From: Mesorhizobium sp. B2-7-2
GTDB lineage: Bacteria > Pseudomonadota > Alphaproteobacteria > Rhizobiales > Rhizobiaceae
Length of the DNA: 64,000 nt
Assembly (NCBI RefSeq): GCF_006440775.1
Contig: NZ_VFTZ01000003.1
Span: 310,001 to 374,000, forward strand
Direction of reading: 5' to 3'
Each line of letters opens with the position of its first letter. Positions within the stretch are counted from its first letter, which is position 1. Below are positions 1 to 64,000 of the stretch, piece after piece. The position numbers and the translations under genes are program-made. Under the pieces are notes generated by a model. The model saw nothing but the letters and a program-made list of their open reading frames with translations, was not told the DNA's origin and made no database searches.

Positions 1-1
1 C

Positions 2-445
2 AAATGGGTGCATTCGGTCCATCATAATTCGATCAACCCGAGCCCGTGGTCGTCGCTGTCGATGCATCCGGTCGAAGGCTTCCTCTATCACGCTGAGGCC
101 TGGCTGCACCTGTTGATCCCGTCCAACCCGGTCTGCGCCTACTTCACACTGCACGGCGCGGGTTTCGGCGCGGTGAACGGTCACCTCGGTTTCGAGATCT
201 TCGAAATCACCGACAAGGTCAATCTCGATAGCCATTCCTACGTACACTACCTGCATCACAAGTATTTCGAGGTGAATTACGGCGGCGACGGGCTGGTACC
301 CCTCGATAAGCTGTTTGGCACCTGGCACGACGGCAGCAAGGAAGCCGACGAGGCCATGAAGGCACGCTTCCGCAAGAAGAAGGAAAAGATGCGGAGCCGC
401 CAGGAAGGCCGCGGTGATCCGGCGCCTGGAATGCCGGCGGAATAA
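2..445 (+). CDS. Fatty acid hydroxylase / sterol desaturase family protein, C-terminal part (5' end outside window)
   Basis: The frame is open from the first bases of the window, so the gene begins upstream and only about 147 residues are visible. A His-rich block (VHHNSINPSPWSS) and a second His pair (YLHHKYFEVNYG) match the di-iron histidine boxes of membrane fatty acid hydroxylase/sterol desaturase proteins. Between them lies a hydrophobic stretch with His and Asn residues. The last 35 residues are charged (KKKEKMRSR) and probably cytoplasmic. The gene ends 94 bp before the binding protein of a sugar ABC system on the same strand. An O2-using di-iron enzyme here could be the partner of the small Rieske ferredoxin at 6650. 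That link is inference. The family call is fairly sure; the substrate is unknown. Confidence 0.75.
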   Translation, partial: KWVHSVHHNSINPSPWSSLSMHPVEGFLYHAEAWLHLLIPSNPVCAYFTLHGAGFGAVNGHLGFEIFEITDKVNLDSHSYVHYLHHKYFEVNYGGDGLVPLDKLFGTWHDGSKEADEAMKARFRKKKEKMRSRQEGRGDPAPGMPAE

Positions 446-539
446 CCAACCAAACGCTGTTTCGGCTGAGCCGTGAGGAGCGGGCCCGGGACAGGAAGAC
501 TTTTGTTGAAACCCCACGGGGTAATCTGGGAGGAATACC

Positions 540-1505
540 ATGAAGCTTTTCAAGACACTGGTGTCGACAGCGGTGCTGATCGGGTTCAGCACCGGCGCGA
601 CGCTCGCCGCCAATATCTTCGTGGTCGGCGGCAAGCCCGACGATCCGTTCTGGTCGATTGTCAAGCGCGGCGCTGAAGACGCCGGCAAGGTGGTCGAGGC
701 TCAGGGCGGCAAGGTTACCTGGCTCGGGCCGCAGAACTACGACAATCTCGGTGTAGACGCCGCCGAACTGATCCGCCAAGCGATCGACCAGAAGGCCGAC
801 GCCATTGTCGGCCCGGACTGGGTGCCGGAAGCTATGGACCCTGCGTTCAAGGCGGTAAAGGACGCGGGCATTCCGCTGCTTATCTACAATGCCGGCGGGT
901 TGAAAGCGGCCGATCGCCTTGGCGCCATGAACTATGTCGGCTCGGACGATTATAAGGGCGGCGTCGCGGCCGGCGAGTACCTCACCAAGGCTGGCAACAA
1001 GAAAGGCGTCTGCATCAACACGCTGCCAGGCGCCGCCAATATCGAGGCGTTTTGCGGTGGCTTCAAGGAGGGGATGAAGAACGGCGGCGGCGAAGCCGAC
1101 GTGCTGCCGTTGCCGGCCACCTCCTTCGGCTCGGCCACGGCCGTCGCGCAGGCGGTGAAGGCCTATCTGCTACAGCATCAGGACGTGAACGCCGTCTTTA
1201 CCATCGGCAACGTCGATGCGAACTCGGCCATGAACGGCATTACCCAGGCCGGCAAGATCGGAAAAGTCCACCTTTGCGGCATGAATTTCGACGAGACCAT
1301 CCTGAACAACATCAAGGGCGGCCAGCAGGACTGCGCGATCGACCAGCAGGGCTATCTGCAAGGCTATCTCGCCGTTGCGATCCTGAACGGCCATGTCAAC
1401 TATGGTTTGTCGGTGCCTACCCGTGAGATCCTGACGGGACCAGGCATCATCGACAAGGCAAATGTCGACGCCACCATCGCCGGCGTGAAAGCAGGGACGC
1501 GATAA
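540..1505 (+). CDS. Sugar-type ABC transporter periplasmic binding protein (type 1 fold)
   Basis: The 321-residue protein starts with a Sec signal peptide (about residues 1-23, ending TLAA). It continues as a periplasmic-binding-protein type 1 fold of the ribose/TorT kind: an N-lobe start NIFVVGGKPDDPFW and a hinge-proximal AVFTIGNVDANSA segment. It would capture a sugar or polyol in the periplasm and deliver it to the permeases that follow. A strong ribosome binding site (GGGAGGA) lies about 8 bp before the ATG. A GC-rich stem-loop follows the stop codon, which would favour higher expression of this protein than of the membrane parts. The following enzymes suggest a polyol or modified sugar as ligand, but this is inference. 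Confidence 0.88.
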   Translation: MKLFKTLVSTAVLIGFSTGATLAANIFVVGGKPDDPFWSIVKRGAEDAGKVVEAQGGKVTWLGPQNYDNLGVDAAELIRQAIDQKADAIVGPDWVPEAMDPAFKAVKDAGIPLLIYNAGGLKAADRLGAMNYVGSDDYKGGVAAGEYLTKAGNKKGVCINTLPGAANIEAFCGGFKEGMKNGGGEADVLPLPATSFGSATAVAQAVKAYLLQHQDVNAVFTIGNVDANSAMNGITQAGKIGKVHLCGMNFDETILNNIKGGQQDCAIDQQGYLQGYLAVAILNGHVNYGLSVPTREILTGPGIIDKANVDATIAGVKAGTR

Positions 1506-1516
1506 TCCTTCCGCCT

Positions 1517-1547
1517 GGGCCGCCCTCGCTTTTGCTGCGGGCGGCCC
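1517..1547 (+). terminator. Stem-loop after the binding-protein gene, probable attenuator
   Basis: A perfect 9-bp inverted repeat (GGGCCGCCC at 1517-1525 and GGGCGGCCC at 1539-1547) encloses a 13-nt loop and is followed by a pyrimidine-rich CTTTCCTTCT. It lies 11 bp after the binding-protein stop codon and 58 bp before the first permease. The T-run is weak, so partial termination or 3'-end protection is more likely than a full stop. Confidence 0.6.
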
Positions 1548-1605
1548 CTTTCCTTCTCGGCGTCGGCTGCATCGTGGCAGGTCGGCATGTTCGCGGATTA
1601 CCCCA

Positions 1606-2658
1606 ATGGCACATCCCGTGACGTCCACATCAATTCCGGCGCCGGACCGAACGCAATCCGGACTGGCCCTCGGCCGGCTGGCGCGTCGGCCGGAGTCGGG
1701 CTCGTTTCTCGGCATGGTCGCAGTTCTGCTGTTCTTCGGGCTGTTCGGCGGTAGTGGCTTTTTGTCGGCCGCCGGCACGGCCAGCTGGCTGAACATCGCT
1801 TCCGAGATCGGGATAATCGCGCTGCCGATTGGACTGCTGATGATCGCCGGGGAACTGGACATCTCGGTCGGTGCGGTGATCCCTGCTGCATCGCTCACGG
1901 CGGCCATTGTCTCCGGCCATTATGGCCTGCCCGATTGGCTCGGCATAGCGGCGGCGCTTGGCCTTGGCCTCGCGGTCGGCTTCATCAACGGCCTGTTCGT
2001 GACGAGGACAACCATCCCGTCGCTCATCATTACCATCGGCACCATGTTCGGCACGATGGGTCTGACGCTGGGGCTTACCGTCAAGATCGCCGGCAGCACC
2101 GGCGTCTCGCTCGTGCCTGACCCGCTCACCAAGCTAATCCTCGGTGATTATCTCGGCGGCATGTTCCAGGTCACGATCCTGTGGTGGGTGGTGTTCGTCG
2201 TCGGTTTGTTCTGGCTGCTGCACGTCTCACCGATCGGCAATTGGATCTATGCGCTGGGCGGCGACAAGGAGAGCGCGCGCAACGTCGGTATCCCGACCAA
2301 GCGGCTCACCATCGGCCTGTTCATGCTGTCCGGCTTCAGCGCCGCTTTCGTCGGGGTCAGCGAGGTGATGGTCTATCAGAGCGCGCAGGTTCTGGCGGGC
2401 CAGTCCTTCATTTTCAATTCCATCATGTGCGTCGTCATCGGCGGCGTTTTGCTCACGGGCGGTTTCGGCTCGATCGTCGGCATCCTGTTCGGCACGCTTA
2501 CTTTCTCGATCGTGAACCAGGGCATCTACTTCACCAGCCTGGATCCCAATGTCGGCAGCGTCATCATCGGCGCGCTTCTGCTGATTGCGGTATTGACCAA
2601 CGACACGTTCCGGCAATTGGCGCTCAGCTATTCGTCGAAGAAGGCAGGGCAGTCATGA
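1606..2658 (+). CDS. Sugar ABC transporter permease 1 (RbsC/FrcC type)
   Basis: This 350-residue integral membrane protein has the BPD_transp_2 pattern of ribose/xylose/fructose permeases. It carries the family motif GLLMIAGELDISVG (helices 2-3), the ALGGDKESARNVGIP loop with the EAA-like contact for the ATPase, and GGVLLTGGFGSIVG near the end. About 9-10 hydrophobic helices are visible after a 45-residue hydrophilic N-terminus. Its stop codon overlaps the start of a second, clearly paralogous permease by four bases (ATGA), so the two are probably translated together and form a heterodimeric pore. Confidence 0.88.
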   Translation: MAHPVTSTSIPAPDRTQSGLALGRLARRPESGSFLGMVAVLLFFGLFGGSGFLSAAGTASWLNIASEIGIIALPIGLLMIAGELDISVGAVIPAASLTAAIVSGHYGLPDWLGIAAALGLGLAVGFINGLFVTRTTIPSLIITIGTMFGTMGLTLGLTVKIAGSTGVSLVPDPLTKLILGDYLGGMFQVTILWWVVFVVGLFWLLHVSPIGNWIYALGGDKESARNVGIPTKRLTIGLFMLSGFSAAFVGVSEVMVYQSAQVLAGQSFIFNSIMCVVIGGVLLTGGFGSIVGILFGTLTFSIVNQGIYFTSLDPNVGSVIIGALLLIAVLTNDTFRQLALSYSSKKAGQS

Positions 2659-3677
2659 TTGACGTGGTCAAGTCCTTGCTGCGCCGTCCCGACGCCGGTT
2701 CCATCCTCAGTCTCGTCGGCGTGGTGCTGTTCTTCGTTCTGTTCGGCGGCGCCAATCTGGTCACGCTGGTTGGCGCGGCGAGCTGGGTCAACTTCGCGGC
2801 CAATCTCGGCATCGTCGCCATCCCCGTCGGCCTGCTGATGATCGCTGGCGAGCTCGATATTTCCATCGGCGCGTTGATCCCGGCGGGTTCGATGACCACT
2901 GCGATCCTGACCGGTTACTACGGATTGCCCATAACAGTGGGCATTGCCGGCGCGCTGGCGGTCGGCATCGCGGTCGGCCTGGTCAACGGCCTGCTGACCA
3001 TTCGGACTTCGGTGCCGTCGCTGATCATCACCCTGGCCACGCTCGTCGCCATGCAGGGCGTGGTGCTCAGTGCTTCGGTGCTCCTCACCGGCAGTGCCAG
3101 CGTGGCGCTCACCGCGCCGGACTGGGCAAAATTCCTGTTCGGACAGCTGATCGGCGGCAGTCACCAGGTCATCATCGTCTGGTGGCTCGCGTTCGCCGCC
3201 ATCATCGGTTTCGTGCTGCACAAGACGCGTTATGGCAATTGGCTCTTTGCAATGGGCGGCGACAAGGTCAGCGCCCGCAACGCCGGCATCCCGACGGACC
3301 GCATGACCATTGCCCTGTTCGTGCTGTCCGCGGTCAGCGCCACATTCGTCGGCATCTGCCAAGCGATCCTGTTCAACTCCGCCCAGGTCTCCGGCGGCAT
3401 GAACTTCATCTTCAATGCCATTGTGTCCGTCGTCGTGGGCGGCGTGCTGCTGACCGGCGGATTCGGCTCGGTCCTGGGCATCTTCGTCGGCACCATCACC
3501 TTCGCCATCGTCAGCCAGGGCATCTACTTCACCCAGATCGATCGGAACTGGTCGAACCTGATCATCGGCGTGATGCTCCTGCTGGCGGTGCTGATGAACC
3601 AGTCGTTCCGCGACCTGGCGCTGTACTTCCGGCCGCGGCACAAACAAGGCCCGCCGCGAGAGCCGGCAAACCCATGA
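2655..3677 (+). CDS. Sugar ABC transporter permease 2 (paralogue of permease 1)
   Basis: A 340-residue permease starts at the ATG overlapping the previous stop; the open frame runs further upstream, but only this start leaves a normal family N-terminus (MIDVVKSLLRR). It repeats the landmarks of permease 1: GLLMIAGELDISIG, AMGGDKVSARNAGIP, GGVLLTGGFGSVLG and SQGIYFTQID. The two look like products of a tandem duplication. Single-permease systems such as RbsC work as homodimers; here two different subunits are available. The gene is followed 74 bp later by the ATPase. Confidence 0.88.
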   Translation: MIDVVKSLLRRPDAGSILSLVGVVLFFVLFGGANLVTLVGAASWVNFAANLGIVAIPVGLLMIAGELDISIGALIPAGSMTTAILTGYYGLPITVGIAGALAVGIAVGLVNGLLTIRTSVPSLIITLATLVAMQGVVLSASVLLTGSASVALTAPDWAKFLFGQLIGGSHQVIIVWWLAFAAIIGFVLHKTRYGNWLFAMGGDKVSARNAGIPTDRMTIALFVLSAVSATFVGICQAILFNSAQVSGGMNFIFNAIVSVVVGGVLLTGGFGSVLGIFVGTITFAIVSQGIYFTQIDRNWSNLIIGVMLLLAVLMNQSFRDLALYFRPRHKQGPPREPANP

Positions 3678-3751
3678 GAAACGAGTTTCAGATCAGCCCC
3701 CGCTTCGCCGAGCACCTTGGCGCAGCCGGATGCAGATGAAGAGATGACGCC

Positions 3752-4597
3752 ATGAACGACAAACCTACCATTCTCGAACTGAGGAACGTCAACAAATCCT
3801 TCGGGCCGATCGACGTCCTGCACGATATTTCGCTGAGGGTGCGCGCCGGCGAAGTGCTTTGCCTGCTCGGCGACAACGGCGCCGGCAAGTCCACGCTCAT
3901 CAAGACCCTGGCCGGGGTCCACAAGCCCACCAGCGGTCAAATCTTGATGGATAGTCAGCCGGTGACCTTCACCGGACCGAGCGATGCACAGGGACGCGGA
4001 ATCGCCACGGTGCACCAGTTCGGCGGCACGTTTCCGCTGATGAGCATTGGGCGCTCCTTCTTCGTCGGCGTTGAACCGACCAAAGGTTGGGGGCCATTCA
4101 AGATCTACGACCGCAAACGCGCCAACGAGATCGCGGTGAAAGCGGTCCGGGATTTCGGTATCACCCGTATCGATGACGGCGACCGCCTGGTCGGCGGCCT
4201 ATCAGGCGGCGAGCGCCAGTCGCTCGCTATTGCGCGCGCCGTCTATTTTGGAGCGCGCGTGCTGATCCTGGACGAGCCGACCGCGGCGCTCGGCGTCAAG
4301 CAGGCCTCGCATGTGCTGCGCATCGTCAACGAGGCCAAGCGGCGTGGCCTGGCGGTGGTCTTCATCACCCACCAGGTTATGCACGCCATGGCCGTCGGCG
4401 ACCATTTCGCGGTGCTGATCCGCGGCGCCATCGCCGCCGATTTCCGTAAAGGCGAGAAGTCCCGCGAGGAGATCACGGATCTGATGGCGGGCGGCGAGAC
4501 CATGTCCGATCTGGAGGTCCAGGTCGAGGGTTACATGGAAACCCATGAGGGGCATCCGCCGTCCCTACAGGTGCTGAAGGGCCCAACCGCGCACTAG
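3752..4597 (+). CDS. Sugar ABC transporter ATP-binding protein, single ABC domain (FrcA-like)
   Basis: This 281-residue cytoplasmic ATPase energises the sugar importer. Walker A is GDNGAGKST (residues 40-48), the Q-loop Gln is at about 89, the signature LSGGERQ is at 150-156 and Walker B is VLILDEP at 170-176. It has one nucleotide-binding domain, as in FrcA, whereas RbsA-type proteins carry two in about 500 residues, so it must act as a homodimer. The last 30 residues extend past the ABC domain. It completes a binding protein-permease-permease-ATPase unit that probably forms one operon with the enzymes downstream. Confidence 0.9.
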   Translation: MNDKPTILELRNVNKSFGPIDVLHDISLRVRAGEVLCLLGDNGAGKSTLIKTLAGVHKPTSGQILMDSQPVTFTGPSDAQGRGIATVHQFGGTFPLMSIGRSFFVGVEPTKGWGPFKIYDRKRANEIAVKAVRDFGITRIDDGDRLVGGLSGGERQSLAIARAVYFGARVLILDEPTAALGVKQASHVLRIVNEAKRRGLAVVFITHQVMHAMAVGDHFAVLIRGAIAADFRKGEKSREEITDLMAGGETMSDLEVQVEGYMETHEGHPPSLQVLKGPTAH

Positions 4598-4677
4598 ACT
4601 TCACAAAGGTATTTCCCAGCCTGGGGCCGCTCGATGCCGCCGCTGCCCATAATTCGAAGAAGCAAAGCAGGACAGAA

Positions 4678-5682
4678 ATGACAATTCGCATTGCAGTGAT
4701 CGGCGCCGGCTTGATGGGTGCCGACCATGCCAAGATAGTCGCCGAGGAGCTACCAGGCGCCACCCTGCAATTGGTCTGCGACATGGATGCGCAGCGCGCC
4801 CGTCGCATCGCCGATGCGTGCGGCGCCTTCGACATTGCCACGGACCCCAAGGGCAGCATCGCGCGACAAGACGTCGACGCCGTGATCATCGCCAGCCCCG
4901 ATTTCACGCATGCGCCGCTTTCGATGGTCTGCATTGCCGCCGGCAAACGGGTCCTCTGCGAAAAGCCGCTGTCACAAGCTTCGGCCGACTGCATCGCCGT
5001 GATGGAGGCCGAACAGAAGGCGGGGGCGAAATTCGTCCAGCTCGGCTTCATGCGGCGTTACGACCGCTCCTACCAGGAGATGAAGTGGGCCCTTGATGAT
5101 GGCCATCTCGGCCGGGCGCTGATGATGCACAATTTCCATCGCAATGTTGAAACGCCTGCGGCCGATTTCACCGGCGCGATGGCGATCACCAATTCCGCCC
5201 CGCACGAATTCGACGTGGTGCGCTACGTGCTCGGAACCGAGTATGCGGCGATCTCTGCATTCCAGCCGAGCCGCTCCGATGCGCGCGTGGCTCCCGTTGT
5301 CATGGTGCTGGAAACAGTGGACGGGCAGCTCGTCAACATCGAGATCAACAACAATGCCGCCTATGGCTATGACGTCCGTGCCGAACTTGTCGGCGAGTGC
5401 GGTACCGTTGCGACCAACAATGTCGCCTACACCCGCACGGAGTCCGCGCTCACCCAAAGCACAAGTTACGACGCCGACTGGCGGACCCGCTACTACGACG
5501 CCTATCGCCGCCAGAACCGCGACTTCCTGCGCTTTGCCACGACCGGCGAGTTCCCGGCGATCGCCTCGGATTGCTGGGACGGCTATTGCGCCGCCATCGT
5601 CGCCGAGGCCGGCGTGAGGGCGCTGAAGGAAGCCCGCCGCACAGAGGTTCAGATGATTGCAAAGCCGGAGTTCTACGCGTGA
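4678..5682 (+). CDS. Gfo/Idh/MocA family NAD(P)-dependent oxidoreductase
   Basis: The 334-residue protein has the two-domain layout of inositol 2-dehydrogenase-like enzymes. There is an N-terminal Rossmann fold with GAGLMG (residues 9-14), the family EKP motif (CEKPLS, about 94-99) holding the catalytic lysine, and a C-terminal alpha/beta substrate domain (ITNSAPHEFDVVRY contains the conserved H-E-F-D). It would oxidise a hydroxyl of an inositol or sugar to the keto form with NAD(P)+. It follows the sugar importer and its stop overlaps the GTG start of the next enzyme. Members are hard to assign beyond family level; inositol, scyllo-inosamine and glucose-type substrates are all possible. Confidence 0.88.
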   Translation: MTIRIAVIGAGLMGADHAKIVAEELPGATLQLVCDMDAQRARRIADACGAFDIATDPKGSIARQDVDAVIIASPDFTHAPLSMVCIAAGKRVLCEKPLSQASADCIAVMEAEQKAGAKFVQLGFMRRYDRSYQEMKWALDDGHLGRALMMHNFHRNVETPAADFTGAMAITNSAPHEFDVVRYVLGTEYAAISAFQPSRSDARVAPVVMVLETVDGQLVNIEINNNAAYGYDVRAELVGECGTVATNNVAYTRTESALTQSTSYDADWRTRYYDAYRRQNRDFLRFATTGEFPAIASDCWDGYCAAIVAEAGVRALKEARRTEVQMIAKPEFYA

Positions 5683-6638
5683 AGCTGGGTTTCGTTTCAG
5701 ACAGTCTCGGCGGTCTGTCGCTTGAGGCGGTGCTCGATCACGCCCAGCTCATGGGCGTGTCCGGCATCGAGGTGAACACTTGCGGCTGGTCGACGGCGCC
5801 GCATTTCCGGCTGTCGTCCATGCTAGGCAACAGGGAGGCTCAAAAGCGGTTCGCTGGAGCGTTCGAGGAACACGGGCTGGAGATCATCAGCCTGAACGCC
5901 AACGGCAATCCGTTGCATCCGACCGATCATTCCCAAGGCGAAGGATTGAGAGATACCATCCGCGTCGCCGGTGAGATGGGCATCCGCACCGTCTGCACCA
6001 TGAGCGGCCTGCCGGCCGGCAGCGCCGGCGACAGCATGCCGAACTGGGTTGTGTCTTCCTGGCCGCCGGAAACACAGACCATCCTCAAATATCAATGGGA
6101 AGAAAAGCTGATCCCGTTCTGGACCGAAATCGCTGCCCTTGCGAAAGCAAACGGCGTCGAGCGCATCGCGCTCGAACTGCACGGCAATCAGTGTGTCTAT
6201 AACGTGCCTTCGCTCCTAAAACTTCGAGCAGCGGTCGGACCTGTCATTGGCGCCAATCTGGACCCTTCGCATCTGTTCTGGATGGGCGCGGACCCGCTCG
6301 CCGCCGCCGAAGCGCTGGGCGCGGCAGTTTATCATGTTCATGCCAAGGACACGCTGCTCAACCGGCCCGTTCAGGCCACGACCTCGTTGCTTGAGAATGG
6401 CAGCCTGATGGACATCCCGGCCCGCTCCTGGAGCTACATCACGCTCGGCTTCGGCCATGGCGAGGAGTGGTGGCGGCAATTCTGCTATCGGCTCAAGATG
6501 GCCGGCTATGACGGCTGGCTTTCCATCGAGCACGAGGACGTGCTCCTGAATTCGGTGGAGGGGCTGGAAAAGTCCGTCGCGCTGCTCCAGGGCGTGATGC
6601 CGTCGGCCCCTGCGGACTTCAAGCCACAAGATATCTGA
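5679..6638 (+). CDS. Sugar phosphate isomerase/epimerase family TIM-barrel protein
   Basis: I chose the GTG at 5679, which overlaps the previous stop (GTGA) and opens with the typical first strand KLGFVSDSLG; this gives 319 residues. The protein is of the AP-endonuclease-2/xylose-isomerase-like TIM-barrel superfamily: SGIEVNTCGW in strand 2, RIALELHGNQ with a metal-binding Glu, GANLDPSHLFW, AVYHVHAKDT and WLSIEHED with the final metal-binding Glu. These enzymes isomerise, epimerise or dehydrate inosose-type and keto-sugar intermediates using a divalent metal. Paired with the Gfo/Idh enzyme it would take the keto product onward. The exact reaction is unknown. Confidence 0.85.
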   Translation: MKLGFVSDSLGGLSLEAVLDHAQLMGVSGIEVNTCGWSTAPHFRLSSMLGNREAQKRFAGAFEEHGLEIISLNANGNPLHPTDHSQGEGLRDTIRVAGEMGIRTVCTMSGLPAGSAGDSMPNWVVSSWPPETQTILKYQWEEKLIPFWTEIAALAKANGVERIALELHGNQCVYNVPSLLKLRAAVGPVIGANLDPSHLFWMGADPLAAAEALGAAVYHVHAKDTLLNRPVQATTSLLENGSLMDIPARSWSYITLGFGHGEEWWRQFCYRLKMAGYDGWLSIEHEDVLLNSVEGLEKSVALLQGVMPSAPADFKPQDI

Positions 6639-6649
6639 GGAGATGCTCA

Positions 6650-6958
6650 ATGCCCTGGGTCGACGCATGCGCCGCCGATGACATCGAAGCCGAGGAAGCC
6701 AAACGCTTCGACAATGGCGGCCGAACCTTCGCGATCTTCCGCAACGACGCCGATGAATATTATTGCACGGACGGGCTGTGCACGCACGAGAGGATCCACT
6801 TGGCCGACGGCCTGGTCATGGGGAATACGGTGGAATGTCCGAAGCATGCATCGATCTTCAACTTCACGACTGGCGAGGTGGAGACGCCGCCGGCTTGCGA
6901 GAACCTCAGGACGTATAAGACGAAGGTCGAGAACGGCCGCGTCATGGTCGAGGTTTGA
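6650..6958 (+). CDS. Small Rieske [2Fe-2S] ferredoxin (MocE-like)
   Basis: At 102 residues this is a stand-alone Rieske domain. The cluster ligands are visible as C-T-H in LCTHERIHL and C-P-K-H in ECPKHASIFN, the CxH...CxxH spacing of ferredoxin components of oxygenases. A good ribosome binding site (GAGGAG) precedes the start, 11 bp after the previous gene. In rhizopine catabolism MocE is such a ferredoxin and works with an oxygenase (MocD) and a reductase (MocF); no reductase is visible here. The only nearby candidate oxygenase is the partial fatty-acid-hydroxylase-like gene at 2-445. It is a carrier protein, so its partner decides the pathway. Confidence 0.88.
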   Translation: MPWVDACAADDIEAEEAKRFDNGGRTFAIFRNDADEYYCTDGLCTHERIHLADGLVMGNTVECPKHASIFNFTTGEVETPPACENLRTYKTKVENGRVMVEV

Positions 6959-6964
6959 GCCACT

Positions 6965-7744
6965 ATGGCCCAGCCCTTCCAACTGGCCGCTTGCGCCGAG
7001 ATGCTTTGGCGCGACCGCCCGATGGCTTGGCGCGTCGCGCGGCTGCATGAAATGGGTTTCGGCGTTGGATTGTGGAATTGGCCGGACCACGACCTCGCGG
7101 CGCTTGAGAAGACCGGCGCGAGCTTCACGATCATGAACGGCTATCTCGAAGGGCGGGTTGCCGACGATGAGGGCGCCGACATGCTCTTGAAGTCAGCTTC
7201 CGAGACCGCGAAGGTCGGAAAACGCCTCGGCGTTGCCCGGTTGAACCTGCACGGCACCGGGCTTGGAGAGGGCGGTATTCCCATCGTAAAGGCCGAGGTC
7301 GAGACCGGCCCCATGTGGCTGAAGGCGCGCGATACGTTGAACCGCATCTGCGACATGGCCGAAGCAGAAGATGTCGTCTTCACGCTCGAAAACCTGAACC
7401 TGCTGGATCACCCAGGCTGCCCCTTCGGCTCCACGGCGGCGGTGCTGGCTTTGGTGTCGTCGATCGACAGGCCGCAATTGCGGATCAACCTCGACCTCTA
7501 TCACACCCAAATCGGCGAGGGCGACATCGTGCGCTGGTGTCAGAAGTGCCTGCCCTTCATCGGTGAGGTGCAGGTCGCCGACAATCCGGGTCGCTGCGAG
7601 CCAGGAACGGGCGAGATGAACTGGCCCTACATCGCGAGGGCCCTGTTCGACATGGGATATCGCGGGGCAGTGGGGCTGGAAGCTTTTGCGCAAAATGATC
7701 CGGAAGCAGCGCTGGACGCTTTCCGGCGGGCTTTCACGATCTGA
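6965..7744 (+). CDS. Hydroxypyruvate isomerase family TIM-barrel protein
   Basis: The 259-residue protein shows the hallmarks of the Hyi/OtnI family: FTLENLNLLDHPG with a metal-binding Glu, RINLDLYHTQIGEGD with the conserved Asp and His, GEVQVADNPGRCEPGTGE with the D-N-P-G-R loop, and VGLEAF with the last Glu. Known members interconvert hydroxypyruvate and tartronate semialdehyde or related 2-keto acids with a divalent metal. It starts 6 bp after the ferredoxin gene, so it is in the same operon. With the other TIM-barrel enzyme and the oxidoreductase it points to breakdown of a sugar-like compound to small keto acids. Confidence 0.85.
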   Translation: MAQPFQLAACAEMLWRDRPMAWRVARLHEMGFGVGLWNWPDHDLAALEKTGASFTIMNGYLEGRVADDEGADMLLKSASETAKVGKRLGVARLNLHGTGLGEGGIPIVKAEVETGPMWLKARDTLNRICDMAEAEDVVFTLENLNLLDHPGCPFGSTAAVLALVSSIDRPQLRINLDLYHTQIGEGDIVRWCQKCLPFIGEVQVADNPGRCEPGTGEMNWPYIARALFDMGYRGAVGLEAFAQNDPEAALDAFRRAFTI

Positions 7745-7770
7745 GAAACGAACTGCGGCGGAGGCTGACC

Positions 7771-8595
7771 ATGGGCATGTATCACAACCGTCCTCATGTC
7801 GAGGACATCCGAAAGATGAAGCGGAATGGACAGAAGATATCCATGCTCTTCGTCAGCACGCCCGAGGAAGCCGCCGCCGCAGCGGCGGCGGGCATTCACA
7901 TGCTTTCGATCGAAGGCCGGTATTTCGACCAGGAAATGCGGGATGCAGCCGGCAACTGTTTCGTGCAGGTCGGTCTGCCCTATGGCGGCTGGGGCAGTTT
8001 TGCAGGCCGGCCTCTTGCCACGGCGGAAGATTATCTGCGGGCGGCCTTCCATTTCGCCGGCATTGGCGGCGACGCCTTCTACTGCGCGGCCTCCTATGAC
8101 GTGCAAAGGGCGCTCTGCGACAACCACCTCCCTGTCGTCGGCCATATCGGCCTGATCCCTTCCTACATCACCTGGACGGGGTGGCGAGCGGTCGGCAAGA
8201 CGGCGGACGAAGCGCTCCGCCTCTGGCGACATACGAAGAGGCTCGAGGAGATCGGCGTCTTCGGGGCGGAATTGGAAGTCGTGCCTGACCGGGTGGCGAA
8301 ATTCCTGACCGAGAACTCGTCATTGGTGATGCTTGGCATGGGCGCCGGCAAACATGCGGATGCGCAATATCTCTTCACCGAAGACGTCTGCGGCTACGGC
8401 AAGAACCACAAGCCACGACATGGAAAGGTCTACCGAAATCTTGGTCCTGAGTTGCAGAAGATTCAGGACGAGCGCATCGCGGCGTTCAGAGAATACAGGG
8501 CCGATGTCGAATCTGGCCGATACCCAGGCTATGAGCACACCGTTCCGATCGGAGATGCCGAGTTCGACAGCTTCATGCAAGCGGCCAAACGGTGA
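7771..8595 (+). CDS. PanB-like ketopantoate hydroxymethyltransferase family protein
   Basis: The 274-residue protein resembles 3-methyl-2-oxobutanoate hydroxymethyltransferase. It has the segment VVGHIGLIPSYITWTG, which matches the PanB G-H-x-G-L-x-P-Q signature with Ser in place of Gln, a FGAELEVVPD segment with the catalytic-type Glu, and a MLGMGAG segment near the substrate loop. A TEDVCGYGKNHKPRHGKVY stretch matches the PanB H-x-P-(K/R) tail. Canonical PanB makes ketopantoate for coenzyme A. This copy sits in a sugar-catabolic operon without panC, so a retro-aldol or related C-C reaction in catabolism is more plausible. The family call is good; the reaction is inference. Confidence 0.78.
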   Translation: MGMYHNRPHVEDIRKMKRNGQKISMLFVSTPEEAAAAAAAGIHMLSIEGRYFDQEMRDAAGNCFVQVGLPYGGWGSFAGRPLATAEDYLRAAFHFAGIGGDAFYCAASYDVQRALCDNHLPVVGHIGLIPSYITWTGWRAVGKTADEALRLWRHTKRLEEIGVFGAELEVVPDRVAKFLTENSSLVMLGMGAGKHADAQYLFTEDVCGYGKNHKPRHGKVYRNLGPELQKIQDERIAAFREYRADVESGRYPGYEHTVPIGDAEFDSFMQAAKR

Positions 8596-8599
8596 ATCG

Positions 8600-8962
8600 A
8601 TGCCTCCGGAGCTACCCACTTCATTACCAGGAACTGCCAAGCAACTGGGAATGCGAAGCACCAAAGCGCCAACTCTCGCTGAGCTCAAAATACTGATTGC
8701 AAAGAAGGAACTGATACTTCCGGCGAAACTGGAGACAGCGGCTCGCCTAATGTTCTCGAACCCGGACTACGTCGCCTTCGAGAATTCGGTCTCGATCGCA
8801 CGCCGGTGCAACATATCAACGACCACCTTATCTCGCCTCGCTCCGCGCCTCGGCTTCAGCTCGTTCAAAGAAATGCAGAACTGCTTTCGCAAGGATATCC
8901 TTGATCGAAAGGGCAGCGGAAACCGAGCTAACAAACCAATTGCATCGATCGCCAGAGCCTAA
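8600..8962 (+). CDS. RpiR-type transcriptional regulator reduced to its HTH domain (truncated)
   Basis: The 120-residue reading frame (ATG at 8600, or the internal ATG at 8651) matches only the N-terminal helix-turn-helix of RpiR regulators. AAxLMFSNPDYVAFENSVSI is the first part, ARRCNISTTTLSRLAPRLG the recognition region and FSSFKEMQNCF the end. Full RpiR proteins are about 280 residues with a C-terminal sugar-phosphate-binding SIS domain. Here the frame stops after a short basic tail and no SIS coding is visible in the next 350 bp in any frame. It begins 4 bp after the PanB-like gene. It may be a decayed pathway regulator or a working HTH-only repressor; I lean to decay. Confidence 0.6.
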   Translation: MPPELPTSLPGTAKQLGMRSTKAPTLAELKILIAKKELILPAKLETAARLMFSNPDYVAFENSVSIARRCNISTTTLSRLAPRLGFSSFKEMQNCFRKDILDRKGSGNRANKPIASIARA

Positions 8963-9313
8963 GCTGCGTTTTACTAGCCGGCGACGTCAGGTGGGCTTTC
9001 TAACCTGGCTTCCTAGAAGCCGACGGTCCGCTTCCGGCCTCATTGCGGCCATTCCAGAAATTGGGCGGGCTCATACGGAGGGATATGGGAAGCTTCGGAG
9101 TTTTGGCCCAAAAAAACTTGGTAAAATCAACGATTTCAGTACGTCCTCCGGCACACCATTATCCTTATTTATCAGTGCTTTATGGGCGGTTCGCTAATGC
9201 CAGCGACGGGATCAGCTCAGCATTTTTAAGGCATGGACTTGAGGCTTGCGTGCAGCCCTTCATGCCCCTGAGCTCAGATGTCGGGCTATTGCGCGCCCGG
9301 GCGGCGAGCGACA
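8963..9313. other. Non-coding gap between two convergent blocks
   Basis: No gene is supported here. The part from about 9100 to 9180 is richer in A and T than the surroundings (for instance CCCAAAAAAAC and GGTAAAATCAACG). Short open frames show no recognisable domain, including no remnant of the SIS domain missing from the truncated RpiR gene. It lies between the ends of a plus-strand and a minus-strand operon, so it should hold terminators, but I see no clear hairpin with a T-run. Confidence 0.5.
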
Positions 9314-10225
9314 CTATTGTTCGAAAGGCTCTCCCAGCGAAGCCACGCCGTTGAGCTTGAGCAGACGCCGGTTCGAAGAAATGATGCCCAGCACGACGAT
9401 TGTCACGAGATAAGGTAGGCTCGACAGAAGTTGCGAGGAAACGTCGAGCCCAGTTGCCTGGGCTGCGAGGCTTGCGAGGGACACGGCGCCGAAGAGGCAA
9501 GCACCAAGGAAGATACGGCTGGTAAGCCAAGTGCCGAAGACGACGAGCGCGATCGCTATCCAGCCGCGCCCGGCGATCATGCCATCGGCCCAGAGCGGAG
9601 TGTAGACCACGGCCGCGTAGGCACCGGCGAAACCCGCCAACGCGCCGCCGAAAGCGACCGCGGCGAAGCGCACGGCGATTACCGGATAGCCGAGCGCACG
9701 GGCCGCCTTGGGATTCTCGCCGACGGCGCGGATGACGAGGCCGGTCTTTGTGTGGGCGAACACCGCCCAAATGGCGACGGTCGCAGCAAGCGAAAGCCAC
9801 ACGACAATGTCTTGGCTGAACAAGCCGCCGATGACCGGGATATCTGAAAGCCAGGGCAATGAGAGCTTCGGAAGCCCTTTGACCGTGAGGCTCTCAAAGC
9901 TCTTGCCGAACAGCGCCGACAGGCCCTGGCCGAGGATGCCGATGGCGAGGCCCGTCGCAACCTGGTTCGCCCGGAATCCCAGCGCCACGACGGCAAAGAC
10001 AAGGGAAAGAGCGGCGCTGGCGAGACCAGCGGCGAGGAAACCCAGGAGATGCCCGCCGCCTTGATAGACGATGATGAAGGCAATGACTGCGCCGAGGGCC
10101 ATCAGGCCCTCCACACCGAGATTGAGGACCCCGGCGCGCTCGGCCACCAGTTCGCCGAGCGCCGCCAGAAGGAACGGCGTAGCCGCCGCCAACATCCCGG
10201 CGAGGATGAACTCCAAGGCGTTCAT
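9314..10225 (-). CDS. BMP-family ABC transporter permease 2 (YufQ/NupQ-like)
   Basis: I start the gene at the ATG at 10225, which overlaps the previous stop (ATGA) and gives MNALEFILAGMLAAATPFLLAALGE, the usual family N-terminus; 303 residues. The motif AERAGVLNLGVEGLMALGA is typical of permeases of the nucleoside/purine (BMP) importers, and VGENPKAARALGYP is the cytoplasmic loop that meets the ATPase. Eight to ten hydrophobic helices are visible. It is the last gene of the eight-gene operon that begins at 17495 and pairs with the longer permease upstream. Confidence 0.88.
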   Translation of the reverse strand: MNALEFILAGMLAAATPFLLAALGELVAERAGVLNLGVEGLMALGAVIAFIIVYQGGGHLLGFLAAGLASAALSLVFAVVALGFRANQVATGLAIGILGQGLSALFGKSFESLTVKGLPKLSLPWLSDIPVIGGLFSQDIVVWLSLAATVAIWAVFAHTKTGLVIRAVGENPKAARALGYPVIAVRFAAVAFGGALAGFAGAYAAVVYTPLWADGMIAGRGWIAIALVVFGTWLTSRIFLGACLFGAVSLASLAAQATGLDVSSQLLSSLPYLVTIVVLGIISSNRRLLKLNGVASLGEPFEQ

Positions 10226-11322
10226 GGCGTGCTTCCGCGGGCGACATGGCGCCATTCGAGCCGATAGCGGACGAAGGCGACGGCGACAAGATAGGCAAGC
10301 AGCAGACTGCCCTGGAATACCCTGACCGCAGCGACCGGCAGATTTGCCGAGACCATGGCGTTATCGCCACCGATATAGAGGGCCGCCATGAGCAACGCGG
10401 AAAAGACGATGCCGACCGGGTGAAGGCCTCCGAGATAGGCGACGATGATGGCGGCATAGCCGTAGCCGGTCGAGATGGAGCGCTGCAACTGTCCGAGCGG
10501 CCCGGCCACCTCGGCCGCTCCGGCGAGCCCTGCCGCGAAGCCACCGACGAGGAGCGAAAGCCAGATCGCACGTCCTTCGTTGAAGCCGGCGTATCCGGCG
10601 GCGCGCGGCGCGAGGCCGCCGACCTGCAGCTTGTAACCCGCGAAACTCCTCTGCATGAACAGCCAGGCCGCGAGGGAGAAGGCGCAGGCGACAAGCAGCG
10701 AGACGTTGACGCGGGTGCCGGGGATCAGGATCGGCACCATCGCGTCAAACTGGAACATCACCGATTGCGGGAAGTTGAAGCCATTCGGATCCTTCCAGGG
10801 GCCGAGAAGCAGATAGTTGAGCAATTGCGCGGCAACGAGCGCCAGCATGAGCGACACGAGAATCTCGTTTGCGTTGAGCTTCACGCGCCAGAAGGCCGTG
10901 AGCGACGCCCACAGCGCGCCGCCCAGCGCGCCGATGACGAGCATGGATGGCCAGATCCACTGGCCCGTTGCCTGGGGGAACCAGACGGGAATGGCGGATG
11001 CGAAGATCGCGCCGAGGATGAACTGACCCTCGGCGCCGATGTTGAAGACCTTTGCGCGAAAGCCGATCGCAAGCCCCTGCGCGATCAGCAGGAGCGGCCC
11101 CGTCTTCAGCAGGACTTCCGAGAACGAGGCCCAGGACAGGAAAGGCTCCAGAAGCATCGCGTGGAAAACGGCTACCGGATCGCGGCCCATCAGGAGGTAG
11201 AGCCCGAGATTGAGGAGTGTCGCCAGGCCGAGCGCCACGGGCGGAGCGACCAGCTTCACGGTAAGCGAGGCATGCTCCCGGCGAACCAGAACCGGAAGCA
11301 ACGGCCTGGAAAGAGCACTCAT
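10222..11322 (-). CDS. BMP-family ABC transporter permease 1 (YufP/NupP-like)
   Basis: The 366-residue membrane protein is the larger of the two permeases of a nucleoside/purine-type importer. Landmarks are PLLLIAQGLAIGFRAKVFNIGAEGQFILGA, shared with the partner permease as an NLGVEG/NIGAEG motif, LNANEILVSLMLALVAAQLL and YGYAAIIVAYLGGLHPVG. Its start overlaps the ATPase stop by four bases and its stop overlaps the next permease start, so translation of the importer parts is coupled. Substrates of this family include nucleosides, purines and related heterocycles. Confidence 0.88.
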   Translation of the reverse strand: MSALSRPLLPVLVRREHASLTVKLVAPPVALGLATLLNLGLYLLMGRDPVAVFHAMLLEPFLSWASFSEVLLKTGPLLLIAQGLAIGFRAKVFNIGAEGQFILGAIFASAIPVWFPQATGQWIWPSMLVIGALGGALWASLTAFWRVKLNANEILVSLMLALVAAQLLNYLLLGPWKDPNGFNFPQSVMFQFDAMVPILIPGTRVNVSLLVACAFSLAAWLFMQRSFAGYKLQVGGLAPRAAGYAGFNEGRAIWLSLLVGGFAAGLAGAAEVAGPLGQLQRSISTGYGYAAIIVAYLGGLHPVGIVFSALLMAALYIGGDNAMVSANLPVAAVRVFQGSLLLAYLVAVAFVRYRLEWRHVARGSTP

Positions 11323-12848
11323 GCCGGGACCTTCGTGGCCATTGATTGCGCGCCGATCATGTAGCGGCCGATCTCCTCGGGTCTGGTGTCGCGCGTCACC
11401 AGCGGCGGGCTCAGCCGGCCCTGATGGATCACCTGGATCGAATCGCAGAGTTCGAACAGTTCCTCCAACTCCTCCGAGATGACGAGGATGCCCATGCCTT
11501 CGTTGCGCAGCGCGACAAGGCGCCGGCGGATGGCGGAGGCCGCGCCGATGTCCACGCCCCAGGTGGGTTGCGCCACGAACAGCAATTTCGGGGACAGCAT
11601 GATCTCGCGGCCGACGATGAACTTTTGCAGATTGCCGCCTGAAAGCGCGCTGGCCTCCGCTTCGGAACCGGGCGTGCGCACGTCATATTGCCGGATGCAG
11701 TTCTCGGTGAAAGCCTTCGCCCGGGCTGTGTCGACAAGGCCGCGTTTCAGCAGGCCGAACGGATGGGCGGTCAGAAGGCTGTTGAGGACGAGCGACATTT
11801 CCGGCACCGCGCCGCGGCCGAGCCGTTCCTCCGGAACGAAAGCGAAGCCCAGCCGGCGGCGGGCGGCCGTATCGAGCGCGCCGACATCCTTTCCCATCAT
11901 GTAGATGCAATTGGACTTTTGGCGCGGCAGCACCGTTTCGCCCGAGATCAGCGCCGCGAGTTCGCTCTGCCCGTTGCCCGATATGCCCGCTATGCCGAGG
12001 ATCTCACCGGCACGCACCGTCAGATTGACGTCGCAAAGCGGCACCGCGAAGGGATCGTCAGGCTGATGGTCCAGGCCGACGATTTCGAGGCGCTTTTCGC
12101 CGCCGGAATGCGCCAACGCCGGCATGGGCTGCGGCATGTCGCGGCCAATCATCATGCGGGCGAGGTCGTGCGCGTCATGATCGCGCGGGTCCACGTGGCC
12201 GGTAACGCGCCCGCCGCGCAGGATGGTCGCTCGGTCGCAGACCGCCCGGATCTCTTCCAGCTTGTGCGAGATGAACAGGATCGAAACGCCGCCGTCGCGC
12301 AGCCGCCGCAAAGTCTCGAACAGCTTGTCCACCGATTGCGGCGGCAGGACGGAGGTCGGTTCGTCGAGGATCAGGAGCTGGGGTTCGGTCATCAGGCAGC
12401 GAATGATCTCCACCCGCTGCCGTTCTCCTACCGACAGCGCGTGCACATGGGCAAGCGGATCGACCTCGAGTCCGAAGTCGCGGCCGAGCGCACGGATGTA
12501 TTCCGCGAGATCCGCTTTGCCCTTGGGCACGACCAGGCGGATGTTCTCCACCACCGTCAGTGTTTCGAACAAGGAGAAATGCTGGAAGACCATGCCGATC
12601 CCCTTGCGCCTCGCATCCGCGGGGGAAGCGAGGGCCAGGGGGTCTCCTTTCCAGGTCGCCGTTCCGGCGTCCGGCTGCTCGACGCCGTAGATCAGCTTCA
12701 TCAGCGTCGACTTGCCCGCTCCGTTTTCCCCGAGGATCGCATGGATCGAGCGTGGAGCCACATCCAGATCGATGTCTCGATTGGCATGGATCTGGCCGTA
12801 GCTCTTGCAGATGCCGCGCAGCGACAGGAGCGGGACGGTCACGGTCAC
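11319..12848 (-). CDS. BMP-family ABC transporter ATP-binding protein, two ABC domains
   Basis: The 509-residue protein starts at a GTG that overlaps the binding-protein stop (GTGA). The N-terminal domain is complete: GENGAGKST (about 40-48), LSVGERQ as an altered signature, and LLILDEPTS. The C-terminal domain has a degenerate Walker A (GISGNGQSE), an intact LSGGNLQK and a Walker B without the catalytic Glu (LLFVAQPTWGVD). This asymmetry is normal for the sugar/nucleoside class of importer ATPases. It couples ATP hydrolysis to the two permeases encoded next. Confidence 0.9.
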   Translation of the reverse strand: MTVTVPLLSLRGICKSYGQIHANRDIDLDVAPRSIHAILGENGAGKSTLMKLIYGVEQPDAGTATWKGDPLALASPADARRKGIGMVFQHFSLFETLTVVENIRLVVPKGKADLAEYIRALGRDFGLEVDPLAHVHALSVGERQRVEIIRCLMTEPQLLILDEPTSVLPPQSVDKLFETLRRLRDGGVSILFISHKLEEIRAVCDRATILRGGRVTGHVDPRDHDAHDLARMMIGRDMPQPMPALAHSGGEKRLEIVGLDHQPDDPFAVPLCDVNLTVRAGEILGIAGISGNGQSELAALISGETVLPRQKSNCIYMMGKDVGALDTAARRRLGFAFVPEERLGRGAVPEMSLVLNSLLTAHPFGLLKRGLVDTARAKAFTENCIRQYDVRTPGSEAEASALSGGNLQKFIVGREIMLSPKLLFVAQPTWGVDIGAASAIRRRLVALRNEGMGILVISEELEELFELCDSIQVIHQGRLSPPLVTRDTRPEEIGRYMIGAQSMATKVPA

Positions 12849-13942
12849 TTGGGCAGCGGCGTGGTGACACCCTTGACGTGCCAGTCCATGGCAACGATCT
12901 CGGCCCCGGTCATCGTCTTGCCGGCGGGCACGCCCTCGCTGCCGTCGGCCTTGACGATCGGACCGGTAAAGGGCGAGAAGCTGCCGTCGGCGATCTTGGC
13001 TTCAACGTCCTTGATCCTGGCCATCATGTCGGCCGGTATTCCCGGGTTCCAGTCAACGACCTCGACAACCTTGTCGCCGACACCCAGGAAAGCGTTTGCG
13101 CCCTTGAAGGTGCCGGCGATGTGGGCGTCGACCGAGGCCTTGAAGAAGGGCGACCAGTCGGTCGCCACGCAGCCGAGATAGTTTTTGGGCGCGTATTTCT
13201 TCATCGACGAGTTGAGGTTGAAGGCGGGGACGCCGGCCTCTTCGCAGGCCGAGACGACGGAGGGTGTGTCCTGCGCGTTGGAGAAGATCACGTCGCATTT
13301 CTGCGCCAGCAGCGCCTTGGCGGCCTCCTGCTCCTTGGCCGGATCGAACCAGGAGTTCACCCATACGACCGAAACCTCGACATCGGGCTTCACCGCCTGC
13401 GCTCCCAGCGTGAAAGCGTTGATGGAGGTGATCAGCTCGGGAATGGCGAAGGCAGAGACCGAGCCGAGCTTGCCGGTCTTCGAAAGCGCGGCCGCCGCCA
13501 TGCCCATAAGGTAAGTACCTTGGGAATATTGGGCTGCGAAGGGCGAGAAGTTCGGCGCCACCTGGAAACCGGAAGCGTGCAGCACGGTTACGTCGGGATT
13601 GCGGCGCGCGATCTGCAGGGCGCCGTTCTGATAGCCGAAGGAGCCGGCGACCAGGAACTTGTTCCCGTCGGCGACCGCCTTGTTCATGATCCGGTCGGCA
13701 TCGGGTCCTTCCTGTATGTTCTCGATGATGGTCACCTTCACCTTGTCGCCGTAGGCAGCCTTCACAGGCTCAAGCCCGTCGGCGAGCGCACGGCCCCAGC
13801 CGACATCGCCGACCGGCGACGGGACTACGAGCACGATGCCCAGAGGTTCGTCGGCGGCAAGCGCGCGGCCGCCCACCGCCACGACGAGCCCAGAGGCGGC
13901 CGCGCCTTTCATCAATGTTCTGCGGGTAAGATTTGTCAGCAT
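12845..13942 (-). CDS. BMP family substrate-binding protein (purine/nucleoside-type ABC importer)
   Basis: The open frame continues far upstream into the amidohydrolase gene, but the real start is the ATG at 13942, giving 365 residues. Residues 1-30 hold a twin-arginine-like signal (TRRTLMKGAAASGLVVAVGGRALA). The mature protein has the BMP/PnrA fold: GWGRALADGLEPVK, FLVAGSFGYQNGALQIAR, GTYLMGMAAAALSKTGKLG, and DVIFSNAQDTPSVVSACEEAGVPAF. Family members bind purine nucleosides or related heterocycles. It lies between an amidohydrolase and the ATPase in one operon with a Rieske oxygenase, which suggests an N-heterocyclic ligand. Confidence 0.87.
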   Translation of the reverse strand: MLTNLTRRTLMKGAAASGLVVAVGGRALAADEPLGIVLVVPSPVGDVGWGRALADGLEPVKAAYGDKVKVTIIENIQEGPDADRIMNKAVADGNKFLVAGSFGYQNGALQIARRNPDVTVLHASGFQVAPNFSPFAAQYSQGTYLMGMAAAALSKTGKLGSVSAFAIPELITSINAFTLGAQAVKPDVEVSVVWVNSWFDPAKEQEAAKALLAQKCDVIFSNAQDTPSVVSACEEAGVPAFNLNSSMKKYAPKNYLGCVATDWSPFFKASVDAHIAGTFKGANAFLGVGDKVVEVVDWNPGIPADMMARIKDVEAKIADGSFSPFTGPIVKADGSEGVPAGKTMTGAEIVAMDWHVKGVTTPLPK

Positions 13943-13965
13943 GTCGGTTCCCCTTGTTTTGGTTT

Positions 13966-15345
13966 CTAAAATTCCACCGTCGCAAGCGCCGCCTCGGCTT
14001 GCGCGAACAGCCTGGCCTCGTCGAGCCCCGGGAATTCGCCTTTGGCCCAGACGATGCGGCCGTTGATCATGGTCATGTCGGTCGGCGCGCCGATGCCCAC
14101 CTTGGCCAGCAGGCTTAGCGGATCGTGCCGCGTGCCGACATAGTCCATGCGCCGCGTGTCGATGGCGAAAAGGTCGGCGGCCATGCGGGGCGCCAGCTTG
14201 CCGATTTCGCCGCGTCCGAGCAATGCCGCGCCTCCGGTCGTCGCATAGCCGAGAAAATCGGCCGGCGGCGGCACCGGATGGTCGCGCGTCGACGCCGACA
14301 GGCACTGCAGCATGTAGGCGGAATGTATGCAGTGCATCAGGTTGGAATTGTCGTTTGAGGCGGCGCCGTCGCAGCCCAGACCCACACTGAGTCCGAAGGC
14401 TGACATCGCCGGAATGTCGGTGATTTCGGCGCCGACGAGGTAGACCGGTTCCGGGCAGTGGGCGACGCCGGTGCCGCTCGCGGCCATCTTGCGCAGCTCG
14501 TCGTGGGTCAGTTCCCAGCAATGGGCATAAAAGGTATCCGGCCCGCAGAAGCCGATGTCCGCGCAATAGTCCACCGTGCGCATGCCGTGACGGGCCTCGA
14601 TCACGGGGCTTTCGCCCTCGCCGACATGGGTATGCATGCGCACCCCGCGGTCGCGCGCCAGCGCCACCGATTCCACGAAGGTGTCGCGATAGCAGTTGAC
14701 TGGCTGGCAAGGCGCGACGACGACCTGCCGCATGCCGAAGGGACCGGCATCATGGTAGGCGTCGATCAGCCGGGCGCAGTCGGCGATGAATTCGTCGGTC
14801 GTTTCCAGCATGGCGTCGGGGATGGTCGAGCCTTCCGATTTGGGCAGCGTGTTGCCGCCACGTCCGGCATGGAAGCGCATGCCGAGCAGTTCGGCTGCTT
14901 GGAACTGCCGGTCGATCAGCTGCTTGCCCGCCTGCCGCGGAAAGCAATACTGATGGTCGAATGCCGTCGTGCAGCCGTGCTTTATCAGCTCGGCCATCGC
15001 CGTGACCGATGCGTGGTAGAAGCATTCCTCAGTCAGCCGCGAGAAAATGGGATAGATGCGGTCGAGCCATTCGATGACCGACAGCTTCGTCCAGTCCAGA
15101 TCGGCGCGGTTGCGCACGAAGCATTGAAAGAAATGATGATGGGTGTTGACGAGGCCGGGATAGACGAACCAGCCAGCGGCGTCCTGCGTGATTGTTCCAA
15201 CGGGCAGCTCTGCCTTGTCGAGGCCTGCGCCGATGGCCCGTATTGCCGGGCCGTCGGTCAAGACATCGACATTGCGTCGGATATCCGGACCGTTGCCCTC
15301 GTCCACGATGACCGCAGCGCAGCCCTTCAGCAAATAGCCCGCCAC
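13966..15345 (-). CDS. Amidohydrolase, TRZ/ATZ family (8-oxoguanine/isoxanthopterin deaminase-like)
   Basis: The 459-residue enzyme begins with GTG one base after the GST stop. It is a metal-dependent (beta/alpha)8 amidohydrolase: NTHHHFFQ gives the H-x-H metal pair, HTHVGEGESP and AHCWELTHDE give the next two His ligands, and GLGCDGAASND supplies the metal-binding Asp. The flanks form the usual beta-sandwich (start VIVDEGNG, end MTMINGRIVWAKGEF). Cytosine deaminase-like relatives hydrolyse exocyclic amines of purines, pterins and triazines. The GLGCDGAASNDNSN region looks most like 8-oxoguanine deaminase. It probably deaminates the imported heterocycle or the oxygenase product. Confidence 0.85.
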   Translation of the reverse strand: MAGYLLKGCAAVIVDEGNGPDIRRNVDVLTDGPAIRAIGAGLDKAELPVGTITQDAAGWFVYPGLVNTHHHFFQCFVRNRADLDWTKLSVIEWLDRIYPIFSRLTEECFYHASVTAMAELIKHGCTTAFDHQYCFPRQAGKQLIDRQFQAAELLGMRFHAGRGGNTLPKSEGSTIPDAMLETTDEFIADCARLIDAYHDAGPFGMRQVVVAPCQPVNCYRDTFVESVALARDRGVRMHTHVGEGESPVIEARHGMRTVDYCADIGFCGPDTFYAHCWELTHDELRKMAASGTGVAHCPEPVYLVGAEITDIPAMSAFGLSVGLGCDGAASNDNSNLMHCIHSAYMLQCLSASTRDHPVPPPADFLGYATTGGAALLGRGEIGKLAPRMAADLFAIDTRRMDYVGTRHDPLSLLAKVGIGAPTDMTMINGRIVWAKGEFPGLDEARLFAQAEAALATVEF

Positions 15346-15346
15346 G

Positions 15347-16006
15347 TCAGGCCTCGCCGACTTCGAGGACGGGCGCAGGTGTCAATTCGTGCAGCCGGTG
15401 GATGCCCGGCATCTCGATGAAGCCCTCGAGACTGCGGACCGCCCGTGACCAGAGCCGGATCGCGGGATAGGGGTCGAGCGAAACGCCGCCGTCCGGCGCC
15501 AGCGCAACATAGGGAAAGCAGGCAATGTCGGCGATCGTCGGTCGATCCGACGCGAGGAAGCGCTGGCCGCGGACATGCTGTTCGACGAGGCCGGCTTCCA
15601 GCTCCCGCAGGGCCGCTGTTCCCTGCTCCCGAAGGGCGGCGATATTGCCCGGACGCAGCAGCATCTCGTGCAAGCGCGCCGCCCCAAGGCTCGCGGTCAG
15701 CCGGTGCGAGAAGGACAGCCATTGCTGGACGCGCGCCGCCCGCCCGGCCGTATCATTGCCCAGCCATTGGGGTGCCGCCTTCGCGGCGAGATAGACCAGC
15801 ATGGCCGAGGATTCGGTCAGCACGAGGTCGCCATCCTCCAGGATCGGGATCGAACCCGCCGGATTGAGCGCCATGAGCTCAGGACCGCGATGCTCGCAAC
15901 CGGGATGGAAGTCGACAGGGCGGATGTCGAGCGTCACCCCGATCAGCGCAGCCATGAGGCGCACCTTGTAGCAGCTCGGCGACAGCACGTAGTCGTAGAG
16001 CTTCAT
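15347..16006 (-). CDS. Glutathione S-transferase family protein (possible NdmE-like scaffold)
   Basis: The 219-residue protein has a thioredoxin-like N-terminal domain (MKLYDYVLSPSCYKVRLMAALIGV, then NPAGSIPILEDGDLVLTESSAMLVYLA with the cis-Pro and E-S glutathione contacts). A helical C-terminal domain contains the FLASDRPTIADIACFPY N-capping motif. It overlaps the oxygenase gene upstream by four bases. In the caffeine N-demethylase complex NdmCDE, a GST-like protein (NdmE) holds together a Rieske-less oxygenase and its Rieske partner. The gene order here suggests the same structural role, though a real glutathione-dependent activity is possible. Confidence 0.82.
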   Translation of the reverse strand: MKLYDYVLSPSCYKVRLMAALIGVTLDIRPVDFHPGCEHRGPELMALNPAGSIPILEDGDLVLTESSAMLVYLAAKAAPQWLGNDTAGRAARVQQWLSFSHRLTASLGAARLHEMLLRPGNIAALREQGTAALRELEAGLVEQHVRGQRFLASDRPTIADIACFPYVALAPDGGVSLDPYPAIRLWSRAVRSLEGFIEMPGIHRLHELTPAPVLEVGEA

Positions 16007-16848
16007 TGCGCCACCAGTTGCGCGCCGTAGGTGTAGCCGTGGCGTTTCAGCCAGCGCCGGTAGGCAACCGAGGTAAGGTCGGCGCGCGTGGGGATCTCCA
16101 TGCCGGGATCGAGCGGGAGCAGCGTCGGAATCTGGTTTTCGAGGATCGACCGGTCCTGAACGAAGATCGTCTGCTGGAAATGGATCAGGTCGGTCATCGG
16201 TGTTTCGTCATCGAACAGCGCCATCCATGGCCAGACGTCGCACAGGTCTTCGGCAAGTGGCTGCACGAAAAGTGTGATGACGTCCCATTCCGCCGGGCGA
16301 GGCGGGCAGGTCTTGTAGAGCACCGAGCAGGTCGGCGCGGGCACGCGGTACATGTATTCCGTGGTGATGCCACCTTCCGCCGACTTGGCGGCCTGCGGCT
16401 GGTAGAACTTCACCTGAGTGGCCCAGACCTCGTCTTCGTCCTCTCGGATCTCGACCTTGTAGTTCTGCACCTCCGTATGCGGCTCGGCCCCCAGTATGTC
16501 GGTGTGCACGAAAGGAAAATGCGCGATGTCCAGGAAGTTCTCCACCGCACGCAATGGCGAGCAGCGCACGCGCACCACCCCGACATCGACGAGCCGCCGG
16601 CCCGGCTGATCGGCCTCGGGGATCGCAAACAGCGGCTTTTGTGGATCACCGAGCGACGACCAGACATGGCCATAACGGATGCAGGCCGGCAGGTCACGTC
16701 CGTTGCCGCCCGTGACCTTCGCGTTTCCATCTTCGCCGCGCCTCACCGCGATCGGCTCGCCCATCAGGGCCGTCCTGCGCCCATGCGCATCGAGCTGGCT
16801 AGCAAGGCCGACAGGGTACCATCCGTCGATCATCGTGTTGCGGGTCAT
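16003..16848 (-). CDS. Ring-hydroxylating oxygenase catalytic subunit lacking a Rieske domain (NdmC-like)
   Basis: The 281-residue protein is the mononuclear-iron half of a Rieske oxygenase alpha subunit. The iron site is visible as NFLDIAHFPFVHTD with D107, H110 and H115 in the D-x2-H-x4-H pattern, and the later FVQDRSILENQ segment carries the third acidic position. There is no CxH...CxxH cluster motif, and normal alpha subunits are 350-450 residues. The missing Rieske domain is encoded by the gene just upstream, overlapping by four bases. The arrangement recalls NdmC of methylxanthine N7-demethylation, where N-methyl groups leave as formaldehyde. The substrate is inferred from the purine-type importer and deaminase. 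Confidence 0.86.
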   Translation of the reverse strand: MTRNTMIDGWYPVGLASQLDAHGRRTALMGEPIAVRRGEDGNAKVTGGNGRDLPACIRYGHVWSSLGDPQKPLFAIPEADQPGRRLVDVGVVRVRCSPLRAVENFLDIAHFPFVHTDILGAEPHTEVQNYKVEIREDEDEVWATQVKFYQPQAAKSAEGGITTEYMYRVPAPTCSVLYKTCPPRPAEWDVITLFVQPLAEDLCDVWPWMALFDDETPMTDLIHFQQTIFVQDRSILENQIPTLLPLDPGMEIPTRADLTSVAYRRWLKRHGYTYGAQLVAQ

Positions 16849-17495
16849 CGGGCGATTCCGGCGCGTGCAATATCCTCGGCCGCCCGCCGCAGCGCCTCGG
16901 CGGCCCTCGACGCGTCGATACGCTCGTCCGGATTGCTGTCCTCGTTCACCAAAACATGCATCAGCGTGCGCGCCTGCCCATCGGGAGCAAGCAGCAGCCA
17001 GACGGTCCGGTCATCATAGGTGTAGTCGAGCAGGCCTCCAGCGGCTTTCGTGCCCGCGGCCGCCTCCAGCGCCACGATGCCCGCTTCCACCACCATGGAG
17101 CGGAGCGGCGCAAGGCCCTCGAACCGCGGCGGTCCGGCGGCGGGTTCGCCAACCGAAATCCATATGATGCCGCCGCCATCCTCGACGTGCTGTGTCGCGA
17201 CACGAATCGTGTCCGGCGGCGTCAATGCCGGTTGGGCCGGAATGCGCTGGCAGTTTCCCGCCTTGGCGTAGCTCCAGCCGTGATAGATGCAGGCCAGGGT
17301 CTCACCGCGTACGAAGCCGTGGGAAAGGCGCATGCCGCGATGGGGGCATCTGTCGGCGAAGGCCGCCGCACGGCCGGAGCGGGTTCGCCAAAGGGCAACC
17401 GGTCCGGCCGGGGATTGCGCCGGCATAACGGTTTGCGCCGGCAAGTCCGCGGAGAGGGCAACAGGCATCCATGAGCCGGTGGGATAGGGCGGCAT
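16845..17495 (-). CDS. Rieske [2Fe-2S] subunit of the split oxygenase
   Basis: The 216-residue protein carries a Rieske cluster with C50-x-H52 (RCPHRGMRLSHG) and C69-x2-H72 (CIYHGWSY), the exact pattern of oxygenase alpha subunits. The C-terminal 110 residues have no iron-binding motif and may be an adapter that docks on the catalytic subunit. It is the first gene of the minus-strand operon and overlaps the catalytic subunit start (ATGA). No NAD(P)H reductase is present in the operon, so electrons must come from a reductase encoded elsewhere. The Rieske call is firm; the pairing with the next gene is a strong inference. Confidence 0.88.
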   Translation of the reverse strand: MPPYPTGSWMPVALSADLPAQTVMPAQSPAGPVALWRTRSGRAAAFADRCPHRGMRLSHGFVRGETLACIYHGWSYAKAGNCQRIPAQPALTPPDTIRVATQHVEDGGGIIWISVGEPAAGPPRFEGLAPLRSMVVEAGIVALEAAAGTKAAGGLLDYTYDDRTVWLLLAPDGQARTLMHVLVNEDSNPDERIDASRAAEALRRAAEDIARAGIAR

Positions 17496-17658
17496 GCATC
17501 AACTTTCAAAACGGCACCAGCATCTTCCCAATCGAAGCTTCGCGGTCAAGGATATGCTAATACGCCGGGTTACGTTTGCACAACATTTCCTCACTGGCAA
17601 TAATGCCTAAAAAAGGTGCATGACACTTCGGCAGGCAGAGGGCCGCAGGCCCAGAAAC

Positions 17659-17928
17659 CTAGCCCGATTCGCTCTCGATCGGCGCCCGGCGGATGGTCTC
17701 GACCCAGACATCGATTGGTCCAAGAGAGCACCCCATCTCCATCATGTCGATGAGTTCGGCCGGACCGGCAATGTCGAGTTCAATGCGGTCGGGACCGGCA
17801 ACGCATATCGCATGCGCGAGCCCGAGCTTGGCGGCATGACGCTCGATCCACGGAAGAAAGGATGCCACTTCGACATCGCCGAGGATCGTCATGCGCTCCC
17901 GCCAGGAACATCGATTTTGCTCGCTCAT
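17659..17928 (-). CDS. Small acylphosphatase-like protein with altered active site
   Basis: I place the start at the ATG at 17928, with GAGG about 7 bases before it, giving 89 residues. By eye the chain lines up with the acylphosphatase fold: RMTILGDVEVASFLPWIERH corresponds to the first strand, loop and helix 1, and RIELDIAGP and LGPIDVWVETI to later strands. The catalytic Arg of the family's G-V-x-F-R loop appears to be replaced (VASFL), and the VRN Asn region reads ICV. It may be a non-catalytic relative. It lies between a GntR gene and the oxygenase operon on the same strand. The assignment is tentative. Confidence 0.5.
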   Translation of the reverse strand: MSEQNRCSWRERMTILGDVEVASFLPWIERHAAKLGLAHAICVAGPDRIELDIAGPAELIDMMEMGCSLGPIDVWVETIRRAPIESESG

Positions 17929-18009
17929 AGAAAACCTCGGCAATGAAGCTGATATTCTATCTATCTACATCGTGCTCAATCGCTGAAGCATCTGCTTTTG
18001 AGAGCATCG

Positions 18010-18783
18010 TCACGCCAGACCTGAAGTCGAAGACCGCGCTGACTTGATCGAATCGTCTTTACGCAAAGTTCCCCCTTTGTCGCTTCGGTGAAACATCATC
18101 CGCCGAAAGCTCATCGAGATATGCGCCCGCCTGATGTGTCCGATCGAAGCCCAGTCGCCGATCTCGGCCGCCGCGAGCACCTCCGCGATTTCCCGGCGGA
18201 ACGCGGCGAACTCCTCGGCCAGGCCAAGCCGCGGCATCATTTTCAAGACGACCCGTGCGACCTGGAAATAGAGCCGCTCGCTGATGTCGCGCAGCGGCTG
18301 GTTTCCGGTCATCGCGCTCAGCTCATAGAAGAAATCCATGTTGAGCCGCAGGAAAGCGCGCTGGTCCGGATGGAGGATGTGGGCGTCGCAGCGCTCCATC
18401 AGCGCGCGTATGCGGTCGAGATCGGCACCGGTCCGCGGAATTGGCGACAATTTGCCGATCAATTCCGCCAGCTCCATGCGCAAATGGTAGACCTGCTCCA
18501 ATTCCTCGATGTCGACGTCGGTGACGATCGTGCCGACACCATGGACCGACTGGACCAGGCCTTCCGATTCCAGACGCGCAAGGACCCGCCGGACCGGAGT
18601 CCGGCTGACTTCGAACTCTTGAGCGAGCTCTTCTTCCGACAGGTGGTTCCCGGGGGGATAGTCGAGCAGGCAGATACGGTCACGCAGAATCCTGTAGATG
18701 CGTTCCGATCTCTCCCGCGCCGAAGGCGGTCGCGTTGGACCGATCGTGGCCTGCTCTATCGCCGCATCGTCGTTGCGGGTCAT
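18010..18783 (-). CDS. GntR family transcriptional regulator (FCD/FadR subfamily)
   Basis: The 257-residue protein has an N-terminal winged helix (IYRILRDRICLLDYPPG, LSEEELAQEFEVSRTPVRRVLARLESEGLV, about residues 30-95) and an all-helical FCD ligand domain. Its start overlaps the stop of the ABC ATPase gene by four bases, so it is the last gene of the amino-acid importer operon that starts at 21855. It is the likely sensor for the importer's substrate and could also control the divergent sox block. Two palindromes in the divergent promoter region (21957 and 22032) fit the kind of site GntR dimers bind; the link is inference. Confidence 0.88.
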   Translation of the reverse strand: MTRNDDAAIEQATIGPTRPPSARERSERIYRILRDRICLLDYPPGNHLSEEELAQEFEVSRTPVRRVLARLESEGLVQSVHGVGTIVTDVDIEELEQVYHLRMELAELIGKLSPIPRTGADLDRIRALMERCDAHILHPDQRAFLRLNMDFFYELSAMTGNQPLRDISERLYFQVARVVLKMMPRLGLAEEFAAFRREIAEVLAAAEIGDWASIGHIRRAHISMSFRRMMFHRSDKGGTLRKDDSIKSARSSTSGLA

Positions 18784-19559
18784 CCCGCCTCCAGCACCGC
18801 GCGCAGGAATTGCCGCGTCCGTTCGTTCTTCGGCGCGCCAAACAGCTCGCTTGGAGGTCCCTGCTCGCAGATCTTGCCTTGGTAGAAGAAGCAGACCCGG
18901 TCGGAGAATTCCTTCGCGAAACCCATCTGATGGGTGACCATCAGCATTGTGAGGTCATGCTCCCGCCCGATTTGCCTTATCACCTGCAGCACTTCGCCGA
19001 CAAGCTCGGGGTCGAGCGCCGATGTCACCTCGTCGAACAGCATGATCTTTGGCCGCATGGCGAGCGCCCGCGCGATCGCGACGCGCTGCTGCTGTCCGCC
19101 GGAGAGCTGCGAGGGATAGTGAGCCTTCTTCTGCGACAGGCCGACCATGTCGAGCAACTCGGCCGCGCGCGCCTCGGCGTCGGCGCGTTTCATGCCGAGC
19201 ACAGTCATCGGCGCCTCGATGCAATTGGCCATCGCGCTCATATGCGGGAACAGGTTGAACGATTGGAACACCATGCCGATCTTGGCCCGTACCCGCCTGA
19301 TATGGCCGAGATTGGCGGGAACCAGCTTGCCGCCCTTGTCCATATGCGTGAGCGGCTCGCCTTCGACCCAGATGACGCCGTCATTGATCGTCTCCAGCGT
19401 CATCAGCATGCGCAGTACCGTCGTCTTGCCGGAGCCGGAAGGTCCGATGATCGACACCTTTTCGCCGCGCGCAATGTCGAGGCTGAGCCCGTCGAGAACC
19501 GTCAGCGCGCCATAACGTTTCGACACATTGTCGAAGCGCACCATGGGCTGGTCCGTCAT
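18780..19559 (-). CDS. Polar amino acid ABC transporter ATP-binding protein (GlnQ/HisP type)
   Basis: The 259-residue ATPase has Walker A GPSGSGKTT (39-47), signature LSGGQQQ (152-158) and Walker B IMLFDEV (172-178). Extra Q-loop and lid segments (MVFQSFNLFPHMSAMAN) are typical of the PAAT family. It powers uptake by the two permeases encoded directly upstream, with its start overlapping the permease stop. The binding protein at 20995 resembles ectoine/hydroxyectoine (EhuB) proteins, but the divergent enzymes point to an N-methylated amino acid or guanidino compound. Confidence 0.9.
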   Translation of the reverse strand: MTDQPMVRFDNVSKRYGALTVLDGLSLDIARGEKVSIIGPSGSGKTTVLRMLMTLETINDGVIWVEGEPLTHMDKGGKLVPANLGHIRRVRAKIGMVFQSFNLFPHMSAMANCIEAPMTVLGMKRADAEARAAELLDMVGLSQKKAHYPSQLSGGQQQRVAIARALAMRPKIMLFDEVTSALDPELVGEVLQVIRQIGREHDLTMLMVTHQMGFAKEFSDRVCFFYQGKICEQGPPSELFGAPKNERTRQFLRAVLEAG

Positions 19560-20212
19560 CGTGGAGTCCTCCGGTTGAGCAGGCGTTCCAGAATACGGAT
19601 GAGCGCGGCCGAGACCAGGCTCATCACCAGGAAGAACAGGCCGACGAGCGTCATCGGCTCGGTGTAGCGGAAGGTGTCGGAGCCGATGATCTTAGCCGTC
19701 TGCATCAGTTCGAGAACGGCAATGGCCGACAGCAGCGGCGTCTCCTTGAACAGCGCGACCAGGTAGTTGCCGAGCGCCGGAACGATCGGCGGAATGACCT
19801 GCGGGATGATGATATCGCGAAAGGTCGCCCATTGCGGCAGGTTGAGCGCGATCGACGCCTCCCATTGGCCGCGCGGGATGTTGTCGAACCCGGCGCGGTA
19901 CACTTCCGAGCAGTAGGCCGCATAATGAAGTCCGATCGCGATCACGCCGGCGGTGAAGGCGTCCAGCACCACGCCGAATTTGGGAAACACGAAATAGAGG
20001 AAGAAGATCTGGATGAGCAGCGGCGTCGAGCGGATCAGCTCGACCAGCACCGATATCGGCCAGGCCGTCCACGGTATGGCGATGCGCACCAGGGCGAGCG
20101 CCAGACCGAGCAGGGCCGCGATGACGAAGCCGATCAGCGTCGCCTCGATGGTGATGATCGCAGCACTTGCCAGCGTCGGCAGGATTTCGAGCGCGAAGGA
20201 CCAATCCCACAT
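19556..20212 (-). CDS. Polar amino acid ABC transporter permease 2
   Basis: The true start is the ATG at 20212 (MWDWSFALEILPTLASA), sharing one base with the previous stop (TGATG); the open frame further upstream belongs to the shadow of the other permease. The 218 residues hold about five membrane helices. The conserved PAAT signature runs from YCSEVYRAGFDNIPRGQWEA to FRDIIIPQVIPPIVPALGN and includes the EAA-type loop that contacts the ATPase. It forms the pore together with the permease encoded upstream, in the manner of HisM and HisQ. Confidence 0.88.
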   Translation of the reverse strand: MWDWSFALEILPTLASAAIITIEATLIGFVIAALLGLALALVRIAIPWTAWPISVLVELIRSTPLLIQIFFLYFVFPKFGVVLDAFTAGVIAIGLHYAAYCSEVYRAGFDNIPRGQWEASIALNLPQWATFRDIIIPQVIPPIVPALGNYLVALFKETPLLSAIAVLELMQTAKIIGSDTFRYTEPMTLVGLFFLVMSLVSAALIRILERLLNRRTPR

Positions 20213-20940
20213 CAGGCGGCCCTCCCTCGCGAGAGCCCGGCGGACGCCCGCTGCTCGAGAAACCGCATGCCGATCGTGATCGCGAGCGACATGACGAGAT
20301 AGATCAGAAGCACCAGAGTGAAGATCGGGACGGTTTTCAGCGTGCTCTGGTTCATCTGCTGCGCCTTGAAGGCGAGGTCCGTCAGCGTGATGAGCGACAC
20401 CAGCGCCGTCGACTTCAGGAGCTCGATGAACAGGTTGCCCCAGGGCGGGATCATGGCGACGAAAGCCTGCGGCAGGATGATCCTGCGCAGCATCTGGGCG
20501 CGGCTCATGTTGAGGGCGATCGACGCTTCCCACTGGCCGGGCGCCACCGCTAGGATCGCTCCGCGCACCACTTCCGATCCGTAGGCGCCGACATTGAGGC
20601 CCAGCGCCAGCACGGCCACCGTGAAGGCGTCCATCAGCAAGCCGAATTGCGGCAACACGAAAAACAGCCAGAAGAGCTGCACCAGCGCGGAGGTGCCGCG
20701 AAAGATCTCGACATAGACCGTCGCCAGCCAGCGCAGCGGTGCCGCCCCGTAGAGGCGGGCAAGCGCCGCCAAGACGCCCATCACCACGGCCAGCACGCTC
20801 CCCAGCACGGCGATTTCAATGGTCAGCAGCGCTCCCTGCAGCAGTCCCGGCAGGAACAGGCTGTAGGAGGTCTGCGTGGCGAGCAGGCCGATCACCGCCA
20901 ATGCGGCAACCAGCATGCCAACAAGCGTCCGGATGCCCAT
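20212..20940 (-). CDS. Polar amino acid ABC transporter permease 1
   Basis: The 242-residue permease has an N-terminal helix (TLVGMLVAALAVIGLLATQ) and the PAAT core LQGALLTIEIAVLGSVLAVV. The family signature continues through NVGAYGSEVVRGAILAVAPG, QWEASIALNMSRAQMLRRII and LPQAFVAMIPPWGN. It lies 54 bp downstream of the binding-protein stop, and the gap is filled by a strong terminator hairpin, so the permease is expressed by read-through at a lower level. It pairs with the second permease gene, which it touches by one base. Confidence 0.88.
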   Translation of the reverse strand: MGIRTLVGMLVAALAVIGLLATQTSYSLFLPGLLQGALLTIEIAVLGSVLAVVMGVLAALARLYGAAPLRWLATVYVEIFRGTSALVQLFWLFFVLPQFGLLMDAFTVAVLALGLNVGAYGSEVVRGAILAVAPGQWEASIALNMSRAQMLRRIILPQAFVAMIPPWGNLFIELLKSTALVSLITLTDLAFKAQQMNQSTLKTVPIFTLVLLIYLVMSLAITIGMRFLEQRASAGLSRGRAA

Positions 20941-20953
20941 CTGCCTCTCCGAA

Positions 20954-20980
20954 GAAAAAAGGCGGCGCCGAAGCGCCGCC
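20954..20980 (-). terminator. Intrinsic terminator with UUCG tetraloop after the binding-protein gene
   Basis: Read on the minus strand, 20980-20961 forms an 8-bp perfect GC stem (GGCGGCGC / GCGCCGCC) closed by a TTCG loop, followed at once by six T residues (20960-20955). This is a textbook rho-independent terminator. It sits 14 bp after the stop of the substrate-binding protein and before the permease start, so it should set the ratio of binding protein to membrane parts. Confidence 0.85.
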
Positions 20981-20994
20981 CGGAGTTGGGACTT

Positions 20995-21855
20995 TTACTT
21001 GCCGGCGCAGAGCTCGGCGGTGGTCTTGTTCGGCAGATAGTCCTTGCCGAAGCCGAACGGCTCGACCAGGGCGACGTGTTCGGGCGAGCCGATGAATTTC
21101 TTCAGCTCGGCGTTGAAGGCCTTCTGCAGGTCGGTATCTTCCTTCCTGAATCCGAAACCGCCATGACCTTTCACCGACTTTCCGTTCACCTCACCGAAGG
21201 GCTTGGTGGACTCGACACCGTCGGCCTTCTTGGCCATCTCGGCGATCGACAGCGCCGTCAGCGCGGCGGCGTCGGCGCGACCCGACTGAACCGCGGCAAC
21301 CAGGCTCGACTGGTCCGGCAGGACCACGAGCTGGCCTTGAGAGACGCCGGCATCCTTCGCTTCCGCCCCTTCGACGGCTCCGGCCATGACCGCGAGCTTG
21401 AGGCTGGAATTGTCCTTGAAAGTCGAAAAGTCCTTAACCTGCTTCGGATTGCCCTTCTGCACGAGCATCGCCGCGCCGATGCCGTAGGACGGCTCGGAGA
21501 AGTTGATCTCGGCGCAACGCTTGGGATTGATGAACATGCCGGCGGCGATGATATCGAAGCGCCCGGCCTTGAGACCCGGGATGAGCGAGCCGAACTCGGT
21601 CAGCACGCCGTCGACCTGCTTGATGCCCATCTTGGCCAGCACCGCCTTGGCGACTTCCGGCGCCTCGCCGGTCAGCTTGCCGTCGGGCGTGGCGTATCCG
21701 AACGGCGCCTCGTTGGCGAAGCCGACCCGGATATAGCCGTCCTTCTTGGCGCGCTCCAGCGTCGTGTCGGCCAGCGCTGCTGCGGTGCTGGACAACATGA
21801 CAAGCCCCGCGCCGAGTCCAAGCGCGGTGCGGCGCGAAATTCTGATCGTCATCAT
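20995..21855 (-). CDS. Polar amino acid ABC transporter substrate-binding protein (EhuB-like)
   Basis: I use the ATG at 21855, preceded by GGGAGCAAG; upstream Met codons lack a ribosome site and would spoil the signal. The 286-residue protein has a Tat-like signal (RISRRTALGLGAGLVMLSS, cleavage near ALA). The type-2 binding fold shows as YIRVGFANEAPFGYATPDG, FGSLIPGLKAGRFDIIAAGM and LVQKGNPKQVKDFS. The sequence resembles EhuB ectoine-binding proteins from memory, but the divergent genes encode sarcosine oxidase and creatinase-like enzymes. Candidate ligands are therefore sarcosine, creatine-like or ectoine-like compounds. It is followed by a strong terminator. Confidence 0.85.
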   Translation of the reverse strand: MMTIRISRRTALGLGAGLVMLSSTAAALADTTLERAKKDGYIRVGFANEAPFGYATPDGKLTGEAPEVAKAVLAKMGIKQVDGVLTEFGSLIPGLKAGRFDIIAAGMFINPKRCAEINFSEPSYGIGAAMLVQKGNPKQVKDFSTFKDNSSLKLAVMAGAVEGAEAKDAGVSQGQLVVLPDQSSLVAAVQSGRADAAALTALSIAEMAKKADGVESTKPFGEVNGKSVKGHGGFGFRKEDTDLQKAFNAELKKFIGSPEHVALVEPFGFGKDYLPNKTTAELCAGK

Positions 21856-21956
21856 CTTGCTCCCATTTTTGCGAAACCGCCGCCTAACCCGACCCCTTTT
21901 TTTCGGCATTGAGCAGCTTGAACGTATGGTTGCAGATTTTTCGCCGCGTTTCAATA

Positions 21957-21968
21957 GATGTGCACATC
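21957..21968. promoter_or_regulatory. Perfect 12-bp palindrome in divergent promoter region
   Basis: GATGTGCACATC is a perfect inverted repeat 102 bp upstream of the binding-protein start (minus) and 148 bp upstream of the first M24 gene start (plus). Its position between two divergent catabolic units and its TGTGCACA core suggest an operator, most likely for the GntR protein encoded at 18010. Confidence 0.45.
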
Positions 21969-22031
21969 AATGGCCTTCGAAAAACGAAAAAACCTTGACA
22001 GGGTCGAAAACTGAGGCCGATATTGGCGGAA

Positions 22032-22043
22032 GTTGTACACAAC
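22032..22043. promoter_or_regulatory. GntR-type inverted repeat in divergent promoter region
   Basis: GTTGTACACAAC has perfect 5-bp arms (GTTGT/ACAAC) around a two-base centre, close to the TTGTnnACAA form known for several FCD-type GntR regulators. It lies 61 bp upstream of the M24 start at 22105 and 75 bp from the palindrome at 21957, so both divergent units could be controlled together. Confidence 0.45.
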
Positions 22044-22104
22044 ATGCCTCAACCGAAGGCGAGCAAAAATGATGCTGCGGAGCAACGGCTCCGGAGGGGG
22101 AGTT

Positions 22105-23271
22105 ATGCTGGACAAAAGCAACGGCGAAGCGGTCGCGCCCTATTTCGAGAGCGAGGAATTCGACCGGCGCCGCGACGCCGTCCGGCATGCCATGGCCGGG
22201 CGGGGCATCGACACGCTTCTCGTCTCGGCGCCGGAGAACATCTTCTATCTGACCGGCCTCGATCACTGGGGCTATTTCGCGCCGCATATCCTGGTCGTTC
22301 CGGCCGATGGCGAAATGATCCTGCTGACGCGCGCCATGGAAAAGGTAACCATTGCCAACCAGGTCAGGAACGCGCGCTTCGAGGGGCACCATGACGGCGA
22401 GACGGTCGCCGATCTTTCAGGACGCGTGCTTTTCGGCAGGCTCGGCGCCGTCGGTATCGAGTCCTGGTCGTCCGGCCTGCCGCACGGGCTTGCCGAGGCG
22501 CTGAAGGAACGCCTGAGCGCCGCGCGCTGGGTCGACGCATCCGGCATCATCGACGACATCCGCATGGTCAAGAGCCCGGCAGAGCAGGCCTTGATGCGCG
22601 CGACCGCCAAGATATCCGACGCCGGCGCGCAGGCTGCGATCGAGGCGATCGGGGAGGGGGCGAGCGAGCGCCATGTCGCGGCGGAAGCCGAGCGCGCGAT
22701 GATCGAGGCCGGCGGCACGTTCCCCGGCTTCGGTCCGTTCATCCGTTCCACCCGGCGGCTCGGCGAGGAGCACACGACCTGGACGAGCGACCGGTTCGGT
22801 GCCGGCGATGCGGTCTTCCTCGAACTGACCGGCTGCGTCGCCCGCTACCACGCGCCTCTCGGCCGCCTTATCCATGTCGGCCAAGCCTCGAAGGAGACCT
22901 ACGAGATGGCAGCGCTCACGGCCGACGCCTTTGCGGCAGTCGTCGGCGCGATGCGCGAGGGCGTCCTGTTCCGCGACGTCTATGCGGCTTGGCAGGGCGT
23001 GGTCGACCGCGCCGGCCTCTCGCATTACCGCCGCCATCATTGCGGCTATGTGGTCGGCATCGGCCTGCCGCCGAGCTGGACCGGCGGCAACAAGGTGACG
23101 GGGCTGCGCCGCGACAGCGACATCGTGCTCAAGACCGGCATGAGCTTCCATGTGCTCTCCTGGCTGATGGGCACCGGCCGCGGCGATTTCTTCATGTCCA
23201 ACGCGGTGCTTCTGGGTCCCTCGGGCGCCGAGGTGCTGACCAGGACGCCCTCGGGCGTGACCGTGCGCTGA
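22105..23271 (+). CDS. M24 family creatinase/ectoine-hydrolase-like protein, copy 1
   Basis: The start is the ATG at 22105, a few bases after a strong GGAGGGGGAG; this gives 388 residues. The N-terminal creatinase domain (RRDAVRHAMAGRGIDTLLVSAPENIFYLTG) is followed by the pita-bread domain (KSPAEQALMRATAKISDAGAQ). The metal-binding D...D positions of aminopeptidases are replaced (LELTGCVARYHAPLGR), as in the metal-free enzymes creatinase and ectoine hydrolase DoeA. It would hydrolyse a C-N bond of an imported amino acid derivative. It forms a pair with the next gene, 11 bp away, and the two may act as a heteromer. The substrate is unproven. Confidence 0.82.
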   Translation: MLDKSNGEAVAPYFESEEFDRRRDAVRHAMAGRGIDTLLVSAPENIFYLTGLDHWGYFAPHILVVPADGEMILLTRAMEKVTIANQVRNARFEGHHDGETVADLSGRVLFGRLGAVGIESWSSGLPHGLAEALKERLSAARWVDASGIIDDIRMVKSPAEQALMRATAKISDAGAQAAIEAIGEGASERHVAAEAERAMIEAGGTFPGFGPFIRSTRRLGEEHTTWTSDRFGAGDAVFLELTGCVARYHAPLGRLIHVGQASKETYEMAALTADAFAAVVGAMREGVLFRDVYAAWQGVVDRAGLSHYRRHHCGYVVGIGLPPSWTGGNKVTGLRRDSDIVLKTGMSFHVLSWLMGTGRGDFFMSNAVLLGPSGAEVLTRTPSGVTVR

Positions 23272-23282
23272 GGACATCGGCG

Positions 23283-24470
23283 ATGCAGTTCGGCAAGAAC
23301 AACACACCGTTCGACAAGGAGGAATTCGCCGCCAGGCTGGCGAAGACCAAGGCGCGCATGGCTAAAGCCGGGCTCGACGCGCTCTATGTCTCGGAGCCCG
23401 CCAACCTCAACTATCTCACCGGCTATGACGGCTGGTCCTTCTATGTCCATCAGGGCGTGCTCGTCGCGCAGGACGAAGCGCATCCGGTGTGGATCGGACG
23501 CGGCCAGGACGTCAACGGCGCGCGGCTCACGACCATCCTGCCGGAAGAGAACATCGTCGGCTATTCCGACGATCATGTGCAGTCTGAGGCGAAGCACCCG
23601 CTGCAGGCTGTAGCGCGCGTGATCAGCGAGCGCGGCCTCGGTCGCGCCAGGATCGGTGTCGAGGCGGACTCCTTCTACTTCACCGCGAAGTCGCTCGACA
23701 TTTTGAAGGCGGAACTGCCCAACGCTCGCTTCGTCGACGCCGGCGCGCTGGTCAACTGGGTCCGCGCGGTGAAGTCGGGCGCCGAGATCGAACTGATGCA
23801 GCAGGCGGCCCGCATCGCCGAAAAGACGATGGCGCGGGCGATCGAGGTGATCGGCCCCGGTGTCCGCCAGTGTGATGCCGCCGCCGAAATTCTTGCCACC
23901 GCCACGCGTGGCACCGAGGCCTTTGGCGGCGATTACGCCGCGATAGCGCCGCTGATGCCGACCGGCGTCGGCACCTCCTGTCCGCATCTGACCTGGCGCG
24001 ACGACCTGTTCGCTTCGCCGGCCGGCACGACGGTCGAGATCGCCGGAGTCAGGCACCACTATCATGTGCCGCTGACGCGCACGGTCTATCTCGGCCAGCC
24101 GCCGGAAAATATGCGCAAGGCCGCGGACGTGGTCGTCGAGGGGCTCGAGGCGGCGCTTAGCGTGGCGAAGCCCGGCGCCGGTGCGCGCGACGTGCACGCC
24201 GCATGGACCAAGGCCATCGAGCGGCATGGCTTCTTCAAGGATTCGCGCTGCGGCTACTCCATCGGCCTGGGCTACCCGCCGGACTGGGGCGAGCGGACCA
24301 TCTCGCTGCGCTCGATCGACGAGACTGTGCTGGAGCCGAACATGACGATCCATTTCATGCCGGGCCTGTGGCTGGACGACTGGGGCATCGCAATTTCGGA
24401 ATCGATCCGCATCACCGAGACCGGCGTCGAGGCCTTCTGCGATTTCCCGCGCCGTCTCTTCGTCAAATAG
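23283..24470 (+). CDS. M24 family creatinase/ectoine-hydrolase-like protein, copy 2
   Basis: The 395-residue protein shows the same two-domain layout: MAKAGLDALYVSEPANLNYLTG, then VKSGAEIELMQQAARIAEKT and a C-terminal block GYSIGLGYPPDWGERTISLR. The region near residues 252-265 (VEIAGVRHHYHVPLTRT) has Glu and Pro where metal peptidases have two Asp ligands, so a metal-free hydrolase is expected. The C-terminal block resembles ectoine hydrolase DoeA from memory. With sarcosine oxidase genes immediately downstream, a creatinase-like reaction (release of sarcosine from a guanidino or acyl derivative) is an equally good guess. Confidence 0.82.
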   Translation: MQFGKNNTPFDKEEFAARLAKTKARMAKAGLDALYVSEPANLNYLTGYDGWSFYVHQGVLVAQDEAHPVWIGRGQDVNGARLTTILPEENIVGYSDDHVQSEAKHPLQAVARVISERGLGRARIGVEADSFYFTAKSLDILKAELPNARFVDAGALVNWVRAVKSGAEIELMQQAARIAEKTMARAIEVIGPGVRQCDAAAEILATATRGTEAFGGDYAAIAPLMPTGVGTSCPHLTWRDDLFASPAGTTVEIAGVRHHYHVPLTRTVYLGQPPENMRKAADVVVEGLEAALSVAKPGAGARDVHAAWTKAIERHGFFKDSRCGYSIGLGYPPDWGERTISLRSIDETVLEPNMTIHFMPGLWLDDWGIAISESIRITETGVEAFCDFPRRLFVK

Positions 24471-24487
24471 AACCCAAGAAGCCTCCG

Positions 24488-25744
24488 ATGCGCCGCTATT
24501 CGGCCCTCTCCATCCTCGCCAACGGGCTTGCCGGGCACAGGCACTGGCAGCGCGCTTGGCGCGCGCCGGAGCCGAAGCGCTCCTATGACGTCGTCATCGT
24601 CGGCGGCGGCGGGCACGGACTGGCGACCGCCTTCTATCTCGCCGAGAACCACGGCATCCGCAACGTCGCGGTGATCGAGAAAGGCTATGTCGGCGGCGGC
24701 AATGTCGGCCGCAACACCACCGTCATCCGCTCGAACTACCTGCTCGACGGAAACACCCAGTTCTACGAATTCTCGATGAAGCTGTGGGAAGGCCTGACGC
24801 ATGCGCTGAACTTCAACGTCATGTTCTCGCAGCGGGGGCAGATCGTCACCGCTCATTCGGCCGACCAGCTCGACTTTTTCAGCTACCGCGCCAACGTCAT
24901 GCGGCTGAACGGCATCGATGCCGAGATCCTGAGCCGCGACGACGTTCGGCGCTTGGTGCCCTATCTGGACTATTCCGACACGGCGCGCTTCCCAATCCAC
25001 GGCGCGATCATGCAGGGCCGCGCCGGCACGGCCCGGCACGACGCCGTCGCCTGGGGCTACGCCCGCGCCGCCGACGGGCACGGCGTCGACATCATCCAGA
25101 ATTGCGAGGTGACGGGCTTCCTGCGCGACGGCGACAGGATCGTCGGCGTCGAGACGGCCAAGGGCCCGATCGCCGCCGGCAAGGTCGGCTTGGCCGTGGC
25201 GGGGCATAGCTCGGTTGTCGGCCAGAAGGCGGGTCTCGAGCTGCCGATCGAAAGCCATGTGCTGCAGGCCTTCGTGACGGAGCCGCTGAAGCCGATGGTC
25301 GACCACGTCGTCGCCTACGGCGCCGATCATTTCTACGTCAGCCAGTCCGACAAGGGCGGACTGGTCTTCGGCGGCAATCTCGACGGCTACAATTCCTACG
25401 CCCAGCGCGGCAATCTCGGCGTCGTGCGCGAGGTCGCGGAAGCGGCGATTGCGCTGATGCCCTGCATCTCGCGGGTCAGGCTGCTGCGCCACTGGGGCGG
25501 CGTGATGGACATGACGCCCGACGCCAGCCCGATCATCTGCCCGACCCCGATCGACGGGCTCTATCTCAATGGCGGCTGGTGCTATGGCGGCTTCAAGGCG
25601 ACGCCGGCGTCCGGCTGGTGCTTCGCGCACACGATCGCGACCGGCAAGCCGCATCCGCTGAATGCCGCCTACAGCCTCGAGCGCTTCCGCACGGGGCGCA
25701 CGCTCGACGAGGCCGGCGTCGGTCCGTTCGCCTGGCTGCAATAG
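24488..25744 (+). CDS. soxB: Sarcosine oxidase beta subunit
   Basis: The start is the ATG at 24488, 17 bp after the M24 stop, giving 418 residues. The DAO-type FAD fold shows as DVVIVGGGGHGLATAFYLAE (about 34-53) with AVIEKG closing the dinucleotide site. H184 in TARHDAVAWG lies where heterotetrameric sarcosine oxidases attach FMN. The opening MRRYSALSILANGLAGHRHW is typical of SoxB. Together with alpha, gamma and delta it oxidises sarcosine (N-methylglycine) to glycine, transferring the methyl carbon to tetrahydrofolate or releasing formaldehyde, with H2O2 formed. The gene order soxBDAG is the standard one. Confidence 0.95.
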   Translation: MRRYSALSILANGLAGHRHWQRAWRAPEPKRSYDVVIVGGGGHGLATAFYLAENHGIRNVAVIEKGYVGGGNVGRNTTVIRSNYLLDGNTQFYEFSMKLWEGLTHALNFNVMFSQRGQIVTAHSADQLDFFSYRANVMRLNGIDAEILSRDDVRRLVPYLDYSDTARFPIHGAIMQGRAGTARHDAVAWGYARAADGHGVDIIQNCEVTGFLRDGDRIVGVETAKGPIAAGKVGLAVAGHSSVVGQKAGLELPIESHVLQAFVTEPLKPMVDHVVAYGADHFYVSQSDKGGLVFGGNLDGYNSYAQRGNLGVVREVAEAAIALMPCISRVRLLRHWGGVMDMTPDASPIICPTPIDGLYLNGGWCYGGFKATPASGWCFAHTIATGKPHPLNAAYSLERFRTGRTLDEAGVGPFAWLQ

Positions 25745-25757
25745 GGGAGGCCGAGAC

Positions 25758-26054
25758 ATGCTGCGTATCGACTGTCCCTGCTGCGGCCCTCGCGACCATG
25801 ACGAGTTCCGTTATGGTGGCGATGCCTCGGTCATGCGCCCCGCGCATGACGATGCGGATTTCGAGGCCTGGTACCGCTATGTCTTCGTCCGCAAGAACCC
25901 GGCCGGAGCACACCGGGAACACTGGCAGCACGTCCTCGGCTGCCGGCAGTGGCTGATCGTGGAGCGCGATACTCGCAACCATTCGATCGCTTCGGTCGCT
26001 CTCGCCCGGAACCCGTCTGGGAAGAAACCACCTGCCAGGAAACCATCCCAATGA
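25758..26054 (+). CDS. soxD: Sarcosine oxidase delta subunit
   Basis: The 98-residue subunit has the zinc ligands of the family: C6 and C9 in CPCCG, and H58 and C62 in HVLGC. The body YVFVRKNPAGAHREHWQH is characteristic of SoxD. It starts 13 bp after soxB behind a GGGGAGG ribosome site, and its stop overlaps the soxA start (ATGA). The zinc-binding domain is structural within the heterotetramer. Confidence 0.94.
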   Translation: MLRIDCPCCGPRDHDEFRYGGDASVMRPAHDDADFEAWYRYVFVRKNPAGAHREHWQHVLGCRQWLIVERDTRNHSIASVALARNPSGKKPPARKPSQ

Positions 26055-28993
26055 GCTCCAACTTCAACCGGCTGGCCGAGGGCGGCCGTATCGATCGCGG
26101 CCGGCCGCTCGACTTCAGCTTCGACGGAAGCAGCCTCACCGGTTTCCAGGGCGATACGCTCGCCTCGGCGCTGCTCGCCAACGGCGTGTCGCTCGTCGGC
26201 CGCAGCTTCAAATACCACCGCCCGCGCGGCATCTTCTCGGCCGGAGCCGAGGAGCCGAACGCGCTGGTGACGCTTGGCACCGGCGGACGGCGCGAGCCGA
26301 ACCTGCCGGCGACAATGCTGGAGCTAGCCGACGGCATGATCGCCGAGAGCCAGAACCGCTGGCCTTCGCTCGCCTTCGACGTGCAGAGCCTCAACAGCCT
26401 GTTCGCGCCGTTCCTGTCCGCGGGCTTCTACTACAAGACCTTCATGGGTCCGACCCGTCGCGCCTGGATGTTCTACGAGCATTTCATCCGCAAGGCGGCG
26501 GGGCTCGGCAAGGCCGGGCTGGAGCCGGATCCCGACCGCTACGAGGTTCGCCACGCCTTTGCCGATGTCGCCATCGTCGGCGGCGGCCCGGCGGGCTTGT
26601 CCGCCGTGCGCGCCGCGGCGAACGCCGGGGCGCGGGTGGCGCTGATCGAGCAGGATTTTCGGCTTGGCGGGCAGCTTCTCTCCGAGCGTCGCGGTTCCGA
26701 GGCCGCCGCTTGGCTCCAGACAGTGGAAGCCGAACTCAAGGGCTTCCGGAACGTCAGCCTCATGGCGCGAACGACCGCCGTCGGCCTTTACGACGGCAAG
26801 GTGCTTGGCCTTGTCGAGCGGCGCGACGATCCGCAGGCCGCCGGCCAGGCCCTCCAGGCGTTCACGATCCTGCGCGCCGGCGCTATCGTCTTTGCCACCG
26901 GCGCCATCGAGCGGCCGCTGGTGTTCTCCAACAACGATCGTCCGGGGGTGATGCTTGCCTCGGCGGCCAGGACCTATGTCAACCGCTTCGCTGTCCTGCC
27001 CGGAAGGAAGGCGGTGGTCGCCACGACGAATGACGGCGCCTGGCGCACGGCCTTCGATCTCGCTGCCGCGGGAGCGCAGGTCACGGTTGCGGATCTGCGG
27101 ACTATGCTTGCGCCCGCCCTGCAGGCAGAGGCTTCGCGCCTCGGCATCGCCGTTCGTGCCGGCACGCACATTGCCGACCTGCGCGGCGGCCGCGCGGTCA
27201 AGGCGGCCAGACTGGCCGGAACAGGCGCGGAGACCGAGGTCGATTGCGATCTGGTCTGCGTTTCCGGCGGCTGGTCGCCGACGGCGCATCTCGCCTCGCA
27301 ACTCGGCGTCAAGCCGGTCTACCGCGAGGACATCGACGGCTTCGTTCCCGGTCCCTTCGCGGCCGGCCAGTTCGGCGCCGGTTCCGTGGTTGGCGGTTAC
27401 ACCGCGGCGGAAGCGATCGAGACCGGCCACTGCGCCGGCATCGAGGCGGCCGCTTCTTGCGGCAAGACGAAGCCCGTGCCGGCCGCTCTCGAGCTTCAAT
27501 CCGCGGAGCTGTCCGCGGCCGCGTTCCGCAATGTTCCGGCGGCGCGCGGCAAGGCCTTCGTCGACATCCAGATGGATGTCACCATCGGCGACATCGCGCT
27601 CGCGCACCGCGAGGGCTATGAATCGGTCGAGCATCTGAAGCGCTACACCACGCTCGGCATGGGGACGGACCAGGGCAAGACCAGCAATTTCCCGGCGCTC
27701 TCTGCGATGGCAGCGTTGCGCGGCACAACCATCCCCGAGACCGGCACGACCACCTTCAGGCCGCCCTATACGCCGGTGGCGATCGGCGCGCTGGCCGGAC
27801 GCGCCGTCGGCCATCACTTCAAGCCGACCCGCCGCACGCCGCTGCATGAATGGCACGTCGCCAATGGCGCCGACATGCTGGAAGTCGGCCTATGGATGCG
27901 GCCCTATTTCTACCGCGGCGCCGGCCGCGACGTGAACGAGGCCTATGTCGCGGAAATGCAGTTTGTGCGCGAGGCCGCCGGACTGATGGATATCTCGACA
28001 CTCGGCAAGATCGACATTCAGGGCCCCGATGCCGCGACGCTGCTCGACCGGGTCTACGCAAACAGCTTCGCCAAACTGCCGGTCGGCCGCGCTCGCTACG
28101 GCGTCATGCTGCGCGACGACGGCATCGTCTTCGACGACGGCACCACGACGAGGCTTGGCGAGCACCGCTTCTTCATGACCACCTCGACCGCCAAGGCGGC
28201 CGAGGTGATGTCGTGGCTGGAATTCCTGCTCGACACGGCCTGGCCGGACCTGCGCGTCGCTGTCGCCTCCGTGACCGACGAATGGGCGGCGATGTCGGTC
28301 GCCGGACCGAGGAGCAGGCAAGTTCTCGCCGCCGCCTTTCCTGCGCTCGAGCTCTCCAACGAGGCCTTGCCGCATATGGGCTTCGTTGAAGGGGAATTCG
28401 AAGGCCGGGCACTGCGGATCATTCGGCTGAGCTATTCCGGCGAGCGGGCCTACGAGGTCTATGTCGGCGCGAGCGCCGGCGAAGCCGCCTGGCGCCGGCT
28501 AATCGAGATCGGCGAGCCGTTCGGGCTGAGGCCCTACGGGGTCGAGGCGCTGGGCGCGCTGCGCGTCGAGAAGGGTCACGTCGCCGGCCCCGAGATCGAC
28601 GGCCGCACGACGCTCGACGATCTCGGTCTTGGCCGCATGGTCGGAAAGCGCTCCGGTTTCGTCGGCGACGTGCTTCGCCGCCGTCCTGCTCTTGGCGAGC
28701 CGAACCGGCAGCGCCTGGTCGGGCTGAAATGCCTGGAGGCAGGAACGCGCCTGAGCGGCGGCGCCATTCTCTTCAAGCAGGGCGAAGCCCGGCAGGGGCA
28801 CGGCCGCGGTCGCATCACCTCGGTGACGTATAGCCCGACGCTCGAAGGCTATGTCGGTCTTGCGCTGCTCGCTGGCGATGTCGCCGTGGGGGACGAGGTG
28901 GTGGCCGTTCACACCATGAAAAACGAGACCGTCCGCGCGAGCGTGGTCTCGCCAGTATTCTTGGACCCGGAGGGGGAGCGACTTCATGGTTGA
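26051..28993 (+). CDS. soxA: Sarcosine oxidase alpha subunit
   Basis: The start is the ATG at 26051 in the soxD stop overlap, giving 980 residues, normal for SoxA. Domains in order: an N-terminal ferredoxin-like fold (RPLDFSFDGSSLTGFQGDTL), a NAD-binding fold (VAIVGGGPAGLSAVRAAANAG, about 175-195), a second dinucleotide region (KAVVATTNDGAWRTAFDLA), and a C-terminal GCV_T-like folate domain from about residue 600 (VREAAGLMDISTLGKIDIQG, AYEVYVGASAGEAAWRRL). The folate domain captures the methyl carbon from sarcosine. It overlaps soxG by 8 bp. Confidence 0.95.
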   Translation: MSSNFNRLAEGGRIDRGRPLDFSFDGSSLTGFQGDTLASALLANGVSLVGRSFKYHRPRGIFSAGAEEPNALVTLGTGGRREPNLPATMLELADGMIAESQNRWPSLAFDVQSLNSLFAPFLSAGFYYKTFMGPTRRAWMFYEHFIRKAAGLGKAGLEPDPDRYEVRHAFADVAIVGGGPAGLSAVRAAANAGARVALIEQDFRLGGQLLSERRGSEAAAWLQTVEAELKGFRNVSLMARTTAVGLYDGKVLGLVERRDDPQAAGQALQAFTILRAGAIVFATGAIERPLVFSNNDRPGVMLASAARTYVNRFAVLPGRKAVVATTNDGAWRTAFDLAAAGAQVTVADLRTMLAPALQAEASRLGIAVRAGTHIADLRGGRAVKAARLAGTGAETEVDCDLVCVSGGWSPTAHLASQLGVKPVYREDIDGFVPGPFAAGQFGAGSVVGGYTAAEAIETGHCAGIEAAASCGKTKPVPAALELQSAELSAAAFRNVPAARGKAFVDIQMDVTIGDIALAHREGYESVEHLKRYTTLGMGTDQGKTSNFPALSAMAALRGTTIPETGTTTFRPPYTPVAIGALAGRAVGHHFKPTRRTPLHEWHVANGADMLEVGLWMRPYFYRGAGRDVNEAYVAEMQFVREAAGLMDISTLGKIDIQGPDAATLLDRVYANSFAKLPVGRARYGVMLRDDGIVFDDGTTTRLGEHRFFMTTSTAKAAEVMSWLEFLLDTAWPDLRVAVASVTDEWAAMSVAGPRSRQVLAAAFPALELSNEALPHMGFVEGEFEGRALRIIRLSYSGERAYEVYVGASAGEAAWRRLIEIGEPFGLRPYGVEALGALRVEKGHVAGPEIDGRTTLDDLGLGRMVGKRSGFVGDVLRRRPALGEPNRQRLVGLKCLEAGTRLSGGAILFKQGEARQGHGRGRITSVTYSPTLEGYVGLALLAGDVAVGDEVVAVHTMKNETVRASVVSPVFLDPEGERLHG

Positions 28994-29519
28994 AACCGGC
29001 TCCGCCATATCCGTCGCGGCCTGCACGATAATCCAGATCGAGAGCTGGCCTGAAACGCAAGCGGCATGCGAAGCCGACCTGTCACGCCAGCTGGGCGCCG
29101 CGCTGCCGGCCGCTGCCGGCGAGACAGTCGCCGCCGCAGGGTGGCTCGCGGTTCGTATTGCGCCTCGACGGTTTTGGCTGATCGCGGATGGAGGACCGCA
29201 GGTTGACTGGAATATCGACCCCACTCTTGGATGCTCGCTGTCGCTCAGCGAAGGAAGAATGCGGCTTAAGCTGAGCGGGCAGCAGACTTTCAACGCTCTG
29301 AAAGGATCGGTGGCGATCGACTGGGACTCACCGTGCGCAAGTCCAGGGAGGGCGCTGCAGACTGGCTTACATCATGTACCGGTTCTGCTGTTGCGAAACG
29401 GACCTGACGCTTGTGACATCTTGGTCCCGCGCAGCTTTGTGCGAAGCGTGATCGAATGGCTGGCAGACATAGCCGCGGTGTCCGATATTCAGAATGAAAT
29501 TGTCAGACGCCGCGCCTGA
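28986..29519 (+). CDS. soxG: Sarcosine oxidase gamma subunit
   Basis: The 177-residue protein overlaps the end of soxA by 8 bp. It has the small GCV_T-like gamma-subunit pattern: GWLAVRIAPRRFWLIADG, DWNIDPTLGCSLSLSEGRMR, FNALKGSVAIDWDSP and VPRSFVRSVIEWL. SoxG completes the heterotetramer and stabilises the folate domain. The operon ends here: the next gene is on the other strand. The usual neighbours glyA and purU are not present, so one-carbon units must be handled by enzymes encoded elsewhere. Confidence 0.9.
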   Translation: MVETGSAISVAACTIIQIESWPETQAACEADLSRQLGAALPAAAGETVAAAGWLAVRIAPRRFWLIADGGPQVDWNIDPTLGCSLSLSEGRMRLKLSGQQTFNALKGSVAIDWDSPCASPGRALQTGLHHVPVLLLRNGPDACDILVPRSFVRSVIEWLADIAAVSDIQNEIVRRRA

Positions 29520-29654
29520 ACGCTGCAACGCGGCTCGCTGATTCAAGCGCGTCGGCGCTCACAGATGTGGAAGCTGGAGGACAACCCGGCTGCCGACGGC
29601 GGGAAGATCACGATGTGTCGACTTCCGCTGAACTGAAAGTTGTTGCCACACCCG

Positions 29655-31268
29655 TTAGCTCCCCAGAGCGATGCCGTCTTTCCTTGGTTCCGACGCGCCG
29701 GTCAGCGTGCCGTTCTCCCAGTCGATGCGGATCGCTTGAGCGCCGCCGATCGGATCTTCCGCTTGAGTAAAGGTGAAACCTCGGCGTTCGAGCTCGGCTT
29801 TTGTTGAGCCGTCCAACGTATGCTCTGCCTCCACTCCGGGTCCGCTGGATGTCGGCATCACGCGCGGCAGATCGATCGCCTCCTGCAGGTCCATTCCGTA
29901 ATCGAGGACCTTGGATATCAAATGCGCATGGCCAAGCGCCTGATAGTAGCCGCCCATCACACCGAACGACATTTCGACCCTGCCGTCGCGGGTCGCCATG
30001 CCTGGGATGATCGTGTGAAGCGGCCGTTTCGACGGGCCGATTCGATTGGGATGGCCGGGCTTGAGCGAGAAACTCTGACCGCGATTGTGCAGGATCACGC
30101 CCGAGCCAGGAGAGACAAGGCCGCTGCCGAAACTGTCAAAGATGGAGTTGATGAAGCTTACGGCATTCCGATTTCGGTCGACCACCGAGATATAGACGGT
30201 GTCGCGATGAAGAGGCGTTTCGAAAGGCGGCAGATCTGTCAGCGCCTTTGTGAGGTCGATCATTCCCGCAAGTCTGTCGGCCAGTTCGTCTGACAGCAGG
30301 TGGCCGACTGGGACATCCGCCTTCTCTGGATCGGCGATCCAGGCGTCGCGGGCGCCGTAGGCAAGGCGCGTCGCCTCGATCTCGACATGCAGCCGGTCGG
30401 GCGACTGCGGGTCCCCTTTGGCGTCGAAGCGGCTCAGGATATTGAGGATCAGGAGAGCGATGATGCCCTGGCCGTTCGGGGGACATTCATGGATCGTGTA
30501 GCCGCGAAAATCTGTGGTCACCGGGCTCACATACTCGCCGCGCGCATTCGCGAAGTCTTCCAGCGTGTGGAGGCCGCCCAGCGAATTTAAATAGGACACC
30601 ATGTCCTCGGCGACCGGCCCGCCATAGAATGCGTCGCGTCCCCCTGCAGCAATGCGTTTCAGCGTATGTGCCAGCTCTGGCTGGCGGTGAACCTCCCCGA
30701 TTCTTGGCGCCCTTCCGCCGGGAAGGAAGATTCGCGCAGCCGTTACGTCGGCTGCGAGAAGTTTTTGTTCGAGAAACCAATCGCGGTGAACGCGCGGAGT
30801 GATGGCATAACCCTCCTCGGCAAACCGTATGGCGGGCGCAAGCACGTCGGCAAAGGAGAGATCGCCGTAATCGGCGTGCAGGCGTGTCCATGCGTCGATG
30901 GCCCCTGGGATCGTCACCGATGCGGGCGACTGGCGTGGCACGTTTGTCAGTCCCCGCTCATCGAACCAGTCGGCCGTGAGGGCCGCCGGCGTGCGCCCGG
31001 AGCCGTTATAGGCGATGACCTTGTCGGAGCCGTTGGGCGCGTAGAGCGCGAAACAGTCGCCGCCGATGCCGGTCGAGCCCGGTTCCACAACGCATTGGAC
31101 CGCGCAGACTGCAATGGCGGCATCCATCGCGTTGCCACCTGCGTCAATGACCTGCAGCGCCGTGAGCGTGGCGGATGGGTGCGAGGTCGCCGCCATCGCA
31201 TGTCGCGACACGGCAACGGATCGCGTCGGCTTCTCGAAATTGCGCATTTCGTTAATTCTCTTCGTCAT
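29655..31268 (-). CDS. ggt: Gamma-glutamyltransferase family protein
   Basis: The 537-residue protein has the Ntn-hydrolase layout of Ggt. The large subunit shows HPSATLTALQVIDAGGNAMD and VEPGSTGIGGDCFALY. The cleavage site and nucleophile lie at HRDTVYISVVD with Thr357 next to Asp356, and the small subunit has GVILHNRGQSFSL and MATRDGRVEMSFGVMGG. No signal peptide is seen, so it may act in the cytoplasm on gamma-glutamyl amides taken up by the transporter encoded upstream. Its start is 17 bp from the permease stop, so it is the end of that operon. Autocleavage is expected from the conserved Thr. Confidence 0.9.
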   Translation of the reverse strand: MTKRINEMRNFEKPTRSVAVSRHAMAATSHPSATLTALQVIDAGGNAMDAAIAVCAVQCVVEPGSTGIGGDCFALYAPNGSDKVIAYNGSGRTPAALTADWFDERGLTNVPRQSPASVTIPGAIDAWTRLHADYGDLSFADVLAPAIRFAEEGYAITPRVHRDWFLEQKLLAADVTAARIFLPGGRAPRIGEVHRQPELAHTLKRIAAGGRDAFYGGPVAEDMVSYLNSLGGLHTLEDFANARGEYVSPVTTDFRGYTIHECPPNGQGIIALLILNILSRFDAKGDPQSPDRLHVEIEATRLAYGARDAWIADPEKADVPVGHLLSDELADRLAGMIDLTKALTDLPPFETPLHRDTVYISVVDRNRNAVSFINSIFDSFGSGLVSPGSGVILHNRGQSFSLKPGHPNRIGPSKRPLHTIIPGMATRDGRVEMSFGVMGGYYQALGHAHLISKVLDYGMDLQEAIDLPRVMPTSSGPGVEAEHTLDGSTKAELERRGFTFTQAEDPIGGAQAIRIDWENGTLTGASEPRKDGIALGS

Positions 31269-31284
31269 TGCCGGGTGGCACGTC

Positions 31285-31977
31285 TCAGGCCCGCGCCCGG
31301 TAGGGGGTGAGCCAGGTTTCCAGCGCGTTCAGTACCGAGATGAGCGTGAAATTGATGGTGAGATAGATCGCGCCGGCGGCCACGAAGACCTCGACCGCAC
31401 GATAGGTTTGCGAAATAAGCCCCTGCGCGATGCCGGTGACCTCCATCAGCGTGATGATCGATGCAAGCGACGTGCCCTTGATCATGAGGATGATCTCGTT
31501 GCTGTAGCTCGGGATGGCTTGGCGGAGCGCCAAGGGCAGGATGACGAGACGCAATGTCAGCAGTCGTGACATGCCGAACGCGGAGGCTGCCTCGGCGAGG
31601 CCGCGCGGCACACCCTGTATCGCTCCGCGCAGGATCTCACTGCCATAAGCCGCGGTGTTGAGGCTGAGCGCGATGACGGCGCACCAGTAGGGCTCGCGGA
31701 ACACCCACCAGAGCCCGGCCGCCTGCAGGGACGGACGAAACTGGCCCAGTCCGTAATAGATGAGGAAGATCTGCACGAGCAGCGGTGTGCCGCGAAAGAT
31801 CGCCACGAAGGAGCGTATGGGCCAGACCAGTATCCTGTGGGTCCCCTGTTGGGCCAGTGCGAGCAACAGAGCCAAGACGAAGCCGATGCTGATCGACCAG
31901 CCCGCAAGCTGCAACGTCAGTGGCAAGCCGGAGAGTAGGGTAGGAATGATCTCGACAAAGAACGCGAAGTCGATCAT
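31285..31977 (-). CDS. Polar amino acid ABC transporter permease
   Basis: The 230-residue PAAT permease carries the family core FVEIIPTLLSGLPLTLQLAG and the signature AYGSEILRGAIQGVPRGLAEA with AASAFGMSRLLTLRLVILPL and LRQAIPSYSNEIILMIKGT. About five membrane helices are visible. Its start overlaps the stop of the other permease (ATGA). Together they form the pore of an amino-acid importer associated with gamma-glutamyltransferase. No ATPase gene lies in this block. Confidence 0.88.
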   Translation of the reverse strand: MIDFAFFVEIIPTLLSGLPLTLQLAGWSISIGFVLALLLALAQQGTHRILVWPIRSFVAIFRGTPLLVQIFLIYYGLGQFRPSLQAAGLWWVFREPYWCAVIALSLNTAAYGSEILRGAIQGVPRGLAEAASAFGMSRLLTLRLVILPLALRQAIPSYSNEIILMIKGTSLASIITLMEVTGIAQGLISQTYRAVEVFVAAGAIYLTINFTLISVLNALETWLTPYRARA

Positions 31978-32687
31978 GCGCGGGCCATGCCTCGCCAGGC
32001 CCGGGCCTCACTGTAGCGGAAGACCGAAGCGGTCGCGGCAGCGATGACGAAGTAGAGCGTGCCGGCCGCCACGTAGAAGACGAAGGGCTCTCGCATCGAG
32101 CCGGCACCGATCTGGGCTTGCCGCATCAATTCGACCAGGCCGATCACGGAGATCAAAGCTGAATCCTTGAGCACCAGCTGCCAGACATTGCCGAGCCCCG
32201 GCAGGGCATGGCGCATCAGTTGCGGGCCGATGACGAGACGCAGGGATTGAAGGCGGGACAGGCCAAGCGCCTTGCACGCGTCAAACTGGCCGTGATCGAC
32301 GGCCAGGTATGCGCCGCGATAGACCTCAGCCTGGTAGGCGCCCGAAATGATGCCGATCGCCAGGACGCCCGTCGCAAATGCCGGCAGTCCGACGAAGCCG
32401 GCGCCGCCGAAGAATTTGCCGATCTGCGTCAGGGCAATGCTGCCGCCGTAGTACAGCAGGTAGATCGTCAGCAGATCGGGAACGCCCCGAAACACCGTTC
32501 CGTACCCTTTCGCGAGCCAGCACGAGAGACGTTTCGAGGAGAGCCGGCCTCCTGCTGCAACTGCGCCGAAGACAGCACCGAGGAGAAAGCCGAGGACGGA
32601 CAGCGAGAGCGTCACGCCCGATGCCAGCAGCAGGGCGGCGCCCCAGCCGCCCTTGCCAAAGGAAAGAATATGCAATGCATCCATCAT
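31974..32687 (-). CDS. Polar amino acid ABC transporter permease
   Basis: The 237-residue permease begins ILSFGKGGWGAALLLASGVT, the N-terminus typical of HisQ-like subunits. It has the signature SGAYQAEVYRGAYLAVDHGQ, then FDACKALGLSRLQSLRLVI and PQLMRHALPGLGN. It starts 73 bp downstream of the binding-protein stop, and a stem-loop lies in that gap. It is the first permease gene of the unit and pairs with the following one. Confidence 0.88.
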   Translation of the reverse strand: MMDALHILSFGKGGWGAALLLASGVTLSLSVLGFLLGAVFGAVAAGGRLSSKRLSCWLAKGYGTVFRGVPDLLTIYLLYYGGSIALTQIGKFFGGAGFVGLPAFATGVLAIGIISGAYQAEVYRGAYLAVDHGQFDACKALGLSRLQSLRLVIGPQLMRHALPGLGNVWQLVLKDSALISVIGLVELMRQAQIGAGSMREPFVFYVAAGTLYFVIAAATASVFRYSEARAWRGMARA

Positions 32688-32714
32688 GTGAACCGAGGCT
32701 TTCAGCGCGCCGCC

Positions 32715-32745
32715 CGGCGGAGTCGATCGATGCCGATCCGCCGGA
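32715..32745 (-). terminator. Stem-loop between binding protein and permease genes
   Basis: An 8-bp inverted repeat (CCGGCGGA at 32715-32722 and TCCGCCGG at 32738-32745) encloses a 15-nt loop in the gap after the binding-protein stop. No T-run follows on the minus strand, so it is more likely an mRNA-stabilising or attenuating hairpin than a full terminator. Confidence 0.45.
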
Positions 32746-32760
32746 CGGGTCAGCCAGCGC

Positions 32761-33612
32761 CTACTTGACCGGCGTCACATCCGTCTTCACCCATTTCTCC
32801 GAGATACGTTTGATGGTGCCGTCAGCGATCGCGGCGCTGATCGCGGCGTTCATCATCTCCTTGAGCTTGGTATCTTCCTTACGCAATCCCGCACCGGTTC
32901 CGGCGCCGAACAGGCCGCCGACGAAGCCCGGACCTGCAAGCGTGAAGCCGGAGAATTCAGGTTTTGCGAGCGTCGCGGCAAGCGCTGTCTTCTGAGCGAA
33001 TATCGCATCGATGCGCCCCGCCGCCAAATCGAGATCGTGCTGCTCGGTGGTCTTGTATTCACGGATTTCCACCGTGTCGCCGAAGTATTTCTTCAGGAAT
33101 TCGAGCATGGCCGTCGCCGCCTGGACGCCGACCACCTTGCCTTTCAGCAGCGGCTTCAACTTGTCGACGGCGGCCTTGGACGCGGCTTCGTCATCCAGCT
33201 TGAATTTTTCAGCCGAAGCACCGAGCTTGCCGAGCTCACTATCCTTGGCGACTGCAAACCCGCCCGGATCGATCGCGTAAGGCTGCGTGAAGTCGATGGT
33301 CTCGAGGCGTTTCGGCGTGATGAACATGCTGGCCATGATCACATCGAACTTGCCGACCTTCAATGATGGTATAAGGCCGTCCCAGTCCTGGGCAATGATG
33401 GTGCACTTGATTTTCATCCGTGCGCAAAGATCGTTGGCAAGCTCGATCTCCAGACCGTCGAGCTTGCCGTCTGCGTTGGTGAAATTCCAGGGGGCGTAGG
33501 CACCCTCGGTCGCGATTGTTATAGCCTTTGGCGCGTCCTGCGCGAATGCGGTCTGGACAAAGCCGAGCATGCCGAATACGGCCGCGACGGCGGCCAGTCG
33601 ATGAATTTTCAT
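32761..33612 (-). CDS. Amino acid ABC transporter substrate-binding protein (type 2 fold)
   Basis: The 283-residue protein has a Sec signal peptide (LAAVAAVFGMLGFVQTAFAQ, cleavage near residue 24). The mature fold is of the lysine/arginine/ornithine-binding kind: AITIATEGAYAPWNFTNADG, LEIELANDLCARMKIKCTII, WDGLIPSLKVGKFDVIMASM and ITPKRLETIDFTQPY. Such sequences are often annotated as octopine or basic amino-acid binding proteins. It delivers ligand to the two permeases downstream. The adjacent gamma-glutamyltransferase suggests a gamma-glutamyl amide or opine-like ligand; this is inference. Confidence 0.88.
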   Translation of the reverse strand: MKIHRLAAVAAVFGMLGFVQTAFAQDAPKAITIATEGAYAPWNFTNADGKLDGLEIELANDLCARMKIKCTIIAQDWDGLIPSLKVGKFDVIMASMFITPKRLETIDFTQPYAIDPGGFAVAKDSELGKLGASAEKFKLDDEAASKAAVDKLKPLLKGKVVGVQAATAMLEFLKKYFGDTVEIREYKTTEQHDLDLAAGRIDAIFAQKTALAATLAKPEFSGFTLAGPGFVGGLFGAGTGAGLRKEDTKLKEMMNAAISAAIADGTIKRISEKWVKTDVTPVK

Positions 33613-33703
33613 ATATGTTCCCCTTTCTTAGGCTGATCTAGCTGTTCCGCTGGCCAGTTCCGGTCTTTTGCCGGTTTGAGGCCATTTCTCCTGCCGGCGT
33701 TGA

Positions 33704-34411
33704 TCACCGGCTCGCAGACACGAATTCGGCCAACATCGGCGCTGTGCCGAGAATATGATCCTGCATGACCTCTTCCGCATGGCGAGCGTCGCCCGATCGC
33801 AAGGCTGCGATCACCGCAGCGTGCTCCTCGCGTGCGGAGAGCGGCTTGTCGGCGTCATCGAACCAGATGCGCATGTAAGGCTCTATCACGACATGCAGTG
33901 CCGAAACCTGGTGGATGAGCTTGGGCCTCCGGCTGAGCGCACAGATGCGGCCATGGAATTCCTGATGGCGGATCACCCAGTCGCTGCTGCCGCTCTGGCC
34001 CGCGCGTTCCATGCGGTCGAGCAGGTTCTCGAACTCTTCGAGCGCCTCCTCATCGATCCGTGGCATTGCCAGCCTGACGGCCAGTCCTTCGAGAACCGAA
34101 CGTATCTCGAAGATCTCGTAAAGCTCATCAACCGTGAGGCCGGCGACGACACATCCTCTATTGGGACGCAGAACCACCAGCCCGTCGGAAGCCAGGCGCC
34201 GAAAGGCTTCGCGCACCGGCATGCGGCTCATGCCGATCTCGGCCGCGATCTCTTCGGGAATTAGCCGGTCGCCCGGTTTGTAGCGACCGAGGCGAAGCGC
34301 CCGCTGAAGATGCCTGTACGCCTCCTCCTCTGCGGTGGCGGACAGGCGTGGCTCTACGGAGAAGGCTGCTGGCACTTGGCACCAAAAAGTATTTTTGTAT
34401 CCACGTATCAT
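33704..34411 (-). CDS. GntR family transcriptional regulator (FCD subfamily)
   Basis: I choose the ATG at 34411 (235 residues); the frame also opens at a TTG nine codons earlier. The winged helix shows as ALRLGRYKPGDRLIPEEIAA and MSRMPVREAFRRLASDGLVV, followed by the VRPNRGCVVAGL-like wing (here LRPNRGCVVAGL). The FCD domain begins near LTVDELYEIFEIRSVLEGLA and keeps the metal-binding His pattern (VIRHQEFH, REEHAAV). It lies 91 bp upstream of the binding-protein gene on the same strand and probably controls the gamma-glutamyl block. A palindrome directly in front of its start may be its own operator. Confidence 0.87.
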   Translation of the reverse strand: MIRGYKNTFWCQVPAAFSVEPRLSATAEEEAYRHLQRALRLGRYKPGDRLIPEEIAAEIGMSRMPVREAFRRLASDGLVVLRPNRGCVVAGLTVDELYEIFEIRSVLEGLAVRLAMPRIDEEALEEFENLLDRMERAGQSGSSDWVIRHQEFHGRICALSRRPKLIHQVSALHVVIEPYMRIWFDDADKPLSAREEHAAVIAALRSGDARHAEEVMQDHILGTAPMLAEFVSASR

Positions 34412-34429
34412 AAAATCCGCATTTGGGTG

Positions 34430-34445
34430 CGGGGTCAATACCCCG
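34430..34445. promoter_or_regulatory. 16-bp inverted repeat in front of the GntR gene
   Basis: CGGGGTcaatACCCCG is a perfect inverted repeat with 6-bp arms and a 4-base centre, ending 19 bp upstream of the chosen GntR start. Its position fits an autoregulatory operator. It could also be a short hairpin in the leader; the arms are not followed by a T-run. Confidence 0.45.
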
Positions 34446-34466
34446 TAAAGACCGTTTGCGAGCTGT

Positions 34467-34494
34467 TCGGTGTCAGCTAATCGGTGTCAGCTAA
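34467..34494. repeat. Tandem 14-bp direct repeat
   Basis: The sequence TCGGTGTCAGCTAA is repeated exactly twice in tandem (34467-34480 and 34481-34494), and a partial third unit (CGTCAGC) follows. It lies in the 279-bp gap between the divergent region of the GntR gene and the SapC gene. No other gene is supported in this gap. Confidence 0.6.
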
Positions 34495-34690
34495 CGTCAG
34501 CGGCCCGGCGCCGGGCGTTGGCTGACTTATGATCGGCAATCTCGTCCCTCGCTCCGTCCGAGCGGCGTGAGGGTCGTGCCGAGCTACGCGGCGTGTTGAT
34601 GGGCATCCGCGAATTCGCAAGAGGCCATGGATATTCACTTTGCCGAGGTCTGACGGCGTTGGCTGCGTGCTTATTGTCGCCGCCTATTTT

Positions 34691-35491
34691 CTAAGCCCGC
34701 TTGCGAAGCGACGCCTGGTAGACCAGCGACGACCAGCTGTTGGACGAGGCGAGGTGGCAGTAGATCAACGCGAGCGCGCCGGATTTGCGGAGGTCGAGGA
34801 AGGCTTCATCGCCGAGCTTGTTGAGCGCCTGCTCGTCGATCACCTGGAAATCGGTGAGGTTCAGCACCTCGCCGCCTTCCAGCGTCACCTTGCTCTGGCG
34901 CGGCGCGAACAGCCCATGGGCGTCGATTTTCTCGACCATGGCGCGGGTGGCGTTGAAGTCGTTCTGGAACTGGCTGCAGAAGGCGAGCGCCTGCTTGGTC
35001 GCCTCGGCGGGTTCGGCGCCGTTGAAGAACAAAGCGAGCTTGCCGCCGTCGTCGCGGAATGGCGCCGCCAGCTGATCGACGACGCGATCGCTGGCGCGGT
35101 CGACGCAAAGCGTCAGCCGGCCGGAGGTGGCGGACTCGTCCGCCAGGATGAAGGGATAGCGGCGCACATAGGCGGGAATGTAATGGGGTTCGGTCCAGCG
35201 GCCGTCGGCGTCGACGAACAGGTTCTCGTTCTGGCGCAGTCCGGTGATGACTACCGGCGCCTTGGTCGGGCCGATGAAGACGATCGGATAGGAGCGCATG
35301 GCGCCGGGCATTTCCGACGCCACGACCGGAATGGCATGCGCCGTGCGGGCAAAGCCGAAATCGGCGCGGGCGGTCAGCCCGAGCGAGCCGTGGCGGATCG
35401 GGTTGAGCGCCTCGGGCTTGCCGTAGAACAATGGCAGCGCATTGCCGGGGGCACCTGCGGCCGGCGCATTGTCGGTCGTTGTTTCAGCCAT
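34691..35491 (-). CDS. SapC family protein
   Basis: The ATG at 35491 gives a 266-residue soluble protein (MAETTTDNAPAAGAPGN); the longer frame adds a region without a ribosome site. The SapC family pattern is clear: LPLFYGKPEALNPIRHGSLG, HAIPVVASEMPGAMRSYPIV, FIGPTKAPVVITGLRQNENL and YIPAYVRRYPFILA. The name comes from an S-layer-associated protein, but the function of alphaproteobacterial members is not established. No signal peptide or membrane helix is visible. It stands next to a surface-protein region, which may be meaningful. Function unknown. Confidence 0.85.
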   Translation of the reverse strand: MAETTTDNAPAAGAPGNALPLFYGKPEALNPIRHGSLGLTARADFGFARTAHAIPVVASEMPGAMRSYPIVFIGPTKAPVVITGLRQNENLFVDADGRWTEPHYIPAYVRRYPFILADESATSGRLTLCVDRASDRVVDQLAAPFRDDGGKLALFFNGAEPAEATKQALAFCSQFQNDFNATRAMVEKIDAHGLFAPRQSKVTLEGGEVLNLTDFQVIDEQALNKLGDEAFLDLRKSGALALIYCHLASSNSWSSLVYQASLRKRA

Positions 35492-35782
35492 GTTGTCGCA
35501 TTCTCCCCGGAAACTTCGAAAGCTATGAAATAGCGCAGCCATAACGGGTTTAGGCCAGCACAAGGGCTGGCGCAACGGCCGTAGCGGCTCTCTTGCCGGA
35601 TAGAATCCGCCGAACCGCTCCTGCTCCTTTCCAACGCAATTCCGGACGGAAGGCTACGGCGAAGTCGCCGAACCCAACCACCGCGCAGTTTTCCTGGAAT
35701 TGCTCCGGTCGGCAGGCTATGGACAACATGGTGCCGGCCGATGACATCGGCGGGCCAGGCAAGCGATCGAGGGCGGACGAGT

Positions 35783-36058
35783 ATGATTTCGGCGACGGAT
35801 TTCGACCAGGCTGTCGGACAGACTTTCATCGTCGAGACGAGCGGAAAGATGGTCGCGCTTGAGTTGAACGCGGTGAAGCGGATTGGCCACAGCCTGCGCG
35901 ACGGCGGCGGCTTCTCGCTGCTGTTCAAGGGGCCGCGCGAAATGCTTTTGCCGCAGGCGACCTACCGCTTCGTCGGAAGCGAGCATGCGCATGACATCTT
36001 CATCGTGCCGGTATCCCAGGATGCGACGGGCTATACTTACGAGGCCGTCTTCAACTGA
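35783..36058 (+). CDS. Small hypothetical protein (DUF6916-like)
   Basis: The chosen ATG at 35783 gives 91 residues (ISATDFDQAVGQTFIVETSG, then PREMLLPQATYRFVG and HDIFIVPVSQDATGYTYEAV). The pattern of strands suggests a small beta-rich fold. I recall this kind of protein from gene neighbourhoods with tail-collar proteins in rhizobia, which is also the context here. It is read towards the GNAT gene and overlaps its end by 22 bp. No function can be given. Confidence 0.7.
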   Translation: MISATDFDQAVGQTFIVETSGKMVALELNAVKRIGHSLRDGGGFSLLFKGPREMLLPQATYRFVGSEHAHDIFIVPVSQDATGYTYEAVFN

Positions 36059-36579
36059 GCGCCATCGCCGCCCTTGCCTGACAACGCGGCCGGCCGCGCC
36101 ATCAGGTCGTAAACGCCCTTGTCTTCGCTCACAGCGAAGCCCAGCCGCAGATAGAGGCGGCGCGCCGGATTGTTCTTCTCGACATGGATCGACACCGCCT
36201 TGCCGACGGCGGCAGCCTCGTCGATCAGGTCGTTGAGCAGCGCCGTGCCGAAGCCCTTGCCGCAATGCTGCGGCAGGAAAGCAATGTCGATGATGCGGTG
36301 TTGGCTCGGCCAGCGCTCGAGATAAAGGCGGCCGATCCGCTCGCTGCCGTACTCGATCACGAACCAATCGGCGTCGGGATAATAGCGCCGGTAATGCGCG
36401 CGCTGTGCCTGGAATTGCATGTCGAGGAATGCATGCTTCTGCGGCTCGCTCCAGGAGGTCACCGCCAGTTCTTCCATTCGCGTCGAGGCATAGAGCGCGC
36501 CGAGGAACGGGACGTCCGCGTCCGTCTCTGGCCGCGTCGTCAGCCCGAGCGCGCCCCCGTAATTCTTGCCGGCTATCAT
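36037..36579 (-). CDS. GNAT family N-acetyltransferase
   Basis: The 180-residue protein shows the GNAT fold: LTTRPETDADVPFLGALYAS, DWFVIEYGSERIGRLYLERW, the acetyl-CoA loop LPQHCGKGFGTALL (QHCGKGFG at 104-111) and EKNNPARRLYLRLGF. It would transfer an acetyl group from acetyl-CoA to an amine. It starts 16 bp after the propeller-protein stop on the same strand and probably shares its transcript. Such acetyltransferases accompany collar-protein genes elsewhere, perhaps modifying one of them; that is inference. Confidence 0.85.
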   Translation of the reverse strand: MIAGKNYGGALGLTTRPETDADVPFLGALYASTRMEELAVTSWSEPQKHAFLDMQFQAQRAHYRRYYPDADWFVIEYGSERIGRLYLERWPSQHRIIDIAFLPQHCGKGFGTALLNDLIDEAAAVGKAVSIHVEKNNPARRLYLRLGFAVSEDKGVYDLMARPAALSGKGGDGAQLKTAS

Positions 36580-36594
36580 TCTTGACCGGCTGCC

Positions 36595-37920
36595 TCAGAC
36601 CGGCGGTGTCAGGTCACGCACCACGGCGATCTGCTTGAGATTGCCGGTGGCAAGCGCTGTCCAGTCCCACTCCCATTCGGAGCTGTCCATGGCCATCTGG
36701 TTGAGGGTCCACAGACCATTCGAGCCATCGCCAGTGATCATCATCGAGAACAAGGCGAGGCGGCCGTCGGCATTGTAGTCGAGCGACAGGCGCGTGTTGG
36801 CGTTGGACAGGCTGAAATCACGCCATCCCGACCAGTTCTGGGTGGCGGCGTCATACTGGGCGTTGAAGGAATGGACATGCTGCTGGTCGGACGCGGCCAG
36901 CATGATGTCGCCATCGCCCTGGATGCCGGCGCATAGCGTGGATTTGGGAACCCTGCTGTAGCCGGGGGACGCCCAAACCGTCCAGGTGTCGGAGCCCGCC
37001 GGCTGTTGCTTGGTGTGCAGAACCTGGCCTGGCTGCGTCATGGCAAAGAGATTGGTTGCGCCAAGCGGACCGACGATCGGCGCCATTTCCGTGAACCTGT
37101 ATCCGTTGTCGATCTCCACCCATTGCGTCCAGTCGGCCGGCGTCAACGCCTGGGCCTTGGCTTGCTGGCAGCGGTAGAGTTGCAGGCCGGAATTGATGCC
37201 GAACAGCGCTATACGGCCGTCGGCCTGGCGCAGCGCGGTGATCGCCACCAGCTCGCCCGGAATCTGCTGCCAGGCGCTCCATGGCCGGGCGGGCGGCCTG
37301 AGCTCGTCGGCGGTGATGACGATCGGCGTTGAGGTGCCGGGCGGCGTGATGGTCTTCTGCACCTGAACGATGACGTCCGGGTTCTGGTAGATCCACCAGA
37401 TGCGGCCGAGATTGTCGGTCGCGAATATCTCGACGCGGCCGTCGGCGTCGCGCGCCATCGACAGCTTTTGGTAGAGAACCGCGCCGGGCGGCGCGCCGAT
37501 GTTGACCGGCGGGTTCCATTTCTCGATCGGGCCGACCTGATTTGGATCTTCGGCGATGAAGAAGAGATTGGGGCTTCCCGCCTGCTGTGCGGCGATCGCG
37601 ACGCGGCCATCCTTGGTCAGGCCCGCCGTCATGATCACGAAGACGCCTGGCGCAATGGGAGACCAGTCCTGCGCCCACGGGCCGTTTGGCGAAGTCTGCG
37701 CCTTATGGATGAGCCGTCCGGCCGCGGAATCGATGCCGACGACCATGAGCCGCGACAGTTCGAAGAAGGACGCGCCGGCGGGCATGTGCTGATAGGCCGG
37801 CGGAACGCCGGGTTGCCGCGCGCGCGCCGGCTGCCGGACCTTGGAAGCCGCCCTTGGCGTTGGCGGCTTCTCTGCCTTCGGGGCCGCAGCTTTCGTTTTC
37901 GATTCTGCTTTCTTGGCCAT
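36595..37920 (-). CDS. Beta-propeller protein, PLL/fucose-lectin-like repeats
   Basis: The 441-residue protein has a Lys/Ala/Pro-rich N-terminus (about residues 1-40, no signal peptide) followed by at least six repeats of the form D-G-R-(I/V)-x-(I/L)-F: DGRVAIAAQQAGSPNLFFI, DGRVEIFATDNLGRIWWIYQ, DGRIALFGINSGLQLYRC, DGDIMLAASDQQHVHSF and DGRLALFSMM. Trp-rich edges such as W-x-x-W occur between them. This is the pattern of a PLL-like seven-bladed propeller, a lectin fold. It lies between three collar proteins and a GNAT gene. A glycan-binding role is inferred from the fold. Confidence 0.72.
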   Translation of the reverse strand: MAKKAESKTKAAAPKAEKPPTPRAASKVRQPARARQPGVPPAYQHMPAGASFFELSRLMVVGIDSAAGRLIHKAQTSPNGPWAQDWSPIAPGVFVIMTAGLTKDGRVAIAAQQAGSPNLFFIAEDPNQVGPIEKWNPPVNIGAPPGAVLYQKLSMARDADGRVEIFATDNLGRIWWIYQNPDVIVQVQKTITPPGTSTPIVITADELRPPARPWSAWQQIPGELVAITALRQADGRIALFGINSGLQLYRCQQAKAQALTPADWTQWVEIDNGYRFTEMAPIVGPLGATNLFAMTQPGQVLHTKQQPAGSDTWTVWASPGYSRVPKSTLCAGIQGDGDIMLAASDQQHVHSFNAQYDAATQNWSGWRDFSLSNANTRLSLDYNADGRLALFSMMITGDGSNGLWTLNQMAMDSSEWEWDWTALATGNLKQIAVVRDLTPPV

Positions 37921-37950
37921 CGTATCGGTCCTGACCTGTTGGCTCGGAAT

Positions 37951-38484
37951 TCAGGTTCTCGGCGGGAAAACGCCTTGCAGCGCGATGCAGAAATAGCAGG
38001 TTAGATAGGGCTGCAGATTGTTGTGAGGCTGGTCGCCGCCGGCTGGCGCGAGCATGCTATCGCTCATCGGCGTCAGCGCAGGTATTGGCGTGCCTGGAAC
38101 ATAGGCGAAGACGTCCTTGGATTTGCCGAGGATTCGCGATGGGGAGGGAACCTGAACGTCGGCCACATCCTGGGTTCCGACCATCACACCGTGCGCGTGG
38201 AGCGGCATCTCGCTTTCAAGCAGCGATACTGTCCCTGAGCCCCCGGTCTCACCGAGATCATGCAGGGAGAGCCCCGGGCCCTGGCCTGGATGCATCGGCG
38301 AGCGACCCTGCAGATCGGGCAGGGCGAAATTGGACTTGCCGTTGCCGCCATAGGTGGTGCCGAGCAGCGAGAACAGCGCGGTGTTCTGCGACAGCGGCAA
38401 CAATTGCCCGTCGCACCATGCCCACCCCTTGGGCGCGAAATTGAAGGGGAAGATGCGAATTTCGGCGACGAATGGATCGGCCAT
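37951..38484 (-). CDS. Phage tail-collar domain protein (MdpB-like), copy 3
   Basis: The 177-residue protein has the tail-collar domain in its first 65 residues: IRIFPFNFAPKGWAWCDGQL, then LSQNTALFSLLGTTYGGNG and FALPDLQGRSPMHPGQG. The C-terminus (NNLQPYLTCYFCIALQG) is also family-typical. Such proteins occur at the tips of phage tails and as free-standing bacterial proteins of unknown role (microcystin-dependent protein family). It is the third of three tandem paralogues, each about 165-177 residues, and no other phage genes are near. No signal peptide is seen. Confidence 0.88.
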   Translation of the reverse strand: MADPFVAEIRIFPFNFAPKGWAWCDGQLLPLSQNTALFSLLGTTYGGNGKSNFALPDLQGRSPMHPGQGPGLSLHDLGETGGSGTVSLLESEMPLHAHGVMVGTQDVADVQVPSPSRILGKSKDVFAYVPGTPIPALTPMSDSMLAPAGGDQPHNNLQPYLTCYFCIALQGVFPPRT

Positions 38485-38494
38485 GACGGTCCTC

Positions 38495-39004
38495 TCAGGT
38501 CTGCGACGGGAAGATGCCGAACAGCGAGATGATGAAGTTGACGCACAGATACGGCTGGAAATTATCGTGCGGCTGGTTGCCGCCGACTGCCGACATCATG
38601 GTCGCGGCCATGGGGCCATCGGGCGCTTGCCCGTCGATATACATAGCGATCGTCCCGGTAACCTGATCCAGAACGTTGCCTCCCGGATTGTTACCTGTTC
38701 CGGTCTGCGTCGATGCCAGCATGGCATGCGAGTGCGCCGGAATCTGCTGGATCGTCAGCGTGATCTGCTCGGCGCCTCCGGTCTCGGCAAGGATGAAGCC
38801 GTTGCCCTGATGGAGCGGCAGGCGGCCGCGCAGGTCGGGCAGTGCGAATGTGCTCTGACCATCGCCGCCATAGGTCGTGCCGATCAGGTTGAACAACGTT
38901 TCGTTCTCGGAGATCGGCAGAAGCTGTCCTTCGCAGAACATCCAGCCGGCCGGCGCGAAATTGCCGGCAAACATGCGGATTTCGCCAACATAGGGTTGTG
39001 CCAT
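38495..39004 (-). CDS. Phage tail-collar domain protein (MdpB-like), copy 2
   Basis: The 169-residue paralogue opens IRMFAGNFAPAGWMFCEGQL and continues ETLFNLIGTTYGGDG, FALPDLRGRLPLHQGNG and NFQPYLCVNFIISLFG. Its middle region (QQIPAHSHAMLASTQTG) carries the H-x-H motif seen in collar proteins. It lies 11 bp after copy 1 and 10 bp before copy 3, so the three form one transcript. The variable part between residues 90 and 140 differs most from the neighbours and may define specificity. Confidence 0.88.
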   Translation of the reverse strand: MAQPYVGEIRMFAGNFAPAGWMFCEGQLLPISENETLFNLIGTTYGGDGQSTFALPDLRGRLPLHQGNGFILAETGGAEQITLTIQQIPAHSHAMLASTQTGTGNNPGGNVLDQVTGTIAMYIDGQAPDGPMAATMMSAVGGNQPHDNFQPYLCVNFIISLFGIFPSQT

Positions 39005-39015
39005 GATCGCGTTCC

Positions 39016-39513
39016 TCAGGTCGGCGACGGGAAGATGCCCTGCAGGGCAATGCAGAAGGTCAGCGTCAGGAAAGGCTGCATGTTCAGATGCGCCTGTGAT
39101 CCGCCGATATTGGCAATGCTGGCCGGGTGCAACGACGTGAGGTTGTCCGGCTGCCTGTAACCGTTGTTGAACGCGCCGAGAAAACTGCCGGAACTGGTCG
39201 GCACGCTGCCGTTGCTGTTCGTCGCTTGCGCCTGGTGGGCATGGGTCGGCAACTCTCCAATGGACAGCGTGTGGGACTGCTCGCCGCCGCGCTCGCCGAG
39301 TGTGTGTCCGTCTCCAACGTGGTTCGGTATCCGTCCCCGGTAATCAGGCAGCGCGAAATTCACCCTGCCGTCGCCACCGAAAGTGGTGCCGAGCAGCGAG
39401 AAAAGCGCCTGATTCTGATTGATGGGCAAAAGCTGCCCGTTGCAGAGTGCCCACCCTTTGGGCGCGAAGCCGAACGACATGATGCGGATTTCGGACAGAA
39501 ACGGTTCTGACAT
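39016..39513 (-). CDS. Phage tail-collar domain protein (MdpB-like), copy 1
   Basis: The 165-residue paralogue opens IRIMSFGFAPKGWALCNGQL, then INQNQALFSLLGTTFGGDG, FALPDYRGRIPNHVGDG and GELPTHAHQAQATNSNG with the H-x-H motif. It is the first gene of the small minus-strand operon and is separated from the end of the giant adhesin gene by 196 bp of AT-rich DNA (39541-39640 is the most AT-rich stretch seen in the window), which probably holds its promoter. Function is unknown; the three copies may assemble with each other. Confidence 0.88.
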   Translation of the reverse strand: MSEPFLSEIRIMSFGFAPKGWALCNGQLLPINQNQALFSLLGTTFGGDGRVNFALPDYRGRIPNHVGDGHTLGERGGEQSHTLSIGELPTHAHQAQATNSNGSVPTSSGSFLGAFNNGYRQPDNLTSLHPASIANIGGSQAHLNMQPFLTLTFCIALQGIFPSPT

Positions 39514-39709
39514 TCAAACACCCCTTCGCTGCCGTCCCGATTATGCGCACACTAAACTTTGAAGTACAACAGAAATAATAAACAAAAAAATAATTTTGAA
39601 TACTATTTTACTGTCGATTAATACATCTTATCCGAAAGATGCATAACATCGCTATTGCGTTCATCGGGTTGCAAATCGGCCGTAGTCCAGTCCGCCCTAC
39701 GTTTGCGGA
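39514..39709 (-). promoter_or_regulatory. AT-rich gap, probable promoter of the collar-protein operon
   Basis: This 196-bp gap between the end of the giant adhesin gene and the first collar gene contains a run of A/T-rich sequence (AATAATAAACAAAAAAATAA and TTTTGAATACTATTTTACTG), in sharp contrast to the GC-rich surroundings. Such DNA fits a promoter region and binding by nucleoid proteins. No clear -35/-10 pair or terminator hairpin could be fixed by eye. Confidence 0.4.
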
Positions 39710-42700
39710 TTAAGGTGCAGAGAAATACCCACCGGAAGTCCCGGTGCCGACGCTCACAGTTCCTGTATTGAACGACTGGATAAAACTTATGACCGCCGCC
39801 GTGTCCGTCGGCCCACCACTATAGTTGTTGCCTGCCCCTGCATGCAGCCCGATCGTCGTGTCGAAGCGCTGACGAACACGGATGTCCGTCGCTCCGCCGC
39901 CGCCATTGGAGCCGGCAACATTGTTGGCTAATGCTCCAGGCCCGCCTAGCGTAAGAGCAAGTGTCTGAGCATCGCCGCTAATCGTGCCGGCAACGACCAA
40001 GATGCCATTCTGTCCAAAAGCAGTGGCTGGATTACTGACGGTGTTGCCCTGAATCACTGCTGTGAGTTGCGCGTTGCCTCCGTCGACGTGGTCTCCCGTC
40101 TGCACCATAATTCCGGCTGAGGCACCACCATACTGGAAGACGGCGTTGTTGGTGATTGTCACGCTAGAATTGGCGCCGCCATCGGTAACGAAGCCGATAC
40201 CGCTGCCTTGTGCCGAACCGCTGTTCGCCACGCCGGCGACGCCGATCGTGTTCGAATCGATCGTGCCGTTGAACGAGCCGGCGCCTGAGCCGGTGCTTAT
40301 GCCCAGAGCGGCACCCAGCGCATCGCGCATCGTGTTGTGGGCGATGTTGAAGGTCAGGTTCGCCGCGTCGCCGGTGCCGCCGGAGCTGATCGTGACGCCG
40401 CCGCCGCCGGAAACGATGTTCTGGTTGTTGTTCGACAGCGTGTTGCCGAGCCCGGCCGTCGCGCCGCCAAACACCAGATCCGACTGGACGTTGCCGTGCA
40501 GATCGAGCTGGAACAGGTCGCCGCGCGCGGAGGTGAAGGTCGAGCTCTGGACCGTCGCGTTGAAGACGCCGTTCGTCGCCTGGAAGACCAGCGCGTCGCC
40601 TGATTGATTTCCCGCGGCGGCGTCGGTCGCGAAGGTCGAGCCGGTGATGGTGATGCGGTTGAGGGTTTCGCCATTGTTGTTGAAGACGTGGAAAGCGTCC
40701 AGCGCCGCGCCGGTGAAGGTCGAGTTCGAAACCGTGGCGGAGCCCTTGAGGCCTGTGAAATAGACATCGCCCTCGCCGACGCCGCTGACGTTCGTGCCGT
40801 TGCTGCCGTTGATGACGACGTGATCGAGCGAGAAGCCGGTCACGTTGTTGCCCAGGATGCCGTAGTTCTGGAAGTCGTTCATCTGCATCCAGGCGAACTG
40901 GGCGCCGGATGTGTTGTTCAGATAGATGCCGGTGCCCTGCGTCGTGCTGCCGTCGGCGCCGGTCTTGTTGGCGATCGTGCCGCCCGATCCGGCCGAGCCG
41001 GTGCCCGTAACGTGCAGGCCGCCGCTGGAGCCGGTTGTGTCGAGAATGATGCCGTTGGCCGAGCCGCCATTCGAGCTGATGCTCTGGAAGATCAGATTGC
41101 CGGATCCGATGTTGGTATTGGCAACGTTGAGCGCCGTTGCCTGGCCCGAATTGATCGTGCTGCCCAAGCCGGTCGCGCTGATCGTGCCGCCACCCGTCGC
41201 GGTGAAGCCGGTGCCGTTGCTGCTCGAGGTGTTGATGGTCAGCGTGTTGGTGAAATTGATGGTTGCGCCGGTGTTGTTGCTGAGCGCTATGCCGCCGCTC
41301 GAAACTGTCGCCGAAATGGTTCCGCCGAAGGTCGCCGTGCCACCGGTGTGAGACGATATGCTGACGACGTTGCCGGCGCTCGTCTTGGCTATGGTGCCGC
41401 TGTAGCTGATGGTGTTCGAGCCGCCCGAGACCAGGAACGCCGTGCCCGAGGCGCCGCTCAGCGTGCCCGCGCCAAGATTGACCGCGCCGGCGCCGGTGAC
41501 GTTGGTGAGCGAAACATTGTTGGAGCCGCCGGTCGATGTCGTCGAGGTGAAGTTGATGCCCGTCGTGGTGGCGACGCCATTGAGGTTGATTGCCTGCGCG
41601 CCGGTGGAGCTGACCGTGCCGGTGGCGACATTGACTGTGCCGCCATTGGCGGCGCTGAAGCCGGTCGTGCCGCTGCTGGCGATGTCGATGTTGGCGAAAT
41701 TGATCGTCGAGGACTGGCCGTTGTTGTTGATCGACACCGCGGTGCCGGTCATCGGCGTGCCGGTGCCGAGATCGACCGTGCCGTTGAAGCTGACATTGCT
41801 TGCCGCCGTCGCGCCGGAGATGACGATGCCGCTCGCCGCTCCGTTTGCCGTGACCGCGCCCGCAAAGGTGAAGCTGCCGCCGGCACGGTTGGTGATGCTT
41901 GCCGCTGTGCCCGAGCCCCCGGCAGCAATGGAGCTGGCGTTGTCGAAGACGATCGCCGCGTTGCCGCCCGTGACCGTGATCCCACTGCCGCCCGATATGT
42001 CGACGTTGGTGCCGTTGATCGTGCCACCCGGACCGGAGGCGCCGCCGAAGGCTATGCCGGTGCCGGTCGCTGCCGTGGTGATGTTGAGGTTGGTCAGCGT
42101 CGTCGTGCCGGTGGTGTTGCGCAGGTCGAAGGCAATGCCGGTAGCGCCCGTGCTGGTGACGTTGGTGATGGTGGAGTTCAGTGCGTTGAGGACGACGTCC
42201 GTCGCATTGCCGGAGAACGCCACATTGTCGATCGTGGTGCTGGTGGACGGCGTGATCTCAATGCCGGCTATGGTGAAGTTTCGGATCGTCATATGGCTGA
42301 TCGTGGTGCCGGAGGCGCCCGCGCCATTGTCCTTGATGCCGCGTCCGCCGCCATCGAGGATGAAGCCGTCGATGATGTTGCCGCTGGCCCCAAGCGTGAT
42401 CGTATTGTTGCCGGCGCTGGTGGTCAGCGTCGCTGCGCCATTGGGCGTCTGGTCGATGATCGAGATGTTGTTGCTGGCGAGTTGGATGGTCGACGGCACC
42501 GTCAGCGCCAGGTCGATGTTGCCGTTGGCGAAGCCGCGCAGCTGTTCGCCCGCGGCAAGGTTCAGCGTGTTGTCGGCATTGGTGCTGGCGGCGGTGATGG
42601 TGCCGCCGTCGTTGACAAGGACGATGACGTCATTGGCAACCGCCGCCGCCTCGGCTGTCGAAAGCGTCGCCAGATTGCTCTGGTCCTTGCCGCTGCCGTC

Positions 42701-45700
42701 GCCGGTGGCGCTGGCGCCGACAAAGTAGATCCTGCCGATGCCAAAGCCGAGGCCGGGGCTGGCCTGGAAGTTCACGTCCTGGAAATTGTAATTGCCGGCA
42801 ACCGGCGCGCTGGACGAGTCGATGCCGACATTGGCGCTGATGGTCGACGACTGGTCGGTCGCCGACTCGCCGTCGCCATAGGTGAAATTGAGGTTGGTCG
42901 TCGAGTTGAGGAAGACGCCGGTGTTGACGCCGGTAATGCTGGAGCTGTTTCCGGCCGCATTGGCGTCGCCGAGACGCACCGTCTGGCCGCCGGTGGCGCC
43001 ACGCAGATCCACGCCGATGGAAGTGCCGGCGCCGGTGGCGTTGGTGACGTCGAAATCGTTGGCCGTGATGGCGGCATTGATCGTCGCGCCGTTGAGGCTG
43101 AAGCCAACGGCGTTGTTGTTGCTCAGGCTGATGTCGAGATCGTTGAAGGAAAGCGCCGCGCCGAGCGTGCCGGTGACATCGACGCCGCGCGTGGTGACGT
43201 TCTGCAAATTGGCCGTGCCGATGGCGATGGCACCGCCGCCGGACGAGCCGACGCTAGCCAGGGAGATGCCGGCCACGGGCCCATTCGCCGACACGGTCGA
43301 GAAATTCAAGCCGAGACTGCCGACGGTGACGTTGCTGAGATCGATGCCTCTGCCGGCCGACGTCGTCGTGATGGTATTGCCGCTTCCGGCCACATTGACC
43401 GTTCCGCCCGTGAAGGCCCTGAAGCCGTTACCGGAGGTCGTCGTGATGGCCAAGCCGCCATTGGTGAAATTGACGGTGCCGTTGCTAAGGCCGGCCAGGG
43501 AGACAGCTGTGTTGGTGCCGGACCTGATCTGCTTGCTGGCGCCCGAGAAGGTGACGGTCGCCGCGGTGCCGTTGTTGATGCCGAAAATGGCAATATGGCC
43601 GCCGCCCGCGGCGAAACCATCGGTCAGATTGCCCGAAAGCGTCACCGAACCGCCGGTCAGCTCCTGGATCGAGACCGCCGCGCCGCTGCCGTTGCTGGCG
43701 ATGGCGCCGGCATAGGAGACCGTGGCGCTGCCGCCGCTCTGGTCGGTGACCGAGCCGATGTTGAAGGCAGCGCCCGAGCCGGTGTTGGTCAGCGTGCCGG
43801 TGCCCAAGTCGAGCGAGCCGGCCACCTGCTGCAGGTTGATGCCGTTGGCCGTACCCGAGAAGCTGGCGCTGACCGAGGTGAAGCCGCCATTGAGGGTGGC
43901 CGAAGCGATGTCGACGGCGGTTCCGTTCGAGGTGCTGACGCTGCGCGTGCCGGCGCCTGTCACGTTGACAATGGTGGCGGCTGGCGCAGCGCTGCTGGAG
44001 ACGCGCAAGCCAGTGCCCGTGGACGTGGTGATGCCCAGCGCGCCGTCGAAGGTGACGGTGGTGGTGCTGGCGGCGTTCTCGATGTTCACGCCGCGGCCGG
44101 CCGAGGCCGAATTGTCGATCGTGGTGTTGCCGAAGGTGTAAGTGCCGTTCGAATTGAGAACTTCGATGCCGGCGCCGCCGGACGCGGTGACGTTGACCGC
44201 GTCGAGATCGACACTGCCGCCGCTGGCGCCGCTGATCAACACGCCCTGGCCGGCCGCGTTGGTGGAGGTGATGCTGTCGAAATGGACGCCGCCGGCGCCG
44301 ATTGCGCCCTGTAGCGACAGCGCCGTCTGGCCCGTCGCGTTGATCGTGGTCGAGCCGGCAGCGGCAACCGTGAGCAAGTTCAGGCCAGAGAAATCGAGAC
44401 CGGTATCGGCCGAGGTGGCGATGTCGAGGCCGCCGTTGAAGTTGACCGCGCCGCCGGCGGTGCCGCCCGAGATCGACACGCCATTGCCGCCGGCGATCGT
44501 CACCTGGTCGGTGAAGGTCACCGCCCCGCCGGTGCGGTTGGCGATGTTGATGCCGCCACCGACCAGCGTGCCGGACGTCGCGCTGTTCGGCAGGATGCCG
44601 CGCGAAACCTGGATGGCGCCGGAGCCGCCGTTCACGTCGAGCAGTGTGCCGGCAACGCCGATGTCGTTGTTGATGACCGAGAGATTTCCGGTCAATCCCG
44701 CGACCTTAATGGCGGTCTGGCCGGCCGCCACATTGCTGATCGTGACGCCTTCGATGATGATGCCGCTGGCGTTGCTGAAGCCCGACGCGCTCTGGTCGAT
44801 GAGGAAAGCGGAGCCGCTGGCGCCGCTGAAATCGAAGGTCGTGTGGCGGACCGCGTTGTCGCCAAGCAAATGCATGAAGTCGCCGGTGCCGGTGACCACG
44901 GTCTCGTCGCCGGTGATGTTGCCGCCGGTGGCGCCTAGGCTGCCATGCACGTTCACCGGCTGGATGGTGCCGATCGAGACGACGTTGCCGTTGCCGAAAC
45001 CAGTGATCGTCTGGCCCGAATCGAGCGTGAAGGCGCTGGCGCCGAGATCGATCGGACCGACGAAGGCGAAGTTCTGGGTGCCGGTCAGCGCATCGGCGGC
45101 GGCAAGCGAAATGGTGCTGACGCCCATGCTGAGGTTGCCGGTCGTGCCGGCGTTGATAAAGCCGCCTGACTGCGAAACCAGCGTGACCGCGCCCGCCGCC
45201 GACCCCAGGTTGGCGTTGCCGGTGAAGAACACGTCGTCGAAATCATAGTCGCCGAGCGTCGGATCGAGGCCGACCGTGTTGACGGTGTAGCCGTTGGTGG
45301 CCACGGAGATCGAGGATTCCAGCCCGTCGGTCGAGTCGCCGTCACCGAAGGTGAAGGTGGCGTCGGCCGAGGTCGCCGTGGTCTGGCCGGACGACAGATC
45401 GACGCCGATGCCGACATCGGCGATCGAGGATCCTTGCAAGAAGGTGATGACCTTGTTGCCGGTCGTCGAGGACAGATCGATGCCGCGCGAGGTGAGGTCG
45501 CCGGTGCCCGTGATGGAGGTAACGCCGAAACCGGCGGCAGTGGACGAGCCGCTGAAGTCGATGCCGGTCTGGTTGGCGCCGACATTGCTGATAGTCGTGG
45601 TGCCGAGCAGGACGTTGGCATTGGTGCCGCTGAAATCGATGCCGGCCGTGTTGGTGGCCGAGCCCATCGCCACCGTGGTGGTGCCGGAGAACGTCACCAG

Positions 45701-48700
45701 GCCGGCATTTGAGCCGATCTCGATGCCGTTGCCGCCGGCACCCGAGACCGTGACATTGCCGAAGCCTGCAATGGCGCCGCTTGCGACGTTCGAGACCGAA
45801 AGACCGCTACCGGCCGCGTTGGTGATCGACAACGCCGTCATGGCGTGGAACGTCGCGGTTCCGCCAAGACCGCCGATCACCGCTCCGCCGCCGCCCGTCG
45901 CGCTCAGCGTCGAACCGCTGAAGCTGATCGCGCCGCCGGTTGGCGCCGTCGTCGAGCCGATGTCGAAGAGATTGCCGGTTCCGGTCGAGGTGACGCTGCC
46001 TGTGAACGCGACCGAGCCGCCGGTGGTGCCGTCGATCTTGACCGCCGTGCCCGGCGCGCCTGCCGAGCTGGAGACGTTGGCCGAAACGGTGATCGCCGCG
46101 CTGCCGCCGGACACCACGACACCGTTGCCGGTGCCGGAATTGGTGATGGTGCCGCCGATCGAGATGGTGCCGGTGTTGCCAGTCAGGTTGACGTCGTCGC
46201 CGTTGACGCCGGTCGTGACCAGGTTGTCGACGCTGACGGTGGCGCCGCTGTTCTGCACCGCGAATCCGGGGACCGTGCCGCCAGCGGTCGCCACCGTCGT
46301 AGTGCCGTTGAAGGTGTAGGTGCCGCTGGCCACATTGGTGAGGCGGATGGCATCGGTGCTGGCGCGGCTGATATCGACGGCGCCGAAGCTGACATTGCCG
46401 CCGCTGGTGTTCGAAATGACGATGCCGCTGACATCGGTAGCCCCTGAGCCGTCCACCTTGACGCTGTCGAAGGTGACGCCGCTGCTGCCGATGACGAGTC
46501 CGCTCGCGCCGCCGAGCTGGATGCCCTTCTCGGTCACGCCGCCGCCCGTCGCGATTGTGTTGGTGCCGGTGACGTTGAGCGTGCCGCCGTTGACGGCGCT
46601 GAAGGCAAAGCTGCCATCGGTGGTGAGGTCGAGACCGCCGGTAAAGTTGATCGTGCCGCCGGCATTGCCGCCCAGATCGATGGCATTGCCCGAACCGGTG
46701 ACGTTGGCGGTGATCTTGCCGGCGAAAGTGACCGAGCCGCTTGTCAAGCCGCTGATCGTGACGGCCCTTCCGGAGCCTGTCTTGTTGATGGTGCCGTTGT
46801 AGGTGACGTTCGGCGTCGACGCGGAGACGACGAAGGCGTCGCCCGCCGTGCCGGCGATTGAGCTCAGATTGTCGAAGATCAGCGTGCCGGCGGTGCCGCC
46901 GCCGATGTTGATGCCGGTGGCCGCCCCGGTGATGTCGAAATTGTTGAAGGTGGCGGTGCCGCTGTAGGCGCTGATCGCGAGCGCCGTGCCGGCAACGCCG
47001 CCGATCGTGGTGTTGGTGAAGGAGGTCGTGGCGCCTGAGCTGTTCAGCTTGATGCCGGTCTGCGCGGACTGGACGATCAGATTGGTGACGCCGATGGCGC
47101 CCGAGGCGCCGGTCAGGTCGAAAGCGGTGACGGCGCTGGTGACGGTGACGCCGTTGACCGTCAGGCTGCTGATGCCCGCGCCGTCGATCGTCGAGCCGGA
47201 GCCGGCGTTGCTGACGCTGAGGTTCTGGACGAGGTTGCCGTTGGCAAGGTCGATGGCGCTGCCGCCCGAATTGATGAGCGTGGCGCCGCCATTGCCGAAC
47301 GGATCGGCCTGTGTTGCACCGCTGACGACATTGGTGCCGGTGACGTTGGCCGGGGGCGCGCCGAGATCCACCGTCGCGCCATTGGCGAAGGAGACGAGCG
47401 ACTGGCCGGCGGCGAGCGTGAAGCCGTCGGCATCGGTGTTGATGACGGAGCCGTTGTTGACCAGGACGAAGATCGTGTTGGACGGCGCCCCGAGATCGTC
47501 CGCCAAGGCGGCGCTGATCAGGTCGTTGACGCTCGAACCGTTGCCGGCGCCGGTGTTGCTGTCGCCGACGAAGACGATGTTGGCGGTGTCGAACAGCTGC
47601 GGCCCGATGAGCGCCGTATCGTCGAAGGCGTAGCTGCCGCTGCCTGCCATCAGGCCGCGCATGTCGAGCGAGGCGTCCGTGCCGGTGATCGAGGCGCCAC
47701 CAGCGGTGCCGAAGGAGAAGGCGGTTTTGGCGGAGACGCCGGCCGCGCCATTCGTGCCCATCTGCACGCCGGTGCCGGCCGAGATGACGCCGCTGCCGAT
47801 GATGACAGACCCGCCGGTGGTGCCGGAGAGGTCGATGCCCGTCGAGGTACCGCCACCGGAAATGTCGAGCGTCGCAGCGGTGAAGGTGGATGTGCCGGAC
47901 ATGCTGAGGCCGGTCTTGCCGGTCTGCAGGTTGGTGATGTCGATATTGCCGAAGGCGATGGTGCCGTTCGCGCCGATGACGTTGATGCCGTTTTGGCTTG
48001 GATTGTCTATCGCGACATCGCCGAAGGTGACGGCGCCAGAGTTGCCAATGAGCCCGATCGCCTGGGTGGTCGCATTGTTGACGGTGACCTTGCCGCCGAA
48101 GCCGACCGTGGCAGAGCTGCCGCCCACCACAATGCCGCTCGCAACATTGGAGATGGTCGTCGTGCCGGTGACGTTGAAGCTGCCTGTTACCGCCCCAAGG
48201 CTGAGACCGGTCGAGCCCGGGTCGGTGCCGGTGTGGCTGAGGCTGGACAGCGTGACATCAAGCCCGATATTGGCCGCCCGCAGGCCGTTGATCATGTTGC
48301 CGGACACTGTCCCGTCGGCGATGGAAAGCGTGCTCGTTCCAGGGCTCGAGACAACATCGACCCCGATGCGATTGTTCTGCGCATTGACCGTATCGAACGC
48401 GTAGGCGCCGGTGCCGACAATTGACAGGCCGGTGCCGCCATTGTTCGCAACCGTTGTCGTGCCGGTGAAGGTGAAATTGCCATTGGCCAGCGCCAGGCCG
48501 GCGCCGGTGTTGCCTGTCGAGCCGATATTGGAGGCGCTGATGCCGCTCGTGCCGTCAAATCGCACGCCTGCCAAACTCGCGCCGCTGACCGACATGCCCG
48601 CCAGCGTGACGCCGGTGACATTGGTGCCGTGGATGCCGTTGCCATTGGCGACGCCGGCGATGTTGAAATCGAGCAGCGAAGTGTTGCTGGCGACCGTAAC

Positions 48701-51394
48701 GGCATCGCCGGCGCCCGTATTGGTCAGCGTCGCCGCGCCGTTCGCGTCAGAGACGACCTGGTCGTGCTGGACATTGTCGCCGGTGACGTTGACCGGGACG
48801 CCGCCGAGCGAGAAGGTGCGGCCGTTGCCGAAGGAGGCCATCGTCTGGCCGGCATCGAGCGTGAAGCCGCCAGCGGCGTCGATCGGCGTGTTGGCGGCGT
48901 CGTTGACCAGCACGAAGATGGCCTGGCCGTCATGGTTGTTGTCGGCGTCGGTGATGGATGCCAGGTTCGAAATCGAAGAGCCGTCGCCGGAGCCGTTCGC
49001 GCCGACGAAGAACAGATGCTGTTGGTCGAAGAGCTGACCGCCGCTGAAGGTTGTCGTGCCGAAGGCATAGGTGCCGAGCGTCTGGTTCAGGCCGCGCGCG
49101 TCGAGCGAGGCGGCTTGTCCCGCGATCGAGCCGCCGCCGAAAGTGAAGTTGGCGTTGGCCGAATTGGCCAGCGAGCCGGAAATGCCGAGGCGAACGCCGG
49201 TATCGACGCCCGAGATGCTGCCGCCATTGGTGAAGGTGATCGTTCCACCGGTCGTGCCGGCGAGATCGATGCCGATGGTGTTGGCGGCGTTGGTGCCGGT
49301 GAGCTTGAGCGACTGCGCGGTGAAATTGGTCTGGCTGTAGGAGAAGTCGATGCCGGTGCCGATGCCGAGTCCGGAAATTACGATGTTGCCGGCGACCACC
49401 GCGGCATTGACACCATTGAACCTTATGGCGTCGTCGTGGACATTGGTGATGTCGATGTCGCCGAAGCGGATCGTCGCCGGCGAATCGGCGATCACGATGC
49501 CCGCCGAGGCCGTGTTCGAGATGGTCGTGGCGCCATTGACCGTGAAGCTGCCCGACAGGTTGTAGAGCACGACGCCGGACGTGCCGCCGTCCTGGGTGAT
49601 GGAATCCAGCACGACATGGGCAGTGATCGGGTCGATGAAGACGGCGGTGCCGCCATTGCCCGAAATGGTGCCGCCGGTGGTGGTGAAGCTGCCGCCGCTC
49701 GACGTGCCTTGCACGGTTATGCCGCGATCGGTGTTGTCCAACGCATTGACGGTGGCGAAGGTGTAGGTGCCATGCCCCGTGACATCGAGGCCGTCGTCGC
49801 CATTGTTCTGAAGCAGCGTCGTGCCGGTGAAATTATAGGTGCCGTCGCCTTCTATATGCAGGCCGTCGAGGCCGTTGTTCCGCGACGTGAAGTTCGAGGC
49901 GCTGACATTGGTCGAGTCACCGGTGAAGTCGGCACCGCTGCCGCCGGCGCCGTCTACCGTGACGTCAGTCAGCTTCGTGCCGGTGACGTTGTTGCCGAAG
50001 ATGCCGTCGTCGCCGCCGGTGATGGTGATGCCGCTCAATGTGTTGTTGTTGGCAAGCGAGATGACCGGGTTGGCGGCGTTGGTGCCCTGGATCGTGCCGT
50101 TGCTGCCGCCGAAATTGTAAGTGCCGACGCTGCCGTTGGCGAGTTTGGCCTGGACGCTGCCGCCACCGCTGATGACGATCTGGCCATCGGTAAGCGTTAC
50201 GCCGGCGGTGGTGATGTTGCCTTTGCCGCCTAGGGCTACGACGATGCCATTCGCCCCGGCGCCCGCAACCGCGTTGTCGAGCGTCGTCGGGTCGCCGATC
50301 GTGCCAAGGCCGAGGGAATCGTTATCGCCGTTGGCGAAGAAGAATTTGCCGAAGGCGGCGTTGGTGGCGGCGTTGATCGCCACGCGCGTCGTCGTGCCGG
50401 CGACCTTGTCCTGGTTCTCCAGCCTAACGCCGATGTCGCCGCGCACGCGCTCGTTGAGCCGCTTGCGCAAGCCGGGGCTCACCATCGAGACGAGGTCCGC
50501 CGCATCGTCGGCGGAAGCGCTCTTGCCGGGCACGTTGAAAGGCACCGTCAGCCGGATGCTGCCGGCGAACTGGGTATTGTCGCGATTGTCGTTGCGCACC
50601 TCACCGGCGAAGGTCAGCGACGTGGCGGTGCCGATGACATCGCCGATCGTGTATTCGATGCCCGCCTTGGCGCCGGTGATCGAGTGGTCGTCGCCGTCCG
50701 GATCGGCGAAATGATAGGCGCCGATATCGAAGCGCAGCGACTGGTTTTCCGGCAGGTCGATCGGCGCCTGGACGCCGACCTCGCCCTCGATGCCCCAGGC
50801 GGCATAGGTGCGACGGTCGATCGCCGAGATTTCTTCCAGCAGCTGGTTGCCGACCAGCGACAGCGTCGAATCGATGCCGTTCGAGCCGCGATCCTTGCTG
50901 GTCGGCAGATAGACATTGACATGCGCGTCGTATTTCGAGGTGATCGCCTCGAGCCCGAGCGTGGTGGCGACGAACTGGTGGCTGTTGTCGTTCTGGATGT
51001 TGAGATAGGCGTAGCCGCCGATCATCAGATCGGGATTGACGATGCGGCGAATGCCAAGGCCCACGTCCTGGCCGAAACCATCGTCGAAATCATATTTCGA
51101 GCGGACATCCAGGAACAGGACGGATTCGAGGTTCTGCTTGACCGGAAGGAAGCCTTCGAGCGCGGAGTAGCCACTGTTACTGTCGGCGCCGATGATGGCG
51201 CGGATCTGCGGTTGCCACAGGCCGGCATCCTGGGCATGCGCGGCAAGGCCCGACAGGGCGAGGGCGACGGTCGTCAGCGCGGAGCTGCGCAGCAAAATAC
51301 CCGACCGACGGGATGCAGCCAACGCTCCGCCGTGCTGCTTGTGGCGCCCTGCAGTCTCCCCCCGACGTTCAGTCAGCCCTTTGCGCGAACGCAT
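39710..51394 (-). CDS. Giant inverse-autotransporter-like adhesin with beta-helix passenger (3,894 residues)
   Basis: The protein has an extended signal peptide (1-54, ending AAHAQ) and an N-terminal region (about 62-287) like the intimin/invasin inverse-autotransporter barrel: IIGADSNSGYSALEGFLPVK, VGLGIRRIVNPDLMIGGYAY and KYDAHVNVYLPTS. After a linker (VSPGLRKRLNERVRGDIG), residues from about 331 to the end are Gly/Thr/Ser/Asn-rich right-handed beta-helix repeats (GITITGGDDGIFGNNVTG, TATFNNFDITGAATGI). A spacer with (F/Y)FVG...GDGSS followed by LVNDG recurs near residues 793, 1271 and 2886, with a diverged copy near 2055. No C-terminal barrel is visible. The barrel would sit in the outer membrane and expose the passenger for adhesion or biofilm. 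Exact start is uncertain. Confidence 0.85.
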   Translation of the reverse strand: MRSRKGLTERRGETAGRHKQHGGALAASRRSGILLRSSALTTVALALSGLAAHAQDAGLWQPQIRAIIGADSNSGYSALEGFLPVKQNLESVLFLDVRSKYDFDDGFGQDVGLGIRRIVNPDLMIGGYAYLNIQNDNSHQFVATTLGLEAITSKYDAHVNVYLPTSKDRGSNGIDSTLSLVGNQLLEEISAIDRRTYAAWGIEGEVGVQAPIDLPENQSLRFDIGAYHFADPDGDDHSITGAKAGIEYTIGDVIGTATSLTFAGEVRNDNRDNTQFAGSIRLTVPFNVPGKSASADDAADLVSMVSPGLRKRLNERVRGDIGVRLENQDKVAGTTTRVAINAATNAAFGKFFFANGDNDSLGLGTIGDPTTLDNAVAGAGANGIVVALGGKGNITTAGVTLTDGQIVISGGGSVQAKLANGSVGTYNFGGSNGTIQGTNAANPVISLANNNTLSGITITGGDDGIFGNNVTGTKLTDVTVDGAGGSGADFTGDSTNVSASNFTSRNNGLDGLHIEGDGTYNFTGTTLLQNNGDDGLDVTGHGTYTFATVNALDNTDRGITVQGTSSGGSFTTTGGTISGNGGTAVFIDPITAHVVLDSITQDGGTSGVVLYNLSGSFTVNGATTISNTASAGIVIADSPATIRFGDIDITNVHDDAIRFNGVNAAVVAGNIVISGLGIGTGIDFSYSQTNFTAQSLKLTGTNAANTIGIDLAGTTGGTITFTNGGSISGVDTGVRLGISGSLANSANANFTFGGGSIAGQAASLDARGLNQTLGTYAFGTTTFSGGQLFDQQHLFFVGANGSGDGSSISNLASITDADNNHDGQAIFVLVNDAANTPIDAAGGFTLDAGQTMASFGNGRTFSLGGVPVNVTGDNVQHDQVVSDANGAATLTNTGAGDAVTVASNTSLLDFNIAGVANGNGIHGTNVTGVTLAGMSVSGASLAGVRFDGTSGISASNIGSTGNTGAGLALANGNFTFTGTTTVANNGGTGLSIVGTGAYAFDTVNAQNNRIGVDVVSSPGTSTLSIADGTVSGNMINGLRAANIGLDVTLSSLSHTGTDPGSTGLSLGAVTGSFNVTGTTTISNVASGIVVGGSSATVGFGGKVTVNNATTQAIGLIGNSGAVTFGDVAIDNPSQNGINVIGANGTIAFGNIDITNLQTGKTGLSMSGTSTFTAATLDISGGGTSTGIDLSGTTGGSVIIGSGVISAGTGVQMGTNGAAGVSAKTAFSFGTAGGASITGTDASLDMRGLMAGSGSYAFDDTALIGPQLFDTANIVFVGDSNTGAGNGSSVNDLISAALADDLGAPSNTIFVLVNNGSVINTDADGFTLAAGQSLVSFANGATVDLGAPPANVTGTNVVSGATQADPFGNGGATLINSGGSAIDLANGNLVQNLSVSNAGSGSTIDGAGISSLTVNGVTVTSAVTAFDLTGASGAIGVTNLIVQSAQTGIKLNSSGATTSFTNTTIGGVAGTALAISAYSGTATFNNFDITGAATGINIGGGTAGTLIFDNLSSIAGTAGDAFVVSASTPNVTYNGTINKTGSGRAVTISGLTSGSVTFAGKITANVTGSGNAIDLGGNAGGTINFTGGLDLTTDGSFAFSAVNGGTLNVTGTNTIATGGGVTEKGIQLGGASGLVIGSSGVTFDSVKVDGSGATDVSGIVISNTSGGNVSFGAVDISRASTDAIRLTNVASGTYTFNGTTTVATAGGTVPGFAVQNSGATVSVDNLVTTGVNGDDVNLTGNTGTISIGGTITNSGTGNGVVVSGGSAAITVSANVSSSAGAPGTAVKIDGTTGGSVAFTGSVTSTGTGNLFDIGSTTAPTGGAISFSGSTLSATGGGGAVIGGLGGTATFHAMTALSITNAAGSGLSVSNVASGAIAGFGNVTVSGAGGNGIEIGSNAGLVTFSGTTTVAMGSATNTAGIDFSGTNANVLLGTTTISNVGANQTGIDFSGSSTAAGFGVTSITGTGDLTSRGIDLSSTTGNKVITFLQGSSIADVGIGVDLSSGQTTATSADATFTFGDGDSTDGLESSISVATNGYTVNTVGLDPTLGDYDFDDVFFTGNANLGSAAGAVTLVSQSGGFINAGTTGNLSMGVSTISLAAADALTGTQNFAFVGPIDLGASAFTLDSGQTITGFGNGNVVSIGTIQPVNVHGSLGATGGNITGDETVVTGTGDFMHLLGDNAVRHTTFDFSGASGSAFLIDQSASGFSNASGIIIEGVTISNVAAGQTAIKVAGLTGNLSVINNDIGVAGTLLDVNGGSGAIQVSRGILPNSATSGTLVGGGINIANRTGGAVTFTDQVTIAGGNGVSISGGTAGGAVNFNGGLDIATSADTGLDFSGLNLLTVAAAGSTTINATGQTALSLQGAIGAGGVHFDSITSTNAAGQGVLISGASGGSVDLDAVNVTASGGAGIEVLNSNGTYTFGNTTIDNSASAGRGVNIENAASTTTVTFDGALGITTSTGTGLRVSSSAAPAATIVNVTGAGTRSVSTSNGTAVDIASATLNGGFTSVSASFSGTANGINLQQVAGSLDLGTGTLTNTGSGAAFNIGSVTDQSGGSATVSYAGAIASNGSGAAVSIQELTGGSVTLSGNLTDGFAAGGGHIAIFGINNGTAATVTFSGASKQIRSGTNTAVSLAGLSNGTVNFTNGGLAITTTSGNGFRAFTGGTVNVAGSGNTITTTSAGRGIDLSNVTVGSLGLNFSTVSANGPVAGISLASVGSSGGGAIAIGTANLQNVTTRGVDVTGTLGAALSFNDLDISLSNNNAVGFSLNGATINAAITANDFDVTNATGAGTSIGVDLRGATGGQTVRLGDANAAGNSSSITGVNTGVFLNSTTNLNFTYGDGESATDQSSTISANVGIDSSSAPVAGNYNFQDVNFQASPGLGFGIGRIYFVGASATGDGSGKDQSNLATLSTAEAAAVANDVIVLVNDGGTITAASTNADNTLNLAAGEQLRGFANGNIDLALTVPSTIQLASNNISIIDQTPNGAATLTTSAGNNTITLGASGNIIDGFILDGGGRGIKDNGAGASGTTISHMTIRNFTIAGIEITPSTSTTIDNVAFSGNATDVVLNALNSTITNVTSTGATGIAFDLRNTTGTTTLTNLNITTAATGTGIAFGGASGPGGTINGTNVDISGGSGITVTGGNAAIVFDNASSIAAGGSGTAASITNRAGGSFTFAGAVTANGAASGIVISGATAASNVSFNGTVDLGTGTPMTGTAVSINNNGQSSTINFANIDIASSGTTGFSAANGGTVNVATGTVSSTGAQAINLNGVATTTGINFTSTTSTGGSNNVSLTNVTGAGAVNLGAGTLSGASGTAFLVSGGSNTISYSGTIAKTSAGNVVSISSHTGGTATFGGTISATVSSGGIALSNNTGATINFTNTLTINTSSSNGTGFTATGGGTISATGLGSTINSGQATALNVANTNIGSGNLIFQSISSNGGSANGIILDTTGSSGGLHVTGTGSAGSGGTIANKTGADGSTTQGTGIYLNNTSGAQFAWMQMNDFQNYGILGNNVTGFSLDHVVINGSNGTNVSGVGEGDVYFTGLKGSATVSNSTFTGAALDAFHVFNNNGETLNRITITGSTFATDAAAGNQSGDALVFQATNGVFNATVQSSTFTSARGDLFQLDLHGNVQSDLVFGGATAGLGNTLSNNNQNIVSGGGGVTISSGGTGDAANLTFNIAHNTMRDALGAALGISTGSGAGSFNGTIDSNTIGVAGVANSGSAQGSGIGFVTDGGANSSVTITNNAVFQYGGASAGIMVQTGDHVDGGNAQLTAVIQGNTVSNPATAFGQNGILVVAGTISGDAQTLALTLGGPGALANNVAGSNGGGGATDIRVRQRFDTTIGLHAGAGNNYSGGPTDTAAVISFIQSFNTGTVSVGTGTSGGYFSAP

Positions 51395-51446
51395 ATACCC
51401 GTCCCGGCCGCCGCCATGCTCTTCCGCTGGAATACCAGATACTATT

Positions 51447-51464
51447 GTATTGCATGGTATTGCA
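51447..51464. promoter_or_regulatory. Helically phased direct repeat in adhesin/IalB divergent region
   Basis: GTATTGCA occurs twice (51447-51454 and 51457-51464), start to start exactly 10 bp apart, one helical turn. It lies 53 bp upstream of the giant adhesin start and 147 bp upstream of the IalB start, in a 216-bp divergent gap that is richer in A/T than the genes. Such spacing suits a regulator binding one face of the DNA. Confidence 0.4.
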
Positions 51465-51610
51465 CCGCAATTAACGGTTGAGGTACCGTATTAACATAGA
51501 ATTTGGAGTCCTGTGGTAGTAGAGCAACACCGATTTTTTCTCCAACGACTCGGACTCACTAAGCCGGCTACAGGCGCCGAAGTTGTAATGCGAGAATTGG
51601 AGCTATATTA

Positions 51611-52147
51611 GTGAATTTTAATGTACAGAGGCGATCAGGATATTTGGCCGCCGGCCTCAGCGCGGTTTTGTTGCTGACAGGTCCTGCCATGGCTGAAGAT
51701 GCCAAGCCCGCCGAGCCGACGCCGGCCGACGCCAATCCCTGGGTGGTCAACTGCTCCTCAGGGTCGACCGGAACGGAGCTGCAATGCCAGGTCTCGCAGA
51801 ATCTTACCGAAGCCAAGACCGGCCAGCGGGTGCTGACCGTGACCGTGCGCGGTCAGCAGAACGCCGCCGGGTTTGCCATGCTGCTTGCCCTGCCGCACGG
51901 GCTGTTCCTGCCTTCGGGCGCCTCGTACCAGATCGACAGCGGCAAGAAGGCAACCGTGGCCATCCAGACCAGTGACCAGAACGGCGCCTATGCCGCGGTG
52001 CCGCTGGCGCCCGAGCTGGTCAAGGCGATGCGTTCTGGGACGACCCTGAACATCGGCATGGAATCGGTGACGCGCAAACCGGTGACCATTCCGGTTTCGC
52101 TGAAAGGCTTCGGCGCAGCGATCGACAAGCTCGAAGCGACCAAATAG
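51611..52147 (+). CDS. Invasion-associated locus B (IalB) family protein
   Basis: The 178-residue protein starts at GTG with GGAG about 10 bases upstream. A signal peptide (YLAAGLSAVLLLTGPAMAED, cleavage near residue 28) sends it to the periplasm. The IalB domain shows NPWVVNCSSG with a Cys, LQCQVSQNL with a second Cys that may form a disulfide, GFAMLLALPHGLFLPSGASY and KATVAIQTSDQNGAYAAVPL. In Bartonella IalB is linked to host-cell invasion, but rhizobial relatives are of unknown role. Its divergent position next to the giant adhesin suggests shared regulation. Confidence 0.88.
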   Translation: MNFNVQRRSGYLAAGLSAVLLLTGPAMAEDAKPAEPTPADANPWVVNCSSGSTGTELQCQVSQNLTEAKTGQRVLTVTVRGQQNAAGFAMLLALPHGLFLPSGASYQIDSGKKATVAIQTSDQNGAYAAVPLAPELVKAMRSGTTLNIGMESVTRKPVTIPVSLKGFGAAIDKLEATK

Positions 52148-52516
52148 GGCACTGTAAATTGCTCAGTCGCAAGATCGAACCCGGCTGGAAGCTATACGAA
52201 AACAGCCCCGCACCTCGCTGTCATCAATATGCTGGCAGATAGCTTTGCGAACAGGCCAGCAGCTTAGTCGGTCCAGACACCAAATCGCGGTCGCAGAGCC
52301 GAATTCGACCGGCAGATCGTCAGGGCCGGATGCAAAGCCGGCTCCTCATCACGCCGCCTGACTGTGAAGTTCCGCTTCATAGCCCATTGACGTTATCGCC
52401 AATAGTCGATCGCGGGCAGCGGCCTTAGATCTGGCGGGCAAGTCTGGACGCACGCCGCAATTCGGCAGTGCGGCGCCATCGAGGCCCAGATACGCGATGT
52501 TCAGGAGAGCGACACC
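52148..52516. other. Non-coding gap
   Basis: No gene is supported between the IalB gene and the alpha/beta hydrolase. Open frames in it are short and without recognisable domains. The last 20 bases (AGGAGAGCGACACC before the ATG at 52517) hold the ribosome site of the hydrolase. No hairpin with a T-run was seen after IalB. Confidence 0.5.
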
Positions 52517-53623
52517 ATGCGAGATGCGACATTTTCCCGACGCGACGTCCTTTGGACCGGTGCGCTCACCATCGGGGCCGCTTTCGCCGGGCCCCTTGGA
52601 CTCGCCGCCGCGGAACGCGGCCGAGGCCCGGAGCCGGCGTCCTGGGTGGATTCGGCGACACCCGAGGTGACGCATCGCATGATCGAGACGAACGGCATCC
52701 GCTTGCATGTAGCAGAACAGGGTGAAGGTCCGCTCGTCATCCTCTGTCATGGCTTTCCCGAATGCTGGTATTCCTGGCGCCATCAGCTTGGCGCGCTGGC
52801 GAAGGCCGGGTTTCGCGCCGTGGCGCCCGACTTGCGCGGCTATGGGCGGAGCGATCGTCCGGAGGAGCTCGAGAAATATACGATCCTCCATGACATCGGC
52901 GACATGGTGGGCCTCGTCGACGCTCTGGATGCCAAACAAGCCGTGATCGCCGGCCATGACATCGGCGCCGCGATCGCCTGGCAAACGGCGCTTCTGCGTC
53001 CCGACCGCTTCCGCGCCGTGATCGCGTTCAGCCCGCCGTTCCGCTCGCGGGGATTCGGCGACGCCGGGCCGCCGACGACGCTGATGCCGCGAACCGAGGA
53101 TGCCCTGTTTTACCAGCTCTACTTCCAGAGCCCGGAGGCCGAGGCGGCACTCGGTCGCGATCTTCGTCGCACCTTCTGCTCCATGTTCTACTCGCTTTCG
53201 GGCGACAGCCCGCCATCGGCCAACGCCGGGGGATTCGCCGCGGGGATGGTTCCTCGGAACGGGGACTTCCTCACCAATCCGGCGTCCCTGCCTTCCTGGA
53301 TCGGCGAATCCGACATCGACGTTTATGTCGAGACGTTCGCGCGGAGCGGATTCCGCGGCGCCCTGAACTGGTGGCGCAACATCGACCGCAGCTGGGAACT
53401 CATGGCCGCCTTCGGCAAGGCCGAGGTCGCCGTTCCAGCGCTCTACATCGCGGGCGACCGCGATATCATCCTTGACGTGTTTCGACCAATCATCGCCAAG
53501 CAATCGGCGCTGGTTCCCAAGATACGGCCGGCGATCATCCTGCCGGGTTGCGGCCATTGGACCCAGCAGGAACGTGCACCGGAGGTGAACTCGGCGATGA
53601 TCGACTTTCTTCGCAGCCTATAG
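52517..53623 (+). CDS. Alpha/beta hydrolase, epoxide-hydrolase-like, with Tat signal
   Basis: The 368-residue enzyme begins with a twin-arginine signal (FSRRDVLWTGALTIGAAFAG), so it is exported folded. The fold is that of soluble epoxide hydrolases: the oxyanion motif HGFPE (78-82) with WYSWRHQ after it, the nucleophile D148 in AGHDIGAAIAW, an acidic residue in AGDRD (314-316) and the catalytic H347 in GCGHWTQQE. Haloalkane dehalogenases share the Asp nucleophile, but HGFPE with the YSWRHQ stretch favours an epoxide hydrolase. It is followed 76 bp later by a small membrane protein, possibly in the same transcript. Confidence 0.87.
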   Translation: MRDATFSRRDVLWTGALTIGAAFAGPLGLAAAERGRGPEPASWVDSATPEVTHRMIETNGIRLHVAEQGEGPLVILCHGFPECWYSWRHQLGALAKAGFRAVAPDLRGYGRSDRPEELEKYTILHDIGDMVGLVDALDAKQAVIAGHDIGAAIAWQTALLRPDRFRAVIAFSPPFRSRGFGDAGPPTTLMPRTEDALFYQLYFQSPEAEAALGRDLRRTFCSMFYSLSGDSPPSANAGGFAAGMVPRNGDFLTNPASLPSWIGESDIDVYVETFARSGFRGALNWWRNIDRSWELMAAFGKAEVAVPALYIAGDRDIILDVFRPIIAKQSALVPKIRPAIILPGCGHWTQQERAPEVNSAMIDFLRSL

Positions 53624-53699
53624 CCGAGGAAAGGTCGGCTCGGCATGCCGCGGTGTTCGGGCCGCGGTCTCGTGAACGAAACCCAACGAGGGAGCTCGC

Positions 53700-54239
53700 A
53701 TGTCGCCGCAAATCGTGTTCCTGACCCATCTCATCTTGGGTTATATCCCGTGGCTGCTTTGCTTCGGCGCATATATATGGCCGAGGCTCAGGGCGATGGA
53801 TCATTTCGATGCGCAACGGGCCATCGCGGCCCTGCACAGCTTGCGCCTCTTCGGGCTCGCCTTCCTCCTTCCTGGCGTGGTTGGCCCCAATCTGCCTGAC
53901 GGCTTCGCCACCTTCGCAGCCTATGGCAACTTCGCAACCGGGGCGCTGGCCTTGCTGGCGCTGCTCACGATCAGGGTGCGACCGTTGTTTTGGCTGCTCG
54001 TCATCGCCTTCAATCTCGTCGGGGTGGCGGACATCGCCGTCGATTTTTATGACGCGGTCCGGGTCGATCTTCCTGCAGTCGCTGGCGAACTCGGCGCCAT
54101 GTACGCATTCCCGGTCATCTACATGCCGTTGCAGATGATCACGCACTTGGCCGCTTTCTACCTGCTTGTGCGTTCTCGGTCGAACGCCGTTTCCTCTTTC
54201 GTCGGCGATGCGCCCGCATCACCGGCCCGGAGGAACTAA
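53700..54239 (+). CDS. Hypothetical integral membrane protein
   Basis: The 179-residue protein follows a good ribosome site (GAGGGAGCTCGC before ATG). It has about five hydrophobic segments: HLILGYIPWLLCFGAYIW, LFGLAFLLPGVVGP, FATGALALLALLTI, LFWLLVIAFNLVGVADIAV and FPVIYMPLQMITHLAAFYLL. I do not recognise the family. It may be transcribed with the alpha/beta hydrolase upstream. It ends 12 bp before the end of the convergent dimethylformamidase-like gene. Confidence 0.75.
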   Translation: MSPQIVFLTHLILGYIPWLLCFGAYIWPRLRAMDHFDAQRAIAALHSLRLFGLAFLLPGVVGPNLPDGFATFAAYGNFATGALALLALLTIRVRPLFWLLVIAFNLVGVADIAVDFYDAVRVDLPAVAGELGAMYAFPVIYMPLQMITHLAAFYLLVRSRSNAVSSFVGDAPASPARRN

Positions 54240-54251
54240 AAGGCCATGGCG

Positions 54252-56333
54252 TCACGACGGAGGGCGATCGCTCGGCGTCGGAGTTGGCCTCCTGCTTTGC
54301 AATGCCGAGAGACGGTTGAGAAGGTTCAGGGTGATCCTCCCCACGTCGTTCATTGCTTTGCCGGCAGGCAGCGCGCCGCACCAGGCGACCGAACTTGCCG
54401 AAAAGATCAGGCCACCCGCAGCAAGATTTCGTAAGGTCATTTCGGCGCAGCGACGCCCGGCGCGCTCTTCGTCCCCGCCCGCGTACCAGCGCGAGGGATC
54501 CTGGAAGAAGCCGGCCGGAAAGTCCGTCGCGCGGGCGATCACGACGGTGTCTGCCGACGTGCCCAGGGCCGGGTTCGTCGCATCCACCTCGTAACCCGCG
54601 GCGGCACCCAATACGATGCCTTCCGAACCGAAGGTTTCGTCCTCGATGCCTTCAAACAGCCATGCGCATTCCGGCGCGTGGCTTTCGGACGTTCGCGTGA
54701 ACGGACGCGCGCCCTCGAAACCCATCAGCGAAATCGCGCCGCCGACCAGTGAAAACTCGCCCCGGCCCCGGGAGCGAAGGTGGCCGCCAGGCTCGTTGGT
54801 TATCGACAGATATTGTTCGCTGACCGGGCCGTCCCATGTGCGGCCAGGTTCCAGGGGCGAGCGGCGCAGTTCCATCAGGTCGTCCTTGAAGGCGACCGTT
54901 CCGGCAAAGCCGTTTCCGCCGAGATAGGCGATGCTGCCGCCCTCGGCCGCGAATTGCCGCAGTGCCCCTTCCATCTCGGTCGACATGTATTCCGGATGGC
55001 TTCCGGTCACGACGGCACGATGCCCGCGGAGAGCTTCGATCCCCTGCCGATGCAGCTCGTGATCGGTGACGATGTCGAGCGCGATGCCGTTCTCGTTGCA
55101 GAATCTGAGGAAGTGCAGATCGACCGGCAGGTTGTGAGGGCAGCCGCATAGCGGGTAGTTGTAGTCGTCCCGCAATGTCACCTTGGGTTTGCGATAGGAG
55201 CAGATCGACACGCCGCTGAGATCGGAGTGATAGTCGTAGAGCGACTTGAGGCTGTTTGCGATGGCAAAGCGGTGTCCGCGGTCGTCGCACTTCCATTCAT
55301 AGAGGTGGTCTGGAAGTTGCTCGTCCGCGTAAGCGAGATAGGTCGCGGTCGGCAGCAGATAAAGCAGCGGTGAGGAGGCACGCGCGGAGATGACGAAGAA
55401 CACGACGCGCTCGTAGCCGCCGTCCCATTCCACCTGGAAAGCGTATACGCCCGGCTTCGCATTCTCGGGCACCGCGGCGCGGTGGGAAGCGGGCCAGTCG
55501 AGCGGTCCCATGTCATCGTCATGGCAATGGACGGCATCGTAGTGCGAAGGCACGAGCCGGGGGTCGAAGCTCGATCCGTCCCAGCGCGCCGATGTCACGC
55601 AGAATGTAGGCTGATTGATCGCATCGAGCGCCAGCGCAACCGGTCCGCCTGACGACAGGATCGGTCCCGTCGGCAGCAGGGTCGGGAAATCCCAGGCGAT
55701 TGGCCCTTGGGAAGTCTCCAGCCGAATAGCCGCAAATCTCGCATTGAGAGTGAGCTCGCTTCGAGAGCTGCTCACGCCGAAGAGGATGTCGCGCCCTTGT
55801 GGATGCCATTCGGCGTCGCGCAGGCGCCGCTTGAATTCGTAAGGGGCGAGGAGGTCGTGAGATTTCAGCGTGAAGAACGGCTCCTCCTCATGCATGCCGA
55901 GCTCGACTGTCAGCCAAACCCCTTGCGGAACCGGCGCAGACAACAGACGATCGTTCCGCGTTTCCAAGGCGATCGCCCCATCGCGAAGGCCCAGCAGAAA
56001 GGAGCCCGCTTCCAGGATCGTGCGCGGCCCCGTATTGCGGGTGAGAAACAGCTCAAAGCGGATGCCCTTGACGGCAGGCGCTTTTGCAAGCTCCTCGGCG
56101 CGCAGGCGAAGGTACGATCCATGATCGAAGCTGCGATGGGCGTCCGGCTCGGATGTCGCCTCGATTGGCCAATCCACAAGGTCCGCGGCTTGTGTGTCCA
56201 GCCGGCATATCCGCACTCTTTCCACCGGCCGGCTGCAGGAGAGGGCAAGTTCCACCCGCTGGCCGGGCCTTACGCTCCAGGGCGTGGCATAACCGGCAGC
56301 GCTCATCGCTCCATGGTCAACCAAGCGGCGCAT
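54252..56333 (-). CDS. N,N-dimethylformamidase large (beta) subunit-like protein
   Basis: The 693-residue protein resembles the large subunit of bacterial dimethylformamidase. A N-terminal lectin-like half (ETSQGPIAWDFPTLLPTGPI) is followed by the catalytic half: YADEQLPDHLYEW, SLYDYHSDLSGVSICSYRKP, DIVTDHELHRQGIEALRGH and TGSHPEYMSTEME. In the known enzyme an Fe site uses two Tyr and one Glu; the Glu corresponds here to E448 of HPEY. DMFase releases dimethylamine and formate. No small alpha subunit gene is adjacent. It is divergent from an SDR gene and shares its operator region. The start may be nine codons later. Confidence 0.82.
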   Translation of the reverse strand: MRRLVDHGAMSAAGYATPWSVRPGQRVELALSCSRPVERVRICRLDTQAADLVDWPIEATSEPDAHRSFDHGSYLRLRAEELAKAPAVKGIRFELFLTRNTGPRTILEAGSFLLGLRDGAIALETRNDRLLSAPVPQGVWLTVELGMHEEEPFFTLKSHDLLAPYEFKRRLRDAEWHPQGRDILFGVSSSRSELTLNARFAAIRLETSQGPIAWDFPTLLPTGPILSSGGPVALALDAINQPTFCVTSARWDGSSFDPRLVPSHYDAVHCHDDDMGPLDWPASHRAAVPENAKPGVYAFQVEWDGGYERVVFFVISARASSPLLYLLPTATYLAYADEQLPDHLYEWKCDDRGHRFAIANSLKSLYDYHSDLSGVSICSYRKPKVTLRDDYNYPLCGCPHNLPVDLHFLRFCNENGIALDIVTDHELHRQGIEALRGHRAVVTGSHPEYMSTEMEGALRQFAAEGGSIAYLGGNGFAGTVAFKDDLMELRRSPLEPGRTWDGPVSEQYLSITNEPGGHLRSRGRGEFSLVGGAISLMGFEGARPFTRTSESHAPECAWLFEGIEDETFGSEGIVLGAAAGYEVDATNPALGTSADTVVIARATDFPAGFFQDPSRWYAGGDEERAGRRCAEMTLRNLAAGGLIFSASSVAWCGALPAGKAMNDVGRITLNLLNRLSALQSRRPTPTPSDRPPS

Positions 56334-56440
56334 CGATCGTGCCTCTCAAATCCATGAATGACGGAGCGACTTCGCGGTCTTGGTTCCAGATCGACCGGTT
56401 GTCGCGCATGCCCCTCAACCACTACCGCAACCCAGTTGAT

Positions 56441-56458
56441 TTGTATATGCTTGTATAG
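56441..56458. promoter_or_regulatory. Candidate operator 1 of the HutC-like regulator
   Basis: TTGTATATGCTTGTATAG lies in the divergent gap between the dimethylformamidase-like and SDR genes, 62 bp before the SDR start. From 56443 it matches operator 3 at 14 of 18 positions, and the TTGTATATGCwTGTAT core is shared over 15 of 16 bases. HutC/GntR proteins favour TGTATA-type sites. Confidence 0.6.
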
Positions 56459-56520
56459 GTAAGTTCGATCCATTAGGCTCAAGGCGAGATCGCCAAGCCG
56501 GCCGTGCCAAGGAGGATCGC

Positions 56521-57294
56521 ATGCGCAACGCTCTGCTCTTCGACCTGTCGGGCCGGAAAGCGCTTGTCACCGGCGCAAGCCGTGGCATCGGGCGTTCCAT
56601 TGCCGCGGCGCTGAGCGCGGCCGGCGCCGATGTCGCCGTCACGGCACGCAGCCTTGCCTCGCTTGAGGAGACGACGGCAGCCATCCGCGCCGCCGGCGGG
56701 GTGGCGCATGCCATCGCCCTGGATGTCACCGATGTCGGCCGCTGCAGGGCGGCGACGGCCGAGGCCGCCGGCCTGCTCGGCGGTCTCGATATTCTCGTCA
56801 ACAATGCCGGGATGGAGGAAGTCCGCCCCTCGCTCGATGTCGACGAGGCACTTTGGGACCGTATCGTCGACACGAATCTCAAAGGCGCATTCTTCTGCGC
56901 CCAGGCCGCCGCGCAGCACATGAAGGACGCCGGCCGGCCGGGCGTCATCATCAATCTTTGCTCGCTCACCTCCGAAGTCGGGATTCCGACGGCTGTGCCC
57001 TATGGCTCGTCGAAGTCGGGCCTGCTCGGCATGACGCGCGCGCTGGCGGCCGAGTGGGCGGATCTGGGGATCAGGGTCAACGCCATCGCCCCCGGCTATT
57101 TCAGGACGGCAATGACGGAAGTGTTCTACGGCAGCGAGGCCTGGCGGCAATCGATGCTCGCCAAGATCCCGCAGCATCGTTTCGGCGACCTGTCGGACCT
57201 GCACGGGATCGCGGTATTCCTCGCCTCCGATGCCTCGGCCTATATCACCGGTCAATCCATTCCGGTCGATGGCGGCTTTCTCGTGTCGATCTGA
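56521..57294 (+). CDS. SDR family oxidoreductase
   Basis: The 257-residue short-chain dehydrogenase has the cofactor motif TGASRGIG (17-24), NNAG (94-97), the catalytic S148 and Y161-x3-K165, and the C-terminal YITGQSIPVDGG. It oxidises an alcohol to a ketone with NAD(P)+. It is the first plus-strand gene after the divergent gap, 226 bp from the HisD-like gene, and both have a copy of the same operator in front. With the HisD paralogue and the zinc dehydrogenase it makes the enzyme set of dihydroxypropanesulfonate catabolism (HpsNOP-like), which is inference. Confidence 0.9.
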   Translation: MRNALLFDLSGRKALVTGASRGIGRSIAAALSAAGADVAVTARSLASLEETTAAIRAAGGVAHAIALDVTDVGRCRAATAEAAGLLGGLDILVNNAGMEEVRPSLDVDEALWDRIVDTNLKGAFFCAQAAAQHMKDAGRPGVIINLCSLTSEVGIPTAVPYGSSKSGLLGMTRALAAEWADLGIRVNAIAPGYFRTAMTEVFYGSEAWRQSMLAKIPQHRFGDLSDLHGIAVFLASDASAYITGQSIPVDGGFLVSI

Positions 57295-57352
57295 GTGGCC
57301 TCCGATCAGCTATGCTCGCGTTGGCAGGATCCAGAAAATGCTGGCAGCTATT

Positions 57353-57370
57353 ATACGTACATGTATATAC
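57353..57370. promoter_or_regulatory. Candidate operator 2 of the HutC-like regulator
   Basis: Read on the minus strand from 57370, GTATATACATGTACGTAT matches operator 3 (from 60735) at 16 of 18 positions. It also contains the perfect palindrome GTATATAC. It lies 113 bp before the HisD-like gene start and 58 bp after the SDR stop, the expected place for control of the second transcription unit. Confidence 0.65.
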
Positions 57371-57483
57371 TTTTACAGGCTGGCATTACCTGCGGTCCTT
57401 GCCCGTGTTGCCGGTCTCACGGTCTTCCAGGCGTGTGACTGGCCATCGCCAACCGCCACCGCGTTCCAGGAGAAGGAGCAGCC

Positions 57484-58806
57484 ATGTCCGATATCAGCTT
57501 CCACGACCTGTCGACCCTCGATGCCGACGGGCGGGCCAGCCTGTTGAGGCGCGCCGAAGCCGATCTTTCGGCCTTCGTCGAAAAAGCCCGTCCGATCATC
57601 GAGGCGGTCAGGACCGAAGGTGACGCCGCCCTGCTTCGGTTCGCGCGCGAGTTCGACAAGGCCGATGTGGCCGATGGCGGGCTCAAAGTCTCGGAAGCGG
57701 AGGTCGACGCGGCATTCGACAAGGTCGAGAAGGATGTCGTGGAGAGCATCCGGTTCGGTATCGAGAACATCAGGCATTTCCACGAGGAGCAGCGTCCGGA
57801 AACGATGTGGCTGAAGGAAATCCGGCCGGGCGCCTATGCGGGCGACAGATACACCCCGATCGCCTCCGTGGCGCTTTACGTTCCGCGCGGCAAGGGTGCG
57901 TTCCCGTCGGTGACGATGATGACCTCGGTTCCGGCTGTGATTGCCGGCGTGCCCCAGATCGCGATCGTGACGCCGCCGACTTCCGATGGGTCCGTCGATG
58001 CCGCGACCCTGGTCGCCGCACGCCTCGCCGGCGTCGAGACCGTATACAAATGCGGTGGCGCCCAGGCGGTCGCAGCCGTCGCCTACGGCACCGAGACGGT
58101 GAAGCCCGCCGTCAAGATCGTCGGGCCGGGCAGTCCCTGGGTGGTGGCGGCAAAGAGCCTGCTGTCCTCGGTCATCAACACCGGCCTTCCGGCCGGCCCG
58201 TCCGAAGCCATCATCTTTGCCGATGACAGCGTCGATGGCGGCCTTGCCGCGCTGGACCTTTTGATCGAAGCCGAGCACGGGCCGGATTCCTCGGCCTATC
58301 TGGTGACGCACAGCCGCAAGGTCGCCGAGGCCGCGCTTGCCGCGCTGCCGCAGCATTGGTCCCGCATGAGCGAACAGCGCGTCGAATTCTCGCGCGCGGT
58401 GCTGACCGGAATGCGCGGCGGCATCGTGCTGACCGCGTCCCTGGAAGACAGCTATCGCTTCATCAACGACTACGCTCCGGAGCATCTCGAGATCCTGTCG
58501 AAGGAACCGTTCGCGCATCTGGGGCACATCACCGAAGCGGCCGAGATCCTCATGGGTCCGCATACGCCGGTGACGCTCGCCAACTTTGTCCTCGGGCCCA
58601 ATGCCGTGTTGCCGACCAGCCGGTGGGCGCGCACCTATGGGCCGCTGTCGGTCACGGATTTCGTCAAGCGCTCGTCGGTTGGCTATGTGACGTCGGCGGC
58701 CTATCCGGAACTCGCCCAGCATGCGCGCAGGCTCGCCCGCTACGAAGGCTTCAGCTCGCATGAAAACGCGGTGTCGGAAATCCGCAGCCGCTATCTCTCG
58801 GTCTGA
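57484..58806 (+). CDS. Histidinol dehydrogenase family protein with altered active site (HpsN-like candidate)
   Basis: The 440-residue protein has the HisD fold: AGPSEAIIFADDSVDGGLAA, LIEAEHGPDSSAYLVT, NDYAPEHLEI with the E333-H334 base pair, and NAVLPTSRWARTY. Compared from memory with E. coli HisD, key positions differ: zinc ligand Gln259 becomes E262, Asp360 becomes N367 and substrate-pocket His367 becomes A374, while H265 and H426 are kept. No other his genes are near. Members of this family outside histidine synthesis include the sulfopropanediol 3-dehydrogenase HpsN. A good AGGAG ribosome site precedes it. It is followed by a zinc dehydrogenase, 15 bp later. Confidence 0.85.
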   Translation: MSDISFHDLSTLDADGRASLLRRAEADLSAFVEKARPIIEAVRTEGDAALLRFAREFDKADVADGGLKVSEAEVDAAFDKVEKDVVESIRFGIENIRHFHEEQRPETMWLKEIRPGAYAGDRYTPIASVALYVPRGKGAFPSVTMMTSVPAVIAGVPQIAIVTPPTSDGSVDAATLVAARLAGVETVYKCGGAQAVAAVAYGTETVKPAVKIVGPGSPWVVAAKSLLSSVINTGLPAGPSEAIIFADDSVDGGLAALDLLIEAEHGPDSSAYLVTHSRKVAEAALAALPQHWSRMSEQRVEFSRAVLTGMRGGIVLTASLEDSYRFINDYAPEHLEILSKEPFAHLGHITEAAEILMGPHTPVTLANFVLGPNAVLPTSRWARTYGPLSVTDFVKRSSVGYVTSAAYPELAQHARRLARYEGFSSHENAVSEIRSRYLSV

Positions 58807-58821
58807 GACAAAGCGAAGACG

Positions 58822-59874
58822 ATGAAGGCCGCGCGACTTTACGGACCCGGCGACTTGCGCGTTGAGGATATCGCTGCCCCGGACGTCCCCGATGCGGGCT
58901 GGGTGAAGCTCAAGGTGGACGCCGCGGGCATCTGCGGGTCCGACCTGCACAATTTTCGCACGGGCCAATGGATAAGCCGCTCGCCTTCGACGGCCGGCCA
59001 TGAATTGACGGGCACGGTGGTCGCCGTCGGTGAGGGCGTCGACACCATCGCCGTTGGCGACCGGGTGGTCGCCGATTCCCGCTTCTGGTGTGGAGAGTGC
59101 ACACAATGCCGTGCCGACAGGCGCCATCTCTGCACGTCGCTCGGCTTCGTCGGCGAAATATGCGACGGCGGATTTGCCGAACAGGTCGTGCTTCCCGCGC
59201 GGCTGTTGCATAGCGTCGATGCCGCGCTTGATGCACGGGTGGCGGCGATGGCCGAGCCGCTCGCCGTCGCGCTGCACGCGGTGCGACGCCTGCCGAAAGC
59301 GGCGGCCTCGGTGCTTGTCCTCGGCTGCGGGACCATCGGCGGTCTTGCCGCATTGCTGCTCTCGCGGGCGTTCGCGGGCACCGTGCTGATCGCCGACCGC
59401 AACCAAGGCCGCTGCGCCCGCGTTGCGCGCGTGACCGGCGCCACGATCGTCGACCTGGACGCGGACGCCATTGCTTCAGCGACCGCGAATGCCCCGTTGC
59501 TTGCGGCCGTCGAGGCGACAGGCAGCATCGCCGCGCTCAGTCGGTTGCTGGGTGTCCTCGGCCCGGGCGGCACCATTGCGATGGTCGGCATCTTCCACGG
59601 CCGGCTCGACATCGACCCCAACATGCTGGTCGAGCGGGAGATTGCGTTGCTGGGCTGCCACGCCTTCGCCGACGAGCTTCCCGATGCCATCCGGATGCTG
59701 GGTGACCTGAGCGAGCCGCTGATCGGCCTGATCGACCGCGAGATCGGACTGGATGAGGTTCCCGCGGCCTATCGGCGGCTGCTGGCAGGCCAGGGGGACG
59801 GCTTGAAAACAATCATCCGGATGCGGCAACCGCTCGAGCATTCCGATGCTTGCCGGAAAGGACTTCTGAAATGA
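58822..59874 (+). CDS. Zinc-dependent alcohol dehydrogenase (MDR superfamily)
   Basis: The 350-residue enzyme shows the catalytic zinc ligands C38 (GICGSD) and H60-E61 (AGHELTG), and the structural zinc cysteines C90, C93, C96 and C104 (CGECTQCRADRRHLC). The Rossmann fold follows (VLVLGCGTIGGLAALLLSR). It oxidises a secondary alcohol or polyol with NAD(P)+. It lies between the HisD paralogue and the regulator, whose start overlaps its stop (ATGA). In a sulfopropanediol-type pathway it could interconvert the enantiomers through the ketone, together with the SDR; the substrate is not proven. Confidence 0.9.
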   Translation: MKAARLYGPGDLRVEDIAAPDVPDAGWVKLKVDAAGICGSDLHNFRTGQWISRSPSTAGHELTGTVVAVGEGVDTIAVGDRVVADSRFWCGECTQCRADRRHLCTSLGFVGEICDGGFAEQVVLPARLLHSVDAALDARVAAMAEPLAVALHAVRRLPKAAASVLVLGCGTIGGLAALLLSRAFAGTVLIADRNQGRCARVARVTGATIVDLDADAIASATANAPLLAAVEATGSIAALSRLLGVLGPGGTIAMVGIFHGRLDIDPNMLVEREIALLGCHAFADELPDAIRMLGDLSEPLIGLIDREIGLDEVPAAYRRLLAGQGDGLKTIIRMRQPLEHSDACRKGLLK

Positions 59875-60602
59875 ACACTTTGCCCGATACGGCCAGCCCT
59901 CTCTACGAGAAGGTCAAGGACTACATCCTGACGAACATCGGAACCGGCCGGTGGAGCAAGGACCGCAAGCTGCCGTCCGAAAACGAATTCGTGGCAGCGC
60001 TTGGTGTGTCCAGGATGACGATCCACCGCGCCTTGCGGGAACTGACCTCGGCGGGATTTCTGATCCGGCTGCAGGGCGTGGGAACATTCATCGCGCCGCC
60101 GCGGCCGCAATCGGCCCTGATCGAGATCAACAATATCGCGGCCGAGATCCTGGCACGCGGCAACAAGCATCGTTCCGAGGTTCTCGTCCTCGAAAAAATC
60201 ATGCCGGCAAAGGAGCTTGCGCTATCCTTCGAATTCGCCAGGCGTTCGTCGGTCTACCATTCCGTCGTCGTCAATTTCGAGAACGATCTGCCCGTGCAGT
60301 TGGAAGAGCGCTTCGTCAATCCGAGCCTGATCCCCGACTATGACAAGCAGGATTTTTCCAAGACCGCGACCTACGACTATCTGATGAAGAAAACACCGGT
60401 GACCGAGGTCGAGCATATCATCTCGGCCATTCCGGCCGATGCCGAGACGGCGCGGCATCTGGGCATCGATGCCGGCAGCTGCTGCCTGCTTCTGCACCGC
60501 CGGACGTGGACGGGAGCGATCGTCGCCACCATCAGCAAGCTGACCTATGTCGGCAGCCGCTATTCGCTCGGCAGCCGGTACTCTCCTTCCAAAAACGGCT
60601 GA
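59871..60602 (+). CDS. GntR family regulator, HutC/UTRA subfamily
   Basis: The start is the ATG at 59871 overlapping the previous stop, giving 243 residues. The winged helix is SPLYEKVKDYILTNIGTGRW and LPSENEFVAALGVSRMTIHR. The UTRA ligand domain shows ERFVNPSLIPDYDKQDFSKT and TEVEHIISAIPADAETARHL, very like the histidine-utilisation repressor HutC. It ends the enzyme operon and is the likely owner of the three motif copies at 56441, 57353 and 60735, so it would control the SDR, its own operon and the importer. Whether its ligand is urocanate-like or a sulfonate metabolite is open. Confidence 0.88.
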   Translation: MNTLPDTASPLYEKVKDYILTNIGTGRWSKDRKLPSENEFVAALGVSRMTIHRALRELTSAGFLIRLQGVGTFIAPPRPQSALIEINNIAAEILARGNKHRSEVLVLEKIMPAKELALSFEFARRSSVYHSVVVNFENDLPVQLEERFVNPSLIPDYDKQDFSKTATYDYLMKKTPVTEVEHIISAIPADAETARHLGIDAGSCCLLLHRRTWTGAIVATISKLTYVGSRYSLGSRYSPSKNG

Positions 60603-60734
60603 TCGCGGCAAGGCGAGCCTTGTTCCGGCGCAAATCGCGTGACGGATTTCCTGGATGCGATCGACCCCAATGCCATGCGGCAAACGGATGCGGCCCGATG
60701 CCCTGGAAGCCGCGGATTTCGAGCGCTCCAGCTT

Positions 60735-60752
60735 GTATATGCATGTATGTAT
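60735..60752. promoter_or_regulatory. Candidate operator 3 of the HutC-like regulator
   Basis: GTATATGCATGTATGTAT is the reference copy of the shared motif. It sits 8 bp upstream of a TTGACA -35-like box, so a bound repressor could block RNA polymerase, and 162 bp before the start of the binding-protein gene. It contains ATGCAT at its centre. Confidence 0.65.
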
Positions 60753-60759
60753 TTTCGCC

Positions 60760-60789
60760 TTGACATTCACCGCCGCTGACGTTGAGTAT
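60760..60789 (+). promoter_or_regulatory. Candidate sigma-70-type promoter of the importer operon
   Basis: TTGACA (60760-60765) is a perfect -35 box; GAGTAT (60784-60789), 18 bp later, is a weak -10 candidate, with TATCCT overlapping it. The operator copy at 60735-60752 lies directly upstream. The -10 choice is uncertain, as alphaproteobacterial -10 boxes are loose. Confidence 0.35.
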
Positions 60790-60913
60790 CCTTGCGCTTC
60801 CATTGAAGCGGCAGGTAAGACGCCGAGCCACAGTGCCGCAAGAGCATAAGCCCGCATTCATCCAGGCCGGATATGCAGTTCAAAGAGCGGCGCGATCATA
60901 AAGGGGAACAGAG

Positions 60914-61918
60914 ATGATGCGTGACCTAGCAGGACAATTTCGTGCACTCGCCGTGGCCGCCGCCATCGTGTTCGCCCCGGCGGCCTATGCCGCCGACACG
61001 GCCATTCCCGCGACGCCTGAAGCGGGAACCTTCAAGATCGGCATCGAGCCATGGCTCGGCTATGGCCAGTGGCACGTTGCCGAGGCCAAGGGCCTGTTCA
61101 AGGCAAGCGGGTTGTCGGACGTCCAAATCGTCAACTTCGCGGAAGACAAGGACATCAACGCCGCGCTCGCGAGCGGCCAGCTCGATGCCGCCAACATCGC
61201 GACCCATACCGCGATGGGTATGGTTGCGGCGGGCCTGCCGGTGAAAATCGTGCTCCTGCTCGATGTCAGCATGACGGCCGACGCCATGATCGCCGGCAAG
61301 GATATTTCCTCCGTCGCCGATCTCAAGGGCAAGCAGGTCGCCTTCGAGGAGGGCACGACCAGCGACATCCTACTCAAATACGCCCTTGCCAAGAACGGCC
61401 TGTCTATCGCCGATGTGCAGCCGGTGCCGATGCCGGCGGCCGACGCCGGCAGCGCGCTGATTGCCGGACAGGTCCCGGTCGCGGTCACCTACGAACCTTA
61501 TCTCACCGCGGCGAGGGCGCAGAACAAGGACGTCAAGCTGCTCTTCACCGCCGGCGAGGATCCCGGCCTGATCAGCGACGTGCTTGTGGTGCGTGACGAG
61601 GTGATCAAGTCGCGGCCCGGCCAGGTGCTTGCCATGATTAAGACCTGGGATGCGGCCCTGAAGGACTATAACGGCGATACCGCTGGCGGCCGCGCTATCA
61701 TTTCCAAGGCCGTCGGTTCCAGTGTCGAGGACCTCAACACCGCCTTCGACGGCGTGCGCTATTATTCTCTCGCCGAGAACAAGAGCGCTCTGACCGGCGA
61801 GTTCTCCACCAAGACGTTCGCCGATGTCGAAGCCGCCGCCAAGAATGCCGGGCTGCTCCAGGCCGACGTGACACCGGAGCAGATGATTGACCCGTCATTC
61901 GTCAAGGCCGCGGAATGA
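60914..61918 (+). CDS. NitT/TauT-type ABC transporter substrate-binding protein
   Basis: The 334-residue protein has a Sec signal (ALAVAAAIVFAPAAYAADTA). The SsuA/TauA-like fold begins FKIGIEPWLGYGQWHVAEAK and continues ALASGQLDAANIATHTAMGM, VKIVLLLDVSMTADAMIAGK and GKQVAFEEGTTSDILLKYAL. Members bind sulfonates, nitrate, taurine, pyrimidine precursors and similar small anions. It is the first gene of a complete importer operon with the HutC-type operator in front. The neighbouring dehydrogenases favour a sulfonate such as dihydroxypropanesulfonate; this is inference. Confidence 0.9.
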   Translation: MMRDLAGQFRALAVAAAIVFAPAAYAADTAIPATPEAGTFKIGIEPWLGYGQWHVAEAKGLFKASGLSDVQIVNFAEDKDINAALASGQLDAANIATHTAMGMVAAGLPVKIVLLLDVSMTADAMIAGKDISSVADLKGKQVAFEEGTTSDILLKYALAKNGLSIADVQPVPMPAADAGSALIAGQVPVAVTYEPYLTAARAQNKDVKLLFTAGEDPGLISDVLVVRDEVIKSRPGQVLAMIKTWDAALKDYNGDTAGGRAIISKAVGSSVEDLNTAFDGVRYYSLAENKSALTGEFSTKTFADVEAAAKNAGLLQADVTPEQMIDPSFVKAAE

Positions 61919-61946
61919 CGAAGGCTGCGTCGCGGTGGTAGCGCGG

Positions 61947-62810
61947 ATGTCCGAGCAGCGTGCCGCCAAAACGAGCCAATCCGGCCCCGCGCAAGGGCCG
62001 GCTGCGCGACCGGTGCCGCGCCGCCGATCCTCCGGAATCGGCGCGCCCATCACACGGTCGCGCTTCCTGATGATCGCCGTGGTCGTTTTTGCCGGCCTCG
62101 GCCTCGCCTGGTGGGCGGCAACAGGCTTGGAGCTGGTGAAGCCCATCTTCCTGCCCTCGCCGGAAAGCGTGGCGGGGCAGCTCGGCAAGCTCTGGAGCGA
62201 CGGCACGCTGTGGCTGGACCTCAAGGCCTCGATATACCGCATCTCCATCGGCTTCCTGATCGCCTCGGCGCTGGCGATTCCGATCGGCGTGCTGATCGGC
62301 AGCTTCAGGGTCTGGGAAGCTGCCGTCGAGCCGCTGGTGGATTTCATCCGCTATATGCCGGTGGTCGCCTTCGTGCCGCTTTCCATCCTCTGGTCGGGCA
62401 CCGGCGACGCCCAGAAGTTCCTGATCATCTTCATCGGCACCTTCTTCCAGCAGGTCTTGATGATCATGGACAATGTGAAGCGGGTGCCGACGGATTTCGT
62501 CGGCCTCGGCAGGACGCTCGGTCTGCCAGACCGCAAGATCCTGACACGCATCGTGGTACCCAGCGCCCTGCCAGGCATCTGGGATACGCTGCGCATCAGC
62601 CTGGGCTGGGCGTGGACCTGGCTCGTGCTGGCTGAGCTCGTCGCGGCGACGTCCGGCCTCGGCTACCGCATCACCGTGTCCCAGCGTTATTTCCAGACGA
62701 ACACCATCATCGGCTACATCCTGCTCTTGGGCGTGCTCGGTCTCATCACCGACCAGGTGATGAAGGCGCTGGGAAAGGTGCTGTTCCGGCAGGAAGGGCA
62801 CGCGCAATGA
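61947..62810 (+). CDS. NitT/TauT-type ABC transporter permease
   Basis: The ATG at 61947 gives 287 residues; an earlier in-frame start would overlap the binding-protein gene and lacks a ribosome site. After a Pro/Arg-rich N-terminus come about six membrane helices. The signature of SsuC/TauC permeases is visible: PLVDFIRYMPVVAFVPLSIL, TDFVGLGRTLGLPDRKILTR and IVVPSALPGIWDTLRISLGW with the EAA loop. It would form a homodimeric pore with the ATPase encoded next. Confidence 0.9.
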   Translation: MSEQRAAKTSQSGPAQGPAARPVPRRRSSGIGAPITRSRFLMIAVVVFAGLGLAWWAATGLELVKPIFLPSPESVAGQLGKLWSDGTLWLDLKASIYRISIGFLIASALAIPIGVLIGSFRVWEAAVEPLVDFIRYMPVVAFVPLSILWSGTGDAQKFLIIFIGTFFQQVLMIMDNVKRVPTDFVGLGRTLGLPDRKILTRIVVPSALPGIWDTLRISLGWAWTWLVLAELVAATSGLGYRITVSQRYFQTNTIIGYILLLGVLGLITDQVMKALGKVLFRQEGHAQ

Positions 62811-62820
62811 GGTTCGGCCG

Positions 62821-63603
<783 letters not shown>

Positions 63604-64000
63604 GGCGAGCCAGCCTTGCCGGGCCGCCTGCGGAGTTGCCCCTCTGCGAGTAGTGGCACTGCAAGGGGATTTTGACCGATCGGCTCTGTTTGCGTTGGCA
63701 GGTGGCCTGCGTTGGAGATTGGCCGAAACGCCGACCCCGTCGTCATTCCAGGGCGGAGCAGGAGCGAAGCTCCGTCGCGAAGACCCTGGAATCCATGCCG
63801 TCACCTTCGCCAAGGCGTGCGGCGGAGCAAAATTCTGCGCCGTGGCGGCGCTCCCAAGTCACGGAATGGATTCTATGGTCTGCGCGCGTCGCTTCGCTCC
63901 TTGCTCCGCCATAGAATGACGAGGTTGGGGCGGCTTCAACCAATCTCCGGCGTTTGCGCTGATTTCACGGAAGTGAATGGGGAATCTTGCACCTAGACAA
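63604..64000. other. Non-coding end of window
   Basis: No gene is supported after the importer ATPase. The region contains the composite palindromic element at 63741-63921 and otherwise only short frames without domains. A downstream gene may begin beyond the window. Confidence 0.5.
63741..63921. repeat. Composite palindromic intergenic element
   Basis: The 181-bp element begins CGTCATT and ends AATGACG, inverted ends of 7 bp. It contains two nested hairpins: TTCCAGGG (63746-63753) with CCCTGGAA (63784-63791), and ATTCTATGG (63870-63878) with CCATAGAAT (63909-63917). GAGCGAAGCTCC-like symmetry fills the first loop. The structure suits a dispersed intergenic repeat of the kind common in rhizobial genomes, perhaps a small non-autonomous element; copy number cannot be judged from one window. 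Confidence 0.6.

Follow-up and report, generated by a model that had tools for sequence, protein, structure and literature searches.

A predicted Rieske oxygenase divided between two chains, with a GST-like partner, in a putatively purine-linked operon of Mesorhizobium

Three overlapping genes in a 64-kb stretch of Mesorhizobium sp. B2-7-2 DNA (the whole of which is called the window here) are best explained as encoding a hetero-oligomeric Rieske oxygenase whose two redox centres, united in an ordinary alpha subunit, would be borne by two chains, a Rieske subunit (RSK) and a Rieske-less catalytic subunit (CAT), assembled with a glutathione S-transferase-like protein (GST) and working in a modified-purine pathway. 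We put the probability of this explanation as a whole, comprising the split oxygenase, its assembly and the pathway, at about 0.6. As part of it, RSK and CAT are proposed to be relics, complementary to each other, of a single ancestral fold. The argument draws on gene order, motifs, homology, predicted folds, phylogeny and the shared-module layout, all obtained by computation.

Organization and conservation of the operon

The trio lies on the minus strand in the order RSK (216 residues; 16845..17495; Pfam Rieske, 2e-20), CAT (281 residues; 16003..16848; Pfam VanA_C, 1.8e-19) and GST, a homologue of NdmE (219 residues; 15347..16006; Pfam GST_N, 1.4e-13), with a four-base overlap in the open reading frame coordinates at both the RSK/CAT and the CAT/GST junction. 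This is the layout, with the same lengths, that a sequence-only reading had described, and the motifs that it had listed are also there: RSK is a separate protein with the Rieske ligands C50-x-H52 and C69-x2-H72, while CAT carries D107-x2-H110-x4-H115 plus D232 (iron ligands H110, H115 and D232, bridging D107) and no Rieske cluster. In alignments, D107, H110, H115 and D232 are invariant across all the proteins compared, 41 of 41 Rieske-less ones and 10 of 10 that are full-length; the Rieske motif occurs in none of the 41 CATs and in all 26 RSKs or NdmD heads, not one of which has an iron motif downstream of its Rieske domain. A canonical Rieske oxygenase alpha subunit has both centres on one chain, and neither CAT nor RSK does.

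The order RSK-CAT-GST on one strand recurs in 80 of 80 loci (the best 80 of 566 confirmed relatives, belonging to clade A and called the named loci), so the arrangement is not due to chance; having been chosen as the best 80, these loci lean towards near relatives. The RSK/CAT junction, inspected in 41 of them, shows a four-base overlap in 37, a one-base overlap in three and none in one. The stand-alone layout is common in rhizobia and Rhodobacteraceae rather than a singular case. An assembly error or frameshift that had cut one gene was considered and rejected, because the split is kept in all 80 loci and each half also keeps relic parts of the other half's domain.

The operon, all of it on the minus strand, reaches beyond the trio, to about position 9314. 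Upstream lies a gene for an acylphosphatase-like protein (ORF94; 94 residues; 17659..17943, exact start uncertain). Downstream, starting one base past the GST stop, comes an amidohydrolase resembling aminopurine deaminases (AMH; 13966..15345), followed by an ABC importer with a BMP/PnrA-type substrate-binding protein (12845..13942, start set by homologues; Pfam Bmp, 4.1e-39, scored on a longer reading of the frame), whose Rhizobium indicum homologue is annotated as BMP family. The ATP-binding protein (11319..12848) was assigned from its open reading frame, the annotated R. indicum homologue in the same operon position and the operon pattern, permease 1 (10222..11322) from its open reading frame and the annotated R. 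indicum homologue, and permease 2 (9314..10225, start set by homologues) from its open reading frame, the operon pattern and an annotated homologue. Among the best 80 of 566 relatives, the substrate-binding protein is present in 74 and permease 1 in 72; nine of the 80 have less than 15 kb of sequence, where the absence of a neighbour means little. The GntR gene of the window shows no conservation with the trio across related loci. Rfam searches gave three matches in window positions 8500-25000 at E up to 5, all below gathering scores, and no match above gathering in seven related loci.

The catalytic subunit

That CAT is akin to NdmC had been proposed from the sequence, with a distant placement in a phylogeny as the outcome that would speak against it. 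The tree rules such a placement out: 41 Rieske-less proteins, including CAT and four of NdmC type, form one group (99/98) against 10 full-length proteins, the only outgroups, one of them with a very long branch. CAT is 43-47% identical to NdmC and is not specifically its sister.

The best solved match to both CAT and RSK, by sequence and by fold, is SxtT/GxtA (SxtDIOX), which is full-length and, unlike either of them, has both centres on one chain. The model of CAT superposes on GxtA over 267 of 281 residues (Z 27.9); it is of moderate quality (pLDDT 78.9, falling below 50 at residues 109-125, where both iron histidines sit). Residues about 1-64 correspond to the shell of a Rieske domain without the cluster subdomain, the matching N-terminal stretch measuring 46-63 residues in CATs versus 94-106 in full-length proteins. 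CAT thus models as a Rieske-oxygenase fold with the cluster cut out. NdmA and NdmB share its catalytic fold and iron ligands, but carry both centres on a single chain; in the ndm cluster of Pseudomonas putida MT178, NdmB (matched to the solved NdmB) is 22% and the presumed NdmA 26% identical to CAT.

Purine context

The deaminase-like gene and the BMP-type importer in the operon suggest that the substrate is a modified purine. AMH reaches the cut-off of none of the named deaminases listed, with 367.5 bits against 532 for 8-oxoguanine deaminase (NF006055/PRK08203) and 111 bits against 375.4 for guanine deaminase (TIGR02967); its best solved matches are 3hpa and 7ww2. At an identity of at least 45% it is found in 68 of the 80 loci (best 80 of 566), L117 falling outside the count owing to the identity filter. 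A guanine deaminase above cut-off is encoded in the same gene run as four relatives (L136, L044, L049 and L113), and an 8-oxoguanine deaminase above cut-off adjoins the CAT gene of L031. Another contig of the genome encodes a guanine deaminase and a xanthine dehydrogenase, both above cut-off, so AMH is an extra deaminase; that it might be the sole guanine deaminase of the genome was discarded on the same ground.

We infer that the reaction of the trio is an N-demethylation. It is unlikely, if still a serious option, that the trio is no N-demethylase and instead hydroxylates the ring of an unmethylated purine or pteridine, as HpxDE is linked to hypoxanthine/xanthine oxidation. Rieske proteins are tied to purine oxidation in the accessible text of PMC7373994, clade B CAT1 genes adjoin xanthine-dehydrogenase-like and amidohydrolase genes, and no gene for an frmA-type formaldehyde dehydrogenase was found at E 1e-15 in the window or across the 80 named loci of clade A (best 80 of 566). 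However, NdmC, the nearest characterised relative of CAT, is an N-demethylase, frmA does lie near four clade C relatives, and the genome already possesses a xanthine dehydrogenase above cut-off. Genes resembling frmA are present elsewhere in this genome.

Relationship to NdmCDE

NdmCDE of P. putida CBB5, compared here through the MT178 cluster (locus L138), is described in the accessible text of PMC10380055 as a 3:3:3 complex whose NdmC goes into inclusion bodies when on its own, in that of PMC4408171 as very unique among Rieske oxygenases, and in that of PMC13237722 as a complex of unsolved structure. It shares with the window a Rieske-less catalytic subunit, a GST-like partner (GST being 42% identical to MT178 NdmE over 205 columns) and a Rieske domain placed off the catalytic chain with the same C-terminal extension. 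RSK matches the N-terminus of NdmD in hhalign with a probability of 99.9 over 220 columns and, along nearly its whole length, covers the first 242 residues of NdmD. With CAT grouping with NdmC, GST related to NdmE and RSK equivalent to the NdmD head, the trio is NdmCDE-like with its Rieske head free. The ideas that the same parts are partitioned differently here and that the GST gene is NdmE-like are thereby borne out; stand-alone RSKs form their own group in the tree (98/95).

The Rieske head of NdmD is fused to a flavin/ferredoxin reductase, whereas RSK is a free protein and no reductase gene accompanies the trio: none was matched at E 1e-5 within the window, nor in the available DNA of 79 of the 80 named loci (best 80 of 566), the remaining one (L104) having a 26% reductase-like match upstream. 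Trios of relatives either adjoin a VanB-like reductase gene, as in each of the four clade C loci that have a stand-alone RSK (L041, L046, L050 and L052), or have none. At E 1e-10 a VanB-like reductase was not found in six of 30 genomes searched; this genome has one VanB-like match at E 1e-6, on another contig, beside genes that presumably serve dimethylamine oxidation.

Functional identity with NdmCDE, the trio being an N7-demethylase of 7-methylxanthine (with deamination, of 7-methylguanine) whose Rieske head is merely a separate gene, is rather improbable. The identity of CAT to NdmC given above, of GST to NdmE (41-42%) and of RSK to the NdmD head (32-37%) and the common tree group argue for it. 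Nevertheless, CAT is not the particular sister of NdmC, no NdmA or NdmB gene lies beside the trio, import here would use a BMP-type ABC transporter whereas a nucleobase symporter adjoins the ndm genes of L133 and L138, the neighbours differ in including a deaminase and an acylphosphatase-like protein, and the operon is without frmA. In Sinorhizobium and Mesorhizobium, ndmCDE-like loci are reported, in the accessible text of PMC4408171, as homologues of unknown function; those read here have in common with the window CAT homologues (about 43-48%), a GST and a BMP-type ABC importer nearby, but encode a fused Rieske-reductase of 566-588 residues and often two tandem CATs.

The Rieske subunit and its proposed catalytic-domain remnant

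The C-terminus of RSK (about residues 125-216) is predicted to be a shrunken catalytic-domain remnant without an iron site, and according to its AF2 model (pLDDT 93.9) RSK as a whole looks like a shrunken Rieske-oxygenase subunit lacking that site. In the tree, RSK and NdmD heads separate from full-length Rieske domains at only 80/70. It is improbable that the C-terminus is an unrelated small domain that merely resembles such a remnant, the split being simple domain fission. Pfam VanA_C matches none of 19 RSKs and the profile match of this region to CAT spans only 35 columns, both of which favour that reading; but the score of that match (34.4) was reached by none of 200 column shuffles (highest 19.2), and both domains of RSK jointly superpose on full-length chains (GxtA, 216 of 216 residues, Z 19.3), whereas the Rieske part, superposed on a Rieske ferredoxin, reaches a Z of 15.3 over 102 residues.

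A shared module, its GST-like protein and a fourth gene

In relatives selected for two CAT genes about 15-18 kb apart, one RSK-GST module lies between the two CATs in 15 of 15 loci examined, and two other such genomes exist (G019 and G268). Such layouts suggest that a single RSK can supply electrons to two different CATs. By analogy with NdmE, which the accessible texts of PMC10380055 and PMC13237722 describe as structural and required for solubility and complex formation, GST is presumed to be a scaffold or solubility partner. It has both GST_N and GST_C above Pfam cut-offs, but that it is a working glutathione transferase dealing with a toxic product is very improbable, given the structural role described for NdmE and the position of the GST gene beside RSK even where CAT is kilobases away (15 of 15).

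The sequence-only reading had envisaged a three-part system. The NdmCDE-type parts stand, but a fourth gene goes with the stand-alone form: of the scanned loci, 91 of the 93 with a stand-alone RSK have the acylphosphatase-like gene, against none of the 11 with a fused NdmD; 18 of the hits match by construction, the profile having been built from those rows, all of them from stand-alone loci, and the others do not. One further locus (L100) was below the length limit for the scan, and the gene was found there by tblastn. ORF94 is thus a candidate fourth component. It scores 17.0 bits (E 0.0072) against PF00708, under the Pfam gathering cut-off of 22.5, and 15 of 18 aligned rows of its family match at E up to 10, the best at 2.3e-7. 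No arginine occupies the aligned catalytic position, which we take to be that of the GVGFR loop residue of acylphosphatases, in 18 of 18 rows of one alignment (A3) or in the 23 of 23 rows of another (A6) that have a residue there, two rows of A6 having an arginine one column further. Replacement of the missing reductase by this protein was rejected, since the four clade C stand-alone loci with a VanB-like reductase have both.

Taken further, the trio may belong to a modular class in which two subunits have degenerated complementarily and catalytic subunits can be exchanged, all of them driven by one shared module made up of the Rieske subunit, the GST-like scaffold and a dead acylphosphatase-like adaptor. 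That last protein would perhaps dock a separate electron donor on free RSK, and NdmCDE would be the fused member; this generalization is tentative. Such an adaptor would be needless in NdmD, where the Rieske head is covalently fused to the reductase.

Proposed mechanism

In normal Rieske oxygenases, electrons pass from cluster to iron at a contact between neighbouring subunits. For the preferred reading of a split oxygenase, we infer an assembly, an electron route, a substrate and a reaction as follows. RSK would contribute the [2Fe-2S] cluster and a shrunken, iron-free catalytic domain, and CAT the mononuclear iron and a cluster-less Rieske shell. The GST-like scaffold would hold the two together, with the cluster of RSK facing the iron of CAT over the subunit interface, through the invariant D107, and with electrons probably supplied by a reductase encoded away from the trio. 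The BMP-type ABC transporter would import a modified purine, CAT would remove a substituent oxidatively (in all likelihood an N-methyl group, released as formaldehyde) and AMH would deaminate the product, which could then enter the separate guanine/xanthine pathway of the genome.

Significance

Among the matches listed in the open-access literature are papers on NdmCDE, none of them on a stand-alone Rieske subunit with a GST, and none links a Rieske protein to an acylphosphatase. What is new here is the view of RSK and CAT as complementary relics, the shared RSK-GST module, the acylphosphatase-like companion and the lack of a reductase gene beside the trio. The complementary-relic proposal would explain both the insolubility of NdmC alone and the electron path to it, and the stand-alone form offers smaller parts that can be cloned separately. 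The finding of one Rieske module between two CATs suggests that catalysis by Rieske oxygenases can be modular, with potential use in enzyme engineering. More broadly, the operon suggests that many bacteria living in soil or with plants have a route for modified purines that has yet to be described.

Operon organization and conservation

On the minus strand of the window, the stand-alone Rieske subunit (RSK, 216 aa, 16845-17495), the Rieske-less catalytic subunit (CAT, 281 aa, 16003-16848) and the glutathione S-transferase-like protein (GST, 219 aa, 15347-16006) are encoded by consecutive genes, each adjoining pair of which overlaps by 4 bases. The gene for a deaminase-like amidohydrolase (AMH, 13966-15345, minus strand) starts one base past GST, a BMP-type ABC importer is encoded downstream of AMH, to about 9314, and a 94-aa acylphosphatase-like gene (17659-17943) lies upstream of RSK. 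A scan of named genomes confirmed at least 566 relatives of CAT, and the best 80 of these (clade A) were kept; the closest are from Mesorhizobium strains, in two of which CAT is 99% identical. Since RSK, CAT and GST are found in this order and on one strand in 80/80 of these best loci of at least 566, their arrangement is not due to chance. The same 80 loci often encode the substrate-binding protein BMP (74/80 at ≥40% identity), permease 1 (72/80 at ≥45%) and AMH (68/80 at ≥45%). The RSK/CAT overlap, inspected in 41 of the 80, is 4 bases long in 37, 1 base in three and missing in one. Across the family, 73 of 297 genomes encode a CAT relative (E 1e-15). At locus L052 (9907-10476), CAT begins only at family residue 94, 3' of an intact RSK, and may be truncated or frameshifted.

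Elsewhere in the window, M24 creatinase/prolidase-family genes, sarcosine-oxidase-like proteins and an amino-acid-type ABC importer (22093-28993) possibly form an N-methyl amine pathway. A ketopantoate hydroxymethyltransferase family protein under the curated PanB cut-off is encoded near sugar-type ABC genes (7771-8595, plus strand), and a 3894-aa ORF with glycine-rich repeats (39710-51394, minus strand) is inverse-autotransporter-like by eye.

Kinship with the NdmCDE complex

In caffeine degradation, the Rieske-less NdmC, the Rieske-reductase fusion NdmD and the GST-like NdmE form, according to one report, a 3:3:3 complex, NdmC alone ending up in inclusion bodies (PMC10380055); the structure is described as unsolved in another (PMC13237722).

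One gene of the Pseudomonas putida MT178 ndm cluster matches the solved NdmB over all 355 residues (785 bits), and NdmC, NdmD and NdmE of this strain were therefore taken as references. CAT shares 43% identity with this NdmC and 47% with that of Paraburkholderia caffeinilytica, and GST shares 42% with MT178 NdmE. For RSK, identity is 37% with MT178 NdmD (123 columns) and 32% with P. caffeinilytica NdmD (206 columns). Because a profile of 19 RSKs aligns across residues 1-242 of the latter (220 columns, probability 99.9), RSK corresponds to the NdmD head together with its extension. A tree was built from 41 Rieske-less proteins (NdmC included) and 10 full-length ones; the former fall on one side of a branch supported at 99/98, a support that for the most part does not extend to the order of their groups. 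In a Rieske tree that also held full-length proteins, the 16 stand-alone RSKs (98/95) and 10 NdmD heads (95/93) form separate groups, with weaker joint support against the full-length proteins (80/70). In P. caffeinilytica p1 (L133, 8983-9834), the annotated start of the NdmC-type gene (9151) looks too late, since homology begins at about 9001.

Proposed complementary losses in CAT and RSK

The Rieske cluster motif is absent from 41/41 CATs, and two fixed columns are separated by 46-63 residues in CATs versus 94-106 in 10 full-length proteins, so the cluster subdomain has been excised while its flanking strands were kept. An AF2 model of CAT (pLDDT 78.9, below 50 at residues 109-125, which include both iron histidines) aligns with residues 5-334 of the full-length Rieske oxygenase GxtA over 267/281 residues (Z 27.9, rmsd 2.6). 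Conversely, 26/26 RSKs or NdmD heads retain the cluster motif, and D-x2-H-x4-H, sought beyond their Rieske part, was found in none of the 26. The AF2 model of RSK is confident (pLDDT 93.9, pTM 0.89), and 216/216 of its residues align to positions 3-307 of GxtA (Z 19.3, rmsd 3.2), compared with Z 15.3 and 102 residues for a lone Rieske ferredoxin. The RSK C-terminus scored 34.4 over 35 columns against the CAT profile (maximum of 19.2 in 200 column shuffles). However, Pfam VanA_C matched none of 19 RSKs, which counts against a catalytic-domain relic. Our reading is that RSK and CAT both derive from a complete alpha subunit and have lost opposite centres; by homology, we infer the same for NdmC and NdmD. 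In Leptolyngbya boryana (L143, 2680-3654), the gene directly after ABC permeases encodes a Rieske oxygenase of full length that shares 37% identity with CAT where the two match; it is a possible unsplit relative.

Electron input

Three layouts were distinguished. In (a), NdmD-like fusions of 566-588 aa occur with one or two CATs (L044, L045, L047, L048, L049, L141 and the ndm clusters); in (b), stand-alone RSK, CAT and GST are accompanied by a VanB-like reductase gene (L041, L046, L050, L052); in (c), exemplified by the window, a stand-alone RSK has no reductase gene near. No reductase match was found at E 1e-5 within the 64-kb window, nor in clade A at L034 and L035, in clade B at L036, L037, L039, L040, L042, L043 and L136, or at loci L183-L198, and the DNA covered for the 80 named loci (best of at least 566) gave a single reductase-like match, upstream in L104 (26%). 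Of 30 genomes that carry a clade A or clade B system, 24 encode a VanB-like reductase (E 1e-10) somewhere; the six lacking it are all clade A, one being just 82% complete. The window's genome has one VanB-like reductase, on a different contig. At L051 (8944-9813), a CAT homologue adjoins a BMP-type transporter on a 19 kb piece with no RSK, reductase or acylphosphatase-like gene, save for a Rieske-oxygenase-like match at its edge.

A fourth gene

For the 94-aa protein, 18 rows were aligned, and 15 of them give some match to Pfam acylphosphatase (best 2.3e-7); the window's own match (0.0072) falls under the cut-off. The R. indicum record annotates its own copy as acylphosphatase. The catalytic arginine is absent at the aligned position from 18/18 rows and, in a second alignment, from 23/23 rows with a residue there; two rows of that second alignment have an Arg one column beyond. 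An HMM built from the 18 rows, all from stand-alone loci that match by construction, detected the gene in 91/93 scanned stand-alone-RSK loci versus 0/11 fused-NdmD loci. It tracks the free Rieske head rather than the missing reductase gene, since the four layout (b) loci have both it and a reductase gene; there it is found at the distal end of the transporter gene run. Speculatively, it might help a separate electron donor to dock, which would fit this pattern.

Substrate and reaction

AMH is of the 8-oxoguanine/guanine deaminase kind, without firm assignment because both scores are below cut-off (367.5 bits against 532, and 111 against 375.4, respectively). Guanine deaminases over cut-off are encoded in the same gene run in four relatives (L136, L044, L049, L113), and an 8-oxoguanine deaminase over cut-off immediately ahead of the L031 CAT. 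Since a guanine deaminase and a xanthine dehydrogenase are encoded on a different contig of the window's genome, AMH comes in addition to them, in keeping with a modified purine as substrate. Four relatives from clade C (L045, L046, L047, L052) have a formaldehyde dehydrogenase gene nearby, but none was found at the 80 named loci of clade A (best of at least 566); the window's genome carries two frmA-like genes at other places. The favoured, putative reaction is N-demethylation of a methylated guanine or xanthine.

One Rieske module between two catalytic subunits

The genes of this system are already in public records under generic names. Among the literature matches listed, mainly open-access papers, no description was found of the stand-alone Rieske form, an acylphosphatase link to a Rieske system or a shared Rieske module.

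Many clade B genomes encode two differing CATs ~15-18 kb apart, and exactly one acylphosphatase-like/RSK/GST module lies between them in 15/15 two-CAT loci examined for this purpose, as it does in R. tumorigenes (L136) and at the G019 locus (L037, L038). Two further loci of this set have other layouts, a single CAT (L198) and a tandem CAT pair with fused reductase (L199). For L136 and for G019 (L031 and L037), the two loci with both of their CATs in the tree, the members of each pair belong to different groups. The simplest reading is that one Rieske module putatively serves two catalytic subunits.

Sinorhizobium meliloti 1021 pSymA (L134) carries three CAT homologues within 19 kb, one solo and two in tandem ahead of an NdmD-like fusion, and five places with homologues in the whole record. 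The two-CAT islands of R. tumorigenes plasmid pRt932 (L136, 1-20206) and L037 also encode a xanthine-dehydrogenase-like enzyme, a GMC oxidoreductase, a TPP enzyme (split in L136), amidohydrolases and a BMP-type ABC importer, and they may represent an undescribed purine or pterin catabolic island.
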